Of a DNA stretch of 64,000 bases, positions 1 through 64,000 are shown in pieces (within the stretch, counting starts at the first letter, position 1; the number at the start of each line of letters is the position of its first letter). This DNA comes from Salarchaeum japonicum (GTDB taxonomy: Archaea; Halobacteriota; Halobacteria; Halobacteriales; Halobacteriaceae). The translations under genes and the position numbers were made by a program. The stretch covers positions 62,001-126,000 of the forward strand of contig NZ_CP085325.1 in assembly GCF_020614395.1 (NCBI RefSeq), written 5' to 3'. The notes beneath the pieces are model-generated. The model saw only the letters and a program-made list of their open reading frames with translations, searched no databases and had not been told where the DNA came from.

Positions 1-375
1 GTGGGCGTCCTCGATAAACACGCCATCTTCGAGCGACGCGTGGCGCGGATGCACGGACGTATCCGACCCACCGGCTTCGAGATCAGCGAAGTCGTTTCGC
101 GTCCACGTTGCAGCTGTCGCCGGCGGGCGCGTGAACGTGATGTCCGTCCCGTTTGCGAGCTGGTGCATCGCGGTCCGGCTCTCGCCGTAGCGCTGCTGGT
201 ACTCCTCTTGGCTGATGTAGTTGTCCGCGTCGCGAGACCACAGCGTCGCTGATTCATTCTCAGTGAGCCCATTCCCCTCCGTGCCTGGCCGTGGCGGGCT
301 TGCAGTAACGAGACCCGTGACTAGGCTCGTCACGAACAGGGCGGCCATTAGCACGGAGAGCTCTCGTTGTGTCAT
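1..375 (-). CDS. Secreted protein, 3' end cut by window edge
   Basis: The frame opens at an ATG at 375 and stays open to base 1, so the C-terminus lies outside the window. The first 25 residues (MTQRELSVLMAALFVTSLVT and on) form a short basic N-region and a hydrophobic core, like a Sec signal peptide. The rest of the visible 125 residues is polar and acidic with no motif I recognise. It follows the pilin-like gene at 404-826 on the same strand with a 28-base gap, so the two are probably co-transcribed. Nothing in the sequence gives a biochemical role; a part in a surface or transfer apparatus is only a guess from the neighbour. Confidence 0.75.
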   Translation of the reverse strand, partial: MTQRELSVLMAALFVTSLVTGLVTASPPRPGTEGNGLTENESATLWSRDADNYISQEEYQQRYGESRTAMHQLANGTDITFTRPPATAATWTRNDFADLEAGGSDTSVHPRHASLEDGVFIEDAH

Positions 376-403
376 GGGGGCTCGCGACGGGGGTGGTAGT
401 CGC

Positions 404-826
404 CTACCAGGGGGCGAGGTCGACGCACTGCGCCAGCGGGAGGTTCATCATCGACCCAGCGACGGTGTAGAGTGGGCCGAGGGCGACGAGGACGACCGCG
501 GACTTCATCGCCGACCGTTTGTGCCGCTTGAGGCCCTTCTTCTGCTCGGGCGTGATCGTGAACATCTCGATAAGGGAGTCAGCCTGCCACACGACTGCGA
601 GGCCGACAATGCCTAGCGCCGTGGTAAGCTGGAAGAAACCCTCGATCATGCCGGGAAGGTTGTCCGCACTACAGACGGCATTCGTCTGTGCGGCGGCGGG
701 TCCCACAGCGAACAGGCTCAGGGCGACGACGATGAACATAGCTTGCCTGGGAAGCCTACTCGATGCCGTGGACTGGCTGTCGGGGCGATTCGAAGCCGTC
801 TCGGAGGGCGTATTGTCCTGTGACAT
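404..826 (-). CDS. Small secreted/membrane protein, pilin-like layout
   Basis: A 140-residue protein. A polar N-terminus of about 27 residues is followed by a hydrophobic signal-like stretch (28-46) ending in AAAQ, then two predicted membrane helices (about 65-87 and 112-130) separated by a basic loop (KKGLKRHKRS). A cleavable signal plus two helices with a short basic loop resembles VirB2/TraA-type pilin subunits, but I see no diagnostic motif. Two cysteines (in AVCSAD and AQCVD) flank the helices and could pair outside the cell. It sits between a small soluble ORF and another signal-peptide protein on the same strand, which suggests a three-gene operon. Confidence 0.7.
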   Translation of the reverse strand: MSQDNTPSETASNRPDSQSTASSRLPRQAMFIVVALSLFAVGPAAAQTNAVCSADNLPGMIEGFFQLTTALGIVGLAVVWQADSLIEMFTITPEQKKGLKRHKRSAMKSAVVLVALGPLYTVAGSMMNLPLAQCVDLAPW

Positions 827-832
827 AGCGGG

Positions 833-1081
833 TTACTCCTCTGCGTCGTCGACGAGTGCTTTCAGATCAGCGTAGCGGTTGGTCTCGTCGACGATCTCGT
901 CTTTCGTGTAGCCCTGTTCGCGAGCCCGTTCGAAGAGATCTCGAAGCTCGTCAGGGTCAACGTCGCGAAGCTCCATCTCATCTCGGAGGGCGCGGCGGTA
1001 GAGGGCGGACCCGTTGATATGGCTGTTCCACGTCAGGTACAGGTCATCGATGTCTTCGATGGTGACTGCCCGTGTGATCAT
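833..1081 (-). CDS. Small acidic hypothetical protein
   Basis: An 82-residue soluble protein starting MITRAVTIED. An in-frame start 21 bases further upstream also exists, but the added residues (MHTHPAH) look like non-coding sequence. The protein is strongly acidic and helical, with a region that reads like a degradation or DNA-binding helix (LRDLFERAREQGYTKDEI). I do not recognise a family. It ends 6 bases before the pilin-like gene at 826 and probably heads that operon. Confidence 0.65.
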   Translation of the reverse strand: MITRAVTIEDIDDLYLTWNSHINGSALYRRALRDEMELRDVDPDELRDLFERAREQGYTKDEIVDETNRYADLKALVDDAEE

Positions 1082-1228
1082 ATGTGCGGGGTGGGTATGC
1101 ACCGGTTGAGCCCCGGTCCATGGTGGTGCGATAGCTAGAAGATCGGTATATGCTTTCTGGCCACCAACTGGCGCAAAAATCTAAAGTAAATTATAACCGG
1201 ATAGCTCGTTCACCTCGCAAGGGGACGG

Positions 1229-1269
1229 TTAACCAACAATGGGGCTAGATTCCGTTGTCTGTTGGTTAA
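1229..1269. terminator. Perfect 10-bp inverted repeat after xseB
   Basis: TTAACCAACA at 1229-1238 is matched exactly by TGTTGGTTAA at 1260-1269, and the stem can be extended inside by ACAA/TTGT. It lies 15 bases beyond the xseB stop codon on the transcribed strand, so a transcription terminator or RNA-stabilising hairpin is likely. The symmetric sequence could also be a protein-binding site. Confidence 0.5.
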
Positions 1270-1283
1270 GGTTAGGATGGCCT

Positions 1284-1466
1284 CTACTCGAGTTCCACGA
1301 CCTCTCCACGCCCGTTGTCAAGGATTTCTCGCACCTCGGCCAAGCGTTCTTGACCCTCCTCGTGGAGCCTTGTCCCTTCATCGAGATCACACTCATCCGC
1401 ATCGAGCTGCTCAATGATTTCTTCGACACGGGTCAGCCGGTCGTGAATCTCTTGGTCGTTTGCCAC
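1284..1466 (-). CDS. xseB: Exodeoxyribonuclease VII small subunit
   Basis: A 60-residue, almost fully helical acidic protein (RLTRVEEIIEQLDADE, GTRLHEEGQERLAEVREIL), which is the size and pattern of XseB, the small subunit that coats the XseA helical arm. I chose the GTG at 1466 because GGGGTGATC, a strong match to the haloarchaeal anti-Shine-Dalgarno, lies 6 bases before it. An ATG at 1487 would give 67 residues but places that ribosome site inside the gene. The start lies 3 bases after the xseA stop, so the two subunits should be translated together. Confidence 0.85.
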   Translation of the reverse strand: MANDQEIHDRLTRVEEIIEQLDADECDLDEGTRLHEEGQERLAEVREILDNGRGEVVELE

Positions 1467-1468
1467 GC

Positions 1469-2512
1469 TCAGATCACCCCCAACCAAAGCCCAGTGATAG
1501 CCAACAACAGCAACAACAGCACAGCGATTGCGGCCTTGTAATAGACCGGCGGGAGGCCCTCGGGTACGGCCGCCTCGTCGACTGCTTCGGCAAGCTCCCG
1601 TTCATGTTCGTGCTCTTGCTGGAAGGTCTCGTACGCGGCGTCGAGTTGCTGTGCCAGCGGCTTGACTTCGCCCGCCAAGAACTCCTCGCGGGAATTCACG
1701 ATATACTCACCGGCGGCCGTCGGCGTGATCGTTGCCACATCCGCGACCTGATCGGCGATTAACCGGTCGTCAGTATGCCCGATCGCCGTGACGATCGGGG
1801 TGTTTGCGGTGAAGATAGCTTCCGAGACCCGCTCGGTGTTGAACGCCTGGAGGTTCGAATCGCTCCCGCCACCGCGACCGACGATAATCGCGTCGACGTC
1901 CTCGGAGCGGTCCAGATGGTGGATGCCGTTCGCGATGGATGTGGGCGACTCCGACCCTTGGACGGTGGCGTCCTTCACCAGGATGTCGACGGTAGGGTCC
2001 TGTTCGTGGATCGCGTTCTGGATGTCATAACGGGCATCGCCACGGAGGGAGGTTACGACCCCAACCCGCTCTGGGAACGCCGGCGGGCGCTGTTTCTGCT
2101 CGTCGTCGAACCAGCCACGCTCTTCGAGTTCGCTTCGTAGTCGCTCGACGGCAGCTGCTTGATCGCCGTCGCCGACGACGATCACCTCCCACGGCTTGAG
2201 GTCGATTTTCCCGCCCTCTGTCCAGTAGTCGATATCGCCTTCGAGGATGACCTCGGTCCCGTCCTCGAGGTCAGCGTCCATCTTCTGATAGCGGTTCGCC
2301 CAGAGCATACAGGGAAGCTCGGCGTCGCCGTCAGTCAGGGTGAAATAGAGGGCGGTACTGTTCTGATGGAGATCCGTGACCTCGCCAATACAGCGGACGC
2401 CGTTGAGGGCAGGCGTGTCCTGGACGACCGATGCAATTCGGTCGTTCAGCTCTTGGACTGAAAGAACATTCCCGGACAGGACATCATCTACCTCCCGTTC
2501 GGCATCAGCCAT
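1469..2512 (-). CDS. xseA: Exodeoxyribonuclease VII large subunit with C-terminal membrane helix
   Basis: A 347-residue XseA homologue. An N-terminal OB-fold (about 15-115; CIGEVTDLH, LWANRYQKM) is followed by the catalytic exonuclease VII domain (about 140-285) with the family signatures RVGVVTSLRGDARYDI, GRGGGS and TAIGHTDD. With XseB it degrades single-stranded DNA from both ends. It is shorter than bacterial XseA (about 450 residues): the long helical arm is cut down, and the protein ends in a single membrane helix (about 328-346; AAIAVLLLLLLAITGLWLGV), which is unusual for a cytosolic nuclease. The gene is followed directly by xseB. Confidence 0.9.
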   Translation of the reverse strand: MADAEREVDDVLSGNVLSVQELNDRIASVVQDTPALNGVRCIGEVTDLHQNSTALYFTLTDGDAELPCMLWANRYQKMDADLEDGTEVILEGDIDYWTEGGKIDLKPWEVIVVGDGDQAAAVERLRSELEERGWFDDEQKQRPPAFPERVGVVTSLRGDARYDIQNAIHEQDPTVDILVKDATVQGSESPTSIANGIHHLDRSEDVDAIIVGRGGGSDSNLQAFNTERVSEAIFTANTPIVTAIGHTDDRLIADQVADVATITPTAAGEYIVNSREEFLAGEVKPLAQQLDAAYETFQQEHEHERELAEAVDEAAVPEGLPPVYYKAAIAVLLLLLLAITGLWLGVI

Positions 2513-2597
2513 CGCACTAACTTAACACGGGGAGAGCAGATTCAAAAATGTACTCACCAGTGCCAGTGTACCCTGCCAACTGTTCTGTGTCGTTGAA

Positions 2598-3158
2598 TTA
2601 CTCCAGTAACCCGAGGTCAGTGAGCCGGTTTTCGATCACTGTAAGCGCTTGTTCAGCATCGTCAAGCTGTTTTCCGCCCGTGATGACGAGCTTTCCACTC
2701 CCGAAGAGGAGTGCGACGACGTCCGGGTCGTCAAGCCGGTAGACGAGCCCCGGGAACTGCTCTGGTTCGTATTCGATGTGTTCGAGACCGAGGCCGATCG
2801 CAATCGCATTCAAATTGAGTGTGTGGTCGAGGTCCCCACTTGAGACAATATTCTGGATTTCGATATCTGGAGAGGTAGCGACATCGACACCCAATTCACG
2901 GAGCTCGTCGAAGACGTATTCCAACGCAGTCGTCACATCGTCGACGCTTTTTGCACCCGTACAGACGACTTTCCCCGAGCGGAAAATGAGCGCTGCGGCT
3001 TTAGGATCGTGCATCCGATATACGAGTCCAGGGAAGTTATCGGGATCGTAGTCGGTGGCTCCTAAATCCTCAGAAAGCGTTTCCAGATCGAGTTCTTGAC
3101 CGATATCGGACGACGCGACCACATTCTCGACTTGAATTGATTCGGCTGTGACACTCAT
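2598..3158 (-). CDS. tbp: TATA-box binding protein (TBP)
   Basis: A 186-residue archaeal TBP. The two direct repeats of the saddle fold are clear: each holds a PxxFPGLVYR segment (about 40-48 and 131-139) followed by a (A/L)LxFxSGKxVxTG segment (about 56-69 and 147-160). The acidic surface is typical of haloarchaea. Haloarchaea often carry several tbp and tfb genes, with extra copies on plasmids that change promoter choice. A TFB gene is also in this window (26825-27787), so the element brings its own basal pair. It is transcribed away from xseA. Confidence 0.95.
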   Translation of the reverse strand: MSVTAESIQVENVVASSDIGQELDLETLSEDLGATDYDPDNFPGLVYRMHDPKAAALIFRSGKVVCTGAKSVDDVTTALEYVFDELRELGVDVATSPDIEIQNIVSSGDLDHTLNLNAIAIGLGLEHIEYEPEQFPGLVYRLDDPDVVALLFGSGKLVITGGKQLDDAEQALTVIENRLTDLGLLE

Positions 3159-3229
3159 AGGAGTACCTTCCAGTCACAACCCCCTTAAAACGGGGAGTGA
3201 CTTCGAGCGTCGGTGTGGTACCTTCCGAA

Positions 3230-3397
3230 TTAGAGGTCGCGGGGCTGGACCGTCTTCCGGTCGTTGGCCTCGGCACGCTCTGCGGCGTCGTCGAGCAGTT
3301 CGGCGACCTCTTCGTTGAGGGCGTCGTAGAAATTTGCCGAGACGTTGTGGTCCGAGAGTGCGTCCTTCACGGCTGCTTTGACGATTAGGTCAGACAT
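3230..3397 (-). CDS. DUF1931 histone-fold-like protein
   Basis: A 55-residue protein starting MSDLIVKAAVKDAL and ending KTVQPRDL. Its pattern (short helix, long central helix with DALNEEVAELLDDAAERA, then NDRKTVQPRDL) matches the small haloarchaeal DUF1931 proteins, whose helices resemble a histone fold. The closing T-V-x-P-R-D-L resembles the loop and last helix of archaeal histones. It lies just upstream of tbp on the same strand, with 71 bases between, which fits a role in chromatin or basal transcription. The DNA-binding function is family inference. Confidence 0.85.
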   Translation of the reverse strand: MSDLIVKAAVKDALSDHNVSANFYDALNEEVAELLDDAAERAEANDRKTVQPRDL

Positions 3398-3478
3398 TCC
3401 ATCGCGGATTTCTCTTGTCCACCATATAAAGGTTCGAAGTTCTCACGCAAGGTTCTCGCCTCGTCGTATCGAATATTG

Positions 3479-3645
3479 GCCTTTGAGCACCAGAGAGAAC
3501 ATATGCCACCCCTCAAAAATAGTGAACGGACGGATGCACGATCTAACTGGGTTCCAGCGGGACATCTTGTACGTGATCGCCGGGCTCGAGGAACCACACG
3601 GGCTCGCAGTAAAGGCCGAACTCGACGACTACTACGAACAGGAGA
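3479..3645 (+). repeat. PadR cassette, copy 1 (leader plus 5' half of gene)
   Basis: About 165 bases from GCCTTTGAG through the promoter and the first third of the PadR gene recur at 37197-37363 at a constant offset of 33,718, with no insertion or deletion. From 3531 to about 3640 the two copies look identical base for base; the leader has a few substitutions and the 3' part diverges at third codon positions. The leader holds a conserved AGAGAGAACATATG block and a CTCAAAAATA box about 25 bases before the start codon. Confidence 0.9.
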
Positions 3646-3833
3646 TCAACCACGGCCGGCTCTATCCGAATCTCGACGACCTCGTCGAGAGAGGGCTCCT
3701 CAAGAAAGGCGAACTCGACAAGCGAACCAATCTGTACTCGCTAACGCAACGAGGCTCCCGCGAAATTGAGGCACGTCGAGAGTGGGAAGACGAATATATC
3801 GAGTCTGCAGAAGAAGTCGCTCCGTCGACCTAG
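3534..3833 (+). CDS. PadR-family transcriptional regulator
   Basis: A 99-residue winged-helix regulator. MHDLTGFQRDILYVIAGLE opens the helix-turn-helix, and INHGRLYPNLDDLVERGLL carries the recognition helix (GRLYPxLxxLxxxGL), the hallmark of PadR. The wing follows (KGELDKRTNLYSLTQRG). I chose the ATG at 3534 because a near-identical leader before both copies ends there and an A-rich box sits about 25 bases upstream, as in leaderless haloarchaeal transcripts. The stop codon directly abuts the ATG of the CoiA-like gene (TAGATG), so regulator and effector are translationally coupled. A second copy is at 37252-37548. Confidence 0.9.
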   Translation: MHDLTGFQRDILYVIAGLEEPHGLAVKAELDDYYEQEINHGRLYPNLDDLVERGLLKKGELDKRTNLYSLTQRGSREIEARREWEDEYIESAEEVAPST

Positions 3834-4919
3834 ATGCCATTTATCGCACAGTCTTCTACAGACGAGGAGGGAGGGACAGTTCTTCCTGAAGAGGTAGAGG
3901 ATGGTACTGACGTCGTGTGTCCAGCCTGTGGCGGAACGATGCGACCACGGGGCCCATTTGATGATGGCCGCGCCCGCCATTTCTATCACGTTACTGCGGG
4001 CTCAGGGGATTCGACGGCCAATTGCTCCGGAGGAGAGTCGGATCCGCATCGAAAGATGAAATCCCTCGCAGTTTCGGCGTTGCGGCAGCGGTTTGACCAA
4101 TATACCCGTTGCGGACCCGAGCTCACCGTCGACGTCCCCAATACGCCGACGCTTACTGATTCTCGCCGGGCAGATGCCCTCGTCGAATTTCCCGCTGATG
4201 ACACAAACGACTACCTTGGGCGTGGATTGATCGTTGAGGTACAATACGCGAACGAAGACAAAGACCTCGACGCGGTCACGCACGACTATCTCTCGGCCGG
4301 ATATAGCGTCTACTGGGCCAGCCCTGACGATTTTACGAACGACCGATTCCGTATTGAGGAGATGGTCGTCGCATTCGACAAACGGGCTGACACCGCCTTC
4401 GCAGCTTCGTGGGCAGACCCTCCAGAGGTAGATCCGCCTGAGAAGTATCTAGAGCGGTTTGTGAACGGTGACTCCCTAACTTTCTCCGACCCGAATCCGG
4501 ACTGTGATCACACCTGGAAATACGGAGGGAGTGACCTCCATGACCGGGATTTCTGTAAACACTGTCGGCTTGAGCGCTGGAAAGAGAGAGCTGTTGATGC
4601 CTATATCTACGATGAGTCGACCATCAAGACGAGTTCCGATCTTGCTGACAGAGCTGCTCAAGCAGCGTTTGAACAGCGAGAAAAGGAGGAGAAGAAAGAA
4701 GACCATCAACACGTCTGGGAGCCGCGAGGAGAGAACCGCTATCGGTGCCGGTGTGGGGCCCGTCTCAAAGAGCACAACGGAGAGGAGGTCATCTCAAATG
4801 ATCCGTTCGAGGACTTCTCTGAGATGACGACCACGGACCCCCAGTACTGCGATCACATTTGGGAACGTGAGGACGGCTGCATGAAGTGTATCTCTTGCGG
4901 ACTTGAGGACCCGATCTAA
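3834..4919 (+). CDS. CoiA-like nuclease-fold protein with C-terminal zinc fingers (copy 1)
   Basis: A 361-residue protein with CoiA-like layout. An N-terminal zinc ribbon begins VVCPACGGTMRPRG and is followed by RHFYHV, matching the H-F-x-H of CoiA. Then comes a restriction-nuclease-like core with RRADALVEF and IVEVQYA (E-x-Q) at about 102-135. The C-terminal third has three further Cys/His clusters (DHTW...CKHC, HVWEP...CRCG, DHIWE...CISC), each with His near Trp. CoiA proteins act in DNA uptake and recombination in bacteria; nuclease activity here is inferred. It is coupled to the PadR gene and followed after 68 bases by a paralogue. Confidence 0.7.
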   Translation: MPFIAQSSTDEEGGTVLPEEVEDGTDVVCPACGGTMRPRGPFDDGRARHFYHVTAGSGDSTANCSGGESDPHRKMKSLAVSALRQRFDQYTRCGPELTVDVPNTPTLTDSRRADALVEFPADDTNDYLGRGLIVEVQYANEDKDLDAVTHDYLSAGYSVYWASPDDFTNDRFRIEEMVVAFDKRADTAFAASWADPPEVDPPEKYLERFVNGDSLTFSDPNPDCDHTWKYGGSDLHDRDFCKHCRLERWKERAVDAYIYDESTIKTSSDLADRAAQAAFEQREKEEKKEDHQHVWEPRGENRYRCRCGARLKEHNGEEVISNDPFEDFSEMTTTDPQYCDHIWEREDGCMKCISCGLEDPI

Positions 4920-4987
4920 CCTGTTCCGTCTTGTACTGGCCTACAGCTGGGAGAGATTATTTGCTTACCGAGATGTTCTTTGCCGGT

Positions 4988-6211
4988 ATGCCCTTCCGCG
5001 GTCGTCGTGACGGTCGCCCGGTCGTCCCCGCCATAGTTGACGATGGAGAAGAAGTCACCTGTCCGGTATGCGGCGGGACGATGTACCCGCGATCGGCGCC
5101 GGGCAAGTCTCGACACTTCTACCACGTATTAGACGACGCCGGCCAGCGCTGCTCGAATGGCGGCGAGTCAGAGACCCACGAACGCGCAGTCGCCCGTGTT
5201 GAGGTCGCTCTGCACCAGCAATTTGGAGAAAACGCCCGCATCGAGACGGAGGTGGACGTCGACGTGGCCGAGGTGCCAACACCTGTGACCGAACGCCGGG
5301 CCGACGCACTCGCGACCTTTGACGATTGGAACCCTTATTTCGGGGAAGGCCTCGCCGTTGAGGTACAGCACAGTCACAAGGACAAGGACGTCCATCAGGT
5401 GACGCATGACTACTTGGCCGCTGGGTACTCGGTCGTCTGGATACGCGCGGCAACAGTCCTTCTCGATGCGTTCAACTACGATACGATCGGTGCCGAATTT
5501 GAGCAAGACAATGGTTCTGGATACGCCCAACGAACGAGCAAAGCTAGCCGATTTACGAACTGCCAAGCGCTCCTCTACGACGGCGAACATGCGTGGGAGC
5601 GCGTGCCGCCCTATGCCCATCCCCGCGGACAAGATGACCTGATTACGTACGATATCTGTACTGCCCAGGGTTGCGAGCTACGCCGGCTTCACGAGCGCGA
5701 CGGCAGTTACACCTACACCGCGAGCGACGAGTACGGCCCCGACTTTCCTCTGAAAGCACTCAAGAACGCGATTGTCCGGGAGTACGACCGAGACCCGTTC
5801 TGGAAGTGGGCCGGAAGCCAGTACCATTCCGCACAGGTGGAGAAACTGCTTGCGACACGACCTGAGATAGAGCGCTGTCGGGGGCCGAAGGGGTTTCACG
5901 AATGGGGGCGGCGGGAAACGCTCTGGACGAACCATTCCAACCAGCCATTAATCGAACTCCGCGAGTGTATGTACTGCCCCGTTCGGTTAGTGACGAACCA
6001 CCGAGGGCGGTCAGGACACAGTACATTCTGTCTCTACGGTCGAGAGCCTGATCTCGACTGGGACGACGTGTATTTCCAGGCCAGCCCTCCCGAGTGCGAT
6101 CACTATCTCTACGACGAGGACGCGATCGAAGATTACTGCCCAAAGTGCGGCGCGACGATGGAGACTCCCGATACAATGCTCCGCGACCACACGAGCTGGA
6201 TTCCGCCGTAA
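4988..6211 (+). CDS. CoiA-like nuclease-fold protein with C-terminal zinc fingers (copy 2)
   Basis: A 407-residue paralogue of the preceding gene with the same order of parts: an N-terminal zinc ribbon (VTCPVCGGTMYPRS), RHFYHV, then RRADALATF and AVEVQHSHKDKD of the nuclease-like core, and C-terminal Cys/His clusters (ECMYCPVRL; DHYLYDED...CPKCGATM). I chose the ATG at 4988 because MPFRG aligns with MPFIA of copy 1; starts at 4931 and 4973 are also open. The two proteins are clearly diverged, so the duplication is old and both were kept. They may act as a pair on different DNA forms or as a heterodimer. Confidence 0.7.
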   Translation: MPFRGRRDGRPVVPAIVDDGEEVTCPVCGGTMYPRSAPGKSRHFYHVLDDAGQRCSNGGESETHERAVARVEVALHQQFGENARIETEVDVDVAEVPTPVTERRADALATFDDWNPYFGEGLAVEVQHSHKDKDVHQVTHDYLAAGYSVVWIRAATVLLDAFNYDTIGAEFEQDNGSGYAQRTSKASRFTNCQALLYDGEHAWERVPPYAHPRGQDDLITYDICTAQGCELRRLHERDGSYTYTASDEYGPDFPLKALKNAIVREYDRDPFWKWAGSQYHSAQVEKLLATRPEIERCRGPKGFHEWGRRETLWTNHSNQPLIELRECMYCPVRLVTNHRGRSGHSTFCLYGREPDLDWDDVYFQASPPECDHYLYDEDAIEDYCPKCGATMETPDTMLRDHTSWIPP

Positions 6212-6455
6212 ACGGAGAGCAGATCACTCACGCCTGATTGCTGATCTCGTTGTAAGATTATGGCGGACGCTTGACTTGTCTGGCACCACAGTCCAGACTT
6301 TCAGACGGCAGGTCAACGATCCAACGGTCGTCTTATCGCATCTGCGTATCACTTCCAAAGCAAAGAGTACGAACAGCGAAAGACGCCCTTAAACGAGATT
6401 CTTAGGTAAATGGTGTAGGCAAATTATAAACTTAGCCGCGTCTAATCACTTTCCA

Positions 6456-7133
6456 ATGCTGAGTGCGATCATGGAGGATTATCTCAAAGCGATCTATTAC
6501 CTTCAGGAAGAGACGGACGACCGAGTGCGAACCTCGGCTCTCGCGGAGTATATGGACGTCGAACAACCCTCCGTCACCAGTATGGTGAAAAAATTGGCCG
6601 AGCATGATTTGGTACATCATGAACCCTACAAGGGGGTTGAACTCACAGACACCGGCATTCCTATCGCTCTCGAAATCATTCGCCACCACCGGCTTTTAGA
6701 ACGATACCTGACGGAACACCTCGAGTACGATTGGGCTGAGGTGCACGACGAAGCAGATCGCCTCGAACACCACATCAGCAATCAATTCGCCGACCGGATA
6801 GCAGAGCAGCTAGGGGATCCCGCAGTTGACCCACATGGCGATCCGATTCCTACCGCGGAGCTGGATATTTCAGCACCGAAATGCGGTGAAACACTCGCCG
6901 ACCATCACGTGGGCGACAGCGTTCGAATCGAACGGGTGCCAGACGAAGACGCTGATCTACTCCGATATCTGTCCGACCACGGGATTCACCCGGGAACTGA
7001 AGTGGAAATTGTTGAGGTCACCTCATTTGGCATGGTGACACTCGATCCTGACGGTGCCGACGAACCAGTTGCACTTCCCAAGAAAGTTGCCCGCTCTATC
7101 TCCGCTCAATCTCTATCCGAGGATACAAGCTAA
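6456..7133 (+). CDS. DtxR/MntR-family metal-dependent regulator
   Basis: A 225-residue regulator. The N-terminal winged helix (1-70) contains MEDYLKAIYYLQ and the recognition helix region QPSVTSMVKKLAEHDLV. The dimerisation and metal domain (about 75-140) carries LEHHISNQFADRI and DPHGDPIPT, typical of DtxR/IdeR/SirR/MntR proteins. A C-terminal SH3/FeoA-like domain follows (about 145-217). Asp8 and the EHH cluster fit an MntR-like Mn or Fe site. The family represses metal uptake genes when loaded with Mn or Fe. The next gene is a multicopper oxidase preceded by a palindrome that could be its operator. Confidence 0.92.
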   Translation: MLSAIMEDYLKAIYYLQEETDDRVRTSALAEYMDVEQPSVTSMVKKLAEHDLVHHEPYKGVELTDTGIPIALEIIRHHRLLERYLTEHLEYDWAEVHDEADRLEHHISNQFADRIAEQLGDPAVDPHGDPIPTAELDISAPKCGETLADHHVGDSVRIERVPDEDADLLRYLSDHGIHPGTEVEIVEVTSFGMVTLDPDGADEPVALPKKVARSISAQSLSEDTS

Positions 7134-7160
7134 CTTGATCGGAACCTCACCCCCCAGGTA

Positions 7161-7187
7161 TTAGTTTAGACTAAATCAAAGTTTAGA
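7161..7187. promoter_or_regulatory. Palindrome and direct repeat upstream of multicopper oxidase
   Basis: TTTAGACTAAA at 7165-7175 is a perfect 5-1-5 palindrome. The half GTTTAGA recurs at 7181-7187, 17 bases after the first, so two sites may lie on nearly the same DNA face. A TATA-like AAATTTATA follows at about 7194-7202, and GGAGGAGATC precedes the ATG at 7262. The site overlaps the upstream edge of the promoter and sits between a DtxR-type gene and its likely target, so it is a good candidate operator. Confidence 0.5.
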
Positions 7188-7261
7188 TGGGGCAAATTTA
7201 TACGTTAGGTCGGTCAAGGGGCTCCTATGCACACCCAGAGGCTTGACCAGCGGAGGAGATC

Positions 7262-8521
7262 ATGCCATCGCTAGATTACAGTAGCGCAGCAGACGTCACG
7301 AAACGACTCGAAGAGCGACTGGTCGAATCACTCACCGGTGAGACGAGCGTCAGTCGCCGCACGGTGCTCGGCGGTCTCGGTGTTGCCGGGAGTGCAGCCG
7401 TCGGACTCGGGAGTTCCCGAGCAGCTGCTTCCTCCGATCACGACGATGAGGATGACCACGGTAACTTCGGTGCGGTGGGCGAATACCGGGATTTAGATTT
7501 CGACCCTCATGAGTTCCTCACCGCATTCAATACCGGAGGCAGCGGGCAGGATAACGTTCCCCAGCAGGTTTACGAAGAGGATGGCCGAACCGTGCGGGAG
7601 TTCGAGTTCACCGCCGTCGACACCACGATAGCAATCGCGCCGGGCGTTGAGTTCCAGGCGTGGGCGTACAACGGCCAAGTGCCCGGACCGACGATCCGCG
7701 CCGTCGAGGGCGATCTGATCCGCGTGAAGTTCACGAATCTGGGACGACACGCACACACGATCCATCCACACCTGAAGAATCTCAACCCGCGAATGGATGG
7801 GATTCCTCAGAACGGGCCTGGCGTCCTCGATACGGGCGAGTCATTCACCTACGAGTGGATCGCCCAACCCGCTGGCACGCACTTCTATCACTGCCACTCA
7901 CTCCCGTTGAAAGAGCACATCCACCGCGGACTCTACGGCACGATCATCGTCGATCCGGACCCCGAGCGCGTCAGGGAGAATCCACGCGAGTACGTCAACT
8001 ACCCGGGCCCGATTACCGACGATTTCCGAGAGCAACTCGTCGAAGAGGCGAAGAGCCGAAATCACGAGTACGCCGAAAACGACGCCGTCAACGAGATGGT
8101 GATGGTGATGAACTCATTCGATACCAACTTCGACGGCGGCAATGAGGTCTACGCGGCAAACACACGGGCGTTCGGATACGGAGTCGGTGACACCGACGGC
8201 GAGGGCAACTGGACGGCAGGCGAGACGAAACGCCCCATCCAGATCAACAAGAACGAACGCCAGCGCGTGTACCTCTCTAATGCGACGGAGTTCGACCTCA
8301 TCAATTCGTTCCATACTCACTCACAGTTCTTCGACTACTACGACCACGGAACGACGCTGACGCCGACGCTCAAAAATGTGGACACGATCATGCAGTGCCA
8401 GGCGCAGCGCGGTATCATCGAGATCGACTACTCCGATCATCAACCGGGCCTGTACATGTTCCACGCCCATCAGTCGGAGTTCGCCGAACTGGGCTGGATG
8501 AGCTTCTTCGAGGTGGTCTAA
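7262..8521 (+). CDS. Multicopper oxidase, Tat-exported
   Basis: A 419-residue protein with a twin-arginine signal at about 36-60 (SRRTVLGGLGVAGSAAVGLG), so it is exported folded with copper. The first cupredoxin domain has HTIHPHLK and HFYHCHSLPLKEHIHRG, and the C-terminal one has SFHTHSQF and LYMFHAHQSEFAELGW, which together supply type 1, 2 and 3 copper ligands. The final type 1 segment has HAHQ rather than H-C-H, so the Cys ligand is in the first domain (HCH), as in two-domain enzymes or nitrite-reductase-like proteins. Likely roles are periplasmic oxidation of Cu(I), Fe(II) or Mn(II). It heads an operon with a ZIP transporter and a cupredoxin. Confidence 0.9.
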   Translation: MPSLDYSSAADVTKRLEERLVESLTGETSVSRRTVLGGLGVAGSAAVGLGSSRAAASSDHDDEDDHGNFGAVGEYRDLDFDPHEFLTAFNTGGSGQDNVPQQVYEEDGRTVREFEFTAVDTTIAIAPGVEFQAWAYNGQVPGPTIRAVEGDLIRVKFTNLGRHAHTIHPHLKNLNPRMDGIPQNGPGVLDTGESFTYEWIAQPAGTHFYHCHSLPLKEHIHRGLYGTIIVDPDPERVRENPREYVNYPGPITDDFREQLVEEAKSRNHEYAENDAVNEMVMVMNSFDTNFDGGNEVYAANTRAFGYGVGDTDGEGNWTAGETKRPIQINKNERQRVYLSNATEFDLINSFHTHSQFFDYYDHGTTLTPTLKNVDTIMQCQAQRGIIEIDYSDHQPGLYMFHAHQSEFAELGWMSFFEVV

Positions 8522-8522
8522 C

Positions 8523-9773
8523 ATGGCGGATAAGACACGAGACACGACGACGGACGGTGGTGTAACGGCTGACGAAGAGATCACACAACCGCTCGGGCTT
8601 CCGCGATGGGTCAGCGCGTTACTCCCGATCGTGTTGCTCGTACTCGTCCTGGGTGTGTTCGCATTCACGTCACCGCTCGCCGGTGTTCAGAGCGGCGAAC
8701 CACTTCCCGACGTCACGGTCACACATACGACACTTCCGAGCGACGAAACGGTCGTCCTTCACGTGACGAACAACGGGCCCGAATCCGTGACGATATCACA
8801 GGTTCTCGTCGACGAAGCCTACTGGGATTTCCGGGTCGAAGGAGCCGGTGGTGACCAAACGCTCGCCCCGATGGAGAGCGCACAGATCGTGATTCCGTAT
8901 CACTGGAATCCGGGGTGGGACCTCGAAGTCGCGCTCGTGCTCTCTGACGGAGCGACGTTCCATAACACGATCGTCGCTCCGAGTCAGTCGCCCGGCTTTA
9001 GCCTCGGTCTGCTCGGAACGCTTGCAGTAATCGGGCTGTTCGTCGGCGTGATCCCGGTCGCACTAGGGATGCTCTGGTTCCCCTACATCAAGACGATGAG
9101 CGATCGCTGGCTGCATGCTGTTCTCTTGTTTGCGGCCGGCGTACTGGGCTTCTTGGCGTTCGACGCCGGGTTCGAAGCGTTCGAACTCGCCGAGCGCGTC
9201 CCAGGCGCCTACGAGGGCAATCTCCTGGTCGTCTTTGGGATCTTCGGTGCACTCCTGCTCGTCCAGGCGATCAGTGCGTGGCGTGAGGGCCGTGTCGCCG
9301 CTGGCGATAGTCGGGCGAGTAGCGGTCTCTGGATCGCGTATCTGGTCGCGGTCGGGATCGGCCTGCACAACCTCGCGGAGGGACTTGCTATCGGGAGTTC
9401 GTTCGCACTCGGGCGTGTGTCGCTCGGCGCATTCCTGGTGATTGGGTTCATGCTCCACAACGTGACGGAGGGTCCGGCTGTCGTCGCGCCAGTTGCCCGC
9501 GGAAAGCGGCCGTCGCTCGGACACTTCGCCGCACTCGGCGTCATCGCCGGCGCACCGGTCATCCTCGGTGGCTGGATCGGTAGTCTTGCATACTCGCCGA
9601 CGATCGGTGCCTTTTTCCTCGCGATCGGGGTCGGCGCAATCCTGCAGGTCGATTGGGAGATCGCCCGAATGGTTCGTGATGCCGGAGGTCGCGTGGCGAG
9701 TGCGACGAACCTACTCGCATTCCTGCTCGGCCTCGCCATCATGTACGTGACTGACCTCTTCGTGGCGCTCTAA
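8523..9773 (+). CDS. ZIP-family metal transporter with N-terminal extracytoplasmic domain
   Basis: A 416-residue membrane protein. Helix 1 (about 30-50) anchors a beta-rich outer domain (about 60-155) that resembles a CARDB/Ig-like fold. The remaining 250 residues form a ZIP permease with about eight helices. The metal-binding signatures are in the fourth and fifth ZIP helices: GIGLHNLAEGLAIG and MLHNVTEGPAVV. ZIP carriers move Zn, Fe or Mn into the cytoplasm. It starts directly after the multicopper oxidase stop codon, so the oxidase could change the redox state of the metal before uptake, as in yeast Fet3/Ftr1; that link is inference. Confidence 0.88.
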   Translation: MADKTRDTTTDGGVTADEEITQPLGLPRWVSALLPIVLLVLVLGVFAFTSPLAGVQSGEPLPDVTVTHTTLPSDETVVLHVTNNGPESVTISQVLVDEAYWDFRVEGAGGDQTLAPMESAQIVIPYHWNPGWDLEVALVLSDGATFHNTIVAPSQSPGFSLGLLGTLAVIGLFVGVIPVALGMLWFPYIKTMSDRWLHAVLLFAAGVLGFLAFDAGFEAFELAERVPGAYEGNLLVVFGIFGALLLVQAISAWREGRVAAGDSRASSGLWIAYLVAVGIGLHNLAEGLAIGSSFALGRVSLGAFLVIGFMLHNVTEGPAVVAPVARGKRPSLGHFAALGVIAGAPVILGGWIGSLAYSPTIGAFFLAIGVGAILQVDWEIARMVRDAGGRVASATNLLAFLLGLAIMYVTDLFVAL

Positions 9774-9797
9774 TAGGTACCACTCGTTGCTGTTATA

Positions 9798-10220
9798 ATG
9801 TCACGCAAATCCCACGATCGGCGAACAGTGTTGCGGCTCACCACTGCGATCTTCGCGACTCTCAGCACTGCCGGGTGTCTAAACGGGCAGTCATCGTCGA
9901 TCCAAACCGTCACGATGCCCGGCGACCTCACGTTCGAGCCGAAGACTGCGACGATCGAAACGGGGGAGACGGTAAGGTGGACGAACGAGAGCGACATCGA
10001 ACACACGGTCACAGCGTATGAAGACGAGATTCCAGACGAGGCCACGTACTTCGCAAGCGGTGGGTTCGAGTCAGAACGCGCAGCGAGGAACCGTGTCACC
10101 GAGGGGCTCATCGCTCCGGGTGAGAACTACGAGCACACGTTCGAGGAACCAGGCACGTACGGGTACTTTTGTATCCCACACGAGGGATCCGGAATGGTCG
10201 GGACAGTTCGAGTAAAGTAA
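9798..10220 (+). CDS. Halocyanin-like cupredoxin lipoprotein
   Basis: A 140-residue protein with a twin-arginine motif (DRRTVLRLTT) followed by a lipobox-like cysteine (STAGC), so it is probably a Tat-exported lipoprotein. The mature part is one plastocyanin-type cupredoxin: DIEHTVTAYE supplies the first His, and YFCIPHEGSGM supplies the Cys, His and Met of a type 1 copper site. Such proteins carry electrons or copper at the outer membrane face. It is the third gene of the operon after the multicopper oxidase and ZIP genes and could be the redox partner of the oxidase. Confidence 0.92.
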   Translation: MSRKSHDRRTVLRLTTAIFATLSTAGCLNGQSSSIQTVTMPGDLTFEPKTATIETGETVRWTNESDIEHTVTAYEDEIPDEATYFASGGFESERAARNRVTEGLIAPGENYEHTFEEPGTYGYFCIPHEGSGMVGTVRVK

Positions 10221-10266
10221 TCGAACACTCAAGTTCTCGTTCCGCCGAAATACATCCGCAAACTCG

Positions 10267-10785
10267 TTATGATTCCTCAGCCAGTAGGTTATCGACGAGG
10301 CGAGTGAACCGGTCAATCATCCGATCGGACAGCGAGGGTGTAATCTCTTCGAGGAGATGAGCGGTCTCAGTCGGCTCGGCTGCGACCAGTGTCACGTGAT
10401 TATTGGTATCTCGATGTTTCTCGATTAGATTCTGCTCTGCCAAATGATTCAAGTGCCACTCGAGGGTTCCCCGTGCAATCCCGAGGGACTCTGTGACAGC
10501 GTTCGGTCTGGATGGCCCCTGTTCGAGAACATAGAATAAAATGTCGCGTGCTGTTTCCCGGCGAAGGACAGCGATTGCTCCCCGTTCCCACGCATCATAT
10601 TCCGGTGTGTAATAGTGGGTCCGGCCATAGAGAGACAGTTCGACTATTCTTCCCTGCGTCTGGAGTTCTTTGAGATGGTACTGTACCTGTCCTGGTGCGA
10701 GGCCGAGTCTCCGCGTGAGTCCGTTGAAGTGTTCTCCAGGGTGGGTGGCAATATACTCGTGAATCCGGTCACGTTGGTGTGTCAT
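10267..10785 (-). CDS. Tandem winged-helix (ArsR/MarR-like) regulator
   Basis: A 172-residue protein with two winged-helix units. The first (about 1-60) reads HQRDRIHEYIATHPGEHFN with LGLAPGQVQYHLKELQTQG as recognition helix. The second (about 70-135) reads ARDILFYVLEQGPSRPNAV with LGIARGTLEWHLNHLAEQN. This double-HTH type is common in haloarchaea. It overlaps the upstream membrane-protein gene by 4 bases (ATGA), which is translational coupling. The pair lies convergent to the cupredoxin operon. I see no metal-binding cysteine cluster. Confidence 0.85.
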   Translation of the reverse strand: MTHQRDRIHEYIATHPGEHFNGLTRRLGLAPGQVQYHLKELQTQGRIVELSLYGRTHYYTPEYDAWERGAIAVLRRETARDILFYVLEQGPSRPNAVTESLGIARGTLEWHLNHLAEQNLIEKHRDTNNHVTLVAAEPTETAHLLEEITPSLSDRMIDRFTRLVDNLLAEES

Positions 10786-11120
10786 GTATCGAATTCGGTT
10801 TTGTTCGAAATGGTCCGGGAGTGATAGACTGCAGCAATGACGAGCGCGACAAGAATGACATCAAGTCCGTGTTCGAGAAGGTGATGCTCGGCTTGTGAAA
10901 ACAGGCCTACGATGGTGATCCCCGCAACTGTAGAGCGTCCAAAAAGGGCAGCTAGCGCAGCGACGACTAACAGATATGGACGGGATTGGCGCTGAACGAA
11001 CGCGCCGATCGCAAGTCCCAGAAGTACCGCTGTACCCGCAGCCGCGATGGTGATCACCGCGAGCAACGGAAGGGACCACGGATCGATGAACCCACTATGA
11101 AGTGGGACAAATCCTGCCAT
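10782..11120 (-). CDS. Small four-helix membrane protein coupled to regulator
   Basis: A 112-residue protein with about four predicted helices (17-37, 45-63, 64-75 and 87-103) and a soluble tail (SRTISNKTEFDT). The helices contain His residues in SQAEHHLLEHGLDV, which could bind metal or heme. The stop overlaps the start of the winged-helix gene at 10785. Similar regulator and membrane-protein couples occur at 25.7-26.4 and 43.5-44.1 kb. The family is unknown to me; a sensor that tethers or titrates the regulator is one possibility. Confidence 0.75.
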   Translation of the reverse strand: MAGFVPLHSGFIDPWSLPLLAVITIAAAGTAVLLGLAIGAFVQRQSRPYLLVVAALAALFGRSTVAGITIVGLFSQAEHHLLEHGLDVILVALVIAAVYHSRTISNKTEFDT

Positions 11121-11288
11121 GTAGGCTGAATTTGAAACGCAGTTACCTGAGAACGTCGATTCGAATTACCCCCGATGTTAGAATTGTAGAGAGTGGTTGG
11201 TAGTTCCAAAACTCTTCAGAGGGAGTGTCTCTAGGCACGAACCACGATTGACTCACTTTTTTGTCTTTCACAATCACGATGTACACAC

Positions 11289-11876
11289 ATGTCATCGTTG
11301 TCAGATCGCGCGCTGCTGACGGCAGTTGTCGCGGATGTCACGCTGATTCTCGGGTACACCATCAGTGCGGTTCTTCCTGACCGTCGAGTATGGCCCATCG
11401 GCGACAGCTCGTGGCGGTGGTGGTTCAACTGGTCCGCGCTCTCCGTGGTGTTCGCTGGATTTCCCATGCTGGCCGCGCTTGATCGGAACTCATTCATTTC
11501 CACCGAACGCAGGAACAAACTCGCAGGTAGCGGTATCGCCGCACTCGGGATGGGATTTGCCCTCTCCGCCCTCTTCGAACTCGGGTGGATGGAAAGCAGT
11601 GGAAGAGAAGGGGAACTTCGGACGGACGGTATCTACCAGTATACGCGTAACCCACAGAGCGTGGGATTCATTACGTTCATCGTCGGCGCGATCATCGCAG
11701 TGAACTCCCGGAAACTGGCTGTACACGGCATCTTGACCATCCTCGTGTACGCACTATTCCCGTTTGCCGAGGAACCGTGGCTGCAAGAGCAGTATGGCCA
11801 GGAATACAATGAATACCGCAAGCGGACTCCCCGATTTATCGGGCGGGACTTGGTGAAGAAACTCATCACCAGATAG
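11289..11876 (+). CDS. Isoprenylcysteine methyltransferase-like membrane protein
   Basis: A 195-residue membrane protein with about five helices. The C-terminal half has the ICMT/PEMT pattern: LRTDGIYQYTRNPQSVGFI (Y-x-x-x-R-N/H-P), EEPWLQEQYGQEYNEYRKRTPRFI (E-E-x-x-L-x-x-x-Y-G-x-E-Y). These residues bind S-adenosylmethionine and the lipid substrate in the family. The substrate is unknown here; prenylated or membrane lipids are plausible. It stands alone between the regulator pair and the DyP-like gene. The 168-base upstream gap has no clear feature. Confidence 0.8.
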   Translation: MSSLSDRALLTAVVADVTLILGYTISAVLPDRRVWPIGDSSWRWWFNWSALSVVFAGFPMLAALDRNSFISTERRNKLAGSGIAALGMGFALSALFELGWMESSGREGELRTDGIYQYTRNPQSVGFITFIVGAIIAVNSRKLAVHGILTILVYALFPFAEEPWLQEQYGQEYNEYRKRTPRFIGRDLVKKLITR

Positions 11877-11952
11877 TCTGCTACCGACCTTGAGCGGGGA
11901 TTCAAGAACTCTACCAGAACCGATTTTCCGTTGACTTCCTAACTGCCGGGCA

Positions 11953-13260
11953 ATGACTGATGAGAGAGGTATCCCTCGCCGAGAATTCCTCAAGTCGGCT
12001 GTCGCTATCGGAGGCGCAGCGGCATTTAGTGCCTGTCTAGGCCGTGAAGAGGTCGCTGTCCCGACGGGTCCAGACGATCTCTCGTCGTATCCACAACGTC
12101 AGCACGCCTGGAACGAGGTCCTGCCTCGGGACGACCACGGGAACGTCATTGCTCCGCACCATCGCGTACTTCTCTATCTGAATTACCGACGAGACGGGCA
12201 GCCCAATGAAGACGACCGTGACCAAGTTGAAACAGCTCTTCGTGGCATCGAACACGCCTACGAGCGAAGCGGGGACGGGTTACTGCTCACGGTGAGTTAT
12301 TCTCCGGCATACTTCAACCGATTCTACGAGTCGCTCCCCGAAGACGTTGACCTCCCCAATCCGGAAGCACTCGCGCCGTTCGAGAACCCTGAGTTCGATA
12401 CGCCCGATGCAGTCGTCCATCTGGCGAGTAACACGGCACAGGTGGTGCTCGGCGCCGAGGAAGCCCTCAAAGGGAACAAATTGACCCTCAACGGTGTCGA
12501 TCAGCCTGACGCTGCACTGACCGATGTCTTCTCACTCGCCGACCGGCGAACGGGATTTATCGGGGATGGACTCCCGGCGGAGAATGCAGACGATGCGGGG
12601 GGTGTTCCGGCCGATAAGGTCCTGGAGGACGCCCCCCTCTTCATGGGGTTCAAATCGGGCTTCAAAAAGAACCAGGCCAGCGAAGATCGTGTGACGATCC
12701 AGTCGGGGCCGTTCGCCGGTGGCACGACTCAGCACATCTCCAAGCTCCAACTCAACCTCAACCAGTGGTACAATCAGGACGATCGCTGGCAGCGTGAGGC
12801 GAAGATGTTCTGTCCGTACCACGCCGAGAACGACGTAATCGAAGGTACTGGGGACAATCTCGGCGACAGCAGCAAAATCGACGACTGTAAGCCCACGGAT
12901 GAGACGGCCCGCGAGATGGGCGTCGTCGGCCACTCTCAGAAATCTGCCCGTGCTCGTGATGACGATGACTCGCCGCTCATTCTTCGACGTGACTTCGATT
13001 CTACCGACGATGGAGCCGCCAGCCTCCACTTCCTTGCGCTCCAGCGACGGATCACCGATTTCGTCGACACGAGAGAAGCGATGAATGGCACTGACGTCAC
13101 CGAGCAGTCGGCCGTCGGTCAGCGGAATAACAACGGCATCCTACAGTACATTCGTACGGAGCGTCGCGGTAATTTCCTCGTCCCGCCGCGGTCGTTGCGC
13201 GCGCTGCCACCTGCCCAGCCGACTGGGGACGCACAGGAGGTGACGCATGAATCGTCGTGA
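11953..13260 (+). CDS. DyP/EfeB-like peroxidase homologue lacking catalytic Asp
   Basis: A 435-residue Tat protein (PRREFLKSAVAIGGAAAFSAC) ending its signal in a lipobox-like Cys. The body follows the dye-decolourising peroxidase fold: a C-terminal domain with VVGHSQKSAR (proximal His, about 327), SPLILRRDFDS, LHFLALQRRITDF and NGILQYIRTERRGNFLVPP. The distal G-x-x-D-G motif, which holds the acid-base Asp, reads GFKSGFKKN at about 231-236. Ser thus replaces Asp. In the Efe iron system EfeB works with EfeO, and here two P19-like genes follow at once, with a 14-base overlap, so an iron or heme role is likely but normal peroxidase chemistry is doubtful. Confidence 0.75.
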   Translation: MTDERGIPRREFLKSAVAIGGAAAFSACLGREEVAVPTGPDDLSSYPQRQHAWNEVLPRDDHGNVIAPHHRVLLYLNYRRDGQPNEDDRDQVETALRGIEHAYERSGDGLLLTVSYSPAYFNRFYESLPEDVDLPNPEALAPFENPEFDTPDAVVHLASNTAQVVLGAEEALKGNKLTLNGVDQPDAALTDVFSLADRRTGFIGDGLPAENADDAGGVPADKVLEDAPLFMGFKSGFKKNQASEDRVTIQSGPFAGGTTQHISKLQLNLNQWYNQDDRWQREAKMFCPYHAENDVIEGTGDNLGDSSKIDDCKPTDETAREMGVVGHSQKSARARDDDDSPLILRRDFDSTDDGAASLHFLALQRRITDFVDTREAMNGTDVTEQSAVGQRNNNGILQYIRTERRGNFLVPPRSLRALPPAQPTGDAQEVTHESS

Positions 13261-14308
13261 CGTGCTCCGAGTGGCCGGGAGCGGTTCACTCGTAGGGCTC
13301 GCGGGGTGTGCCGGCCTGTTCGAGACGCAATCGGCACAAGCACCACCGCTTCCCGAGAACCGGCCGGACGCAGTCTACTATCCGAGTCACTGGGAGGGGA
13401 TGGATATGCCTGGAATGAAGGAACAGGACGGGTACAGGTGTGCGCTCACGTACTCGTATGCACACCGGTTCTGGCTATTGAAGCCGAATGGAATCACGAA
13501 GGTCGAGATTCAACCTGAAGATTCGATCCATCTCATGCCGGTCGTTTGGGATACACAGACGGGGATCATCCCGCCCGATATCAATCCGCAGCTCACGATT
13601 ACACAGAGCGAGGAGTCGATTGATCAGTTCGCGCCGTGGCCGATGCTCTCCCAGCCGATGGGGTTTCACTTCGGCGATAACGCACAGCTTCAGGGCGACG
13701 GCACATACACTGTCGAGATCAGCATCGGCGGGCCGTCGACGCGACGGACGGGGTCGCTGGCCGAGAATCAGGGGAACGCCTCGTTCACCTTCGAGTTCGA
13801 ATTCAGCGAATCGACGCTCAACGAGATCTCGTATACGGACATCCCCGACGACAGGGAAGGCACGAAGGGTGCTGTCGACCTGATGGACATGGAGATGTTA
13901 CCGAACTCGCAAGTGCCGACACCGGACGCGCTCCCTGGGGACGTTCGTGGCTCGGGGACGAGTGGGGACGCGAAGTTCGTGGTTACGATCCTTGAAGACG
14001 CGTCACGTTTCGGTGGGGACGAGGAGCAGAGGTATCTCGCTGTTTCTCCACGCACACCCTACAATCGAACGATGCTGCCGATGATGTCGCTTTCGGGGAC
14101 ACTGAACCGCGACGGTAAGTCGGTATTCGACGGAATTCTGCAAGCAACCATCGATCCAGATCTCCGCTATCACTATGGGACGACGGTTGCGGACGTACAG
14201 ACGGGTGATGACCTGACGATCACGGTCGATTCGCCCCCACAAACAGCTCGCCATGAAGGGTACGAGACAGCCTTTGTTGATATGCCAGATGTGCAGGTGA
14301 CCTTGTAG
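13247..14308 (+). CDS. P19/Tp34-like periplasmic iron-copper protein (copy 1)
   Basis: A 353-residue exported lipoprotein: MNRRDVLRVAGSGSLVGLAG then Cys. The mature protein contains the metal-ligand pattern of the P19/Tp34/FetP family: Met-rich WEGMDMPGM near residue 48, MGFHFGDN near 138 and DLMDMEMLP near 210. P19-type proteins bind Cu and Fe in the periplasm and aid Fe(II) uptake at low iron. At 353 residues it is about twice the usual length, with an extra C-terminal beta domain (SPRTPYNR, LRYHYGTTVADVQTGD). It overlaps the DyP-like gene by 14 bases and has a paralogue 230 bases on. Confidence 0.8.
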   Translation: MNRRDVLRVAGSGSLVGLAGCAGLFETQSAQAPPLPENRPDAVYYPSHWEGMDMPGMKEQDGYRCALTYSYAHRFWLLKPNGITKVEIQPEDSIHLMPVVWDTQTGIIPPDINPQLTITQSEESIDQFAPWPMLSQPMGFHFGDNAQLQGDGTYTVEISIGGPSTRRTGSLAENQGNASFTFEFEFSESTLNEISYTDIPDDREGTKGAVDLMDMEMLPNSQVPTPDALPGDVRGSGTSGDAKFVVTILEDASRFGGDEEQRYLAVSPRTPYNRTMLPMMSLSGTLNRDGKSVFDGILQATIDPDLRYHYGTTVADVQTGDDLTITVDSPPQTARHEGYETAFVDMPDVQVTL

Positions 14309-14348
14309 TTCCAAAGGTGTCTTTAGAATCCCAACCGAAGCCAAACCT

Positions 14349-14435
14349 ATGGAAGAGAAGCACCTCCTACTGGCGACGTTACTTGGCGTTGTCTCACTCC
14401 TGGTACTCACCGGATTCGTCGTTCGCCTGGCGTAG
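14349..14435 (+). CDS. Possible 28-residue single-helix membrane peptide
   Basis: An ATG at 14349 opens a 28-residue frame (MEEKHLLLATLLGVVSLLVL then TGFVVRLA) that is one amphiphilic start and a full membrane helix. It lies in the 229-base gap between the two P19-like genes. Small haloarchaeal membrane peptides of this kind are common beside transport genes. No ribosome site is evident; TTTAGAATCCCAA lies about 25 bases upstream. Confidence 0.4.
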   Translation: MEEKHLLLATLLGVVSLLVLTGFVVRLA

Positions 14436-14537
14436 ACAGTCAAAGAATGGCCGAGGCTGGCAGTTACAGAAACTCCCGGTTGACGACAGCGGGGTTGACT
14501 CAATGAATCTACCAAACATAGTATCTCAGAGGAGAAT

Positions 14538-15608
14538 ATGAATCGGAGAACGTTTCTCAAACAGGGGACTGCTCTCTCGGGTGGCCTGGTACTGTCTGGT
14601 TGCCTGGGGCGGCTCGGATTCGAGACGCAGTCTGCATGGCGTGATCCACCACTCGTGGAGGATCGACCTGACGCGGTCTACTATCCGGCAATCATCGAAG
14701 GGATGGGAATGTACGGAACGACGACGGCAGGCAGTCTCGGATTTGCACTGATGCACTCCTTCCCGCACCGTTTCTGGAACCTCACTGGCTCACGAAAGAC
14801 GAAAGTCGTCGTTCAGTCGGATGATTCGGTGCATCTGATGGCGAGTGTCTGGGACACCGAGACGGAGACGATCCTCCCGGTCGACGTCTCTGTCGAAATC
14901 AGTAACAGCGACGGTCGAGTGTCCTCGACCAACCTCTGGCCGATGATCTCGCCGAATATGGGGTTCCACTACGGCGACAATATCGCTCTCCCGGGGGAAG
15001 GACAGTACGATGTGACGCTCCAGGTTGGCCCGTTGCAGACAGCTCGTACGAGTCCATTCAACGGGCGATTTACAGAGGGACAGTCTGCCACGATGCAGTT
15101 CACGTTCGATACGGATGAGACGTACAATTTGGAGATTCGCCGGTTAGGGGACAAAGCAGGCACCCGTGGGACAGTCGATCTAATGGATATGGAAATGATT
15201 CCTGAACCGGTCGTGCCGACAAAATCCGAGCTTCCCGGTCGACTACTCCACGAAGGGCAATCCGGTGACGCAACGATGCTGGTTGCTCTCGTTGACGGTG
15301 ACCATCGGTTTAGTGATACTGAAGGACCCTTCCTAATCGTTTCTCCACGCACACCCTACAATCGCGTGATGCTCCCGAGGATGGCTCTTTCAGCAACACT
15401 CGACCGTGGAGGGGATACAATCACACAAGGGACACTCCAAGCGTCCCTTGATACTGACCTCGGGAGTTTCTATGGGATGGGTATTGATGAACTCAAGACT
15501 GGCGATACGGTCAGAATCACTGTAGAGACACCACCCCAACTGGCGCGCCACGACGGCTACGAAACCGCGTTTCTCGACATGGACCCGATTGAGTTCACTG
15601 CCGAGTGA
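14538..15608 (+). CDS. P19/Tp34-like periplasmic iron-copper protein (copy 2)
   Basis: A 356-residue paralogue of the gene at 13247, with the same signal layout (NRRTFLKQGTALSGGLVLSG then Cys). The metal-ligand motifs recur as IEGMGMYG, MGFHYGDN and DLMDMEMIP, and the C-terminal domain keeps SPRTPYNR and GSFYGMGIDELKTGD. The two proteins differ in the Met-rich segment (MDMPGM versus MGMYG), which may shift metal preference. It converges on the large membrane protein at 15669, with 60 bases between. Confidence 0.8.
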   Translation: MNRRTFLKQGTALSGGLVLSGCLGRLGFETQSAWRDPPLVEDRPDAVYYPAIIEGMGMYGTTTAGSLGFALMHSFPHRFWNLTGSRKTKVVVQSDDSVHLMASVWDTETETILPVDVSVEISNSDGRVSSTNLWPMISPNMGFHYGDNIALPGEGQYDVTLQVGPLQTARTSPFNGRFTEGQSATMQFTFDTDETYNLEIRRLGDKAGTRGTVDLMDMEMIPEPVVPTKSELPGRLLHEGQSGDATMLVALVDGDHRFSDTEGPFLIVSPRTPYNRVMLPRMALSATLDRGGDTITQGTLQASLDTDLGSFYGMGIDELKTGDTVRITVETPPQLARHDGYETAFLDMDPIEFTAE

Positions 15609-15668
15609 TCTTTCTGGTTGAGTTCTGACCTTAGTGTGCGATCCGTTGTTCTCTCGAAACCACCAGAA

Positions 15669-17180
15669 TCAGGGTAGATATGGGGGCGTCGCTCCTGGAA
15701 GTGAGAGAATCCAGAGGCTAATAACGGTGTACCCGATCATCACAACGATGAACGGGTACTGGCTCCGGATTGCGACGAGACGACTCGAGAAGAGTTCGTA
15801 GGCGGTCGCGTGCGCTGCCCAGATAGCGAGGAGATGCCCGATGAGCACGTAGGCGATACTCAAACCCTCGAACCACCCAGGTGGAGACAATGTCAGGGGA
15901 TTCGCTGGGGGCGACAGTGGAGAGAGAATTGCCATGCCTAGAGCCGGACTGAGGGATACAGCCAGTCCGGTGTAGTGGGCGAGGTGATATCCCGCTGCGA
16001 TGGCCAATAGCGAGGGTGCAAACCGAAAGGCGATACGTTTCGCTGTGATGTATGTCCCGGTCCGTCGCCGAGAGAGTACGCCCGCATACCAATACGCGGC
16101 GAAGAAAACGACGTAGCCACTGACGAAAAGGAGTGTGTAGATGAGGATCGCACGAATCTGTACGGCTCCCACTCCAATATTGGAGAGGCTGACGAGTGCC
16201 TCGGTAGTTGCTGCGCCCGTCTGCGTCGTGATGAAGCCGCTGTACGTGAGCTCCCAAATCAGCGCAATGACGAACGCAACATCGGAGGTGTCCGTGATTA
16301 AGTCTGAGTCAGTCAGGTCGCTACCGGGCAGTTTTACAGTGAGCTTCCCGTCCCGCCGTTTTACAGGGGCGACAGCCCCGAAAAATCGGAACAGGACGGA
16401 TAACGGATCTGCGTTCTCGAACCACGCGTCAGGACCGAAGAGTACTGCGCCTGCGATTGTGACGGCACTGTAGCCGAGGATCGCAAGCGAAAGAATTGAC
16501 GGAATCGTGCTGACAGGGAAAATCACCTCAATCCACACGAGTAGTAATAGGCCACCGACAGCTGGCCACCGGGCTAATTCTTTAGGATACGTTCGGTGTC
16601 CAGCTGGGAGAAGCGAGACGATCCCTCGCCAGGGGTTCAGTGCTGGCCAAACGTTCCCTCCGAGATACGTAAGCATCGGCAAGCCCGCTCGAACGACGAC
16701 AAATGTGACGAGGATGGTGAAGCTGGCCGTTGGGAGCTGCGGTCCGGTCAGTCCGAGATACACTGCCAGTCCAAGGACGACAATCCCAAGACTATGTCCG
16801 ATCCATCGAATCGGTGTCCACCAGTCGTCGACCGTCGGGCCGGGGAGTGACCAGTTGTGGAGATAGCGGATAAAGGCTCGATCAGTGACGAAGCTCGCAA
16901 GTAGGGCAGAGGCGCCGATCGTGGCGCCGCCAGTGGCAAGATACAGCCATCGGGGGACGGCAAGTGTATCTCGAGGCTGCTTCGAGAGCGTCATCCCGTT
17001 ACCGGCAGCGACTGTTCCGGTAAACAGCGTCAATATCGAGACCCAGGTTACAAACTGAATCAGGAGTCTAAGCTTTGTGTTCGATACGACCCAATTATGA
17101 AGCCTCGACTCTGGCCCTGACTCTGTGTGTCCCTCTTCGCTTGCCTCGGTGTTCGTATCTGAGTCAGGCAACGATGGCAT
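15669..17180 (-). CDS. Polytopic membrane protein, about 12 helices
   Basis: A 503-residue membrane protein with about twelve helices and an acidic N-terminal tail of 30 residues. Features are ALNPWRGI at about 183, FENADPLSVLFRFFG at about 258, HSLGIVV and YHLAHYTGL. Proteins of this pattern occur in actinobacteria and haloarchaea near copper or iron genes, but I know no proven role. It overlaps the upstream zinc-finger gene by 17 bases, so the two form an operon. His and Asn-Pro-Trp positions inside helices suggest heme or metal ligands; a permease or quinol-linked ferric reductase is a possible function. Confidence 0.75.
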   Translation of the reverse strand: MPSLPDSDTNTEASEEGHTESGPESRLHNWVVSNTKLRLLIQFVTWVSILTLFTGTVAAGNGMTLSKQPRDTLAVPRWLYLATGGATIGASALLASFVTDRAFIRYLHNWSLPGPTVDDWWTPIRWIGHSLGIVVLGLAVYLGLTGPQLPTASFTILVTFVVVRAGLPMLTYLGGNVWPALNPWRGIVSLLPAGHRTYPKELARWPAVGGLLLLVWIEVIFPVSTIPSILSLAILGYSAVTIAGAVLFGPDAWFENADPLSVLFRFFGAVAPVKRRDGKLTVKLPGSDLTDSDLITDTSDVAFVIALIWELTYSGFITTQTGAATTEALVSLSNIGVGAVQIRAILIYTLLFVSGYVVFFAAYWYAGVLSRRRTGTYITAKRIAFRFAPSLLAIAAGYHLAHYTGLAVSLSPALGMAILSPLSPPANPLTLSPPGWFEGLSIAYVLIGHLLAIWAAHATAYELFSSRLVAIRSQYPFIVVMIGYTVISLWILSLPGATPPYLP

Positions 17181-17430
17181 ATAGCATTAAGAAACCGAAG
17201 TACAGGAGCACAAGGGCTCCAAGTGCTTTCAGACGCAGCGTGCGTAACTCGTCTTCTTCGTCCGCTCGAACAGAGAGGAATGCGTCTTCCTCGTCGTCAT
17301 CCAACTCTTGAGGATGTTCTAAGCCTTTGTGGAGGACGAGGCGGTCGGTCGTAGGAAACGGATGCCCACAGTAATCACATTCCCCTGCAGGAGAGTCACG
17401 CCGTGGAACTGTAGTGCCTTCGTATGACAT
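17164..17430 (-). CDS. Zinc-finger protein with C-terminal membrane anchor
   Basis: An 88-residue protein. CDYCGHPFPTTDRLVLHKGLEH (about 18-39) is a C2H2-type finger (C-x2-C ... H-x4-H), followed by an acidic linker (ELDDDEEDAF) and a single C-terminal helix (about 68-87). It overlaps the large membrane protein gene by 17 bases. A finger of the same kind occurs in the protein at 28581-29069. It may recruit a cytosolic partner or hold metal for the transporter. Confidence 0.8.
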   Translation of the reverse strand: MSYEGTTVPRRDSPAGECDYCGHPFPTTDRLVLHKGLEHPQELDDDEEDAFLSVRADEEDELRTLRLKALGALVLLYFGFLMLYAIVA

Positions 17431-17551
17431 ACTCTCGAAAGCTGTTAATCGGCCGTAGGCCAGTCAGCGTTGAAACCGTTCTGGTTCGACGTTCGAACTA
17501 CTCCGCTCGTGTATCGACTTACGTGGCGATATCAATGGGCAGAATGGTCGG

Positions 17552-17701
17552 TTACAACAGATCTCCTAGCGAAGACCGAAGTTGTGCATACACTCCCTTT
17601 GACGGCGTGGAAGTAGCCTTTTGTTCAGAGTGGTTGTCCTCGACTGGGGACTGACCGTCCGCTTCTCGCTCTTCTTCGTAGGCGTCGCAGTAGATACACA
17701 T
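17552..17701 (-). CDS. Small CxxC protein from a leaderless promoter
   Basis: A 49-residue acidic protein opening MCIYCDAYEEEREADG. A TATA box (TATAAAA read on the plus strand, 17726-17732) lies 25-31 bases before the ATG at 17701, the normal spacing for a leaderless haloarchaeal transcript, and this is why I prefer this start to an upstream one at 17782. The Cys-x-x-Cys at residues 2 and 5 could bind metal or act in redox. No family is known to me. Confidence 0.55.
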   Translation of the reverse strand: MCIYCDAYEEEREADGQSPVEDNHSEQKATSTPSKGVYAQLRSSLGDLL

Positions 17702-17830
17702 AGAAAAGAGTAGGCAGAGCGCCTCTATAAAACCATTTGACCGTAAGATGGGATATCGCGGAGAATCGGGACTAAGGAGCATTACCGGGTTAAGAGTGTG
17801 ACGTCATACCGCACGAATATTAACTAACGG

Positions 17831-19107
17831 CTCACCTTTGCACGTTGAAGTAGGAGCGTGACGTAGGGAGTGGCAAGGACGGATGATGCCGATTACCGAC
17901 TTCTTGTCGTGCACGCGCGTCTTCGACGAGTTCGAGTCACTGTCACCGGCACAACGGCATCACGCCAAAACCTACGCCACCGGTCTTGTTGCGGCCAGCA
18001 ACAAGACCGTGGCGGGCATCGCACGCGAAGTCCTTCCAGCCAACAGCAAACGCGCCCTCAACAAGTTCCTCACCGAGTACGACTGGGACGAACAGCAGTT
18101 CAACCACGAGCGCCTCGAAGAACTCCAGAAACACGGTGAGACGCGTTGGTCGAAGGACGGCTACATCATCCTCGACGACACGATCACCGAGAAAGCCGGG
18201 GACGAAGTCCCCGGTGTCGGCCACTTCTACGATCACGCCGAAGGTGACACTGTCTGGGGTCAAGACCTCATCTACGCCTTCTACGCCGACGACAAAACCG
18301 CCTATCCGCTCACCTTCCGCCTCTACGAACAGCACGACGACGAGGACGACGACCACGATACCAAGTACGATCTGGCCAGAGAAATCGTCACGGAACTCGA
18401 AGAAGAGGTAGGTGTGCCTGCGGACACCTACCTCTTCGACTCGTGGTTCGCCCACGATTCTGGCCTTCCTGACCACATCGAATCCTACGACAAGGACTGG
18501 ATCGGTCCACTCCGAAGCAACCGACAAGTGACCTACGCCGCCGAGGAAATTCGCGTCGATGCGCTGGCAGAGCGCATCGACACGACTGAACGCGACATTG
18601 AGGACGACAGCTACCATATCTGGACGAAGAAGCTTCCCGTCTCCCAACTGGGAGACGTGAAGCTGGTCGTCGCTGAGAAGGAGACCGACGAAGACGAGGA
18701 AAACCCGGTCAAGTACCTCGCTACGAACAAGATCGACGCACCGACCGAGCACGTGATTCGCTCCTACGGAATGCGATGGCGCATCGAGACGTTCTTCGAG
18801 GACTCGAAGCAGGATCTCGGCCTGGGAGACTGCGAGATGCAGACCGACGAAGGTGCCAGTCGGCACTGGCACCTTCTCATGGCCGCCTACAGTCTCGTTC
18901 GTCTTGATCCCGAGTCGAGCGCCTTGGGGACGGTTCGCTCGAAAGCGTCATCGCTTCGAGCGAACCTCGAACACTCCCTGAAAGAAGCCGTGTACAACCT
19001 TCTCTCGTGGGTTCGGGACAACGATGACCGAGGCGTCGATGATCTCATGGAAGAGATCGACCACCTCTTCGTTCACTCAACAGCCGACGCTAACGTGCAA
19101 AGCTGAG
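17831..19107 (+). mobile_element. Complete IS4-group insertion sequence
   Basis: The element runs 1277 bases. Its ends are imperfect inverted repeats: CTCACCTTTGCACGTT at the left and, read inward on the other strand, CTCAGCTTTGCACGTT at the right (one mismatch in 16). TAACGG lies on both sides (17825-17830 and 19108-19113), a 6-base target duplication, so the copy arrived by transposition and has intact ends. It holds one transposase gene whose stop codon lies inside the right repeat. The insertion is between the CxxC gene and a membrane-protein gene and breaks no recognisable frame. Confidence 0.9.
17883..19106 (+). CDS. IS4/IS701-type DDE transposase
   Basis: A 407-residue transposase. 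The first catalytic Asp is in GYIILDDTITEK (about 96-101), the second in YLFDSWFAHDSG (about 187), and the Glu in the signature YGMRWRIETFFEDSKQDL, which fits Y-(2)-R-(3)-E-(6)-K of the IS4 superfamily. It looks full length with no frameshift. ATGs at 17883 and 17886 are equivalent. Haloarchaeal elements of this group are mostly filed under IS4 or IS701; the exact name needs a database match. Confidence 0.93.
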   Translation: MMPITDFLSCTRVFDEFESLSPAQRHHAKTYATGLVAASNKTVAGIAREVLPANSKRALNKFLTEYDWDEQQFNHERLEELQKHGETRWSKDGYIILDDTITEKAGDEVPGVGHFYDHAEGDTVWGQDLIYAFYADDKTAYPLTFRLYEQHDDEDDDHDTKYDLAREIVTELEEEVGVPADTYLFDSWFAHDSGLPDHIESYDKDWIGPLRSNRQVTYAAEEIRVDALAERIDTTERDIEDDSYHIWTKKLPVSQLGDVKLVVAEKETDEDEENPVKYLATNKIDAPTEHVIRSYGMRWRIETFFEDSKQDLGLGDCEMQTDEGASRHWHLLMAAYSLVRLDPESSALGTVRSKASSLRANLEHSLKEAVYNLLSWVRDNDDRGVDDLMEEIDHLFVHSTADANVQS

Positions 19108-19156
19108 TAACGGCTGAATCACAGCCATATTCTATTAACGAAGAGGGGATTAATAA

Positions 19157-19172
19157 CAGCCGATTTATTATA
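19157..19172 (+). promoter_or_regulatory. Promoter box CAGCCGATTTATTA upstream of 19195
   Basis: CAGCCGATTTATTATA lies 23-38 bases before the ATG at 19195, right for a BRE and TATA pair of a leaderless gene. Nearly the same string, CAGCCGATTTAATAAG, precedes the zinc ATPase gene (19886-19901) and GGCCGATTTAATAA occurs again at about 19826-19839. A shared regulator or TBP/TFB pair is likely. Confidence 0.5.
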
Positions 19173-19194
19173 TCGTGAAGCTCAATTCGAGATA

Positions 19195-19599
19195 ATGAGC
19201 GATCCATCTGACTCGGACGCAACCTTCACCGGATCGAGTCCATGGCCACTCTTCGTCGCGATTGGATTTGCTCTCTCGGAGGTCGGTGTCGTCCTCGGGC
19301 TTCGGCCTGTCTCTGTTGCGGGACTGTTGTTGTTCGTCGGATCTGTCGCTGGCATTCTCACAGAGGCGGAGTATATCGCTGAACCAGCGAAAGCAGCAGG
19401 TGTTCAAGGACTCATCCTTGTCGGTCTCGGTGTCTTGTTGATCACACAGAACCAGACCGGGACGACAATCCGCGGTCAATCGATTGCGATCGCTGGAATC
19501 CTGTGTCTCGTTGGTGCACTTGTCTGGGTAGGCTTCGTTCGGAGGGAAACCCGCGCCACGGTAACGACAGCGGAGACATCGGAAACAACATCTGATTGA
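19195..19599 (+). CDS. Small membrane protein (cytochrome-oxidase-cluster type)
   Basis: A 134-residue protein with four predicted helices (about 16-34, 37-55, 67-84 and 98-114), a short acidic head and a Ser/Thr-rich tail. The look is that of the small membrane proteins found beside cytochrome oxidase genes in haloarchaea, but that is general resemblance only. It is preceded by the same promoter string as the zinc ATPase gene, so the two may be co-regulated. Confidence 0.7.
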   Translation: MSDPSDSDATFTGSSPWPLFVAIGFALSEVGVVLGLRPVSVAGLLLFVGSVAGILTEAEYIAEPAKAAGVQGLILVGLGVLLITQNQTGTTIRGQSIAIAGILCLVGALVWVGFVRRETRATVTTAETSETTSD

Positions 19600-19686
19600 G
19601 GGACCGTACTACAGTAGAATTCGCTACAACAAGAGAGAGATCACGTTCGTGGTTCTACTTGCCATCAGAATCGGTAGGGGGCGATA

Positions 19687-19800
19687 ATGAGTCCGATGAG
19701 TACCAATGGTGATGTGGTCAGCGCCGGTCTCATCGTGTGTGGAGTCCGTACGCTTCTCCTCGAGATCAAACACGGCGAGTATCGAGCAATCCGGACTTAG
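19687..19800 (+). CDS. Possible 37-residue small protein
   Basis: ATG at 19687 opens MSPMSTNGDVVSAGLIVCGV and ends GEYRAIRT. It occupies the 328-base gap between 19599 and 19928. Its stop codon falls in the loop of a perfect hairpin (CCGGAC-TTAG-GTCCGG, 19791-19806), which would suit a terminator of a short transcript. No ribosome site or family is recognised. Confidence 0.3.
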   Translation: MSPMSTNGDVVSAGLIVCGVRTLLLEIKHGEYRAIRT

Positions 19801-19806
19801 GTCCGG
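19791..19806. terminator. Hairpin CCGGAC-TTAG-GTCCGG
   Basis: A perfect 6-bp stem with a 4-base loop ends the small ORF at 19687-19800. The rest of the 19600-19927 gap holds only the repeated GCCGATTTAATAA strings that precede the zinc ATPase gene. Confidence 0.35.
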
Positions 19807-19885
19807 GGAATGGGACGGATTATCGGCCGATTTAATAACTCGTCCCGAATACTTTATTAGAGACTACCATAATAAGGGGTTTTGG

Positions 19886-19901
19886 TAGCAGCCGATTTAA
19901 T
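19886..19901 (+). promoter_or_regulatory. Promoter box CAGCCGATTTAATAAG of zinc ATPase
   Basis: The TTTAATAA core lies about 30 bases before the ATG at 19928, so the transcript would be leaderless. A second copy of GCCGATTTAATAA lies about 60 bases upstream. Two copies in tandem suggest that the string is an operator rather than only a TATA region. Confidence 0.5.
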
Positions 19902-19927
19902 AAGTCTGTAGTAGCTAGCAGGACGTA

Positions 19928-22612
19928 ATGACCTCACCTGACGAGGAATCCCACGACGGAAGTGGTGAACCACCGGATCACACCCACGACCACGAAGAGA
20001 ATTCTCACGAGCAGGGTCATACACATGACCACGATCACGAGGATCACGAGCACGACAAGCACACTGGACAAGATGGTGATGACGTTGTCCCATCGATAGA
20101 CCAGGGAGACGTTGCACAGTTCTCCGTCCCGGAGATGGACTGCCCATCCTGTGCAGGAAAGGTCGAAAACAGCGTCGGAAAGCTAAACGGAATCCGGAGC
20201 GTCGACCCGCAAGTGACGACAGGGACGTTGACCGTCTCGTACGACGGCGAGCAAACGAGTGCCACCGCGATTGCTAATCGGGTTGAAAAGGCCGGGTACA
20301 CGGTGGAGGACACTGGCGAGGTCACCTCGAAATTCACGGTTCCGGAGATGGATTGTCCGTCGTGTGCGGGCAAAATCGAAAACGCCCTTGACCGGGTTGG
20401 TGGAGTGACAACATACGAGACGCAGCCGACGACCGGAACCGTCGTCGTCACGTACGATTCGTCGCGGGCTGGGGAAGCTGACGTCATCGACGCGATCGAA
20501 AGCGCTGGGTACGAGGTCACGGATACGACAGGCGACGAATCGGGGCGTCAGGAAGCGAGCGGAGAGCGCGAGAGCATCTGGACAAGTTCGCGCGCACTCA
20601 AAACGTGGGTGAGCGGTGGATTCGTCGTCCTCGGCTTACTCTTCGAGTTCTTCCTGACCGGCCAGAATATACAGATCGCAGGTCTTCTCGGGACGGATCT
20701 ACTGGTCGCTGACGTCCTGTTTCTGATTGCAGTGGCCACCGGCGGCCAGGAGATCCTTCGCAACGGCTACTACTCGGCGCGGAATCTGAACCTCGATATC
20801 GACTTCCTGATGTCGGTGGCTATCCTCGGCGCACTCGTTGCGAGTCTTGTCTTCGGTGAGGCACTCTACTTCGAGGCCGCCACCCTTGCGTTCCTGTTCA
20901 GCATCGCGGAACTGCTGGAGCGCTACTCGATGGACCGTGCCCGAAACTCCCTCCGCGAACTAATGGATCTCTCACCGGATGAAGCAACCGTCAAGCGGAA
21001 CGGGAGCATGGAGACGATTCCCGTCGACGAGGTCGCCGTGGGAGACATCGTCGTCGTCAAGCCAGGGGAGAAAATCCCGATGGACGGAAGCGTCGTCGAC
21101 GGTGAGAGCGCCGTCAACCAGGCACCGATCACGGGTGAAAGCGTCCCTGTCGACAAGACGACGGGCGACGAGGTGTACGCCGGCACTATCAACGAGGAGG
21201 GGTATCTCGAGGTCGAGGTCACCTCCGAGGCCGGCGACAACACGCTCTCCCGCATCGTGGAGATGGTTGAGGACGCCCAGTCGAACAAGACCGAACGCGA
21301 ACAGTTCGTTGAGCGCTTCTCGACGTACTACACGCCAGTCGTCGTCGGCTTCGCCATCCTGACGACGGTAGCAAGCCCGTACATCTTCGGCACGACCTGG
21401 TCCACGGCCGTCGTCTACGGACTGACGCTGTTGGTGTTGGCCTGTCCATGTGCGTTTGTCATCTCGACGCCTGTCTCGGTGGTGTCGGGAATTACGAGCG
21501 CCGCGAAGAACGGCGTCCTGATCAAGGGCGGGAATCACCTCGAAGCGATGGGTGCGGTCGATGTCGTCGCGTTCGACAAGACGGGAACACTGACGAAGGG
21601 TGAGCTCACCGTCACCGACGTCGTTCCCCTAAACGGGAACTCGGAGGAGGACGTGCTCCGGTGTGCACGGGGACTCGAACAACGGAGTGAACACCCCATC
21701 GGCGAGGCAATCGTCGCCGAAGCCGGCAGCGCAGGGGTCACCGAGCGCGAGGTCGATGACTTCGAGAGCATCACCGGAAAGGGTGTTCGTGCCGATCTCG
21801 ACGGTACTCCGCACTTCGCAGGCAAACCGGGTCTGTTTGAGGAGTTAGATTTCGATCTTTCGCACGTTCACGCGACAACCGACGGTGGCGTCGTGACACA
21901 GACAGCCCGGCAGATGTGTGACCGGAACAACTGTCTCGATCTCCTCGAGGAGACCGTTCCCGAACTCCAGGCTGAAGGCAAGACCGTCGTCCTCGTTGGG
22001 ACCGAAGACGAACTCGAGGGCGTCATCGCGGTCGCCGACGAGATTCGGCCGGAAGCGAAGCGAACGGTGACGCGACTGAAGCAACTCGGTGTCTCCCGAA
22101 CGGTGATGCTGACGGGGGACAACGAACGGACTGCCCGCGCGATCGCCGACCAGGTCGGTGTCGACGAGTACCAGGCCGAACTACTCCCCGAGGACAAGGT
22201 GACGGCGATCGAGGAGCTCGTCGAGGAGTACGACGGCGTTGCGATGGTCGGAGACGGCATCAATGACGCACCGGCGCTCGCCACTGCCACGGTCGGCGTG
22301 GCGATGGGGGCTGCCGGGACTGATACCGCATTGGAGACCGCGGACATCGCCCTGATGGGTGATGACCTCGCGAAGCTTCCGTACCTCTACGAACTCGCAA
22401 ACGATGCGAACGGTGTCATCCGGCAGAACATCTGGTCGAGTCTCGCTGTCAAAGCCGGGCTGGCGGTCGCAGTCCCGTTCGGATACGTCCCGATTTGGCT
22501 CGCTGTCCTCGCTGGGGATGCCGGGATGACGACGGCCGTTACCGGGAACGCGATGCGACTCTCTCGAATCACGCCAGACACAGACACCGAAACCAACGCT
22601 TCGGAGGGGTAA
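19928..22612 (+). CDS. P1B-type Zn/Cd/Pb-exporting ATPase with two HMA domains
   Basis: An 894-residue pump. Residues 18-50 are His/Asp-rich (HTHDHEENSHEQGHTHDHDH), a likely metal-binding tail. Two HMA domains follow, each with DCPSCAGK (about 74 and 140). The transmembrane Cys motif is ACPCAFVISTPVSV at about 504, which resembles the Zn/Cd/Pb type (CPC with VISTP) rather than the copper type ([10 protein letters not shown]). DKTGTLTKG is at about 549, [11 protein letters not shown] and GDGINDAPAL follow. The nucleotide domain holds an extra segment of about 35 residues with MCDRNNC (about 660), which could be another metal site. Downstream genes include a CDF exporter, so this is a zinc resistance operon. 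Confidence 0.93.
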   Translation: MTSPDEESHDGSGEPPDHTHDHEENSHEQGHTHDHDHEDHEHDKHTGQDGDDVVPSIDQGDVAQFSVPEMDCPSCAGKVENSVGKLNGIRSVDPQVTTGTLTVSYDGEQTSATAIANRVEKAGYTVEDTGEVTSKFTVPEMDCPSCAGKIENALDRVGGVTTYETQPTTGTVVVTYDSSRAGEADVIDAIESAGYEVTDTTGDESGRQEASGERESIWTSSRALKTWVSGGFVVLGLLFEFFLTGQNIQIAGLLGTDLLVADVLFLIAVATGGQEILRNGYYSARNLNLDIDFLMSVAILGALVASLVFGEALYFEAATLAFLFSIAELLERYSMDRARNSLRELMDLSPDEATVKRNGSMETIPVDEVAVGDIVVVKPGEKIPMDGSVVDGESAVNQAPITGESVPVDKTTGDEVYAGTINEEGYLEVEVTSEAGDNTLSRIVEMVEDAQSNKTEREQFVERFSTYYTPVVVGFAILTTVASPYIFGTTWSTAVVYGLTLLVLACPCAFVISTPVSVVSGITSAAKNGVLIKGGNHLEAMGAVDVVAFDKTGTLTKGELTVTDVVPLNGNSEEDVLRCARGLEQRSEHPIGEAIVAEAGSAGVTEREVDDFESITGKGVRADLDGTPHFAGKPGLFEELDFDLSHVHATTDGGVVTQTARQMCDRNNCLDLLEETVPELQAEGKTVVLVGTEDELEGVIAVADEIRPEAKRTVTRLKQLGVSRTVMLTGDNERTARAIADQVGVDEYQAELLPEDKVTAIEELVEEYDGVAMVGDGINDAPALATATVGVAMGAAGTDTALETADIALMGDDLAKLPYLYELANDANGVIRQNIWSSLAVKAGLAVAVPFGYVPIWLAVLAGDAGMTTAVTGNAMRLSRITPDTDTETNASEG

Positions 22613-22613
22613 G

Positions 22614-23051
22614 ATGGGTGCTGAGAACGAGGGAAATACAACGTCCCATACGGAGGCAGACCAGCAGCAATACCCGTTCGGACTCTCGTCTCCGCAGTTT
22701 GCCGTCCTCGTTGTGCTCGTTGGGCTCATCGGTCCCGGTTTACTGGTATACACCCTCGAACAGGCGAATCTCTCTGGCGTTGCTGATCTCGTGTGGATCG
22801 TCGGCTATGGTACAACCATATTCGTCGTTTGGTTCATCTGGCTTCGTCCGCTCGATTTCAGTGGCTCCTCTGCCCAGGATATATCGCTCACCGAGGAATC
22901 GGAAGAGTCCGACACAGCAGCTGAGGAACGCGATAGCGAGTCTGACTCCTCGGATCGTACTGAATCCTCGGCGGAGGATTCGACGTTGGTGACCGAAGAT
23001 AGGTCGGAGGAGTCTACTCAGGAATCCCCAGAGTCCTCGGATTCGAAGTAG
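22614..23051 (+). CDS. Two-helix membrane protein with Ser/Glu/Asp-rich tail
   Basis: A 145-residue protein. Two helices (about 28-48 and 57-78) are followed by a tail of about 65 residues made almost only of Ser, Glu, Asp and Thr. The acidic tail would be disordered and could bind cations weakly. The start lies 1 base after the zinc ATPase stop codon, so the two are co-translated, and the CDF gene follows 21 bases on. Function unknown; a chaperone or assembly factor of the pump is a guess from position. Confidence 0.75.
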   Translation: MGAENEGNTTSHTEADQQQYPFGLSSPQFAVLVVLVGLIGPGLLVYTLEQANLSGVADLVWIVGYGTTIFVVWFIWLRPLDFSGSSAQDISLTEESEESDTAAEERDSESDSSDRTESSAEDSTLVTEDRSEESTQESPESSDSK

Positions 23052-23072
23052 CTCTCCCTCCAAAGTGAATGT

Positions 23073-24008
23073 ATGACGCTCCATGAACACACACAAGAGG
23101 ATACGGCAGAACACGAACACCCGTCTGAAACAAGTGGTAGTACGCGTCGGCTTGCGCTCGTCGCGGTCGTCAACTTCCTCGGATTCGTCATCGAACTGGC
23201 TGGTGGACTCCTGTTCGGGTCGGTCGCTCTCATCAGCGACGCCCTTCATATGCTGTTCGATATGCTTGCGTACGCGATGGCGTTCGGCGCGAGCTACACC
23301 GCCGAACGGTTCGAGGGTGGCGAGGCGTGGTCGTACGGTCTCCACCGACTGGAGCCGGTTGCGGCCTTCCTGAACGGCGTCTTGCTCCTTCCAATGGTCG
23401 GATACATCGTCTGGGAGTCCTACCAGCGGTTCCTTGAGCCAGTGGCGATCAATCCAGAGTTAACGCTGATCATCGCGACGGGTGGCCTGCTGGTTAACGT
23501 CGGCTCCGTGTACGTGTTGCAGGGTGGTGAGATGAGTCTCAACGAGCGCGGGGCGTTCTACCACCTGCTCGGTGACGCCGGTGGCTCTGTTGCGGTGATC
23601 ATCTCGACCGCCGCTGTCGCAGTGTTCGATCTCCCCATCGCAGACCCTGTGGCGGCCGTACTCATCGGGTTGTTGGTGCTCGCGTCGGCCGGGAACGTCC
23701 TCCGGGAAAGCACGTCGATCCTGCTGGAACGGAGTCCGGTATCGTCCGAAGAACTCCGGGATGAATTGACGACACTCGATGGCGTGGACCAGATTGAGGA
23801 TCTCCACGTCTGGCAGGTGTGTAGTCAACTCACCGTCGCAACCGTCCGGCTGACAGATACGGCGACCACACTCGAGGAGCAACGGACAATCCAGTCACGG
23901 GTTCACGATCATCTCACGGGTCGAGGAATCGACCACGCAACCGTCGAGCTCGTCGGGCATACCGACCCCGATACTGACCCTGTCGGTACGACGAATCACT
24001 CCCACTAG
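23073..24008 (+). CDS. CDF-family zinc/cation exporter
   Basis: A 311-residue cation diffusion facilitator with six helices (start about 25) and a C-terminal ferredoxin-like domain (about 210-295). The transport site is complete: SDALHMLFDMLAY in helix 2 and HLLGDAGGSVAV in helix 5, both H-x-x-x-D, which favours Zn over Fe or Mn. The N-terminus has a short His/Glu-rich run (LHEHTQEDTAEHEH). It follows the zinc ATPase and its small partner, so primary and secondary export are joined in one operon. Confidence 0.93.
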   Translation: MTLHEHTQEDTAEHEHPSETSGSTRRLALVAVVNFLGFVIELAGGLLFGSVALISDALHMLFDMLAYAMAFGASYTAERFEGGEAWSYGLHRLEPVAAFLNGVLLLPMVGYIVWESYQRFLEPVAINPELTLIIATGGLLVNVGSVYVLQGGEMSLNERGAFYHLLGDAGGSVAVIISTAAVAVFDLPIADPVAAVLIGLLVLASAGNVLRESTSILLERSPVSSEELRDELTTLDGVDQIEDLHVWQVCSQLTVATVRLTDTATTLEEQRTIQSRVHDHLTGRGIDHATVELVGHTDPDTDPVGTTNHSH

Positions 24009-24010
24009 CG

Positions 24011-24418
24011 ATGTCCCACACAGCACCCAATCGAATGTTCGAAGTGTTGGACGAGACGAACGAGAACCTCATTGCGATTCGCGTCGGGAAGGGCACGCGA
24101 ACAGGCTATCAAGAGCTGTACTCGCTCCTCGTCGAAAAGAGCGACCAGTACGGGCATATCCACGTGTGCGAGGAAGTTCTGAACTGGACGTTCGGGACGT
24201 TTCTCACACACCTCCACGGGGTGGTTCCCGATCTCCGGTACGGCCCCGACTTCGATATCGACCGGTACGCCGCAGTCGGCGATACACGATGGGCGAAACT
24301 CTTGTTTGACTGGTGGTATGCAATCCGGCTGATCTGGCCAGTCGCTCCCAACGAAATGCGATATTTTGACGGCAAGAAACGCGAGCAAGCTCTCGACTGG
24401 CTTCGAGAGGAAATTTAG
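24011..24418 (+). CDS. SpoIIAA/STAS-like protein
   Basis: A 135-residue soluble protein with the alternating beta-alpha pattern of SpoIIAA-like STAS proteins (LIAIRVGKGTRTGYQELYSLL, HIHVCEEVLNWTFGTFL, KLLFDWWYAIRLIWP). Members bind small hydrophobic ligands or lipids and act in stress signalling. It starts 2 bases after the CDF stop codon and overlaps the convergent arylsulfotransferase-like gene by 4 bases at the stop. Confidence 0.75.
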   Translation: MSHTAPNRMFEVLDETNENLIAIRVGKGTRTGYQELYSLLVEKSDQYGHIHVCEEVLNWTFGTFLTHLHGVVPDLRYGPDFDIDRYAAVGDTRWAKLLFDWWYAIRLIWPVAPNEMRYFDGKKREQALDWLREEI

Positions 24419-25737
24419 TTACGAATTCGGTCAACTCCGCCGCCGACAATGAGGAGCGCAGAGACAAGCGTCAGGCCGAGTTGTTGTTCCCCGAACCAGA
24501 ACGGCGTCGAGGGAACAACGGCCCGAAGCCCGACCAGGAGTAGTGAGAGGCCCGGCACGCCGGCGTCAGTGCTGTCGACGCCGCTTCCGTTAGTCGTATA
24601 CTTCGGGGCTCCAACAGGCTCACCGTAGGGAAGTCGGTCGGCTTCGTATGGGATACGCTCTGTTCGAACGCTCCAGACGACAGTTCCGGATTCGTCGAGC
24701 TCTACGAGTCGCCGGTTGAGCGTGTCGGTGATGAGCGTGTTTCCGTTCGGGAGCCGATCTGCATCCCGAGGCCAATCGAATGCGACCCCCTCAACCTGAT
24801 CTAAGGCCCACGCTGGCTCCCACTCACCGGCCTCCGTTCGATGGAGCTCGACAACCCGGTCGTTCTCGCTGTCAGCGACGAGGACGGCATCATCTCCGAG
24901 CCACTGTGGGTTGTGCTGGTGGTTGAGCACGTCGGGGTCACCACATCGAATATCGCCATCACCATCATAGTCGGCTAACTGGCCTGATTTACGACAGTTG
25001 GCATCGTTCGAATCGTTCGTGTCCTCGTTGATGACGTCGACGACGCCTTCTCCGGGCTCGATGACGAGAAGCTGGTTGGCATTGCGTACTGAGACGAGAT
25101 AGCGTCCGGTGCTGATGACGTCCACGTCGTTGATGTGCAGCCAGTCGGTCGTCGTCGGATCTTGTGGAGCGTCGTAGAACGAACTCGCATTCCACTGCCA
25201 CGTGACTTCGCCGTTCTTGACAGTAAAGATACGCTCGTACTCCATATCGGTGACCAAGTATTCTCCCGATTCGAGTCGTTCGACATCGTGGACTTCGCTG
25301 TTCTTGTTCGTTCGCACCGGGAAGCTGTACTCCGAAAGCACCCGAGTGTCTTGTCCGGGGTCAATGACTCGGAATCCCGTTCGGGTACAGGGAGACTCGT
25401 ACGGTCCGCACGAAGCGTACCCGCTGTCCATGAACCCGGCTAACACTGTTCCGTTCTCCGTTTGTGTGACGTCGAAATAGCTATCAGCACTCGATTCGCG
25501 CCAGGTAGTGTTCGTACCGTTGAGGAGGTAGACGCTACCGTATTCGTGCCAGCCTGGGCCACCCCCCTGAGACCCGACCAAGGTCCGGGACGTCTGGTCT
25601 GTCTCCGAAGCCGTCCCAATCGCAGGGGCGAGCATTGCACTGCTAACAAGCGTGAGAACGAACAGAACCACGCCGAAAAGGATTAGGTAGCTACCCCGAC
25701 GGAGATCAGGAACGGCACCATTCGGAATGGCGTTCAT
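24415..25737 (-). CDS. Arylsulfotransferase-like membrane-anchored beta-propeller
   Basis: A 440-residue protein with an N-terminal membrane helix (about 17-38) and a C-terminal one (about 415-435). Between them lies a repeated-blade protein: HDVERLESGEYLVTDMEYERI, HINDVDVISTGRYLVSVRNAN, LNHQHNPQWLG, FDWPRDADRLPNGNTLITDTLN. These are the blades of the ASST/arylsulfotransferase (PF05935/PF14269) family, with conserved His residues on the central face. Real sulfotransfer is unproven here. It overlaps the small membrane protein gene at 25734 by 4 bases, so the regulator pair upstream may share its operon. Confidence 0.78.
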   Translation of the reverse strand: MNAIPNGAVPDLRRGSYLILFGVVLFVLTLVSSAMLAPAIGTASETDQTSRTLVGSQGGGPGWHEYGSVYLLNGTNTTWRESSADSYFDVTQTENGTVLAGFMDSGYASCGPYESPCTRTGFRVIDPGQDTRVLSEYSFPVRTNKNSEVHDVERLESGEYLVTDMEYERIFTVKNGEVTWQWNASSFYDAPQDPTTTDWLHINDVDVISTGRYLVSVRNANQLLVIEPGEGVVDVINEDTNDSNDANCRKSGQLADYDGDGDIRCGDPDVLNHQHNPQWLGDDAVLVADSENDRVVELHRTEAGEWEPAWALDQVEGVAFDWPRDADRLPNGNTLITDTLNRRLVELDESGTVVWSVRTERIPYEADRLPYGEPVGAPKYTTNGSGVDSTDAGVPGLSLLLVGLRAVVPSTPFWFGEQQLGLTLVSALLIVGGGVDRIRN

Positions 25738-26012
25738 TTCTGGATATACAGCGAGTACATGATGACCGCGAGACCAAGGGCAACGAACAGGCTGTTGATG
25801 AGCACGCCAAGGGCCAATCCGACAGAAAAGAACTGGTTGGCCACGCCAGTCAGGATTGCCCCGAGTGTGATGATACCGAACCCGACACCAAGGACGCGTA
25901 GCGAGTCCGCACCCGTACGTCGATAGGCCTTAAATGCAATGTAGGTAATCCCGCCACCGAGAAGCAGGATTACAAACTTGACGACTGCAATCGCCGTGAT
26001 GACGCCGTTCAT
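25734..26012 (-). CDS. Small three-helix membrane protein paired with regulator (copy A)
   Basis: A 92-residue protein made of three helices (about 6-25, 38-60 and 66-88) with YRRTGADSLR in the loop. The layout (FKAYRRTGADSLRVLGVGFG, then LGAILTGV, and LYIQK at the end) closely parallels the protein at 43507-43782 (YQAYRGYQRHHTQLLLYVAAG, GGLLEGV, ALYAPNP), so these are paralogues. The 5' end overlaps the stop of the regulator gene (ATGA). No known function. See finding on regulator and membrane-protein couples. Confidence 0.8.
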   Translation of the reverse strand: MNGVITAIAVVKFVILLLGGGITYIAFKAYRRTGADSLRVLGVGFGIITLGAILTGVANQFFSVGLALGVLINSLFVALGLAVIMYSLYIQK

Positions 26013-26386
26013 ACTTCGTCCCCCATCATCGACCAGATATCTGCAAGCCGTTCGTCGGTAGATTGCGGTGGCCGATCGACACTCACCGAAAACGCACCTG
26101 TGTCGTCCATAGAGATCGTGACGTCCTCGAACGACCGCTCGTAGTAGGTGACCCGTCCACCTCCGGGGTTGATCGTCTCCTGTTCTCGAACGAGGGAAGC
26201 GGAACTGAGGAGTTCTAATTTTCGATACAGCGTCGACTTGGGGATGTCACATGCGTCGAGGAGTTCGTTCGCAGTCATTGGTTCGATAGTTTCCCGGAGA
26301 ATAGCCCGACACGCGGGATCATCCAGCGCATCGAGGACATCCTGTACCTCCGGAGGGTCCTCGGAAGACACTGAATTATCTCCCAT
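26009..26386 (-). CDS. Winged-helix regulator paired with small membrane protein
   Basis: A 125-residue protein. LDDPACRAILRETIEPMTAN then ELLDACDIPKSTLYRKLELL form an ArsR-like winged helix with recognition helix IPKSTLYRK, and a wing follows at PGGGRVTYYE. I chose the ATG at 26386 (MGDNSVSSEDP), because the upstream extension to 26524 reads as non-coding. It sits next to the membrane protein by a 4-base overlap. Compare 43786-44136, where the same order recurs. Confidence 0.82.
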   Translation of the reverse strand: MGDNSVSSEDPPEVQDVLDALDDPACRAILRETIEPMTANELLDACDIPKSTLYRKLELLSSASLVREQETINPGGGRVTYYERSFEDVTISMDDTGAFSVSVDRPPQSTDERLADIWSMMGDEV

Positions 26387-26536
26387 TATTCGAGAATACG
26401 TGTTCGTCGGGAAATGGAGTCCGATTATGGACGAGAGGCTCCATCGGCACCCCGTATTCATTACGGATCCGGGCTGGGGAGTGATGATGGCTGATCCATC
26501 CAATGGGGGCAAACATAGTGACACAGTTATGAAACG

Positions 26537-26764
26537 TTATGATTCCTGCTGAGTTTCGAGTCGTTGTTCGCCGGCGTCGGTAATCTCGTAGAGACCCCTC
26601 CCGCGCGGAACAATACAGCCCTCACTGTGAAGATGAGCACACGCTTGGTCGATAGTGATCGGGTGTCCATCGACGGCGTTAGTGATATCCATCACATGGC
26701 ACGGTGACTCGTCAACGAGCAGCTCCAATACTTCGACCTCGGTCTGTATTGAGAACTCGCTCAT
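26537..26764 (-). CDS. Small winged-helix protein
   Basis: A 75-residue protein starting MSEFSIQTEVEVLELLVDES. The pattern EVLELLVDES then ITIDQACAHLHSEGCIVPRG and LYEITDAGEQRLE is a winged helix of the kind used by haloarchaeal small regulators. I chose the ATG at 26764 over 26788, whose extra residues (MGHDTIFT) seem non-coding. It is on the minus strand between TFB and the regulator pair. Confidence 0.7.
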   Translation of the reverse strand: MSEFSIQTEVEVLELLVDESPCHVMDITNAVDGHPITIDQACAHLHSEGCIVPRGRGLYEITDAGEQRLETQQES

Positions 26765-26824
26765 AGTAAATATCGTATCATGACCCAATCAGCAGCTGGA
26801 TTTCGCCCGGCAGGGGCTATCCGG

Positions 26825-27787
26825 TCAGTCATGCTGCGCGTACACCTCGAGAAGCTCTTGGTATCGATTCCGGATCGTGACTCGACTCACGTGTGCGACC
26901 TCACTCACCGTCTCCTGTGTGAGCTGCTCGTTCGTGAGGTGGGTCGCAGCATACAGAGCGGCAGCCGCCAATCCGGCTGGACTCTTTCCACTGTGGACGG
27001 CATTATCTGTAGCTACCTCAAGCAGTTCTCGAGAGCGCCGTTCTGCTTCGTCGCTCACGTCAAGCGATGACGCGAATTGGGGAATATATTGCATGGGATC
27101 CTCCGGCTCGATCTCCAGCCCAAGTTCTCGGGATAGATATCGGTACGCTCGCTGGATTCGGATTTTCTCGACACGGCTGACGTCGGCGAACTCAGTCAGC
27201 GGCCGTGGCATTCCGTGCTGTCGAGCAGCCGCGTACAACGACGCCGTCGACATACCCTCGATCGAGCGACCGGGGAGCAGGTTCTGCTCTACAGCACGCC
27301 GGTACAGGACGCCTGCAGTTTCCCGAACCGATTCCGGAAGTCCCAGAGCGGAAGCCATCCGGCTGATCTCCCCGAGAGCTTGCTTGAGATTCCGCTCGTG
27401 GGCATCCTTCGTCCGGAACCGCTCGTCCCACGTCCGAAGGCGCTGTAATTGAGCACGTTTGCGACCGGAGACAGCCTGTCCGTAGGCATCTTTGTCCTGC
27501 CAGCCGATAGTCGTACTCAGGCCCTTATCGTGCATCAGCTGCGTCGTGGGAGCACCGACCCGACTTTTTTCATCGCGTTCGTCCGACGTGAACGCACGCC
27601 ACTCCGGGCCGTGGTCGATTGGATCATCTTCAAAAACCAACCCACAGCTTTCGCAGGTCGCCTCACCGCTGTCGCTATTCAGGGTAATATGGCCCTGACA
27701 CTCGGGACAGGTATTGTCGTTAGCAGACTTCACCTCGCGGTCGCGTTCATCTATTGATCGTTCCTGGGTATGTTCTTGAGCCATCAT
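26825..27787 (-). CDS. tfb: Transcription initiation factor IIB (TFB)
   Basis: A 320-residue archaeal TFB. The N-terminal zinc ribbon has CPECQGHITLNSDSG and CESCGLVFEDDPIDHGPEWR (about 27-66), and the B-finger region continues with RVGAPTTQLMHDKGLST. Two cyclin repeats (about 120-205 and 215-300) follow, the second ending in ETVSEVAHVSRVTIRNRYQE, the helix-turn-helix that contacts BRE. Start at 27787 or at Met2 (27784). Haloarchaea use many TFB variants, each for a set of promoters. This copy and the TBP at 2598 make this element partly self-sufficient for initiation. Confidence 0.95.
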   Translation of the reverse strand: MMAQEHTQERSIDERDREVKSANDNTCPECQGHITLNSDSGEATCESCGLVFEDDPIDHGPEWRAFTSDERDEKSRVGAPTTQLMHDKGLSTTIGWQDKDAYGQAVSGRKRAQLQRLRTWDERFRTKDAHERNLKQALGEISRMASALGLPESVRETAGVLYRRAVEQNLLPGRSIEGMSTASLYAAARQHGMPRPLTEFADVSRVEKIRIQRAYRYLSRELGLEIEPEDPMQYIPQFASSLDVSDEAERRSRELLEVATDNAVHSGKSPAGLAAAALYAATHLTNEQLTQETVSEVAHVSRVTIRNRYQELLEVYAQHD

Positions 27788-27959
27788 ACTATCGGCGTAT
27801 AGGGGTTTTCCCTACAAACCGTGGGTCTTCTTAACAGTACCGTGGGACGGCTCCTCAATGAATAGCAGGCGGTGTCCCACTCGCTGGGAATCCGGCCTAA
27901 CACTTTGTCTCCAAGACATCAACTCGTCACACCGCCAGTCAGCGTCTCTACCCAATATT

Positions 27960-28475
27960 ATGTCTCAAGGCCGACTCCGCGGGCACGACGTACGAACCAC
28001 GATTTCAAGGATTCCGGTCGAGTACAGGCATATCGCCGGTTTCACGCTACTAGTGACGTATATCGTGATGCTTCTCGGAGCCTACACCAGTGCAATCGGT
28101 GCTGGACTTTCCTGTCCCGATTGGCCGACCTGCTACGGGACGTGGGTTCCCTTCCTTCAACCCGAGATCATTGCTAACTCGCCATACTCTGCACTCCAAA
28201 TCTTCGCAGAGTGGGCTCACCGTGGACTGGCGATGATGGCCGGGGTTCTGATCGTCGGCACAACCCTTGGAGCGTGGGTGACACACCGGAATACCCCGAT
28301 TGTCAAATGGTCGGCCACGGCCGCTCTCGCCCTTCTTCCGTTACAGGTTATCCTCGGAGGATTGACCGTCACGGAAGATCTCCAGCCGATCATCGTGACG
28401 ACCCACCTCGGCGTGGCAATCCTCATTCTCCTCTGTCTCCTGACGACCTTCCTCGTCGCATATCTCCGCCGCTAA
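27960..28475 (+). CDS. ctaA: Half-length heme A synthase (CtaA/COX15 family)
   Basis: A 171-residue membrane protein with four helices (about 26-49, 84-106, 116-137 and 143-168). It contains the family motifs: GLSCPDWPTCYG (52-58) after helix 1, His87 in EWAHRG of helix 2, and His149 in TTHLG of helix 4. Full CtaA has eight helices from an internal duplication. This one has just a single half, as in the Aeropyrum pernix enzyme, which is thought to resemble the ancestor. CtaA makes heme A from heme O for cytochrome oxidase. Start ATG at 27960 is chosen since upstream frame residues are not membrane-like. Confidence 0.85.
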   Translation: MSQGRLRGHDVRTTISRIPVEYRHIAGFTLLVTYIVMLLGAYTSAIGAGLSCPDWPTCYGTWVPFLQPEIIANSPYSALQIFAEWAHRGLAMMAGVLIVGTTLGAWVTHRNTPIVKWSATAALALLPLQVILGGLTVTEDLQPIIVTTHLGVAILILLCLLTTFLVAYLRR

Positions 28476-28580
28476 TGACACCTTGCGTATAAACCAATGC
28501 CACAGATACCGACGATTCAGCTCACTACGAGAGAACAGCACGGAGCCTATGAAATCTGCCACCAAGAGTAGTGATCACGA

Positions 28581-29069
28581 ATGACTGCCCATACCTTCCC
28601 GATCTGTACAGATCAATTCGAAACAGCGGGAGCAGCGCGTGACCACACATGGAACGCTCATAGCGCCTGCCATTATTGTGGCGAACAACTCGGTGACGAG
28701 ACTGACGAGGAGCTCTACAGACACTGGCTCGCCGTGCATCCCGACGACCTCTCACGTGTGGACTACAAACGGGCGGATACAGCCGTTGATTCACTCACGT
28801 TCTCAGAGCGGCTCTCTGAGGACGGTGTCGGAGCTGCTGTCGGAGGACTGACCCGCCGACAACTTCTCCTCCCCGGTGGTAGTGCCGCCACTGCCGGTCT
28901 CGTGATCGGCGTCACCGCTCTCTCTAACAATACGAGTACTGAGCCGGATGACGGCGCGAATGCTGGAGGTGATGCGGGTGCCGTCACCACTGCCCCGATT
29001 CCCGAACCGCCAGCATCGACCTATCGAAGCCAGTTTGTAGGGTGGAACCCTACGCTCACATCTGATTAA
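28581..29069 (+). CDS. Zinc-finger protein with internal Tat-like membrane segment
   Basis: A 162-residue protein. The first 55 residues hold two Cys/His clusters (FPICTDQFETAGAARDH; CHYCGEQLGDETDEELYRHW then LAVH), like C2H2 fingers. At about 90-115, TRRQLLLPGGSAATAGLVIG has a twin-arginine pair before a hydrophobic stretch. So a cytosolic finger domain is joined to a membrane segment, and the C-terminal 45 residues would be outside. The stop codon shares a base with the start of the CPBP gene (TAATG). Function not known. Confidence 0.7.
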   Translation: MTAHTFPICTDQFETAGAARDHTWNAHSACHYCGEQLGDETDEELYRHWLAVHPDDLSRVDYKRADTAVDSLTFSERLSEDGVGAAVGGLTRRQLLLPGGSAATAGLVIGVTALSNNTSTEPDDGANAGGDAGAVTTAPIPEPPASTYRSQFVGWNPTLTSD

Positions 29070-29794
29070 TGTCGTCGATATCTCGTTTCCGGTCTGTCGC
29101 CTCGGCGATTGGTCTCACGTATGGATCATACGTCGCGGGGGCTATCGTCATCCTTGCCGTCGCGACGGTCGTCGGGTTGTTCGGAGTCGACCTCGCGTCG
29201 CGCCCAGCCCTCAGACTGGTTGTGAGTACGTTCCTCCTCCAAGGAGTGACGTTTGGGGGCATCGCCATCCTCTATCTCAAAGGCCGTGATCTCGGATTTG
29301 GGTTCGTTCCAGTTCGTCTACCTGACAAGCGTGATGGGGCGGTGATTGTCGGGGGGAGTATAGCGATCCTGGGGTTGCTCTTTGTGGCGTCCTCAGTAAT
29401 CACGGCCCTCGGTCTGAACTCGGCTCAGAATCAGATCGTCGAGGTCGGGCGACAAAATCCGAGTGTCTTCCTTCTTCTGATCCCCCTCCAATTCCTGTTG
29501 GTCGGCCCGGGAGAAGAGCTGTTGTTCCGGGGCCTCGTCCAGGGCACCCTCCGTGAAAGTCTCCATCCGGCCCGTGCAATCGTCCTCGCAAGCGCTCTGT
29601 TCGCATCGATCCATCTCTTCTCGTTGTCAGGGGAAGGCAAACTGGTGTACATCGGTATCGCATTCGTCCTAGCCTTAGTACTGGGAGCAGCGTACGAGTA
29701 TACGGACAACCTCACAGTGCCGGCTGTGATTCACGGGACGTATAATGCGGTGCAGTTCGCAGGAGTCTATCTGTCGTCCACTGGCGGGCTCTAA
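29069..29794 (+). CDS. CPBP-family intramembrane metalloprotease
   Basis: A 241-residue membrane protein with about seven helices. The catalytic motifs of the Abi/CAAX family are present: EELLFRGLVQGTL (E-E-x-x-x-R, about 152-157), ASIHLFS (His, about 180) and PAVIHGTYNA (H-x-x-x-N, about 222-226). Members cleave membrane or prenylated proteins, or protect bacteriocin producers. The gene overlaps the zinc-finger gene by 1 base, so that protein may be its substrate, adaptor or regulator. Confidence 0.88.
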   Translation: MSSISRFRSVASAIGLTYGSYVAGAIVILAVATVVGLFGVDLASRPALRLVVSTFLLQGVTFGGIAILYLKGRDLGFGFVPVRLPDKRDGAVIVGGSIAILGLLFVASSVITALGLNSAQNQIVEVGRQNPSVFLLLIPLQFLLVGPGEELLFRGLVQGTLRESLHPARAIVLASALFASIHLFSLSGEGKLVYIGIAFVLALVLGAAYEYTDNLTVPAVIHGTYNAVQFAGVYLSSTGGL

Positions 29795-29898
29795 CAATCT
29801 GATCGCTTTCTAGGCCCAATTTCGGACTCCTGACAGCGAACAAGTCTAGGTGAAAAGCCCCCATCTCCATTCGCCTTGTGCCGAACATATCCACGCGC

Positions 29899-29917
29899 TG
29901 TCCCGTGAATTGGGACA
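29899..29917. promoter_or_regulatory. Inverted repeat TGTCCC-N7-GGGACA
   Basis: A perfect 6-bp inverted repeat with a 7-base spacer lies 46 bases before the ATG of the multicopper oxidase at 29963. A related string (TGTCCC-N7-GGGA) lies upstream of the ctaA start at 27873-27889. In between, TTTAGGCCAACC at about 29934 resembles a DtxR/IdeR-box half. Either may be an operator. Confidence 0.35.
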
Positions 29918-29962
29918 CCGCAGTCGCCCTATGTTTAGGCCAACCAAAATGCCGAGTGTATC

Positions 29963-31117
29963 ATGACAACACGTTTCGGCGCACCCGGAACCGGACTGTC
30001 CCGGCGTGAGTTTCTCGCGGCAACTGGCGCGACCGGTATCGCTTCGTTAGCAGGCTGTTCTGCGGGCGGAGCCAACGAGCCAGCAGCAACGAGCGATACG
30101 CCCACGCAGGCACAAACTGACTCGCCTGATCTCCCCTACACCAGCCCTCCAACAGTCGTCAACGTCGACGAGCAGGGCGGCGAAGTGACGATGCGGACTC
30201 AGCAGGCCCGCCACGCCGTCCACCCGCTCGATACGATGGGTGGGTCCGTCGAATTCCCACGCGTCTGGGCGTTCCAGGCCGACGACAACGACCCTAGCGT
30301 CCCCGGCCCAATTCTCAGAACGACCGAGGGTAACGCGATGGAAGTGACACTCGACAACACCGATGGCCGACGTCCCCACACGATTCACTTCCACGGGGTT
30401 CGCAAGACGTGGGAGAACGATGGCGTCCCGACGACGACCGGCATTCAGGTCCCGCCAGGGGAGAGTCACACCTACGAGATTCCCGCGAACGTCCCTGGGA
30501 CGCATTTCTACCATTGTCACTTCCAGACCCACCGGCATATCGACATGGGCATGTACGGGATCTACCGAGTCGATCCCGAAGGCTACGAACCGGCGGACCG
30601 CGAATACTTCATGACGATCAAGGACTGGGATTCGCGGGTTCCACGGAAGTGGGCCGGAGAGGCGGACTTCACCTACAATTCGGCCAGTCGCAATCCAGAC
30701 GTGTTTACCGTCAACGGGAAGAGCGCACCCCGAACGCTGCACCCCGAAGAAGGGTCACCGATCATCGTCGACGAGGGCGACTCAGTTCGTATCCACCTCG
30801 TCAACGGTGGGTACATGTCGCACCCGATGCATATCCATAACCACCGCTTCCAGCGTGTTGAAAAGGATGGCGGGACGATTCCGGAGGCTGCCCGCCACGA
30901 CATGGACGTCACGAACGTTGCCCCTGCTGAACGACACACGATCGAATTTACTGCCGATGCAGACCCCGGCATCTACCTGATGCACTGCCATAAGGTCAAT
31001 CACGTGATGAACGGCACGTTCTATCCCGGCGGGATGCTCACCGGCGTGGTCTATCGGTCCGTCATGGATACGGAAATCTTCAACCAGCTCATGGAGTACG
31101 CCGGCTACTCCACGTAG
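29963..31117 (+). CDS. Multicopper oxidase, Tat lipoprotein
   Basis: A 384-residue protein. The signal is SRREFLAATGATGIASLAGC, a Tat signal with a lipobox Cys at about 32. The first domain has HTIHFHGVRKTW and HFYHCHFQTHRHID, and the last has SHPMHIHNHRFQ and GIYLMHCHKVNHVM. These are the four copper-ligand segments of a multicopper oxidase, with H-C-H in the final one giving the type 1 and type 3 ligands. Copper or iron oxidation outside the membrane is likely. It is only distantly similar to the enzyme at 7262. No ZIP gene is attached here. Confidence 0.92.
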   Translation: MTTRFGAPGTGLSRREFLAATGATGIASLAGCSAGGANEPAATSDTPTQAQTDSPDLPYTSPPTVVNVDEQGGEVTMRTQQARHAVHPLDTMGGSVEFPRVWAFQADDNDPSVPGPILRTTEGNAMEVTLDNTDGRRPHTIHFHGVRKTWENDGVPTTTGIQVPPGESHTYEIPANVPGTHFYHCHFQTHRHIDMGMYGIYRVDPEGYEPADREYFMTIKDWDSRVPRKWAGEADFTYNSASRNPDVFTVNGKSAPRTLHPEEGSPIIVDEGDSVRIHLVNGGYMSHPMHIHNHRFQRVEKDGGTIPEAARHDMDVTNVAPAERHTIEFTADADPGIYLMHCHKVNHVMNGTFYPGGMLTGVVYRSVMDTEIFNQLMEYAGYST

Positions 31118-31322
31118 AGGCGCTCTACATGACGACCAGAACTGGATCTAACTGAAACATAGTGGTTGACCGGCTCTGGTAGACTCCTGGTGGTTCGACA
31201 TCGTCCCGCTGAAACAGCCGTCGCTCGGACTCCGAATCGGTCATCGAAACGAATCGGAATCGACACCGCTAGGAGCTTGCGTGGACCGCAACCCGGCGGA
31301 TTCCGGCTACCGGATCGGGCTG

Positions 31323-31508
31323 TTACGGACTGGCACGGAACTCGCCGTGTTTCATCCCGAAGAAGAACGCGATGACCGAGAAGACAATCATCGAGGGCAG
31401 AACCATCATGAAGACTGTCGAGGAGGTCATCACGGTCGTGAGCGCAATCGCTGCGACGGCGACAATTACGACGAGAGGAGCCACCGAGCGCACGAAGTCG
31501 AATTCCAT
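31323..31508 (-). CDS. Small two-helix membrane protein
   Basis: A 61-residue protein with two hydrophobic helices (about 9-27 and 33-51), MEFDFVRSVAPLVVIVAVAA at the front and FGMKHGEFRASP at the end. It is convergent to the multicopper oxidase. The 205-base gap at 31118-31322 shows nothing else. Haloarchaea have many such proteins of unknown role; the family is not named by me. Confidence 0.65.
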   Translation of the reverse strand: MEFDFVRSVAPLVVIVAVAAIALTTVMTSSTVFMMVLPSMIVFSVIAFFFGMKHGEFRASP

Positions 31509-31675
31509 ATGTACTGTTGTGACCGGATAGACAAAACCGTTAACAAAGTAGATTTACTGGAAACCGGCAGTAATCGGGTGCCACATAGATTCCTGTAGGT
31601 CCGAAGCAGAGTCAATGTCGGCCATATGGTGTACAAGCGATTCCAGAGCGCACAGCTCGCAGTATACGCGGCCGC

Positions 31676-32239
31676 CTACCCGGAGAACGAGCTGTACGAG
31701 ACGCTGCCTTGATCGACGATGGTCTGGCTTTCGGGAACGTCTCCGTCCGGCGGCATACTCCCCTCCGCGGGACCGCCGGGTTCGCCGACGACGATCCGGC
31801 CGACCATCCCCAGGGTCTTGTGCGGGATACAGAAGTAATCATACGTCCCTGTGGTCTCGAACGTGTGCTCGTACGTTGCGCCCTGTTCACTCAGCGTTTC
31901 GCTATTGAACGTTTCTGCGCTTTCGGGAATCCGATTTACCGAGGCTGAACTCGTTCCTTCTTTGTAGGCGGTTGCCGAGTGGCTCCCACTCTGGATTTCG
32001 AATGTCACAGTTTCCCCAGATTCGATGAACAGACCGATGGGATCGAAATAATACTCGCTCCCTTCGGTGACCATCATAACAGTATTCGAGCCTCCAGACC
32101 CACCAGCGGTCTCCTGCGGTTCAGTCGTGGTCGGCTCACCGCCACCATCTCCATTCCCCGAACTACTGCAGCCGGCAAGACCAGTTACGCCACCTGTCGC
32201 GAGAAGTCCAGTCGTCTTGAGAATCTGTCGACGCTCCAT
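31676..32239 (-). CDS. Halocyanin-like cupredoxin lipoprotein
   Basis: A 187-residue Tat or Sec lipoprotein (ERRQILKTTGLLATGGVTGL then AGC). After a Gly/Thr/Glu-rich linker the cupredoxin domain has YYFDPIGLFIESGETVTFEI, GSHSATAY with the first His, and YFCIPHKTLGM with Cys, His and Met ligands of the type 1 copper site. A C-terminal tail of about 35 residues is low in complexity and ends SVSYSSFSG. Its cupredoxin and tail resemble the protein at 60472-61227 (GGPAE, TIVDQG strings), so they are paralogues, but this one has no SHOCT domain. It faces the two-helix protein and tRNA. Confidence 0.9.
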   Translation of the reverse strand: MERRQILKTTGLLATGGVTGLAGCSSSGNGDGGGEPTTTEPQETAGGSGGSNTVMMVTEGSEYYFDPIGLFIESGETVTFEIQSGSHSATAYKEGTSSASVNRIPESAETFNSETLSEQGATYEHTFETTGTYDYFCIPHKTLGMVGRIVVGEPGGPAEGSMPPDGDVPESQTIVDQGSVSYSSFSG

Positions 32240-32337
32240 ACCACAGTATCAAAGACCCCAGCATAAGGGAAAAGGGCGGATTCCCAGTAAGTAGGACACC
32301 GGTCGTATTTCAAGTACTGAGGCCCCAAGTTAGAAAT

Positions 32338-32412
32338 GCTCCGTTGGTGTAGCTCGGCCAATCATCTCGGTATCTCACGCCGAGGACTGAGGTTCAAATC
32401 CTCGACGGAGCA
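32338..32412 (+). tRNA. tRNA-Glu (CTC)-like gene, diverged arm
   Basis: Acceptor strands GCTCCGT and ACGGAGC pair, with A as discriminator and no encoded CCA. The anticodon loop is ATCTCAC, read as anticodon CTC, and the T loop is TTCAAAT. Compared with normal haloarchaeal tRNA-Glu, the D-arm has AGCTCGG where AGTCCGG is usual, the anticodon stem closes with a T-G pair and position 32 is A instead of C or T. It may be a plasmid copy that is drifting, or a working special tRNA. Its 3' end might serve as an integration site; no second partial copy was noticed. Confidence 0.7.
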
Positions 32413-32452
32413 TCCCTGATCCGTTTCAATGCTCTACTCATAATCCTCACAG

Positions 32453-32872
32453 ATGACTACCGCACAACAAGGGTTCGAGAAGTATATTTTGAGCCGATAT
32501 ACTTCCGTAGAGATCAGTACACTCACTAGCCCGTGTCTATTTGTTCTTGCCGCCGCCACGGTCGTATATAGCTGGCCACCGGCTGTACTCGGATGGTTTG
32601 TATCCGGCTTACTCGGACTTCTTGTCGCAGTAGCTTCCGGCCGGACATCAGCGGTCAAGCTCAGTCTCATCAAGTGGCCCCAGCCTGAGTCGAAAAGCGA
32701 TTTAGCGGTGAATGCGATTGCATACAACGGCGTCTTGATTATTGGAACCGTACTTGGACAGATCGTGTGGACGGCATCGAATAGTCTCCTACTCGCTGCA
32801 GGAGTTGGGGCCGTTCTTCCGGTCTGGTTCCTCAAGCACATACAGTTCCTCGTGTTTCTGGACGTCGAGTGA
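32453..32872 (+). CDS. Membrane protein, four helices
   Basis: A 139-residue protein starting MTTAQQGFEKYILSRYTSVE with about four hydrophobic helices (about 28-45, 47-62, 82-100 and 108-130). No motif is recognised; the pattern FEKYILSRYTS at the head is amphipathic. It starts 41 bases after the tRNA. Nothing can be said about its role apart from its place beside metal genes. Confidence 0.6.
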   Translation: MTTAQQGFEKYILSRYTSVEISTLTSPCLFVLAAATVVYSWPPAVLGWFVSGLLGLLVAVASGRTSAVKLSLIKWPQPESKSDLAVNAIAYNGVLIIGTVLGQIVWTASNSLLLAAGVGAVLPVWFLKHIQFLVFLDVE

Positions 32873-33000
32873 ATTCACCGTGCCGGTCATACTTTCGGAG
32901 GAGGATATTTCCACACACAGCATGAGCCAACGACAGTCAAATCCAGGCTATCAGGGGTGAATCAGTCAGGTAGAAGTGGCTCCCTGTCCAAGACAGAATA

Positions 33001-34212
33001 ATGTCACCAGAAGAGCGTCAACCACGTGGGGACCCCTCCCGTGGACAGACCTCTCGAATCGGATCTATTCGGCCTCTCTCTGTACTTCTCGCCGCGATTG
33101 GTACGCTCACTCAGGTTCCCGTCGCGTCTGCCCACGGTACAACCGGAAGCGGTGGACTCTCGCAAGGACACGGTGTAATTATTGCTTTCGTTGGTGCCGT
33201 TATTCTCGGTGGATTCATCCTTCTCAAACGGACAGATCGGATCACGGCGACAACCGCTCTGTACGGCGTGTTCGCCGGTATCGCTATCACTGCACTCGGA
33301 GCCGTACTCTTCGAAGGGCTCTCCCCAGATCCGACATATACTGCGAGTTCGATGCCGTTCCCCCGAGCGTGGTATCAGCCACTGGCCCTGCTGAGTGGTT
33401 TGGGCATCATGGTCGCGAGCTTCGTCGTCGGGTGGCTCCGCTGGCCATCCCGACCACGGTACACGTTCCTCGGCATCCTCATGGGATTGTGGATCTCGTA
33501 CCCCTACCTCCTTCCAGAACTGGCAAGCGATACGCATCCACTCGGGTACGCAATCGTCCTCGGCACGCCAATCCTGGTCGGTTATGTCGTCTGGAAGGAC
33601 GCAGGGAGTGTCATTCGCGCAGTCATGCGTGATCCGGTTGCGCGTCGCTTCGGCATCGGCGTCGGTGTCGTATTAGCCCTCTTTTTCGTCTCGATAACGG
33701 GGTACCTCTCGTTGTTCCCCGAGGAAGGCTTCCCTGAGGAAGTGACGGTCGTCGTTCTGCCCGCAATCTATCAGCTGGTATCGTGGCCGACGCTCGAAAT
33801 CGCGATTCCGCATCTTCCGTTCATACATATCCCGTTCTTCCTGGCCGTGTCGCCCGGTCAGGTCATCGTCGTCGGGATGCTGAGCGCACTCATCGGGTTA
33901 AACGCCGCTCTCATCGCCCGTCACTGGCGCGTCGAGGAACGAGCCGGCATGACCGAAGGGACCGCCGGAAGTGCTGCAATCGTCGGGACGTGTACCTGTG
34001 GGTGCTGCGGGCCACTCGTCGCGAAGATCGCGGTACTTGCTGCCGGGCCATCGATTGCCGCCCCCCTCTACTGGGTGTTCGTCGATTCGGCCTCGCCGCT
34101 CAGTGCAGTATTCATCGTAGGAAGCTTCGTCCTCTTCACTGGGAGCCTGATCTACTCGGTCCAAGCAGCCCGACAGCCCGATCAATCGGCCGCCATCATC
34201 CCCGCCGACTGA
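33001..34212 (+). CDS. Polytopic membrane protein with Cys-rich CTCGCCGP motif
   Basis: A 403-residue protein. An N-terminal hydrophobic segment ending ASAHGTTGSGG looks like a signal or first helix, followed by about eleven helices. At about 330-338 is GTCTCGCCGPLVAKIAVLAAG, in the region between the last helices, with four Cys in seven residues, a typical copper or FeS ligand set. Histidines in AHGTTG, GHGVI and HLPFIHIPFF lie in membrane parts. This resembles some uncharacterised copper-linked membrane proteins. It is followed by a 60-residue membrane protein and the CPW ATPase. Confidence 0.75.
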   Translation: MSPEERQPRGDPSRGQTSRIGSIRPLSVLLAAIGTLTQVPVASAHGTTGSGGLSQGHGVIIAFVGAVILGGFILLKRTDRITATTALYGVFAGIAITALGAVLFEGLSPDPTYTASSMPFPRAWYQPLALLSGLGIMVASFVVGWLRWPSRPRYTFLGILMGLWISYPYLLPELASDTHPLGYAIVLGTPILVGYVVWKDAGSVIRAVMRDPVARRFGIGVGVVLALFFVSITGYLSLFPEEGFPEEVTVVVLPAIYQLVSWPTLEIAIPHLPFIHIPFFLAVSPGQVIVVGMLSALIGLNAALIARHWRVEERAGMTEGTAGSAAIVGTCTCGCCGPLVAKIAVLAAGPSIAAPLYWVFVDSASPLSAVFIVGSFVLFTGSLIYSVQAARQPDQSAAIIPAD

Positions 34213-34267
34213 GATGACGGATCTGCCGTGAGAACACGGTCCTTAGGGTGGACGAATATCTCAAGAT

Positions 34268-34450
34268 ATGAAGAGGAAACGTCGACAGTACGTGTTTTTG
34301 GGACTGGCAGCAGTATTAATCGTTGTCGGCACCCTCGCGACCGGCTTCCTCCCGTCGACGCCGTTCTACCAAGTCCTCTCCGGAGGCATCATCGTTGCGG
34401 GCTTTGCGGTCGGGTACGCGGGCCTCAGTGCCTTCGAATTGCTCGACTGA
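34268..34450 (+). CDS. 60-residue membrane protein
   Basis: Two predicted helices (about 7-26 and 34-55) after a basic head (MKRKRRQY). The start ATG at 34268 follows the 403-residue protein by 55 bases, so the two may be one unit. It converges on the CPW ATPase gene (64 bases). No family known to me. Confidence 0.6.
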   Translation: MKRKRRQYVFLGLAAVLIVVGTLATGFLPSTPFYQVLSGGIIVAGFAVGYAGLSAFELLD

Positions 34451-34513
34451 AGCGATAGGACCCGTCTTCACCCGGTTACAGCAGGTATCTGCCGATTCGC
34501 GGAGTGGGAGCCG

Positions 34514-37042
34514 CTACTCGTGAAGTAGGTCTCGAAACGAATTCGCTGCGAGGAGACCGCCGGTCGCCACGACCGCACCCATCGCGAACACCGGATTCAG
34601 CAACCCCGTCGCTGCGAGTGGCATCGTGACCCCATTGTAGAGCAGCGCTAGCCCGTTGTTCTGTTTGACACGCCGACGAGCTGCATCTGCGAGATCGAAC
34701 GTCGTCTCCACCGCCGCGAGGTCATCATCGACGATAGAAATATCCGCGGCATCGGACGCGAGTGCCGTCCCACCACCGAGGGAGATTCCCAAGTCTGCTG
34801 TCGCTAGGGCCGGGGCATCGTTCGTCCCATCACCGACCATCGTAACCTGCCCACGGGACTGTAACCGCCGGATCGTCGTGGTCTTGCCTGCCGGCGGGAC
34901 CCCCGCAAACACGTGATCGACGGCAGGATGACTGTCGAGAAAATCAGTGGCAGCCTCGTCATCACCGGTCAGAACGACGATCTCGAGATCACGGTCACTC
35001 AGTTGCGTGAGTGTGTCATCCCAGCCCGCCCGTGGTTCGTCGCCCACGACGATGATGCCCTCTGCACGACCGTCTCGACCGACGACGACCGGAAGGTGAC
35101 CGGCCGTTCGTGCCTCTGCGGCACGCGTCTCGATCCGCTCGCTCACCGACCACCCCAGTTCCGCGAAGAGATCGAGATTCCCGACGAGAACGCGCGTGTC
35201 CTCGACGACTCCTTCGACGCCGGTCGCGTGGCTCGTGAATTCAGTGATGTCCGCTGCGTGCTCGTGGTCACTGCCATCGGCAACCCCCCCATCGGCTCTC
35301 GAGCGATCGCCCTCCTGATTCCTTTGTGCAAACGTATTCACGATTGCGTCGGCCGCTGGGTGGGATGCTCGCTGTTCGAGGGCCGCGACGATTGCAAGCA
35401 GATCCGACGGTGCATCCGCCTCGAGGACATCCATCTGGCCGGTCGTGAGAGTCCCCGTTTTGTCGAAGACGACGACGTCGACGTCCCGAAGGCGCTCGAA
35501 GACGGTCTCGTCGAAGATGACGATGCCCCGCTCTACCGCTTGTTCGATACTGGTTGCCACCGAGAGCGGGGTTGCCAGGCCAAGTGCCCACGGGCATCCA
35601 ACCAAGAGAACCACCAGCGCCGTCAGGACGGCGACGGGAATGCCAGTCCCAACAAGAAGCGATCCCAATCCAGCGAGTACCGCCCCACCGACGACGACCG
35701 GAATGATGGCTGACGCGAGCCTATCGGCCTGCCGCTGGACGCCGTGATCCCCACTCTGGAGATTCCAGACAGAGGTGATGAGGCGATCGATACTACTGGT
35801 TGTCTCATCGCTCACCGTGAGGACAGCAGCCCCATTTGTGACGACCGCCCCGCCGACGACCTCGTCCCCAGCTTGTTTCGATACCGGGAGCGACTCGCCC
35901 GTCACGATCGCTTCATCGACCGTGCACTCACCCTCAGCGAGAACACCATCGACTGGGATGCGTTCGCCCTCACGGACGAGAACCCGTTCCCCGGGTTCCA
36001 GACCGTGTACGTCGACCATCGTCGTCGTCCCATCGGCGCCATACCGCCTGGCTTCGGTGACGTGGGAGATAGTGAGATTAGTCAGGCGATCCATCGCTCG
36101 CTGCTTGCTCAGTGATTCGTAGAAGATGGCAGCCACCACACTCGCGGCAACCACAATCGTGAGGTCGTAGAACACATCGATCCGACCGAGGAGAAAGGCG
36201 ATCGTACTGTACACGTAGGCACTCACGATGGTAAGTGCGACGAGCAGGTCCGTGTTCGGCTGTCGCATCTTCAGACTGACATATGCACCCTGTAACAGCG
36301 GCAGGCCGGTAAACACGAGGACGACACCCGTCAGAACGAGAAAGAGCGGCAGGATCAACAGGCCATCTCCACCGCCGATCCCGGACGCACTCGCGAACAT
36401 ATCGAGCGTCCCGTCACCAAAGAACGACGAGAGCTGCGCCGGATAGAGGAGGACCGCATACGGGAGGAGCATGAACGTCCCGAAAATGACGCCAACAGCG
36501 TAACGGAATCCCAGCACCTCGTCAATCCCTCGTTCATTCGGCTCGTCCGACCGGCGCGACTGCCCGATTATAGTCGGTGCGTCATCGCTCCCTCCAGCAC
36601 GGAGGGTTGCCGAATAGCCGAGTGTACTCAGGGTATCACAGAGAGTGCCCTTCGAGACGCGGTCAGGGTCGTATGTGATTCGGATCGTCTCGGTGACGTA
36701 ACTCGCCGCGGCGTCAGTGACGCCCTCGCAGCCTTCAGCAATCGATTCCAGAAACGCTTCACACGTCGCACAGTGCATTCCGTCGATCTGGAAGAAGGCT
36801 CGTTCCTCAGTCCCCGTTGGACGCGGATCTGCCTCGCGTTCGCCCGCTTTAGTTCCGGATTCATGTATAGTGCCATCTGTCGAGGCCATCTGACTGTGAA
36901 CCCCATCACCACCGAGCACTCGATGGACGTTTCGGCATCCAACACAGCAAAAGTCGATGTCATCCTCACCCACGACTTGATCGTCAGTGACAGCCCTACC
37001 ACAAAGCGCGCACGGGGGAGATAGTGATTGAGATGAAGACAC
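34514..37042 (-). CDS. P1B-type copper ATPase-like protein with CPW motif
   Basis: An 842-residue pump. The N-terminus has a Cys ribbon (CALCGRAVTDDQ then FCCVGCRNVHR, about 11-41) of the type found in FixI/CcoI-class copper pumps, then an HMA domain with GMHCATCEAFLE (about 94). The transmembrane ion motif, CPC in nearly all copper pumps, reads GCPWALGLATPLSV at about 481-483. The rest is intact: DKTGTLTTG (about 526), AFASHPA-like HP motif (ASHPAADAI), TGDDEAAT and GDGTNDAPAL. Loss of the second Cys is odd and needs a check for metal specificity. FixI/CcoI-type pumps supply copper to cytochrome oxidases; ctaA lies 6 kb away. Confidence 0.88.
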   Translation of the reverse strand: MSSSQSLSPPCALCGRAVTDDQVVGEDDIDFCCVGCRNVHRVLGGDGVHSQMASTDGTIHESGTKAGEREADPRPTGTEERAFFQIDGMHCATCEAFLESIAEGCEGVTDAAASYVTETIRITYDPDRVSKGTLCDTLSTLGYSATLRAGGSDDAPTIIGQSRRSDEPNERGIDEVLGFRYAVGVIFGTFMLLPYAVLLYPAQLSSFFGDGTLDMFASASGIGGGDGLLILPLFLVLTGVVLVFTGLPLLQGAYVSLKMRQPNTDLLVALTIVSAYVYSTIAFLLGRIDVFYDLTIVVAASVVAAIFYESLSKQRAMDRLTNLTISHVTEARRYGADGTTTMVDVHGLEPGERVLVREGERIPVDGVLAEGECTVDEAIVTGESLPVSKQAGDEVVGGAVVTNGAAVLTVSDETTSSIDRLITSVWNLQSGDHGVQRQADRLASAIIPVVVGGAVLAGLGSLLVGTGIPVAVLTALVVLLVGCPWALGLATPLSVATSIEQAVERGIVIFDETVFERLRDVDVVVFDKTGTLTTGQMDVLEADAPSDLLAIVAALEQRASHPAADAIVNTFAQRNQEGDRSRADGGVADGSDHEHAADITEFTSHATGVEGVVEDTRVLVGNLDLFAELGWSVSERIETRAAEARTAGHLPVVVGRDGRAEGIIVVGDEPRAGWDDTLTQLSDRDLEIVVLTGDDEAATDFLDSHPAVDHVFAGVPPAGKTTTIRRLQSRGQVTMVGDGTNDAPALATADLGISLGGGTALASDAADISIVDDDLAAVETTFDLADAARRRVKQNNGLALLYNGVTMPLAATGLLNPVFAMGAVVATGGLLAANSFRDLLHE

Positions 37043-37196
37043 AATTGATTACCACCTGCTGACAGCGCGCCGAGTACAGCCACGGAACCTCAAGGGCGAC
37101 CTCGTCCGAAGGGCCATTACCGGTGATACAGATGCCTCGATATTAAACGCTGTTCGGTGACGAGCATACCAGTAGATACCCTTGGTCCGAATCTCC

Positions 37197-37363
37197 GCCT
37201 TTGAGTACCAGAGAGAACATATGCTACCCCTCAAAAATAAGCAACAGACGGATGCACGATCTAACTGGGTTCCAGCGGGACATCTTGTACGTGATCGCCG
37301 GGCTCGAGGAACCACACGGGCTCGCAGTAAAGGCCGAACTCGACGACTACTACGAACAAGAGA
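37197..37363 (+). repeat. PadR cassette, copy 2 (leader plus 5' half of gene)
   Basis: Second copy of the repeat at 3479-3645, direct, same strand. The 55-base leader differs at a few places (GAGTACC for GAGCACC, GCTACC for GCCACC, ATAAGCAAC for ATAGTGAAC). From the ATG onward about 110 bases match exactly, then third-position changes begin. Such a pattern points to recent gene conversion or duplication of the promoter and HTH. Confidence 0.9.
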
Positions 37364-37548
37364 TCAATCATGGACGGCTCTATCCAAACCTCGACGACCT
37401 CGTCGGCAAAGGCCTCCTGGAGAAAGGTGAACTCGACAAACGGACGAACGTGTACACGGTCACGCAACGCGGAGTGCGGGAGATCGAGGCGCGACGTGAG
37501 TGGGAAAGCCAGTATTTAGAAGACGTGAACGTCTCCACCCAGTCGTAG
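37252..37548 (+). CDS. PadR-family transcriptional regulator (second copy)
   Basis: A 98-residue protein nearly the same as the regulator at 3534. The first 43 residues are identical, and the recognition helix INHGRLYPNLDDLVGKGLL is kept. Changes gather in the wing and C-terminus (TQRGVREIEARREWESQYL). The start is fixed by the conserved leader. It precedes the Fic/Doc-like gene by 53 bases, whereas copy 1 precedes CoiA-like genes. The identical HTH and leader imply that the two regulators can bind each other's promoters. Confidence 0.9.
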   Translation: MHDLTGFQRDILYVIAGLEEPHGLAVKAELDDYYEQEINHGRLYPNLDDLVGKGLLEKGELDKRTNVYTVTQRGVREIEARREWESQYLEDVNVSTQS

Positions 37549-37601
37549 AATCAACATACAGGCGGGACTGCTTTACCTACTTCCGACGAATACACAGTGA
37601 G

Positions 37602-38444
37602 ATGACTCGGCTCGTCTTCTATCACCACCCCCAGGCCGAGAATTTCTCACTCAAATATAGCTCGGCATCGGTAGCAGAAATCCGGTCTCAGCGAGAGCAA
37701 TCCGATGAGTCGACAAAACTCATCGGATACCCCTTCGAAACACCGGTCTATGTGCTCTACGAAGGCGATTCAGAGATCGAATCAGCCCAAGATATTGACT
37801 TCGATCAGGAATGGCTGAGCGACCGTATTCGTGACCTCCCCCGTCCTGGGCAAGTTGTCGCTTTCCGGTTAGTAGAGTTGCTCGAAGCCGCGGTCGATGT
37901 TCGCGATGAGGATGAGTTCCGGCTCTACAAGGAGTTCGAACCACAAAAGATCCAGCAGGCACTCGATCACGTCTCCTGGGGAGCACCACTTCCGACCGTC
38001 GCTGGAGAGGTGATGTCGAATTTGATCCTCCGACATTCCCTCCCGAATGCGAATCATCGAACTGGCATCGCGATGCTGCAGTTCTGTATTGAGAGTGTGG
38101 AGCCGGATTTTGAGATGCCACGAACGCACGTCGACGACGATACCTGGCGAGAGTGGGTTGATCCTTATATTGTTGATTCTAAGCGGCTCATCACGGTCCG
38201 CCGGAACAACCTCCGTTTCAAGCAACTCGAAGAGCTGAACGTCGACCTCGTCGAACGGAAAGACGGAATCCAAATCCGATTAGCCGAGTTCGAGCTGGAT
38301 ATGCACTGGCGAGAAGCCCTCTCAGAGTACGCTGAGCAGCACGAATCCCACTGTACGGACTTTGCACAGTCAGTTCTCGAACGAGCAGAGCGGGACGATC
38401 TGCTCGACCGTCAAGGACCAACGAAACAAGAGTTCATAGCGTAA
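37602..38444 (+). CDS. Fic/Doc-like protein, 3' end cut off by IS insertion
   Basis: A 280-residue reading frame. RHSLPNANHRTGIAMLQF at about 143-160 matches the Doc-type Fic motif (H-x-F-x-x-A-N-K-R-T-A), with Leu for Phe and His for Lys. Helices before and after fit a Fic core. Fic proteins transfer AMP or, in Doc, phosphate to target proteins and act as toxins or regulators. The ORF stops at 38442-38444, just where the IS1341-type element begins; after the element the same phase continues with TTYLENGLVERDFREMF and a stop (39825-39878). So the native protein was probably 17 residues longer. The start ATG at 37602 follows poor upstream sequence. Confidence 0.65.
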   Translation: MTRLVFYHHPQAENFSLKYSSASVAEIRSQREQSDESTKLIGYPFETPVYVLYEGDSEIESAQDIDFDQEWLSDRIRDLPRPGQVVAFRLVELLEAAVDVRDEDEFRLYKEFEPQKIQQALDHVSWGAPLPTVAGEVMSNLILRHSLPNANHRTGIAMLQFCIESVEPDFEMPRTHVDDDTWREWVDPYIVDSKRLITVRRNNLRFKQLEELNVDLVERKDGIQIRLAEFELDMHWREALSEYAEQHESHCTDFAQSVLERAERDDLLDRQGPTKQEFIA

Positions 38445-38455
38445 CAGCGGGGAAA

Positions 38456-38475
38456 CCCACCCCTTCAGGGGTGGG
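38456..38475 (+). repeat. Left-end hairpin of IS1341-type element
   Basis: CCCACCCCTTCAGGGGTGGG forms an 8-bp perfect stem with a 4-base loop. It lies just before the tnpB leader and 12 bases after the Fic stop codon. In IS200/IS605 such subterminal hairpins are bound by TnpA. Confidence 0.75.
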
Positions 38476-38564
38476 ACGAAGCGCGTACACTCCGTGCGAC
38501 AACCCACCGACGACGACGGGGTCGACCCCCAATACTTTTGAACCACCAAAACTACATATGATGT

Positions 38565-39794
38565 ATGGAGAAGCGGCGTACTGTCCCGGTCAAGCTTGAC
38601 GTGGACAGTGACGACGCCGCACTCCTCGAAGACACCGTCGACGAGTTTCTCTGGGCCGCCAACTACGTCACACGCCACGCGTTCGAGGGCGAATACGTCA
38701 CGACGAGCAAAACCACGCTCCACGACGACACCTACGAAGACGTGCGCGACGAAACGGCGTTGCACAGCAATCACGTCCAAGCCGCCCGAAACAAGGCTGC
38801 TGACGCCTGCAAGAGCGTGGTCGAGAAGTGGAAAAACGGCAAGAAAGCGTCGAGGCCGTATTTCACCAGCCCCCATCTCGTCTACGACCATCGCACCGCC
38901 ACCTTCCACGACGAGTCCGTGTCGCTGGCGACTGTTGACGGTCGCATCGAAGCCGACTACGTGCTCCCCGACAACGAGCGAGAGACGCCCCACGCGGAAT
39001 ACATCTTCTCGGACGAGTACGAAACCACGGGAGCCGAACTGCACTACTCGAACGGCAGCTGGATGCTTCACATCCACTGCAAAATGGAGGTGGAGTCCGA
39101 CACGCCGGAACAGGATGCCACCGAGAACAGAACGGTTCTCGGGGTAGACCTCGGCGTGAACAATCTGGCCGTCGCCTCGACGGGCACGTTCTGGACTGGT
39201 GATGAGTTCGACCACTGGCGGCGCGAATACGAGAACCGCCGTGGCGATCTCCAGCAGTGCGGGACGCGATGGGCGCATGAGAACATCCAATCCGTTGGAC
39301 GGAAAGAGAAAGGCCGATTCAAGATCACGCTCCACCGTATATCGAACGAGTTGGTAGCTGAAGCCCGCGAGTACGAGTGTTCGGTGATAGCGTTCGAAGA
39401 CCTGACGGACATCCGTGACCGCACTGGGGCGTCGTGGGGACACAAGTGGGCGTTCAACCGCCTCTACGAATACGTCCAGTACAAGGCCGCCGAGTACGGC
39501 ATCGACGTAGAGCAGGTTGACCCGGAGAATACCTCTCGGCGGTGTTCGACGTGTGGGTTTACGCACCCGGATAATCGTGAGAGTGAGTTGTTCGAGTGTC
39601 TGAAGTGTGGCTACGAGAACCACGCTGACTACAACGCCGCGAAGAATATTGGACTGCGGTATCTCCGTCGGACCCAAACTGGCTCCGGTGGAGGCGCACC
39701 CGTAGGCGTGCGCTTGAACAGCGGGACGCTGAACGCGAACGGGGCGTATGATTCTCCTGCCGACAGTGTCGGCCAGAGCGGGAGTCCACGCTGA
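38565..39794 (+). CDS. tnpB: TnpB, RNA-guided DNA endonuclease of IS1341-type element
   Basis: A 409-residue TnpB. The RuvC residues are there: [13 protein letters not shown] (Asp, about 195), [12 protein letters not shown] (Glu, about 281) and [14 protein letters not shown] (Asp, about 360). The zinc ribbon between the last two has [10 protein letters not shown] and [10 protein letters not shown]. An N-terminal wedge domain precedes them. TnpB uses an omega/re RNA from the element's right end to cut DNA at empty sites and so keep the element. It is complete and not frameshifted. The tail beyond 380 ([16 protein letters not shown]) is read through the right end and is weakly conserved in the family. 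Confidence 0.93.
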
Positions 39795-39796
39795 AC

Positions 39797-39818
39797 GCCC
39801 ACGGCTTTAGCCGTGGGC
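39797..39818 (+). repeat. Right-end hairpin of IS1341-type element (likely part of guide RNA)
   Basis: GCCCACGGC-TTTA-GCCGTGGGC, 9-bp perfect stem. It lies 3 bases after the tnpB stop codon. In TnpB systems the guide RNA comes from this end, so the scaffold should overlap the 3' end of tnpB, with the guide from the bases following 39824. Confidence 0.7.
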
Positions 39819-39824
39819 TAGCTT

Positions 39825-39878
39825 ACCACGTATCTGGAGAACGGACTGGTCGAACGGGACTTCAGAGAAATGTTCTGA
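39825..39878 (+). pseudogene. Detached 3' end of Fic/Doc-like gene
   Basis: Right of the IS1341-type element, ACC ACG TAT and on encode TTYLENGLVERDFREMF then TGA. The phase equals that of the Fic frame left of the element (start codon positions differ by a multiple of three), and the sequence reads like a natural C-terminus. It ends one base before the stop of the convergent 34-residue gene. It is probably the lost tail of the Fic protein. Confidence 0.6.
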
Positions 39879-39983
39879 TCAGTCGCGAAGTTCGGCGACT
39901 GACTGACCAACCTCACGGACGTGTTCACTTCGCTCGAGGTCGAGTTCCTCGGCGAGGTAGTCAACCGTCTCTTCGAGGCTCAT
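39879..39983 (-). CDS. 34-residue acidic protein from a leaderless promoter
   Basis: MSLEETVDYLAEELDLERSE and on to VAELRD, an amphipathic helical protein of VapB/antitoxin-like size. A TATA box (TATAAA on the plus strand, 40008-40013) lies 25-30 bases before the ATG at 39983, and the start is leaderless. This spacing is what makes such a short frame credible. It converges with the Fic remnant, the stops being adjacent. An antitoxin partner of Fic is possible, though Fic antitoxins usually carry a different inhibitory motif. Confidence 0.5.
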   Translation of the reverse strand: MSLEETVDYLAEELDLERSEHVREVGQSVAELRD

Positions 39984-40201
39984 ACTAGAAAGAAACCCGT
40001 CTAACGGTATAAACCTAGTGCTGGCGCAGCAATGTAGCCCATCAGAGGAAGCGTCTGTGTATACCGAACTATGCACCCTTCGGGAAAACTGTGGAATCGG
40101 TGACTGCATAGCGATACCCACCGAAATTACGCAGTGTCGCCATTTGCTGTCCACCAACCGGACTCAATTGAATGAAACCCTCCGAAGCGATCGGGAGCGT
40201 T

Positions 40202-42484
<2,283 letters not shown>

Positions 42485-42630
42485 GAGTCATGTTCTCTAT
42501 TGAGGTGGTTCCGCCGGCTTCTTGAATCTTCGGCCCTGAGACCGTACAGCAGGACCAGCGTAGACGAGCTCCGAAGACAACAGTTAGTCGTCGTCTCGAA
42601 GCGACTTGTGCTATCCGCAGCGCACGATAC

Positions 42631-42828
42631 TCAGGCGTGAGCGGTGTATCCCGCGTCTTCGACGGCCGCCACGAGGGCCGTGACCTCTGCCTCACCGTCG
42701 ACACTTGCCTGTTCACTCTCCCTGTCGACGGTCACGGAAGTCACGCCAGTGACCTCTTCAAGGGCCTCTTCAACCGTCTGCTCGCAGTGACCGCACGACA
42801 TTCCTTCCACGGTGATGGTCGTCGTCAT
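42631..42828 (-). CDS. copZ: CopZ-like copper chaperone (HMA domain), copy 1
   Basis: A 65-residue protein: MTTTITVEGMSCGHCEQTVEE and on. The copper site is GMSCGHC, with the Cys pair at 11 and 14; the whole is a single ferredoxin-like HMA fold. I chose the ATG at 42828 (MTTTITV), since the start at 42840 adds MYLC and no ribosome site. CopZ hands Cu(I) to CopA-type pumps. It lies upstream of copB in the same direction, so the two are probably co-expressed. Confidence 0.93.
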   Translation of the reverse strand: MTTTITVEGMSCGHCEQTVEEALEEVTGVTSVTVDRESEQASVDGEAEVTALVAAVEDAGYTAHA

Positions 42829-42898
42829 ACAGAGGTACATACGGCTCCCTCCCTTTAGCGGATTTCCCCTTCGATTATGCTGGTCTCTTGGGGGTCAA

Positions 42899-42911
42899 AC
42901 TTTAGATTCCA
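42899..42911. promoter_or_regulatory. TTGGAATCTAA-like element upstream of copZ
   Basis: On the minus strand CTTGGAATCTAAAG lies about 71-83 bases before the copZ start. It differs by one base from TTTGGAATCCAAA found upstream of copA (49035-49047) and resembles TTAGAATCCAA at 48346-48356. Confidence 0.45.
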
Positions 42912-42973
42912 AGTGATACGTGCAGCCGAAACGAACCAAATTTCAGATTCAGCAACTGACGATGCGGGAAGAC

Positions 42974-43369
42974 TCAGGTACCGTTGTGGCGCTCCAGATA
43001 CGTCTTCGCCGCTAAAAAGACGTATAGTGCGCCGATAGCCCGAATACCCGAGCGGAATCGCTCGTTCCATTCGACCGACTCCGGACGCTCGTACAGGAAC
43101 GCGGTGGCAAATCTTCGATACAGATCGGGAAACAGGAAGACGATAGCGCCGAACACACCGGTAAGATTCATCAGCCACGCGTATGCTCGCCCATTGAGGA
43201 GGGAAATCGCAGCTATCAGAACGCCCTCAGACCGGATAGCTGGGCGGACCCACCCTCTCACTGTTCCCCCGCTTCGATTCGCAATCGCAAGTTTCTCGAA
43301 GAGACTGACGATTTTGTCCGGGAACAGCGCTGAGAGAGCGCCAAGGACACCCACGAGTGTTCGAATCAT
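42974..43369 (-). CDS. Small membrane protein of unknown role
   Basis: A 131-residue protein starting MIRTLVGVLGALSALFPDKI, with four predicted helices (about 3-19, 44-62, 67-83 and 108-122). An in-frame ATG at 43396 would add SVPVVQYR; the longer frame to 44020 is mostly the other strand of a real gene and is not coding. FPDKIVSLFEKLAI and FPDLYRRFATAFLY suggest an internal repeat. It is on the same strand as copZ and copB, 145 bases before copZ. Confidence 0.6.
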   Translation of the reverse strand: MIRTLVGVLGALSALFPDKIVSLFEKLAIANRSGGTVRGWVRPAIRSEGVLIAAISLLNGRAYAWLMNLTGVFGAIVFLFPDLYRRFATAFLYERPESVEWNERFRSGIRAIGALYVFLAAKTYLERHNGT

Positions 43370-43506
43370 ACGATACTGTACGACCGGTACGGACATAATT
43401 CCCGCTGCGACCCTACACTGGTGAGAATAAGGGGAATCCGAACAATAGCGACTTCGAATGAGGAACAACGCCCAGAGGCCGCTTCTCGAATGAACGTCCC
43501 GAATCC

Positions 43507-43782
43507 TCAGGGGTTCGGGGCATACAGGGCGTAGAGAATCGATAGCATCCCGGCGGCGGTGATGAGTGCTGCGACGAATCCTGCTTCGAAAATCGACACT
43601 TGGAGGAGTTCGAAGAGCACGCCCTCGAGGAGGCCGCCGAGCCCGACCAGCGCGAAGCCAGCCGCGACGTACAGGAGTAACTGCGTGTGATGCCGTTGGT
43701 ATCCGCGATAGGCCTGGTAGGCGATCACCAGCGCCAGGGCGGTCGTGAACAGCTTGCCGATGACGAATAACGTGTGTTCCAT
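43507..43782 (-). CDS. Small three-helix membrane protein paired with regulator (copy B)
   Basis: A 91-residue protein with helices at about 6-22, 36-58 and 68-86 and YRGYQRHHTQ in the loop (two His). It is a paralogue of the protein at 25734. It lies 3 bases after the stop of the winged-helix gene and is co-transcribed with it. See finding on regulator and membrane-protein couples. Confidence 0.8.
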   Translation of the reverse strand: MEHTLFVIGKLFTTALALVIAYQAYRGYQRHHTQLLLYVAAGFALVGLGGLLEGVLFELLQVSIFEAGFVAALITAAGMLSILYALYAPNP

Positions 43783-43785
43783 GAG

Positions 43786-44136
43786 TCAGTCTCCCCGCAT
43801 TTCCTCGAAGATGGACGTAATCCGGTCGGCGGGGTCCGGCCGAACATCGATCTGCACGTCGAAGCCCTCTGCTTGGAGGAGTACTTCGACACGCTCGAGT
43901 CGCGCCTCGTACTCGCTGTAGTGCCGTCCGCCGGGGTCGACGTGCGTGTACTCCTCGAGGAGGCCCTGCTCGACGAGGCGGGTGACACGCCGCGAGACGG
44001 TCGGGCGTGACATATCGCATTCCTCGCTGAGCTCCTTCGCGGAGAGTCGGTCGGTCTTCGTCGCCACGAGGATGTTGCGGGCGTACTCGTCGTCGAGTGT
44101 GGCGAAGATGTCCGACGGGTCGGCCTCCTCAGTCAC
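43786..44136 (-). CDS. Winged-helix regulator paired with small membrane protein (copy B)
   Basis: A 116-residue ArsR-like regulator. DIFATLDDEYARNILVATKT with ELSEECDMSRPTVSRRVTRL is the winged helix, and HVDPGGRHYSEYEARLERVE the wing. The tail DVRPDPADRITSIFEEMRG is acidic. It is a distant relative of the gene at 26009, and the layout and gene order are alike. The divergent DoxX gene starts 115 bases away, with the intervening region likely to hold operators for both. Confidence 0.82.
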   Translation of the reverse strand: MTEEADPSDIFATLDDEYARNILVATKTDRLSAKELSEECDMSRPTVSRRVTRLVEQGLLEEYTHVDPGGRHYSEYEARLERVEVLLQAEGFDVQIDVRPDPADRITSIFEEMRGD

Positions 44137-44250
44137 ACGTCCGTACTCGCTACAGGAGGGTAATATAGCCCGCCGGTTTTCTGACTCAGAACGCCGGCTC
44201 GCTATTATATCGTCTCTACCCGCCTACTGATAGTTGAAGGTGCAATAATT

Positions 44251-44811
44251 ATGTCCACACTCGACTCCGGCATGAACCAGCTTGAGAGCAGAGTCGGCGG
44301 CCTGACCGTCGGCGGGAAAGTCCACAGCCTCAGCGCGTGGTTCGTGCTGGCGCTCCGTCTCATGATGGGCTACGCGTTCGCGTACTCCGGCTTCACGAAG
44401 ATCACCGGCGAGTTCGCGGCCGGCGGCTACCTCTCGAACGTTGCGGCGACGAACGGCAACCCGCTGGCGGGCCTGTTCGCGTGGATGGGTTCGACGCCGT
44501 GGTTTGTCGAGTTCGCGAACGTCGCCGTGCCGTACGGCGAGCTGTTCATCGGCCTCGGCCTCCTCGTCGGCGCGTTCGTCCGCCTCGCGGCGTTCTTCGG
44601 CGCGCTGATGATGCTCATGTTCTACTTCGGCAACTGGGACATGGGTCACGGGTTCATCAACGGGGACTTCGCGTACATGCTCGTGTTCCTCGCGGTCGCC
44701 GCGTTCGCCGCGGGCCGCATCCTGGGCCTCGACCAGTACATCGAGAACTACGACGTCGGCGGCGAGACGCTCGTCGAGCGCTACCCCGCCCTCGAATACA
44801 TCCTCGGCTAA
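44251..44811 (+). CDS. DoxX-family membrane protein (copy 1)
   Basis: A 186-residue protein with four helices. LRLMMGYAFAYSGFTKITG is the DoxX head (G-x-x-F-x-x-x-G-x-x-K), and PYGELFIGLGLLVGAF with RLAAFFGALMMLMFYFGNWD the central pattern. DoxX/DoxD proteins are small subunits of thiosulfate:quinone oxidoreductase or general quinol-linked membrane proteins. The family here stands divergent from the winged-helix gene, whose target it may be. The SHOCT protein follows after 28 bases. Compare the paralogue at 54492. Confidence 0.88.
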   Translation: MSTLDSGMNQLESRVGGLTVGGKVHSLSAWFVLALRLMMGYAFAYSGFTKITGEFAAGGYLSNVAATNGNPLAGLFAWMGSTPWFVEFANVAVPYGELFIGLGLLVGAFVRLAAFFGALMMLMFYFGNWDMGHGFINGDFAYMLVFLAVAAFAAGRILGLDQYIENYDVGGETLVERYPALEYILG

Positions 44812-44839
44812 CCACGCCGAGACCTTTGGGAGTACAACA

Positions 44840-45238
44840 ATGCAAAATCCAATTCAAGCACGCGGGATTCGTTCTCTGGGACTCATCGTCGTTGGGGCAC
44901 TGACTCTGGCCGTCGTCGCCGGAATGGCGCTAACACACGCGACCGTCCCAGAATCAATGATGTGGAGCTGGCACGACGGCATGTGGAACAGCGGCCACAT
45001 GGCCGGCTGGGGTGGCTGGGGCTGGGGGATGATACTGTTCGGGCTCCTGTGGATGGCACTTCTGATCGCCCTCCCAGTCTACGCCGTTTACTGGCTGACA
45101 ACGCGGTCCCCTACGGACGGCCATACTGATGACAGCGCACTCGCTGTTCTCCAAGAACGGTACGCTCGTGGCGAAATCGACGACGAGGAGTTTGATCACC
45201 GTCGCGCCCGCCTGGTGTCCGACGACGATCGTTTCTGA
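44840..45238 (+). CDS. Membrane protein with Met/His/Trp-rich loop and SHOCT domain
   Basis: A 132-residue protein with two helices (about 14-34 and 62-84). The loop between them, MMWSWHDGMWNSGHMAGW then GGWGWGM, is rich in Met, His and Trp, as in soft-metal binding proteins. The C-terminal 30 residues (LAVLQERYARGEIDDEEFDH) form a SHOCT domain. It resembles the proteins at 61455 and 62337. It is co-directional with DoxX and 12 bases before the convergent aconitase stop. Confidence 0.85.
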   Translation: MQNPIQARGIRSLGLIVVGALTLAVVAGMALTHATVPESMMWSWHDGMWNSGHMAGWGGWGWGMILFGLLWMALLIALPVYAVYWLTTRSPTDGHTDDSALAVLQERYARGEIDDEEFDHRRARLVSDDDRF

Positions 45239-45249
45239 CCGCGTTGGTG

Positions 45250-48033
45250 TTACTGTCTGAGGAGGCGTCTGAGGACGTAGTGGAGGATTCCGCCGTGTTC
45301 GATATAGGTTACGGCGGCCGGCGTGCCGACCTGTGCTGTGACCGGGAACTCGACAGTCGACCCGTCCGCACGCTCGGCGATAACGGTCAGTTCGTCCATC
45401 ACGTCGAGCCCGTCATCGAGGCCGTGGATCGTGAAGACCTCCGACCCATCCAGACCGAGAGATTCCCACGAGTCGCCATCATCGAACTGCAGGGGAAGCA
45501 CACCCATGCCGACGAGGTTGTCGCGGTAGATGCGCTCGTAACTCTCGGCGATGGTTGCGCGGACACCGAGCAGGTCCGTTCCTTTCGCCGCCCAGTCCCG
45601 GCTAGACCCAGTTCCGAACTCCTCGCCAGCCATCACGACGAGCGGTATCCCCTCGTCCCGATAGCGGCGACTGGCTTCGAACACCGTGGTTTGTTCGTCG
45701 GTCGGGTGGTGGATCGTGTAGCCACCCTCGACGTCGTCGAGCATCTCGTTCTCGATTCGGACGTTGGCGAACGTCCCCCGCATCATCACCTCGTGATTGC
45801 CCCGACGTGCGCCGTAGGTGTTGAACTCGTGTGGCTCGACACCGTGATCGAGCAGCCACTGACCTGCGGGGAGGTCGGGACCGAACGGGCCGGCTGGACT
45901 GATGTGGTCGGTCGTAACGGTATCGCCGAGCGTCAGTAGACAGCGTGCGTCCTCGATATCGGCGACGCCGGGTTTCTCTACCGGGAAGTCCTTGAAGAAC
46001 GGCGGTTCACGGATGTATGTCGAGTCCTCATCCCACTCGTAGACGTCACCCGTGGGCGCGTCGAGAGCAGCCCATCGCTCATCGCCCTCGAACACGGAGG
46101 CGTACTTCTCCTCGAACATCTCCGGAGAGACGTTCTCGTGGATTGCGGCCTGCACGTCCGCTGCGTCCGGCCAGATGTCCGCCAGATAGACTGGGTTACC
46201 CTCATCGTCAGTGCCCAGCGGCTCGTGTTCGAGATCGATGTCCATCCGCCCTGCGAGCCCGTAGGCGACGACGAGCGGCGGGCTCGCGAGGTAGTTCGCG
46301 CGGATCTTCGGGTGGATACGCGCCTCGAAGTTCCGGTTCCCGGAGAGAACGCTCGTCGTCCAGAGGTCGTGGTCGTCGATTGCCTGCTCGATGGGATCGG
46401 GAAGCGGCCCAGCGTTACCGATACAGGTGGTACAGCCGTAGCCGACGACGGCGTACCCGAGCTCTTCGAGATACGGAAGCAGCCCCGATTCTTCGAGATA
46501 CTGCGTGACGACACGGCTACCCGGTGCGAGACTCGTCTTGACGTACGGCGGGACGTCTAGGCCTTTCTCGACGGCGTTCTGGGCGAGCAGTCCAGCAGCG
46601 ATCATCACCGACGGGTTCGACGTGTTCGTACAGCTCGTGATGGCGCTGACGAGGACGTCTCCGTGTCCGATTTCGACCGTCTCACCGTCGAGGTCGACCT
46701 CGACACGTTTGGTTAACGGGTGCAGTTCCGATTCGGGTTCGACCTGAACGCCACCGTCGGTCTCCGCATCAGCTGCACCACCCTCACCGAGCCACCGCTG
46801 CAAGGCGTCCTCGTCGACATCATCGAGGTCGTCCTCGAACTCCCCGTGGAGAAGTCCCCGGAAGCTCTGTTTCACGTCCCCCATCGGAATCCGGTCCTGT
46901 GGCCGCTTGTGTCCGGCCAGACTCGGTTCGACTGTCGAGAGGTCGAACTCGACGACCTCAGTATATTCTGGTTCCTGTTCCCCGAACAGCCCTTGGGCTT
47001 CGAGGTACTCGCGAACGAGGTCGACGTGGTCGGGATCACGCCCGGTGAGTTCGAGATACTCGAGCGTCTGCTCGTCGACCGGGAACATACTGATCGTCGA
47101 GCCCTGTTCGGGCGCCATATTGGCGATCGTGGCCCGGTCGGGGACTGTGAGATTCTCCACACCGGGACCGAAGAACTCCACGAACCGGTCGACGACGCCG
47201 ACCTCGCGGAGTCGTTCGGTGATGTGGAGCACGAGATCCGTAGCCGTCGCGCCCTCGGGTAATTCGCCTTCGAGACGGACGCCGACGACCTCGGGGAGTT
47301 TCATCGTGACCGGTTGACCGAGCATCGCCGCTTCCGCTTCGATGCCGCCGACGCCCCAACCGACCACACCGATGCCACCGATCATCGGGGTGTGGCTGTC
47401 CGTGCCGACGAGCGTGTCCGGCAGGAGCCAGTTCTCGCCGTCTTGCTCGCGGGCGTGGACGACCCGACCCAGATGTTCGAGATTCACCTGGTGGACGATA
47501 CCGGTCCCCGGCGGGACGACGTTGAAGTTCTCGAAGGCGTTCTGCGCCCACTTGATCGCGCGATACCGTTCGGCGTTTCGCTCGTACTCCAGTTCGACGT
47601 TCTTCTCGTAGGCGTCCTCGGAGTCGAAGTAGTCGACCTGGACGCTGTGGTCGATCACGAGATCAATAGGAATCTCCGGTTCGACCAGGGTGGGATCTCG
47701 GTCTTTGCGGTCGACCTCGGATCGAAGGGCCGCCAGGTCGACGACTGCGGGTACACCGGTGAGATCTTGCAGGACGACTCGTGATGGAGAGAACGGAACC
47801 TCTGCGTCCGGTACGTCTGGCTTCCAGCCAGCAGCATTCTTGACATCCGCTGCAGTAACAGTTTCGCCGTCGGCGTTCCGGAGCACCGACTCAAGCAGAA
47901 TACGGATGCTCACAGGGAGCGTGTCGAGGTCACAGAGCCCCTGCTCTTCGAGTGCTCGAAGATCGGCCATCTTGTACGTCGTCCCGTCGACGTCGAGCTC
48001 GCGGACGGCATCGAACGGAAGTGTATCAGTCAT
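45250..48033 (-). CDS. acnA: Aconitate hydratase A
   Basis: A 927-residue AcnA/IRP1-type aconitase. The [4Fe-4S] Cys set is visible: SAITSCTNTSNPSVM (about 475-482) and GYGCTTCIGNAGPLP (two Cys, about 545-548). Also VGTDSHTPMIGGIGVVGWG, SRVVLQDLTGVPAVVDLA and the C-terminal swivel domain with GEEFGTGSSRDWAAKGT and RATIAESYERIYRDN. It turns citrate to isocitrate in the TCA cycle. I chose the ATG at 48033 (MTDTLPFD). Its Fe-S cluster is a known target of copper stress. The enclosing copper genes make it a spare or hardened enzyme, or a metal sensor; both are inference. Confidence 0.95.
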   Translation of the reverse strand: MTDTLPFDAVRELDVDGTTYKMADLRALEEQGLCDLDTLPVSIRILLESVLRNADGETVTAADVKNAAGWKPDVPDAEVPFSPSRVVLQDLTGVPAVVDLAALRSEVDRKDRDPTLVEPEIPIDLVIDHSVQVDYFDSEDAYEKNVELEYERNAERYRAIKWAQNAFENFNVVPPGTGIVHQVNLEHLGRVVHAREQDGENWLLPDTLVGTDSHTPMIGGIGVVGWGVGGIEAEAAMLGQPVTMKLPEVVGVRLEGELPEGATATDLVLHITERLREVGVVDRFVEFFGPGVENLTVPDRATIANMAPEQGSTISMFPVDEQTLEYLELTGRDPDHVDLVREYLEAQGLFGEQEPEYTEVVEFDLSTVEPSLAGHKRPQDRIPMGDVKQSFRGLLHGEFEDDLDDVDEDALQRWLGEGGAADAETDGGVQVEPESELHPLTKRVEVDLDGETVEIGHGDVLVSAITSCTNTSNPSVMIAAGLLAQNAVEKGLDVPPYVKTSLAPGSRVVTQYLEESGLLPYLEELGYAVVGYGCTTCIGNAGPLPDPIEQAIDDHDLWTTSVLSGNRNFEARIHPKIRANYLASPPLVVAYGLAGRMDIDLEHEPLGTDDEGNPVYLADIWPDAADVQAAIHENVSPEMFEEKYASVFEGDERWAALDAPTGDVYEWDEDSTYIREPPFFKDFPVEKPGVADIEDARCLLTLGDTVTTDHISPAGPFGPDLPAGQWLLDHGVEPHEFNTYGARRGNHEVMMRGTFANVRIENEMLDDVEGGYTIHHPTDEQTTVFEASRRYRDEGIPLVVMAGEEFGTGSSRDWAAKGTDLLGVRATIAESYERIYRDNLVGMGVLPLQFDDGDSWESLGLDGSEVFTIHGLDDGLDVMDELTVIAERADGSTVEFPVTAQVGTPAAVTYIEHGGILHYVLRRLLRQ

Positions 48034-48104
48034 AGTATCTACACCTGGGATTGGCAGTCGTATCAATCCCTCTCCGAATCCGATTCGACGAGAATCGGGA
48101 TTTG

Positions 48105-48302
48105 TTACGCAGAGGCATCGTATCCAGCGTCTTCGACCACAGTCACAAGCTCATCCCGTTCAGCGGACCCCTCGACCGTCGCGGATTCTGAGTCACGATC
48201 CGCAGTAGCGGACGTAACCCCCTCAACTTCTTCGAGTGCCTCTTCGACGGTCTGCTCGCAATGTTCACAGGTCATTCCTTCGACGGTGATTGTCTGAGTC
48301 AT
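48105..48302 (-). CDS. copZ: CopZ-like copper chaperone (HMA domain), copy 2
   Basis: A 65-residue HMA protein, MTQTITVEGMTCEHCEQTVE and on, with the copper site GMTCEHC at about 9-15. It is about 80 percent like the copy at 42631, with GH to EH in the site. I chose the Met at 48302; the residues MD before it add nothing. It is divergent to the TRASH regulator (48437), so the 134-base gap serves both and holds TTAGAATCCAA. Confidence 0.93.
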   Translation of the reverse strand: MTQTITVEGMTCEHCEQTVEEALEEVEGVTSATADRDSESATVEGSAERDELVTVVEDAGYDASA

Positions 48303-48345
48303 ATCCATTCGTAGATAGGGGCGAGTATTCTATGTGGTTTTCTGC

Positions 48346-48356
48346 TTAGAATCCAA
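48346..48356. promoter_or_regulatory. TTAGAATCCAA element between copZ and regulator
   Basis: A near-palindrome of the same type as TTTGGAATCCAAA upstream of copA. It lies 44-54 bases before the copZ start and about 80 before the regulator start. GTTG-TGGG-CAAC, a perfect 4-bp inverted repeat, lies at about 48395-48406 in the same gap. Confidence 0.45.
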
Positions 48357-48436
48357 TGTTGTCGCAGCCCTAGATCACCGATTTCGAAGGTGTGTTGTGG
48401 GCAACAATAATGTATCCTGCGAGACGAAGCGGTCGT

Positions 48437-49027
48437 ATGCGCGATTTGGATGAAACCGACTTAGAAATCCTCTCGTTACTCGCTGATGACGCCCGCCGCC
48501 CGTTCAGCGATATTGGCGAGGAGGTCGACTTGTCGGGGCCAGCCGTTTCTGACCGGGTAAAGCGATTACAGGAAGCTGGCATCATTAACAACTTCACGAT
48601 TGACGTCAACCGGGCTCATCTCCGAGCTGGTGTACCGGTATTTATTCAGGCCGAAATCGGCTCAGCGTCGTTGGAGGCCGCCCGCGAGCGGGCTCGAGAG
48701 TCAGATGGCGTTGAACACGTCTTCACGACCTCCGAAGGAGATCTTTGGTTCTATGCCCGTGTTGAAGCCCAGAACGTACGTCAGTGGGTAGATGGACTCT
48801 TTAACGAGATCGATGTAGCAGATTACACCGTCACACTAATTGACGAGCTTGAATGGACGCCGTCCGTTGATGGCGTCGAATTTGCACTCACCTGTGCTGA
48901 ATGTAACAATACCGTTGATAATCAAGGTGAAACGACGAGAATCGACGGAGAGATCTATCACTTCTGTTGTCCGTCCTGTCTCACACGGTTCGACGATCGG
49001 TATCAGCGACTCGAAGAGGGAGCGTAA
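48437..49027 (+). CDS. Lrp/AsnC-type regulator with C-terminal TRASH domain (copy 1)
   Basis: A 196-residue regulator. The Lrp-type HTH (about 1-50) has LDETDLEILSLLADDARRPF and LSGPAVSDRVKRLQEAG. A regulatory alpha-beta domain follows, and residues about 148-190 form a TRASH domain, FALTCAECNNTVDNQ with YHFCCPSCLTRFDDRY. TRASH Cys residues bind copper or other soft metals. This is the copper sensor type described in archaea (CopR/CopT relatives). I chose the ATG at 48437 since a TATA-like CAATAATG lies about 27 bases upstream. Neighbours are copZ (divergent) and copA (same strand), the likely targets. Confidence 0.9.
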   Translation: MRDLDETDLEILSLLADDARRPFSDIGEEVDLSGPAVSDRVKRLQEAGIINNFTIDVNRAHLRAGVPVFIQAEIGSASLEAARERARESDGVEHVFTTSEGDLWFYARVEAQNVRQWVDGLFNEIDVADYTVTLIDELEWTPSVDGVEFALTCAECNNTVDNQGETTRIDGEIYHFCCPSCLTRFDDRYQRLEEGA

Positions 49028-49034
49028 CGCTGTC

Positions 49035-49047
49035 TTTGGAATCCAAA
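49035..49047. promoter_or_regulatory. Perfect palindrome TTTGGAATCCAAA upstream of copA
   Basis: A 13-base perfect palindrome 75-87 bases before the copA start and right after the TRASH regulator stop codon. Near-copies occur by both copZ genes (48346 and 42899). It is the best candidate operator of the TRASH regulator here. Confidence 0.55.
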
Positions 49048-49121
49048 TTTTCCTGCAGTCGAAACCCCGCCTCTCGAAGCAGTAAATCGCCTAAACCTAG
49101 ACCCCGTATAGTAGAACAAGC

Positions 49122-51728
49122 ATGACAAGCCAAACAATCCATCTTGATATCACGGGAATGTCCTGCGCCAGCTGTTCGGCGACGATCCAGGACACTCTCG
49201 AATCGCTCGACGGGGTATCGGAGGCGGATGCGAACTTCGCCACCGACGAGGGTTCCGTCACCTACGACCCTGAAGAGGTATCGCTCAAAGAAATCTACGA
49301 CGCGATCGACGAGGCCGGGTACGGCGCAGTCTCTGAGACGGTAACGATTGCCATCTCCGATATGACCTGTGCCAACTGCGCCGAGACCAACCAAACCGCT
49401 CTTGAAAATATTCCGGGCGTCGTTAATGCGGAGGTCAATTACGCAACCGACGAAGCACAGGTCACCTACAATCCTGCGGAAGTATCTATTGGTGCGCTGT
49501 ACGATGCTATCGAGGAGGCTGGCTACTCGCCCGTCCGCGAAGATGGTGCCGACGAAGAGTCGGGCCAGGACGCACGAGATGCCGCCCGTCAAGCCGAAAC
49601 TCGGAAACAACTCAGGTTGACCCTCTTTGGGGCAGTGTTATCGGCACCGTTGCTCTTCTTCCTCATCGACAATTATCTGCTCGGTGGCGCGATCGTCCCT
49701 GAAGCCGTCTTCGGTGTGGAACTTGGCTGGGTTGAGTTCCTCCTCGCCACGCCGGTACAGGCGATCCTCGGCTGGCCGTTCTATAAGAACTCGTACAAGG
49801 CGATCGTGAAGAACGGCCGCGCCAATATGGACGTGCTGATTGCGATCGGTTCAACAACGGCCTATCTATACTCTGTGGCAGTCCTTGCTGAACTCATTGC
49901 AGGTGGACTTTATTTCGACACGGCAGCCCTCATCCTCGTGTTCATCACGTTGGGTAACTATCTCGAAGCTCGGTCGAAGGGCCAAGCGGGTGAGGCCCTC
50001 CGAAAGCTCCTCGAAATGGAAGCCGAAACGGCGACCATTGTCCGCGAGGACGGCAGTGAAGAAGAAGTTCCGCTTGAAGAGGTCACAACTGGTGACCGGA
50101 TGAAAATCCGTCCAGGTGAGAAGATTCCCACAGACGGTGTCGTTGTCGACGGTCAGTCTGCCGTCGACGAGTCAATGGTCACTGGCGAATCTGTGCCTGT
50201 CGAGAAAGAGGAGGGCGATGAGGTCGTCGGCTCGACGATTAACGAGAACGGCGTCCTTGTCGTGGAGGCGACGAAGGTTGGAGAAGACACGGCCCTCCAA
50301 CAGATCGTCCAGACAGTCAAGGAGGCCCAGTCGCGCCAGCCCGACATCCAGAATCTCGCCGACCGCATCTCCGCGTACTTCGTGCCTGCGGTCATCGCGA
50401 ACGCCCTTCTCTGGGGTGTCGTCTGGTTCCTGTTCCCCGAGGCGCTCGCTGGCTTCGTCGACTGGCTCCCGCTGTGGGGTCAGGTTGCTGGCGGCCCGGC
50501 CCCGGTCGGTGGGACCGTTTCAGTCTTCGAGTTCGCGATAATTGTCTTCGCGTCCTCGATCCTCATCGCCTGTCCCTGTGCGCTGGGGCTGGCGACGCCC
50601 GCAGCGACGATGGTCGGGACGACGATTGGTGCCCAGAACGGCGTCCTGTTCAAGGGCGGTGACATCCTCGAACGCGCAAAAGACGTCGACACGGTCGTCT
50701 TCGACAAGACGGGCACCCTCACGGAGGGTGAAATGGAACTCACCGACGTGGTCGTCTTTGATAGCGATGGAAATGTGGTGACTGACGGTGGCGAGCCGAC
50801 CCCAGATGGTGGACAGCTCAGCACCCGTGAGCGCCTCTCAGAGGATGATGTGCTTCGACTGGCGGCGATAGCTGAAAGCGGCAGCGAACACCCGCTCGCC
50901 CGTGCAATCGTCGAAGGGGCCGAAGAACGCGGCCTGGACGTGACTGAGCCTGACGACTTCGAGAACGTTCCGGGCCACGGGATCAAAGCAGTCATTGGTG
51001 ACAGCGAGGTGCTGGTCGGCAACCGCAAGCTGCTGCGGGACAACGGGATCGACCCCTCTCCCGCTGAGGAGACGATGGAACGCCTCGAGAACGAGGGGAA
51101 GACGGCGATGCTGGTCGCCTACGAGGGGGAGCTCGTGGGTGTGGTCGCCGACGCCGACACAGTGAAGGAAAGCTCCAAGCAGGCTGTCACAGCACTCCAG
51201 GAGCGGGGAGTTGACGTGATGATGATTACGGGCGACAACGAGCGAACTGCCCGTGCGGTCGCTAAACAGGTGGGTATCGACCCGAAGAACGTCCGCGCAG
51301 GAGTCCTTCCTGAGGACAAGTCCAACGCGGTCGACAGTATTCAAGACGAGGGCCGGCAGGCGATGATGGTCGGTGACGGCGTCAACGACGCTCCGGCACT
51401 CGCGGTCGCACACGTCGGGACAGCAATCGGCTCCGGCACCGACGTCGCCATCGAAGCTGCAGACGTCACGCTGATGCGAGACGACCCGCTCGACGTGGTA
51501 AAGGCGATCCGAATCTCAGACGCGACACTCCAGAAGATCAAACAGAACCTCGTGTGGGCGCTCGGTTACAACACGGCGATGATTCCGTTAGCGTCGCTCG
51601 GCCTCCTCCAGCCCGTGCTCGCTGCAGCAGCAATGGCGTTCTCGTCGGTGTCGGTGCTGACGAACAGTCTCCTGTTCCGGCGGTACACCCCCGATCACGA
51701 CTACAAGCTCTTCGGATTTCTTCGCTAA
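49122..51728 (+). CDS. copA: CopA-type copper P1B-1 ATPase with two HMA domains
   Basis: An 868-residue pump. Two HMA domains: [12 protein letters not shown] (Cys 15 and 18) and [12 protein letters not shown] (Cys about 84 and 87). Eight helices follow. The ion motif is [14 protein letters not shown] at about 484-486, and DKTGTLTEG at about 528. [14 protein letters not shown] (about 704) and [10 protein letters not shown] (about 750) are normal. The last helices have [14 protein letters not shown]. This class exports Cu(I) taken from CopZ. Loop of about 30 residues after DKTGT ([18 protein letters not shown]) is an insertion. The promoter region has an operator palindrome. It starts 95 bases after the TRASH regulator. 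Confidence 0.96.
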
Positions 51729-51745
51729 CCGTCACCTCTAGATCA

Positions 51746-51970
51746 ATGTCGAATATTTCCCGGCACACGGTTCGAAGGTACCTCGTCGAGACAGCCAGTA
51801 GCGAACCGACATACCTCCGGGCTCGCGAGATTGCCAGCGACCTCGACGGATCTCCCAAGGCAGTCGCGCAGTATCTCAGCCAGCTCCAGGACGAACTCAC
51901 AATCGTTTCACTCGAACAGTGGGGGCGCTCGAAAAGCACGACGTGGCGATTGGAGGTGAACGGGTCGTGA
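51746..51970 (+). CDS. Small winged-helix protein
   Basis: A 74-residue protein. RHTVRRYLVETASSEPTYLR followed by AREIASDLDGSPKAVAQYLS is a winged helix, and WGRSKSTTWRLEVNG the wing. The type is frequent in haloarchaea next to DUF63 genes. It starts 18 bases after the copA stop and its stop codon overlaps the DUF63 start (GTGA). It could regulate or only travel with the copper operon. Confidence 0.8.
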   Translation: MSNISRHTVRRYLVETASSEPTYLRAREIASDLDGSPKAVAQYLSQLQDELTIVSLEQWGRSKSTTWRLEVNGS

Positions 51971-52968
51971 GTACTGTCACCCGCCGCGTCGAGACTGTCC
52001 TTCCGGAGACCGGCTCACGCGAGTGGTGGGCGCTGTACCTGCTGGCCCCGCTCGTCCTCCTCGGTGGGGGCATCCTCGTGTTTCCGACGTTGGTCTACGA
52101 CCGGTTCATCTGGCAGTATCTCTGGGGACCAGTCGTCGCCGATGCGGCCGGTCAGCCAGTCACGCACGAGGGGGTTCGTGCTGTCCAGGGCTACAACGCG
52201 GTGAACACGGTAATCTACCTCGCGGCAGTCGTATACAGCCTCCCCGGACTACGTGCGTATCTCGACCAACTCGACGTCACGTTCGACGCACGACTGGCCT
52301 ACGGGTTCGCTCCGATCATCATCGCAGGTGGGGCGATGCGCGCCCTCGAGGATCTCGGGCTGCTCGGGGACTACGCGGTGTGGTTCATCACGCCATCGAT
52401 TTACATCGTCGTCACCGCTGTCACCATCCTCGCGCTCGGTGTCGGTGCACTCTTGCGTGACCAAAATATCGGATCTATCCCGCTAACAGTCGGGCTCGTC
52501 GGGTCGGTGTGGGCTGTCGGGGCCGTCTGGTGGGCTGTTTGGCACGGCCTCTCGACATCGACCCCACTCCGCCTATGGGTTCCTGTCGCGACGACGGGGA
52601 TAGCGCTCGGCGTAACCGCACTCTACTACTGGGGCGCGAGTTTCGTCAATATCACACACCTTCGACACCCGCTAATTCTGCTGGCCGTTTTCGGCCAGTT
52701 GTGGGACGCTGCGCAGAATCTCATCGGTGTGACGTTCCTCGGCTACTCCCCAAAGCTGGTCGTGACGAATCTCGTGTACCAGGCGACTGGATTCTCCGGA
52801 TCGACGTTCGTGCTGAAACTCGTCGTGACTGTCGGCATCGTGTGGTATCTCGCCGATGCGAAAGAGGAGATGAATCACACGTGGTGGTGGCTTATGACGT
52901 TCTTCATCGGAGCGATCGGACTCCCGATGGGCGTTCGTGGGTCACTTCGGATGCTGTTGGGAGCTTAA
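51967..52968 (+). CDS. DUF63-family membrane protein
   Basis: A 333-residue protein with about nine helices. DRFIWQYLWGPVVADAAGQP, VQGYNAVNTVIYLAAVVYSL and PIIIAGGAMRALEDLGLLGD are typical of archaeal DUF63 proteins. The start is GTG at 51967, overlapping the stop codon of the small winged-helix gene by 4 bases (GTGA). The family has no proven role. It may be a general membrane gene transferred with the copper set. Confidence 0.85.
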   Translation: MSTVTRRVETVLPETGSREWWALYLLAPLVLLGGGILVFPTLVYDRFIWQYLWGPVVADAAGQPVTHEGVRAVQGYNAVNTVIYLAAVVYSLPGLRAYLDQLDVTFDARLAYGFAPIIIAGGAMRALEDLGLLGDYAVWFITPSIYIVVTAVTILALGVGALLRDQNIGSIPLTVGLVGSVWAVGAVWWAVWHGLSTSTPLRLWVPVATTGIALGVTALYYWGASFVNITHLRHPLILLAVFGQLWDAAQNLIGVTFLGYSPKLVVTNLVYQATGFSGSTFVLKLVVTVGIVWYLADAKEEMNHTWWWLMTFFIGAIGLPMGVRGSLRMLLGA

Positions 52969-52996
52969 CGATGGCCTCAAAGATTGGCAAAAACCG

Positions 52997-54172
52997 ATGA
53001 CACGAACGTCCAAAATTGCGGTAATAGGTGGAGGGATGGCCGGGCTTGCAGCAGCTGCTGGATTCGACGACGCTGGATTCGTCGTCGAACTATATGAGCG
53101 GCAGTCCTACGATAGCAAACGCGTTAATTGCGGAGAAGCGATGACAGCGGTATCGAAGATCCCACTCGAGCCGACTGTAGAGAACGGCTTTCTCAATCCG
53201 CTGCCAGCGATGGAAGTGGAGGTGTATGACGGAATCGACGCCGATCGCCACCGCACTGGAGCCGGCACCTTTCCTGCTGCGGATACATATATAACGGACC
53301 GAAATGTCGTTGAGCAGTCCTGGGCAGAACAACTCTCAGAGAAGGGTGTTGACATCCACGAAAACCAGTCTATCACACGGACAGATTTCCACGAGTTCAC
53401 CGATGAGTATGATCTCGTCGTTGATGCAACCGGTCAGCCATCACTCTCTAGTAAAGCGCTCGGAACAACCAACGAGTATTCAGGATATATGGTAGCGCTT
53501 AACAGTGATGTCGAAGGGGACTTCACCGAGTTGTACCCGAACAGCCGGATAATTCTGGAGAACTATACAGGGTACTCGTGGGCATTCCCGAAGACATCGC
53601 AACGAGCCAACGTTGGTATCGGCTGGACGGTCAGTGACCGGCCTAGTGATTATATGAAGGCATTGAGGGAAGCCTGTAAGCGGAATGGGTGGCCAGTCCC
53701 GTCGCAGGAACGGACGAACGTCGCAATCATTCCCGAGGGACCCAGTCTCGATCCCGACAGAACCTATCTACCGGAGCATTCCGTCGTACGGGTTGGTGAT
53801 GCTGCAGGTATCGCAAACCGACTCACTGGAAAAGGGATTTCACAGGCCGTTGAATCGGGATTCTTGGCCGCAGAGTTGGCTAACAGCGGCCAATTACACA
53901 ATTTTCCTGACAGTTTATATCAGAGGATGAAAACGGAGTACATTTTCGCCACAGTTGTGAGATACTTTCTTGAAACTCGTAATCCCAAGGTTCTGGGAGC
54001 AGCAATTCGTGCCGCTGCCGGGATCGATATTGAAGACGTTGACCGGTCTCCGAGTACAGTTCTACTGCGTCTCCTCCGCCACCCTGTTTTGTTTGCCCGT
54101 ATTTTCTCGAGACGACGAGTTTTAAACCGTGTCTATGGAGGAATGACTAACCAATGGGAGTTGATTAATTGA
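52997..54172 (+). CDS. FAD-dependent oxidoreductase, geranylgeranyl-reductase-like
   Basis: A 391-residue flavoprotein. IAVIGGGMAGLAAAAGFDDA is the N-terminal FAD-binding fold (G-G-G-x-A-G). YERQSYDSKRVNCGEAMTAV with the Cys near 36 and SVVRVGDAAGIANRLTGKGI (G-D-A-A-G) at about 265 are features of geranylgeranyl reductases, which saturate lipid chains. The FAD and NADPH binding regions are complete. The start at 52997 is preferred since the earlier frame reads DUF63 DNA. Codon use and base composition of 53.0-54.2 kb are more AT-rich than the copper core, which could mean later transfer. Confidence 0.85.
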   Translation: MTRTSKIAVIGGGMAGLAAAAGFDDAGFVVELYERQSYDSKRVNCGEAMTAVSKIPLEPTVENGFLNPLPAMEVEVYDGIDADRHRTGAGTFPAADTYITDRNVVEQSWAEQLSEKGVDIHENQSITRTDFHEFTDEYDLVVDATGQPSLSSKALGTTNEYSGYMVALNSDVEGDFTELYPNSRIILENYTGYSWAFPKTSQRANVGIGWTVSDRPSDYMKALREACKRNGWPVPSQERTNVAIIPEGPSLDPDRTYLPEHSVVRVGDAAGIANRLTGKGISQAVESGFLAAELANSGQLHNFPDSLYQRMKTEYIFATVVRYFLETRNPKVLGAAIRAAAGIDIEDVDRSPSTVLLRLLRHPVLFARIFSRRRVLNRVYGGMTNQWELIN

Positions 54173-54491
54173 CATCCGCTCGAGTTAAATTCTCAGAATC
54201 TGTTAGCTACTGGGAGGATCGGTAAGTACAGAGGATTAAATCAGCAAATGGAGTCCCTCAAGCGAATTTTCCGAGATCCAGAATTCGGTGGGCTCGGCTT
54301 CATCAGTGTTCCCGCTTACACGCCCCAGCACACAATCAGTCCGTAGAGGGTGACCGAATTCCTTCTTGAGAATCATCCAACTCACCTCGGATATCCGCGT
54401 TCCTGAAATGAGCCCCGACTCTTAGAAATCACGAACACCATCAATCTTTTTTACTACATCTGACAAAATCAGCCGTGAGGTGAAGTATGCC
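54173..54491. other. 318-base gap; possible 32-residue ORF only
   Basis: No clear gene. An ATG at 54248 opens MESLKRIFRDPEFGGLGFIS then VPAYTPQHTISP and a stop at 54344-54346. The sequence could be a gene remnant, as its start is protein-like and the end is not. There is a ribosome site GAGGTGA at 54477-54483 for the next gene. Confidence 0.5.
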
Positions 54492-55025
54492 ATGTCAACT
54501 CAATCCATCCGTACGAATTTTCTCGGAACCGAGACGTCGTTCTCGGTCTCGGGAGCCTGGTTGTCGTATTGGATCCTGCTGCTCCGGCTGACCGCCGGGT
54601 GGTGGATGCTCCACGCTGGCCTTGACAAAATCTGGGCGTGGCCCTTCGACGCCAGCTGGTTCGTCGGCGGAGCCGCTCAGGGCACGATTCTCGCCCCCTT
54701 CGTCACGCCGTTCAGCGACGGCATCCTGTTGGCGTTCGTCAACGTGGCGGTACCGCTTGGGCAAACCGCCATCGGTCTCGGGCTGATACTCGGTGTCCTC
54801 ACGAGGACCGCCGCCTTCTTTGGTGCCTTCATGATGCTGTTCTTCTACTTCATCAACGGCTACGGTGGCGGCTGGGCCAACGGTATGGTCACGGGTGAAC
54901 TCCTTGGGATCATGGTCTTCGGAACCATTGTGGCACTTGGAGCGGGCGGCGTCCTGGCAGTCGATAACCGCCTGCGTGAGATGGAACTGTTCGAGAACAC
55001 GCGATTACGGAAACTCCTCGGGTGA
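54492..55025 (+). CDS. DoxX/DoxD-family membrane protein (copy 2)
   Basis: A 177-residue protein with four helices. LLRLTAGWWMLHAGLDKIW is the DoxX head, VPLGQTAIGLGLILGVLTRT the centre, and FFGAFMMLFFYFINGYGGG the third helix. I chose the ATG at 54492 because GAGGTGA lies 8 bases upstream; a GTG at 54480 is possible but has no space for a ribosome site. The DoxX here is only loosely similar to that at 44251, with KLLG at the end in place of YILG. A small membrane protein follows 6 bases on. Confidence 0.88.
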   Translation: MSTQSIRTNFLGTETSFSVSGAWLSYWILLLRLTAGWWMLHAGLDKIWAWPFDASWFVGGAAQGTILAPFVTPFSDGILLAFVNVAVPLGQTAIGLGLILGVLTRTAAFFGAFMMLFFYFINGYGGGWANGMVTGELLGIMVFGTIVALGAGGVLAVDNRLREMELFENTRLRKLLG

Positions 55026-55031
55026 CTACCA

Positions 55032-55319
55032 ATGAGTGACTTATCAACGGCAGACCAAATCGCCATGTACGTCGGCGGTGGCCTGGTTGTCTTGGGCGTC
55101 GTCGTGATCGGCCTGCTCGACATGCTACTGGGAGCCGGGCACCCAGTCGATAGCGAGGGAGCAATCGAACACGCTGCAGTGGTCCCCATCGACATTAGGG
55201 CGGGCATCATCCTGCTCGGCTTGGTGATTTGGGGACTCGTCGCCGTTTACAAGTTTGCCGCAGGGTCGGCACCGTCGGGATCGACTACGGGCCAAACCCC
55301 ATCCGGCATGGACGACTAG
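55032..55319 (+). CDS. Small two-helix membrane protein
   Basis: A 95-residue protein, MSDLSTADQIAMYVGGGLVV and on, with helices at about 10-32 and 54-74 and a Gly/Ser/Thr-rich tail. It starts 6 bases after the DoxX stop, so the two are one unit and it may be a second subunit of that complex. The tail is outside or in the cytosol; I cannot tell. No family known to me. Confidence 0.8.
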   Translation: MSDLSTADQIAMYVGGGLVVLGVVVIGLLDMLLGAGHPVDSEGAIEHAAVVPIDIRAGIILLGLVIWGLVAVYKFAAGSAPSGSTTGQTPSGMDD

Positions 55320-55583
55320 TTCAACAACTCAGTCCGTGGAGCCATTTGCCAGTTAACTTTTCGCGTTGCTCGCACTAACGTCCATCTGATGCACCTAAAC
55401 GTGAAGACAAACACGATTTTCAGGAGTAGCCCTGTCGTTTCTTGGTTTTCCTTCTGGTCAGTACGCGCGCTTTATTCAGCAGAACGAACTTAACACTCTT
55501 TGGTTTGGTAGAAGAAACGGGGATTAATACGCAATTAGAATTTCCGAATTTAAGACTGAAATTAGTATATTACAAATAATATT
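55320..55583. other. AT-rich gap between convergent genes
   Basis: 264 bases, more AT-rich than any neighbour, with runs such as ATTTCCGAATTTAAGACTG and TATTACAAATAATATTTC. No gene, hairpin or promoter stands out. It is the 3' region of both flanking genes. Confidence 0.6.
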
Positions 55584-56156
55584 TCAATATAGCCTTGACT
55601 TCCGATTCTGGTTTGTCTTTCGAAGAAAGGTGTACGGGTGTTTTTTCAATTCAGCTGTCCTTCGGTTAATCGTTAGAACGGGGTAATCTGCTTCCTCGAT
55701 CACTTGAGCTGCGACGCTTCCCTGTAATAGCCGACGAATGCCAGTCAATCCTCGTGTCCCCATTGTAACAAGGTCGATGTCAGTCACCTCAGTGTATTTG
55801 AGAATCTCCTGCTGAGGTTGACCAAAGCTCAACGTAGTTCGGACAGGAACGTCCAAGGTCGCTGCCTTCTCCGTAATGTCCTCCAAGAGCCGAGTTCCCC
55901 GCTGTTCCCAAGAGTCAGTGACCTCTTCCCACGTGAATCCAGGCCGACTCGAATAGGACTGTTCGGAAATGATAAAAAGTCCATGTAGGGTTGCATCATA
56001 CCGTTTAGCAATTTGTAGCCCATGTTTGAAGGCCACAGATGCCTCGTCGTATCCATCCGTAGGCACGAGAATATCTGTGAACTGACTAGTAGATAACTCT
56101 CCTACCGGATCAGAGGGATCCATATCAGGTATCGTCAAGACAGGAAGGGTCTTCAC
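55584..56156 (-). CDS. Universal stress protein (UspA family)
   Basis: A 190-residue protein. Residues 27-165 form the Usp fold: DILVPTDGYDEASVAFKHGL at the start, DIDLVTMGTRGLTGIRRLLQ (G-x2-G-x9-G-type ATP loop) then GSVAAQVIEEADYPVLTIN. The ATP-binding Gly/Ser pattern is kept, so the ATP-binding Usp group is likely. I chose GTG at 56156 since a leader ORF overlaps it by 4 bases. An ATG at 56123 (MDPSDPVGE) is the alternative. A long TATA (TATTTATATA on the plus strand, 56216-56225) lies 60 bases upstream of the GTG. Confidence 0.88.
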   Translation of the reverse strand: MKTLPVLTIPDMDPSDPVGELSTSQFTDILVPTDGYDEASVAFKHGLQIAKRYDATLHGLFIISEQSYSSRPGFTWEEVTDSWEQRGTRLLEDITEKAATLDVPVRTTLSFGQPQQEILKYTEVTDIDLVTMGTRGLTGIRRLLQGSVAAQVIEEADYPVLTINRRTAELKKHPYTFLRKTNQNRKSRLY

Positions 56157-56191
56157 TGCTCGTGATTGTCGTGTGGTGGATCGTGACCCAT
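56153..56191 (-). CDS. 12-residue His-rich leader ORF before universal stress gene
   Basis: ATG at 56191 lies 25-34 bases after the TATA box at 56216-56225, the spacing of leaderless haloarchaeal starts. It encodes MGHDPPHDNHEQ and its TGA (56155-56153) overlaps the GTG of the stress gene (GTGA). Three of twelve residues are His and two Pro are consecutive, suggesting a stalling or metal-binding leader peptide. Confidence 0.4.
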   Translation of the reverse strand: MGHDPPHDNHEQ

Positions 56192-56417
56192 AGGTTTAGA
56201 ATTGGTTCAGACTCCAGTATTTATATAGGACACAGATAGGAATCCGTTGGTATACTCGAACGATAGTTCGGGATTGTGAGGTACTAACCGTTGATTGTGG
56301 AGTCAGAAAAGCCAAACCGTGCAGCACGGCTCAAATCGCTATGTATCCCGACTTTGGATTGCTAAGAACAAATTGCTTGATTCAGGCCCTCGTACCATTG
56401 ATGTGGGGTGAAACCGA

Positions 56418-56558
56418 ATGGCAACTGATCCAGTCTGTGGAATGGACGTCGATGAAAGTGATCCGGCGGCCACAACTGAGTACGACGGTCAGACGTACTA
56501 CTTCTGTGCCGAGGGCTGCAAGGAGACGTTCACCTCGACACCGGAGGATTACGTCTAA
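56418..56558 (+). CDS. YHS-domain small metal-binding protein
   Basis: A 46-residue protein: MATDPVCGMDVDESDP at the front, YYFCAEGCKETFTS in the middle. DPVCGM and YFCxxxCxxxF are the YHS signature, a soft-metal ligand set. Single-domain YHS proteins may bind copper or other metals. The ORF lies before the second TRASH regulator, and upstream of it the region 56157-56417 has the divergent TATA of the stress gene. Confidence 0.85.
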   Translation: MATDPVCGMDVDESDPAATTEYDGQTYYFCAEGCKETFTSTPEDYV

Positions 56559-56587
56559 CCGTCACACCCCACACCTGCGTCGTAGCT

Positions 56588-56627
56588 CCCCCACACCCAC
56601 CCCCATTCACCCGATCCCCTCACCCCC
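56588..56627 (-). promoter_or_regulatory. G-quadruplex-like sequence before TRASH regulator
   Basis: On the minus strand there are six runs of three to five G with loops of 1 to 5 bases in 40 bases. On the plus strand the segment is nearly free of G. It ends 13 bases before the regulator start codon at 56641, where it lies in the promoter or leader. Confidence 0.55.
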
Positions 56628-56640
56628 ATTCCGCCTTTCG

Positions 56641-57234
56641 ATGACCCAACCAGAACTTGACGACACGGATCGCGAAATCCTCCGTCTTTTAGCGGAGAAC
56701 GCGAGACGACCCTACAGCACTATTGCTGAGGCTGTAAATCTTTCACCCCCGTCCGTTTCAGCACGCGTCCGTCAGTTGGAGCAAGATGATGTCATTCGTC
56801 GATTCACCGTTGATCTCGACCTCACACAGTACGAAAACCGGATACACGTCATGGTACGCCTCCAGCCTGAGCTCGGAAAGACAGATTCACTTCGAGAATC
56901 GATCCTCAAGGCCCCATACGTAGAACACGTATTCACAACTGCTGAGGGCGAGATCGTGGTTGTTGCGACACCGCCGCGGACTACGGTCGGAAACTGGGTG
57001 CAGCACAGTCTACCACTGAGTGACGTGCGACGATACGACGTGCAACTGCTGTCAAGCGCCACCCGTTCAGCCTATGCCAACGGTACTGAATCCGTACTTA
57101 CGTGCGCACACTGTGGAACCACTATCAGCGAAGACGGAATAGCTACCCGCGTTGGTGGATCACTCCAGCAGTTCTGTTGCAAAGACTGCGAGACCGCGTT
57201 CAAAGGAGAGCACGAGAATCCTCAAGAAAAGTAG
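56641..57234 (+). CDS. Lrp/AsnC-type regulator with TRASH domain (copy 2)
   Basis: A 197-residue regulator. LDDTDREILRLLAENARRPY and LSPPSVSARVRQLEQDDV form the HTH. The C-terminal 45 residues (SVLTCAHCGTTISEDG and QFCCKDCETAFKGEH) are a TRASH domain with four Cys. It is a clear paralogue of 48437, with differing recognition helix (PPSVSARV in place of GPAVSDRV). The start ATG at 56641 is right after a C-rich segment; the upstream frame to 56341 is YHS DNA in another phase. Its targets may be the YHS, MaoC and ABC genes. Confidence 0.9.
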   Translation: MTQPELDDTDREILRLLAENARRPYSTIAEAVNLSPPSVSARVRQLEQDDVIRRFTVDLDLTQYENRIHVMVRLQPELGKTDSLRESILKAPYVEHVFTTAEGEIVVVATPPRTTVGNWVQHSLPLSDVRRYDVQLLSSATRSAYANGTESVLTCAHCGTTISEDGIATRVGGSLQQFCCKDCETAFKGEHENPQEK

Positions 57235-57246
57235 AACTACAGATCA

Positions 57247-57885
57247 ATGCCTGTTGACCCCGTCTGTGGGATGGAAGTCTCACAAGAAACTGCCGACCCG
57301 ACTATCGAACACGACGACAAAGTGTATCACTTCTGCTCGGAAGACTGTCGAGCAGTGTTCGAGGAAGTACCTGAGAAGTATACCGAAACGCCACATCCGC
57401 ATCTCGTTGAATCGGGAGGAATGACGCTCCCCCGAGTGCCATACGGTCGAGCCACTGGAGAGTTCGATCTCTCGATAACCGACCCATCTTCACTTAGCAC
57501 GGGAGATAGTGTTCGCTTCTCGAAGACGATCACAGACGAGGATGTTAGGAAATTTGCAGAGGCGACCGGAGATACAAACGCGGTCCATCTCAACGAGGCA
57601 TTCGCTGAAAAGACCCGGTTTGGCCACCGCATCGCTCATGGAACGCTCGTCTCGGGAATGATAAGTGCTGCACTCGCGTGCTTTCCCGGAGTCACGATCT
57701 ATATTTCCCAGAATTTGGAATTCCGCCGACCAGTCAGCATTGATGACACCCTGACGGCCCGATGTGAGATCACCGACGTTCTCGATAACGACCGATACGA
57801 ACTCACAACACAGATCGAAGATGATAGTGGAAGCCTCGTTCTCGATGGGGCAGCCACCGTTCTGATCGATCCCCTACCGGACTGA
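57247..57885 (+). CDS. YHS-MaoC dehydratase fusion protein
   Basis: A 212-residue fusion. Residues 1-50 are a YHS domain (MPVDPVCGMEVSQET, YHFCSEDCRAVFEEV). From about 70 a MaoC/hot-dog domain follows, with FAEATGDTNAVHLNEAFAEK and GHRIAHGTLVSGMISAAL, which contains the catalytic Asp-His pair of R-specific enoyl-CoA hydratases (D-x-N-x-x-H). The family hydrates enoyl-CoA. A metal-binding domain on a hydratase is strange and suggests metal control or different chemistry. It starts 12 bases after the TRASH regulator. Confidence 0.85.
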   Translation: MPVDPVCGMEVSQETADPTIEHDDKVYHFCSEDCRAVFEEVPEKYTETPHPHLVESGGMTLPRVPYGRATGEFDLSITDPSSLSTGDSVRFSKTITDEDVRKFAEATGDTNAVHLNEAFAEKTRFGHRIAHGTLVSGMISAALACFPGVTIYISQNLEFRRPVSIDDTLTARCEITDVLDNDRYELTTQIEDDSGSLVLDGAATVLIDPLPD

Positions 57886-58125
57886 ATCCGGCAGGGCTGT
57901 CGTGTTGACCACGACGAGATTCCCGAGACCGTCGTATGACATCTGTTGTAGACCAACTCGGAGGCCCATCTAATCAGAAGGGGTATTCGATTCGATAAGT
58001 CCGAAAACTCGGCCATCACAGAATAGTGCGGAGGAAATACTACTATTCAGGGTCGCGTTGACAGTGTCGTTTTGGATTTGAAAGAGTAATCGGAGTGAAT
58101 TAGGAGCGTGTACATGTAGCTGACA

Positions 58126-58857
58126 ATGGGATCATCCACAACTACTACGCCAGAAGGGAACAGTAGTGAGGTACTCGTTCGTGCTGAGGGAGTCGAAAAA
58201 ACGTACGGGTCAAGACTCCCATTCACACGATCTGTGACCGTCTTGACCGGTGCCGATCTCGAAATTCGGACGGGGGAAATCGTCGGGATCGTCGGCGCGA
58301 ACGGGTCGGGCAAATCCACGCTCATGAACATCCTCGTCGGTGTCCTCGAACAGGATTCCGGAACAGTCGAACGGACGGGAACCGTTGGCTGGTGTCCACA
58401 GGAACCACTGCTTTACGACCGCTTGACGGTCGGAGAGACGTTCCGACTGTTCGGTTCCGGATACGGAATGACCGCCGAAGAAATCGACGAGGCCAAACAC
58501 CGCTTGGCGTCGAAACTCGATTTCGAGCAGTACCTTGACTACCGAATCGACCAACTCAGTGGTGGAAACCGGCAGAAAATCAATCTCAGTATCGCCCTGA
58601 TGCACGATCCGGACGTCCTCATGCTGGACGAGCCCTACACTGGATTCGACTGGGAAACGTATCTCACGTTCTGGGATCTCGCTGAGGAACTCGCTGCCGA
58701 CGGAACAGCTGTCACGATGATTTCACACCTGATCGAAGAGCAAAGTCGTCTCGACCGCATCTATGAGGTTCGTGACGGACAGGTCTACGACGTGACTGAC
58801 CAGGAAGGCGAGACTGATGCAACGGCCAGTGAACGGGGGGAAGAGACCGATGAATAG
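58126..58857 (+). CDS. ABC transporter ATP-binding protein
   Basis: A 243-residue ATPase. Walker A is GANGSGKSTLMN (about 57-64), the signature LSGGNRQKINLS (about 144), Walker B DVLMLDEPYTGFD (about 164) and the H-loop TMISHLIEEQ. The subset with two permeases next to it resembles drug, lipid or NosFY-type copper exporters. It overlaps the first permease gene by 8 bases. Confidence 0.95.
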   Translation: MGSSTTTTPEGNSSEVLVRAEGVEKTYGSRLPFTRSVTVLTGADLEIRTGEIVGIVGANGSGKSTLMNILVGVLEQDSGTVERTGTVGWCPQEPLLYDRLTVGETFRLFGSGYGMTAEEIDEAKHRLASKLDFEQYLDYRIDQLSGGNRQKINLSIALMHDPDVLMLDEPYTGFDWETYLTFWDLAEELAADGTAVTMISHLIEEQSRLDRIYEVRDGQVYDVTDQEGETDATASERGEETDE

Positions 58858-59587
58858 GGTTTGGACGGGGATTCGGGCGAACGTCTCCACCTTCCTCAGA
58901 ACCCCCCTGAATGTTGTCCTAGCACTTCTCCTTCCGATTGTCGTTATCGAAGGCTGGGGACAAGCAATGGCTGGGTTACCAAGTATGCCGACGGTCGAGG
59001 CGATTCCGATCGAGCTAGGTCGCCTTCTCGGAGCGATATTCGGGGTCGCCATCATTGCCGGCCTGATGGGACTCGCGCAGATGATTAGTGCGCGTGCAGC
59101 CGATCGGCGACTCGTTCAGACAGGCTATCCACCCCGAACACTGCTTGCGACTCGATTAGCGGCGCTCGGAGGAGTGACCGTTGTCGTGGCTGCCGTGAAC
59201 TACGGCGTTCTCTGGCTGACGATTTCACCGGAAGCCCCTGTCCTGACGTTCGTATTCCTCGTCCTCGCCGGCCTCGTCTATGCGTTTCTTGGCGCACTCG
59301 TCGGGGCGCTCCTTCCGCGACTGTTCGAAGGCTCGCTCGTCGTGGTGTTCCTCGCGATGATGGACGCGTTCCTCAGTGGCGACAGCCCGCTGGCTGCTGA
59401 CATTCCTGAGTTCGTGGAATACTTCCCGCTCTATCATCCGAAGGAACTCCTTCAGGAGGCGATGTTCCAAGGTACATATACGACGGGCGACCTCGGCTTC
59501 GTTGCCGGATACCTGCTCGTCTTGCTCGTGCTCGTCACCGTAGTGTTCGGAGTGACGATGCGCACCAGTGGTGGGTGGTCCGCATGA
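58850..59587 (+). CDS. ABC-2 type permease subunit 1
   Basis: A 245-residue membrane protein with six helices. It opens MNRVWTGIRANVSTFLRTPL, the cytoplasmic coupling head of ABC-2 permeases, and has ATRLAALGGVTVVVAAVNYG and GALVGALLPRLFEGSLVVVF. The start at 58850 overlaps the ATPase gene (ATG inside the last codons). The end overlaps the second permease (ATGA). Confidence 0.9.
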   Translation: MNRVWTGIRANVSTFLRTPLNVVLALLLPIVVIEGWGQAMAGLPSMPTVEAIPIELGRLLGAIFGVAIIAGLMGLAQMISARAADRRLVQTGYPPRTLLATRLAALGGVTVVVAAVNYGVLWLTISPEAPVLTFVFLVLAGLVYAFLGALVGALLPRLFEGSLVVVFLAMMDAFLSGDSPLAADIPEFVEYFPLYHPKELLQEAMFQGTYTTGDLGFVAGYLLVLLVLVTVVFGVTMRTSGGWSA

Positions 59588-60336
59588 ACCGTACGACAAC
59601 GGCGTTCTCGATCGGCATCAAAGAACAGGCGCGTAACTACGTCCTCGTCGCTCTACTGGTCGTCCTACCGGTCTCGTTCATCACGTTGGCGTTCGCAGTC
59701 ACCCAGGACGTCGAGATGCCGGTTCGGACGCTCGTCGACGGTGAGACGGCGACGGTCATGCGGGGGATGCCTGAGGTCCACGGCGTGATCATGACGCCGA
59801 TTACGAGTGCTCTCATCGCCGGACTCGCCGGGTTGTTCCTGATGCGAGAAGCCAAAGACACGGACGGTCGTCTGGCAGTCGCTGGCTATCGTGCATGGCA
59901 GGTAATCGCTGCCCGGTTTGGGGTTCTCGCAGCAATTACTCTCATCGTCACCGGTGTCTCAGTTGGTGTGATGCTCGTCGATTTCCAGCCCGAGTATCTC
60001 TGGTGGTTCGTCGCAGCGATGCTCGTCGTCTCGGTCACGTATGGTCTCATCGGGATGCTCGTCGGGGCCGTCTTCAACCGCCTAGCCGGGATGTGGCTGA
60101 TGCTGATTCTCCCGATGCTCGATATCGGACTGTTTCAGGATCCGCTGTTTATTCAATCTGAACCTGATTGGTGGATGAAACTCTTTCCGGGCTATTGGCC
60201 AGTCCGTGTAATGGTCGATACCGGACTCACAACCGACGTAGATACGGCTCTCTCGTTGGTGTGGGCTACTGGATATCTTCTCCTCGTAGCCGTGCTCGCA
60301 ATTGGTGTTTACTACCGAGCCACACAGGCGAGTTGA
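59584..60336 (+). CDS. ABC-2 type permease subunit 2
   Basis: A 250-residue paralogue with six helices. It opens MNRTTTAFSIGIKEQARNYV and has RFGVLAAITLIVTGVSVGVM and GMLVGAVFNRLAGMWLMLIL. With subunit 1 it forms a heterodimeric exporter. The start at 59584 overlaps the first gene's stop codon. The substrate is unknown; position after a YHS-MaoC gene and before copper proteins points to a metal-linked lipid or a copper-related substrate. Confidence 0.9.
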   Translation: MNRTTTAFSIGIKEQARNYVLVALLVVLPVSFITLAFAVTQDVEMPVRTLVDGETATVMRGMPEVHGVIMTPITSALIAGLAGLFLMREAKDTDGRLAVAGYRAWQVIAARFGVLAAITLIVTGVSVGVMLVDFQPEYLWWFVAAMLVVSVTYGLIGMLVGAVFNRLAGMWLMLILPMLDIGLFQDPLFIQSEPDWWMKLFPGYWPVRVMVDTGLTTDVDTALSLVWATGYLLLVAVLAIGVYYRATQAS

Positions 60337-60471
60337 TCACAAGAGAAATCAGTCATAAATGGAACAAAACAAGTCACGGGATCGTTCTGAAATCAAAGGT
60401 ATCGGTGAGGGCGGTATTCTCTAATCCCCGAATCACTTGACCCCGGTGAGTTCACCCTCTCACGGTGGCAA

Positions 60472-61227
60472 TCAGTTGGAGATGTCCTCATCAGTAGCAT
60501 CTAATCGCTCACGGCGACGTCTATACTCCTCCTCGTCAATTTCGCCCCTGGCATAGCGGTTCTGGAGCGTTTTTCTGGCTGAGTCGTCGGTAGTCGATTG
60601 AGGAGATTTTTGGTTTCCAAGCCAGTAGAGCCCGCCACCGAGAACGCCCAGCATTCCGAGTACGCCACCAACAGCTGGTAGCCCTCCAACTCCACCTCCG
60701 TTGCGGCCACTCATCATTCCAGAACCACCTCGTCCCATCATTCCACCACCAGTATTCCCGCTTCCATCGCTGCTTGAGCCGTAGGCGACTGTACCCTGGT
60801 CAACAATCGCCTCACTCGATGGGACCTCTCCATCCGGGATTGAATCCTCCTCTGCCGGTCCGCCAGGACTGCCAACTACGATCCGTCCGACCATCCCAAT
60901 CGACTTGTGCGGGATGCAGTAGTAATCATACGTCCCTGGCGTTTCGAACGTATATTCGAAGCTCCCGTCTGAGATCGTCCCACTATCGAAGGCGGAAGCG
61001 CCCTCCGGAATACGATCTGCGTACGCCGTAGCGGAATGTGCCCCCGCTGCGAGTTCAAATTGAACGGTTGTCCCGGGATCAACACGTAGGCCGATTGGGT
61101 CGAAGTAATTGTTTCCCATCTCCACGATGGGCGTCTCCTGTGCGTTCGCTGACTGAGCAAAGCCGGTGCTGGCGACTGCGCTGGCACCGACAATGCCTAA
61201 GAATTGACGTCGGCTGTGATGTGTCAT
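60472..61227 (-). CDS. Cupredoxin-SHOCT fusion protein, Tat-exported
   Basis: A 251-residue protein with a Tat signal (HHSRRQFLGIVGASAVASTG). The cupredoxin domain (about 35-125) has GAHSATAY and YYCIPHKSIGM with Cys, His, Met type 1 copper ligands. Then a Gly/Met-rich segment (GGGMMGRGGSGMMSGRNGGG, about 170-190), a membrane helix (about 195-213) and a C-terminal SHOCT (LQNRYARGEIDEEEYRRRRE). The start is at 61227 (MTHHSRR). The cupredoxin faces outside and SHOCT inside, so it spans the membrane. It is related to the halocyanin at 31676. Confidence 0.88.
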   Translation of the reverse strand: MTHHSRRQFLGIVGASAVASTGFAQSANAQETPIVEMGNNYFDPIGLRVDPGTTVQFELAAGAHSATAYADRIPEGASAFDSGTISDGSFEYTFETPGTYDYYCIPHKSIGMVGRIVVGSPGGPAEEDSIPDGEVPSSEAIVDQGTVAYGSSSDGSGNTGGGMMGRGGSGMMSGRNGGGVGGLPAVGGVLGMLGVLGGGLYWLGNQKSPQSTTDDSARKTLQNRYARGEIDEEEYRRRRERLDATDEDISN

Positions 61228-61454
61228 GTTGTCTGGATCATTCTTCGGTGGGTAGCTACGCGCGATACTGGTGCGAAGACTTCGGACGTGACTCACTCCG
61301 AACTTGTCGTTTGTTCCCATTACTACTCATAACCATATGCTGAATCGAGCACACCATTTCGATGTAACGGAACGATGCTGCCGAACGGTTGGTTTCGATA
61401 CCCTCGAGTCGATCCGCAGGTGTTCAAACGGGTGAAACGCGGTTTGGGTAGTGG

Positions 61455-61808
61455 TCACTCTGATTGTTCGAGCTTTTCTCGTCGGGCTTCGAACTCTTCG
61501 TCCGTGAGATCGCCACGAGCGTACGCCAGACGTAACTCTTCCATCGCGGGATTATGAGACGTCTGTGTCTCGCTCATCCGCCGGAAGATGAGATATCCAC
61601 CGCCCAGAAGCGCAAGGAGGAAGATGACCGGGACGAGCATCCCGATGAGGGGCCACCAACCACCTGTGGTACCGTACTGGCCCATCATTCCTCCGTATCC
61701 CATCATCCCACCGAACCCCATACCCATTGTGAGCAAGGGAAGGAGGATGAACGCTCCGAGGACGATGAGCAGTATCGTCGTCGTATCCAGTTGATCCGAT
61801 GATGCCAT
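61455..61808 (-). CDS. Membrane protein with Met/Gly-rich loop and SHOCT domain (copy 2)
   Basis: A 117-residue protein. Two helices (about 10-29 and 52-73) with GMGFGGMMGYGGMMGQYG between, and LRLAYARGDLTDEEFEARRE at the end. The Met pairs are soft ligands for Cu(I). It overlaps no gene; the DUF302 gene ends 6 bases upstream, so the two are probably in one unit. Confidence 0.88.
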   Translation of the reverse strand: MASSDQLDTTTILLIVLGAFILLPLLTMGMGFGGMMGYGGMMGQYGTTGGWWPLIGMLVPVIFLLALLGGGYLIFRRMSETQTSHNPAMEELRLAYARGDLTDEEFEARREKLEQSE

Positions 61809-61814
61809 CAGAGA

Positions 61815-62231
61815 TCAGGCCTCCGATGCGGATCCGAACTCGTCAGTTACGGCTGCCAGTACGCGGTCGAATCGTTCGCTGACCTCGGTCGCGACGGAGT
61901 CAAGCGCGTCGTTATCAGCGATCCCGACTAACTGTTCCGGGTCGACCGCACTCACCACGATGACGCCGCCATCGTTCTCGTAGACGATGACGTTACAGGG
62001 CAAGAGCGCACCGAGTTCAGTTTCTACACTCAACCCTTCGTATGCCAGCGGAGGATTGCACGCACCGAGGATGCGATACTGGCGGAACTCCTCACCGAGT
62101 TTCTCCTTGAGCGTCGCCTGAATGTCGATGTCACAGAGAACACCGAATCCCTCGTCTTTGAGCGCGGCATTCGTTGCGTCGACGACATCGTCGAACTCTC
62201 CATCAATCTTGGTTTGTATTGTGTAACTCAT
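61815..62231 (-). CDS. DUF302 protein
   Basis: A 138-residue protein of the DUF302 fold. Features are GFGVLCDIDIQATLKEKLGE, YRILGACNPPLAYEGL and LLPCNVIVYEND, with Cys in CNPPLA and LLPCN which are conserved in the family and could bind metal. The start is ATG at 62231, with a poor upstream frame. It lies between two SHOCT genes. DUF302 proteins are often found with copper and sulfur genes. Confidence 0.9.
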   Translation of the reverse strand: MSYTIQTKIDGEFDDVVDATNAALKDEGFGVLCDIDIQATLKEKLGEEFRQYRILGACNPPLAYEGLSVETELGALLPCNVIVYENDGGVIVVSAVDPEQLVGIADNDALDSVATEVSERFDRVLAAVTDEFGSASEA

Positions 62232-62336
62232 GTAATACTGTATCCTGTTTACGCACTTAAGCGTTCGGTCCCGTCGCCCCAACTGGCAGACGAGAATTTT
62301 TTCTCGACGATGCTCCTTCTATTTCGGTCATGGGCA

Positions 62337-62684
62337 CTACTCGAGTTGCTTTCGTCGACGTTCGAACTCTTCATCGGAGAGTTCACCGCGAGCGTAACGC
62401 TCACGAAGAACCGAAAGCGGCCGACTATCACTCCTCTCAGAATCTCTGTTGAGGAGTGAGTAGACGAGATAGAGCGGGACGACGATTAGGAGCCCCATCC
62501 AAAGGAAGCTCCAGAGGCCCATTCCACCGCTGAAGACCCCCCAACCGCCGCTACCCATCATACCGCCGCCGTAGCCTCCACCACCGTGAGCCGCTGCGGT
62601 GCCCGTTGCTACAATCAACAGCGGAACCGCTAGTATTGCGATTCGACGAGTCGTCCGCCCGAGAGTGTTGGTGTAGTGTGTCAT
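62337..62684 (-). CDS. Membrane protein with His/Gly/Met-rich loop and SHOCT domain (copy 3)
   Basis: A 115-residue protein. A signal-like first helix (about 14-33) leads to AHGGGGYGGGMMGSGGWGVF, then a second helix (about 58-76) and LRERYARGELSDEEFERRRK. His after the helix and the Met pair suggest metal binding on the outer side. It is upstream of the DUF302 gene by 105 bases on the same strand. Confidence 0.88.
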   Translation of the reverse strand: MTHYTNTLGRTTRRIAILAVPLLIVATGTAAAHGGGGYGGGMMGSGGWGVFSGGMGLWSFLWMGLLIVVPLYLVYSLLNRDSERSDSRPLSVLRERYARGELSDEEFERRRKQLE

Positions 62685-62747
62685 TGTGATCGTTGAGTCA
62701 GTAAGTCGAATATCTATCGTGTCAGACGAGGATCCGAACAGGGATCG

Positions 62748-63065
62748 TTAGCAGCCGTACCCCTGTCCGTTCATCCCCGTCGCGGTGTGATTGTCGTCCG
62801 CCATATCTTGGGCCATCTCGTCGACGGTCACGCCCATGTGCGCTTCCATCTCGTCAACGGCATTCGGGCCCATGTAGTCGGTCATGTGACCTTCCATCCA
62901 GGCCGCCCAGTCTGCTGCACTACCATCGGCTGGCGTCCCTTCAGCTGCCGTCTCGTTCCCCTGGATCGGTTCGTCACCGTGTGCGCTAACTACCGGGGCG
63001 GCAAACGCGAGTCCGACAATCGCGAGCACCACGAGCAGCCATCGTCCGAGGTTTCGGTTGGTCAT
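62748..63065 (-). CDS. Secreted Met/His/Asp-rich small protein
   Basis: A 105-residue secreted protein: MTNRNLGRWLLVVLAIVGLA signal ending VVSAHGDE. The mature part is acidic with WAAWMEGHMTDYMGPNAVDE and MEAHMGVTVDEMAQDMADDN, holding six Met and four His. Last residues are GQGYGC. Metal binding is likely. The start is at 63065; the upstream frame to 63143 is not membrane-like. It lies 63 bases before the SHOCT gene. Confidence 0.82.
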   Translation of the reverse strand: MTNRNLGRWLLVVLAIVGLAFAAPVVSAHGDEPIQGNETAAEGTPADGSAADWAAWMEGHMTDYMGPNAVDEMEAHMGVTVDEMAQDMADDNHTATGMNGQGYGC

Positions 63066-63337
63066 TGTTTTTCGCCTCAAGTAGTCATACGGTGGGTTCG
63101 GAGTTATCTTCGTGGGAGTGAACTCAAACAGGAGAGCGTTCAAGAACGTCTATAACGCCATCTAAACGTTTTCTACTGACGGGATCGTTCATACCTGCCG
63201 AATTCGAAAGGATCAGAGGAATGGTGAGAGCAAAGGGGATCCGTCGAGACTGTTCACCTCATTGCGGCGATCCAGACAATAACCACGGTTCAGGCGGCGA
63301 GGGAGGCTCGGGTATTGCTGACCACGAACGAGATGGA
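63066..63337. other. 272-base gap without clear gene
   Basis: It holds the promoter of the secreted protein and the 3' flank of the membrane protein at 63338. No gene or hairpin is clear; no start with a ribosome site was found. Confidence 0.5.
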
Positions 63338-64000
63338 TCAGTTCCCTCGGAACTGGTGATACTGCCTCGTGAGTGCCTGACGATGGTAGAGGATTCCAAT
63401 TGTCATGAGGAACAGAACGGTCGCAATTTCGTAGCCATACGCACCAAGCAATAACATCGTTGAAGAACCACTCAGTCCGCCTGCAAGTAGTACGGCAAAC
63501 AACGGGCTAACGCAGGCAGGGCACGCCACAATCCCGACTATTCCTCCGACTGCCGACTGCGAGAAATCAAGCAATGCATCATAGACGAGATACGCCAGCG
63601 CGAACAGGCCAACCGCTTGGTAAGGAATGAGCGAGACCGTGATCAGGTCACCTGTATAGACGAAGACCGGACTCCATCCCAAAGATCGACCCCACGTTAT
63701 TCCGAAGCCGCTTGGTCCAGTGAGCTGCCCGAAATGAGAGGTGCTCGGTCCAAGTAATCCTGAAAAATAAAACATCACGATGAGATATAGAGCAACGACA
63801 AGTGCGGCACCAATACGATACACTCGACGTTTCGTTACAGGTCGAGTGTGCCAGATCACCCAGACTGAGGCGGTGAACCAAATAAATGGAAGGACGAAAT
63901 GGGTCCACCGGCTCCCCATATCTCCTGTGAAATATGCGTACACCAACCCGGCGATCAACTGTGCGGCGAGGAGGAGATTGAGCCACGTGCTTGACTTGAG
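63338..64000 (-). CDS. Polytopic membrane protein with CPAC motif, 5' end cut by window edge
   Basis: The frame is open from 64000, with 14 in-frame codons (LKSSTWLNLLLAAQ) before a possible TTG start at 63958, so the gene probably starts beyond the window. The visible 220 residues contain about seven helices. GIVGIVACPACVSPLFAVLL carries CPAC in a helix, a redox or metal pair like that of DsbD/CcdA or vitamin K reductase-type proteins. HxxxH-like positions do not stand out. It could act in electron transfer or copper handling. Confidence 0.8.
   Translation of the reverse strand, partial: LKSSTWLNLLLAAQLIAGLVYAYFTGDMGSRWTHFVLPFIWFTASVWVIWHTRPVTKRRVYRIGAALVVALYLIVMFYFSGLLGPSTSHFGQLTGPSGFGITWGRSLGWSPVFVYTGDLITVSLIPYQAVGLFALAYLVYDALLDFSQSAVGGIVGIVACPACVSPLFAVLLAGGLSGSSTMLLLGAYGYEIATVLFLMTIGILYHRQALTRQYHQFRGN

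Follow-up and report, generated by a model that had tools for sequence, protein, structure and literature searches.

A short palindrome recurs beside the copper genes of Salarchaeum japonicum in the 64,000-nucleotide plasmid stretch analyzed here (the window), and the question is whether it serves as an operator and, if so, for which regulator. The initial annotation had placed it at copA and at both copZ genes and had proposed the TRASH regulator encoded at 48437 as its binder. The genes concerned are as follows (window coordinates):

40202–42484, minus strand: copB-like copper P1B ATPase with a His-rich N-terminus, downstream of copZ1 (TIGR01511, 617 bits)
42631–42828, minus strand: copZ1, HMA copper chaperone (NCBIfam CopZ)
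45250–48036, minus strand: acnA, aconitase, 68 bp downstream of copZ2 (NCBIfam AcnA)
48105–48302, minus strand: copZ2, HMA copper chaperone (PF00403; start as annotated in the Halobacterium hubeiense copy)
48437–49027, plus strand: regulator of the CopR/VNG1179C type, with an AsnC-type HTH and a TRASH domain (PF13404 and PF24273 above cut-off)
49122–51728, plus strand: copA, copper-type P1B ATPase with two HMA domains

The surrounding 14.5-kb copper block (40000–54500) is 94–99% identical on plasmids of five haloarchaea (H. hubeiense, Haloarcula marismortui, Halobellus limi, Halorubrum trapanicum, and Natrinema versiforme). Such identity across haloarchaeal families points to recent transfer.

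The regulator belongs to a widespread family. Relatives at E ≤ 1e-20 were found in 291 of 292 haloarchaeal genomes, and the single genome in which the search returned no relative gave no CopA match either, an empty answer of little weight. The five TRASH cysteines (C153, C156, C177, C178, C181) are invariant in 89 relatives, and the recognition helix, PAVSDRV, is nearly invariant in 89 regulators. The linkage of the 48437 gene to copA and copZ was found both in the window and in relatives.

The three palindromes lie exactly where the initial annotation had put them:

42900–42914, no strand assigned: putative copZ1-copB operator, ACTTGGAATCTAAAG on the minus strand (core TTGGAATCTAA, 42912–42902, minus), centered at 42907, 79 bp before the copZ1 ATG at 42828
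48344–48358, no strand assigned: putative copZ2/regulator intergenic operator, GCTTAGAATCCAATG (core TTAGAATCCAA, 48346–48356), centered at 48351, 49 bp from the copZ2 ATG (48302) and 86 bp from the regulator ATG
49034–49048, no strand assigned: putative copA operator, CTTTGGAATCCAAAT (core TTTGGAATCCAAA, 49035–49047), centered at 49041, 81 bp before the ATG

Genome-wide counts were obtained by pattern searches (exact, one-mismatch, and degenerate). The exact pattern TTRGAWTCYAA occurs at four places in the 2,339,281-base genome, three of which are the copA, copZ2/regulator, and copZ1 sites, while its reversed control gave no match in the whole genome. The fourth copy (C1:827198) lies inside a predicted 86-aa ORF with no visible copper link. 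The scan had been set beforehand as the check on whether the motif is frequent at random places, and it is not. With one mismatch, 17 places were found, and with TTNGAWTCNAA, 16; the additional hits were scored against the matrix described below. Two chromosomal TTCGAATCGAA palindromes (C1:809045 and C1:866999) reached operator-matrix scores of 11.9 and 13.3. Allowing two mismatches at most, TTGGAATCCAA matched 18 times in the window, against 10.9 expected, and 6 of 100 shuffles reached 18; this enrichment is weak, and the window-wide mismatch scan is too weak to judge the palindrome by itself.

Conservation was followed in the gaps between regulator and copA, extracted from loci whose regulators are 53–100% identical; near-identical gaps were collapsed, leaving 41 non-redundant promoters. 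An unconstrained de novo search from random starts in these copA promoters recovered this palindrome in a longer form of about 15 bp (CTTTSGAWTCSAAAG). Scores of at least 10 (natural log units) were reached by 37 of the 41, against 0.2% of dinucleotide shuffles, a comparison that favors the matrix because it was trained on the copA set. Fairer tests were provided by the copZ/regulator gaps, where 24 of 33 relatives scored at least 10 (0.2% of dinucleotide shuffles), and by an out-of-sample matrix built solely from promoters with regulators below 80% identity. By this matrix, the best site in the window is 49041 (16.0), followed by 42907 (12.8). The site at 48351 scored 7.7 (rank 7), which is marginal if taken alone; it is backed, however, by where it lies and by its conservation in relatives.

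The spacing is equally regular. The center of the palindrome lies 77–81 bp before the copA start in all 73 named loci, a set that overlaps the 41 promoters, and the arrangement of motif, regulator, and copper genes stays constant even where the regulators are only about 53% identical. In Halobacteriaceae, a copA without an adjacent regulator gene is still preceded by the palindrome. Sequence, rarity, conservation, spacing, and co-occurrence with the regulator family and the copper genes are thus matters of direct observation, and by comparison they support the operator reading of the initial annotation. The palindrome is very probably the operator of a haloarchaeal AsnC/Lrp-TRASH copper sensor, most likely the 48437 product.

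The identity of the binder is complicated by paralogy, as three family members are encoded in the genome: the 48437 product, a chromosomal regulator (C1:1640644, 46% identical), and a further one in the window (56641–57234, 39%). The chromosomal regulator sits in a second cop locus. A different operator had been expected for the chromosomal paralogue clade, an idea that was dropped when the same palindrome turned out to be used there. It is kept where regulators are only 45–55% identical, and in the 52–56% clade it stands at copA and, in many cases, 51 bp ahead of the clade's own regulator gene. The palindrome is therefore common to the whole family and not provably private to the 48437 product.

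A copper operator bound mainly by one of the two paralogues, or shared by all three, is accordingly worth considering, and the identical palindrome in the identical place in the 52–56% clade speaks for it, as does the presence of three family members. We nevertheless regard it as rather unlikely: in relatives, the sites at copA and copZ are accompanied by the 48437 gene, and the chromosomal cop locus of S. japonicum itself keeps only weak sites at its copZ and copA promoters (scores of 7.1 and 6.0, the latter being CCTTGGTTTCCACGG, 77 bp before copA). The operator is that of a regulator family, so that its plasmid-borne and chromosomal members may cross-talk. The third regulator gene lies behind a small ORF with a YHS domain (56419), and an operator-like site (56350–56368, score 10.0) is located 60 bp upstream of that ORF.

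Each window palindrome is accompanied by a TCGAAG half-site that starts exactly 33 bp from its center; a TATA-like box follows at copA:

42869–42874, minus strand: half-site TCGAAG of copZ1, 33 bp from center 42907
48384–48389, plus strand: half-site TCGAAG toward the regulator gene, 33 bp from center 48351
49074–49079, plus strand: half-site TCGAAG of copA, starting 33 bp from the operator center
49090–49097, plus strand: presumed weak TATA-like box of copA, CCTAAACC, in register with the operator

Among 39 relatives, the TCNAA half-site at copA starts at +33 in 17 and at +32 in 5, with any other offset seen at most four times. The second site is placed 30–32 bp from the first; it is a full palindrome in several copZ/regulator gaps and a TCNAA half-site at copA. 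Three turns of B-DNA amount to 31.5 bp. With the two sites about three turns apart, both dimers would face the same side of the DNA, an arrangement that fits Lrp-type octamers. The conserved core promoter letters keep a steadier distance to the operator than to the copA ATG. The ATG follows the CCTAAACC box by about 27 bp, which suggests a leaderless copA transcript.

Being in register with the core promoter, the palindrome might be taken for a general haloarchaeal upstream promoter element, or for the site of an unrelated regulator. This is very unlikely, since the palindrome is rare in the genome, accompanies copA and the regulator family throughout, and is absent upstream of two other heavy-metal ATPase genes in the window (the Zn/Cd-like one at 19928 and that at 34514–37042). 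Two further readings are hardly credible: that the palindrome forms a terminator or RNA hairpin behind the regulator gene, whose stop codon it follows by 8 bp at 49035, and that it is conserved only through recent transfer of the 94–99% identical block. Other copies precede copZ1 or lie in a gap between divergent genes, copA genes lacking an upstream regulator have the palindrome as well, and it is kept at 53–70% regulator identity in gaps that have otherwise diverged.

For the copper-sensor operator, the following mechanism can be proposed. One regulator dimer would bind CTTTSGAWTCSAAAG; a second dimer, facing the same side of the helix, would occupy the half-site, which is separated from it by three helical turns (31–32 bp). 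At copA, copZ1, and the regulator start, the palindrome is the distal site (79–86 bp from the ATG); for copA and copZ1, it is the half-site that adjoins the presumed BRE/TATA. The proximal position at copZ2 is taken by the palindrome itself (49 bp). We infer that the 48437 protein binds these sites with copper as the signal, and that it activates rather than represses: with copper bound to its TRASH cysteines, the regulator would switch on these promoters, whose TATA box is poor. By analogy with VNG1179C and Pyrococcus furiosus CopR, both described below, activation of poor-TATA promoters (CCTAAACC at copA) by the copper-bound regulator is the most likely mode. Because the regulator's own promoter has the same palindrome and half-site, autoregulation is likely.

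The operators in the window face copZ1-copB, copZ2 (and perhaps acnA), copA, and the regulator itself. Neither the copB-like gene nor acnA has an operator site of its own in the window. Expression of acnA by read-through from the copZ2 promoter is possible, the two genes being presumably co-transcribed. An own copper operator for acnA had been suspected and was rejected, as diverged acnA genes have no site upstream; likewise, no operator was found in the upstream regions of plasmid-borne second aconitases. The aconitase gene is plasmid-borne and lies between two copZ genes, and many haloarchaeal plasmids carry a second aconitase, in several cases no more than a few kb from cop genes. Since copper damages exposed Fe-S clusters, a spare copy of the enzyme would be plausible.

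One further site in the window is a candidate member of the same regulon:

58068–58086, no strand assigned: candidate site (score 10.1) upstream of an ABC transporter operon (58126–60336), at a distance of 49 bp

This ABC-2 transporter operon is followed by a plastocyanin-like gene. On two Haloferacaceae plasmids, 74%-identical homologues have a site scoring 12.5 at 45 bp before the start. On two plasmids, a thioredoxin-family gene has operator-like sites 45 and 76 bp upstream, exactly 31 bp apart. Near copper genes, operator-like sites also precede hypothetical genes and one for an APC permease, at 45–46 bp (three loci) or 81 bp (one locus).

Related systems have been described. In Halobacterium salinarum, VNG1179C (Lrp family plus TRASH) regulates yvgX and two metallochaperones (PMC3551603, PMC3600143). 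It shares with the present regulator the domain plan, the targets (a copper P1B ATPase and HMA chaperones), and the class of archaea (PMC3551603, PMC3600143), the difference being that the regulator gene here adjoins its targets and lies on a plasmid. The VNG1179C binding motif is published solely as a ChIP-chip figure (PMC4236453), and it may be the same as the operator found here. Apart from that figure, no haloarchaeal operator sequence and no paired geometry were found in searchable literature text.

CopR of Pyrococcus furiosus, a dual regulator that activates copA and forms an octamer, has a palindromic binding site immediately upstream of the BRE (PMC7830388). The likeness lies in the Lrp-type HTH, the TRASH domain, and the palindromic site upstream of BRE/TATA (PMC7830388). 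Its motif, TTNNCAWWWTGNNAA, is directly upstream of the BRE, whereas the full palindrome here, CTTTSGAWTCSAAAG, is often one three-turn step further upstream; compared by eye, the present consensus does not follow TTNNCAWWWTGNNAA. For one CopR relative, that of Thermococcus onnurineus, a repressor role is reported (PMC7830388), which counts against the activation reading. CopR/CopT of Saccharolobus solfataricus is reported as an activator, as cited in PMC7830388 and PMC3600143. Its cop cluster also groups a TRASH-domain regulator, a chaperone, and a copper ATPase; this regulator is more distant, and the likeness drawn here is one of gene content.

Whether all these sites obey one haloarchaeal copper-regulon code is, in our judgment, evenly poised. 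Such a code would place CTTTSGAWTCSAAAG about 45–49 and/or 77–81 bp before the start, 31–32 bp apart, would be read by several co-resident paralogous TRASH regulators, and would extend to the ABC-2 transporter (beside the plastocyanin-like gene) and the thioredoxin-family gene.

Copper control by TRASH regulators is already known in archaea. The kind of regulator and the kinds of target are thus familiar; the operator sequence is newly described, and the palindrome is a good but unsurprising candidate for binding assays. With the site defined and its geometry fixed, the regulon could be listed from sequence alone, the meeting point of regulator and core promoter would become visible, and cross-talk between the copper sensors of plasmid and chromosome could be tested directly.
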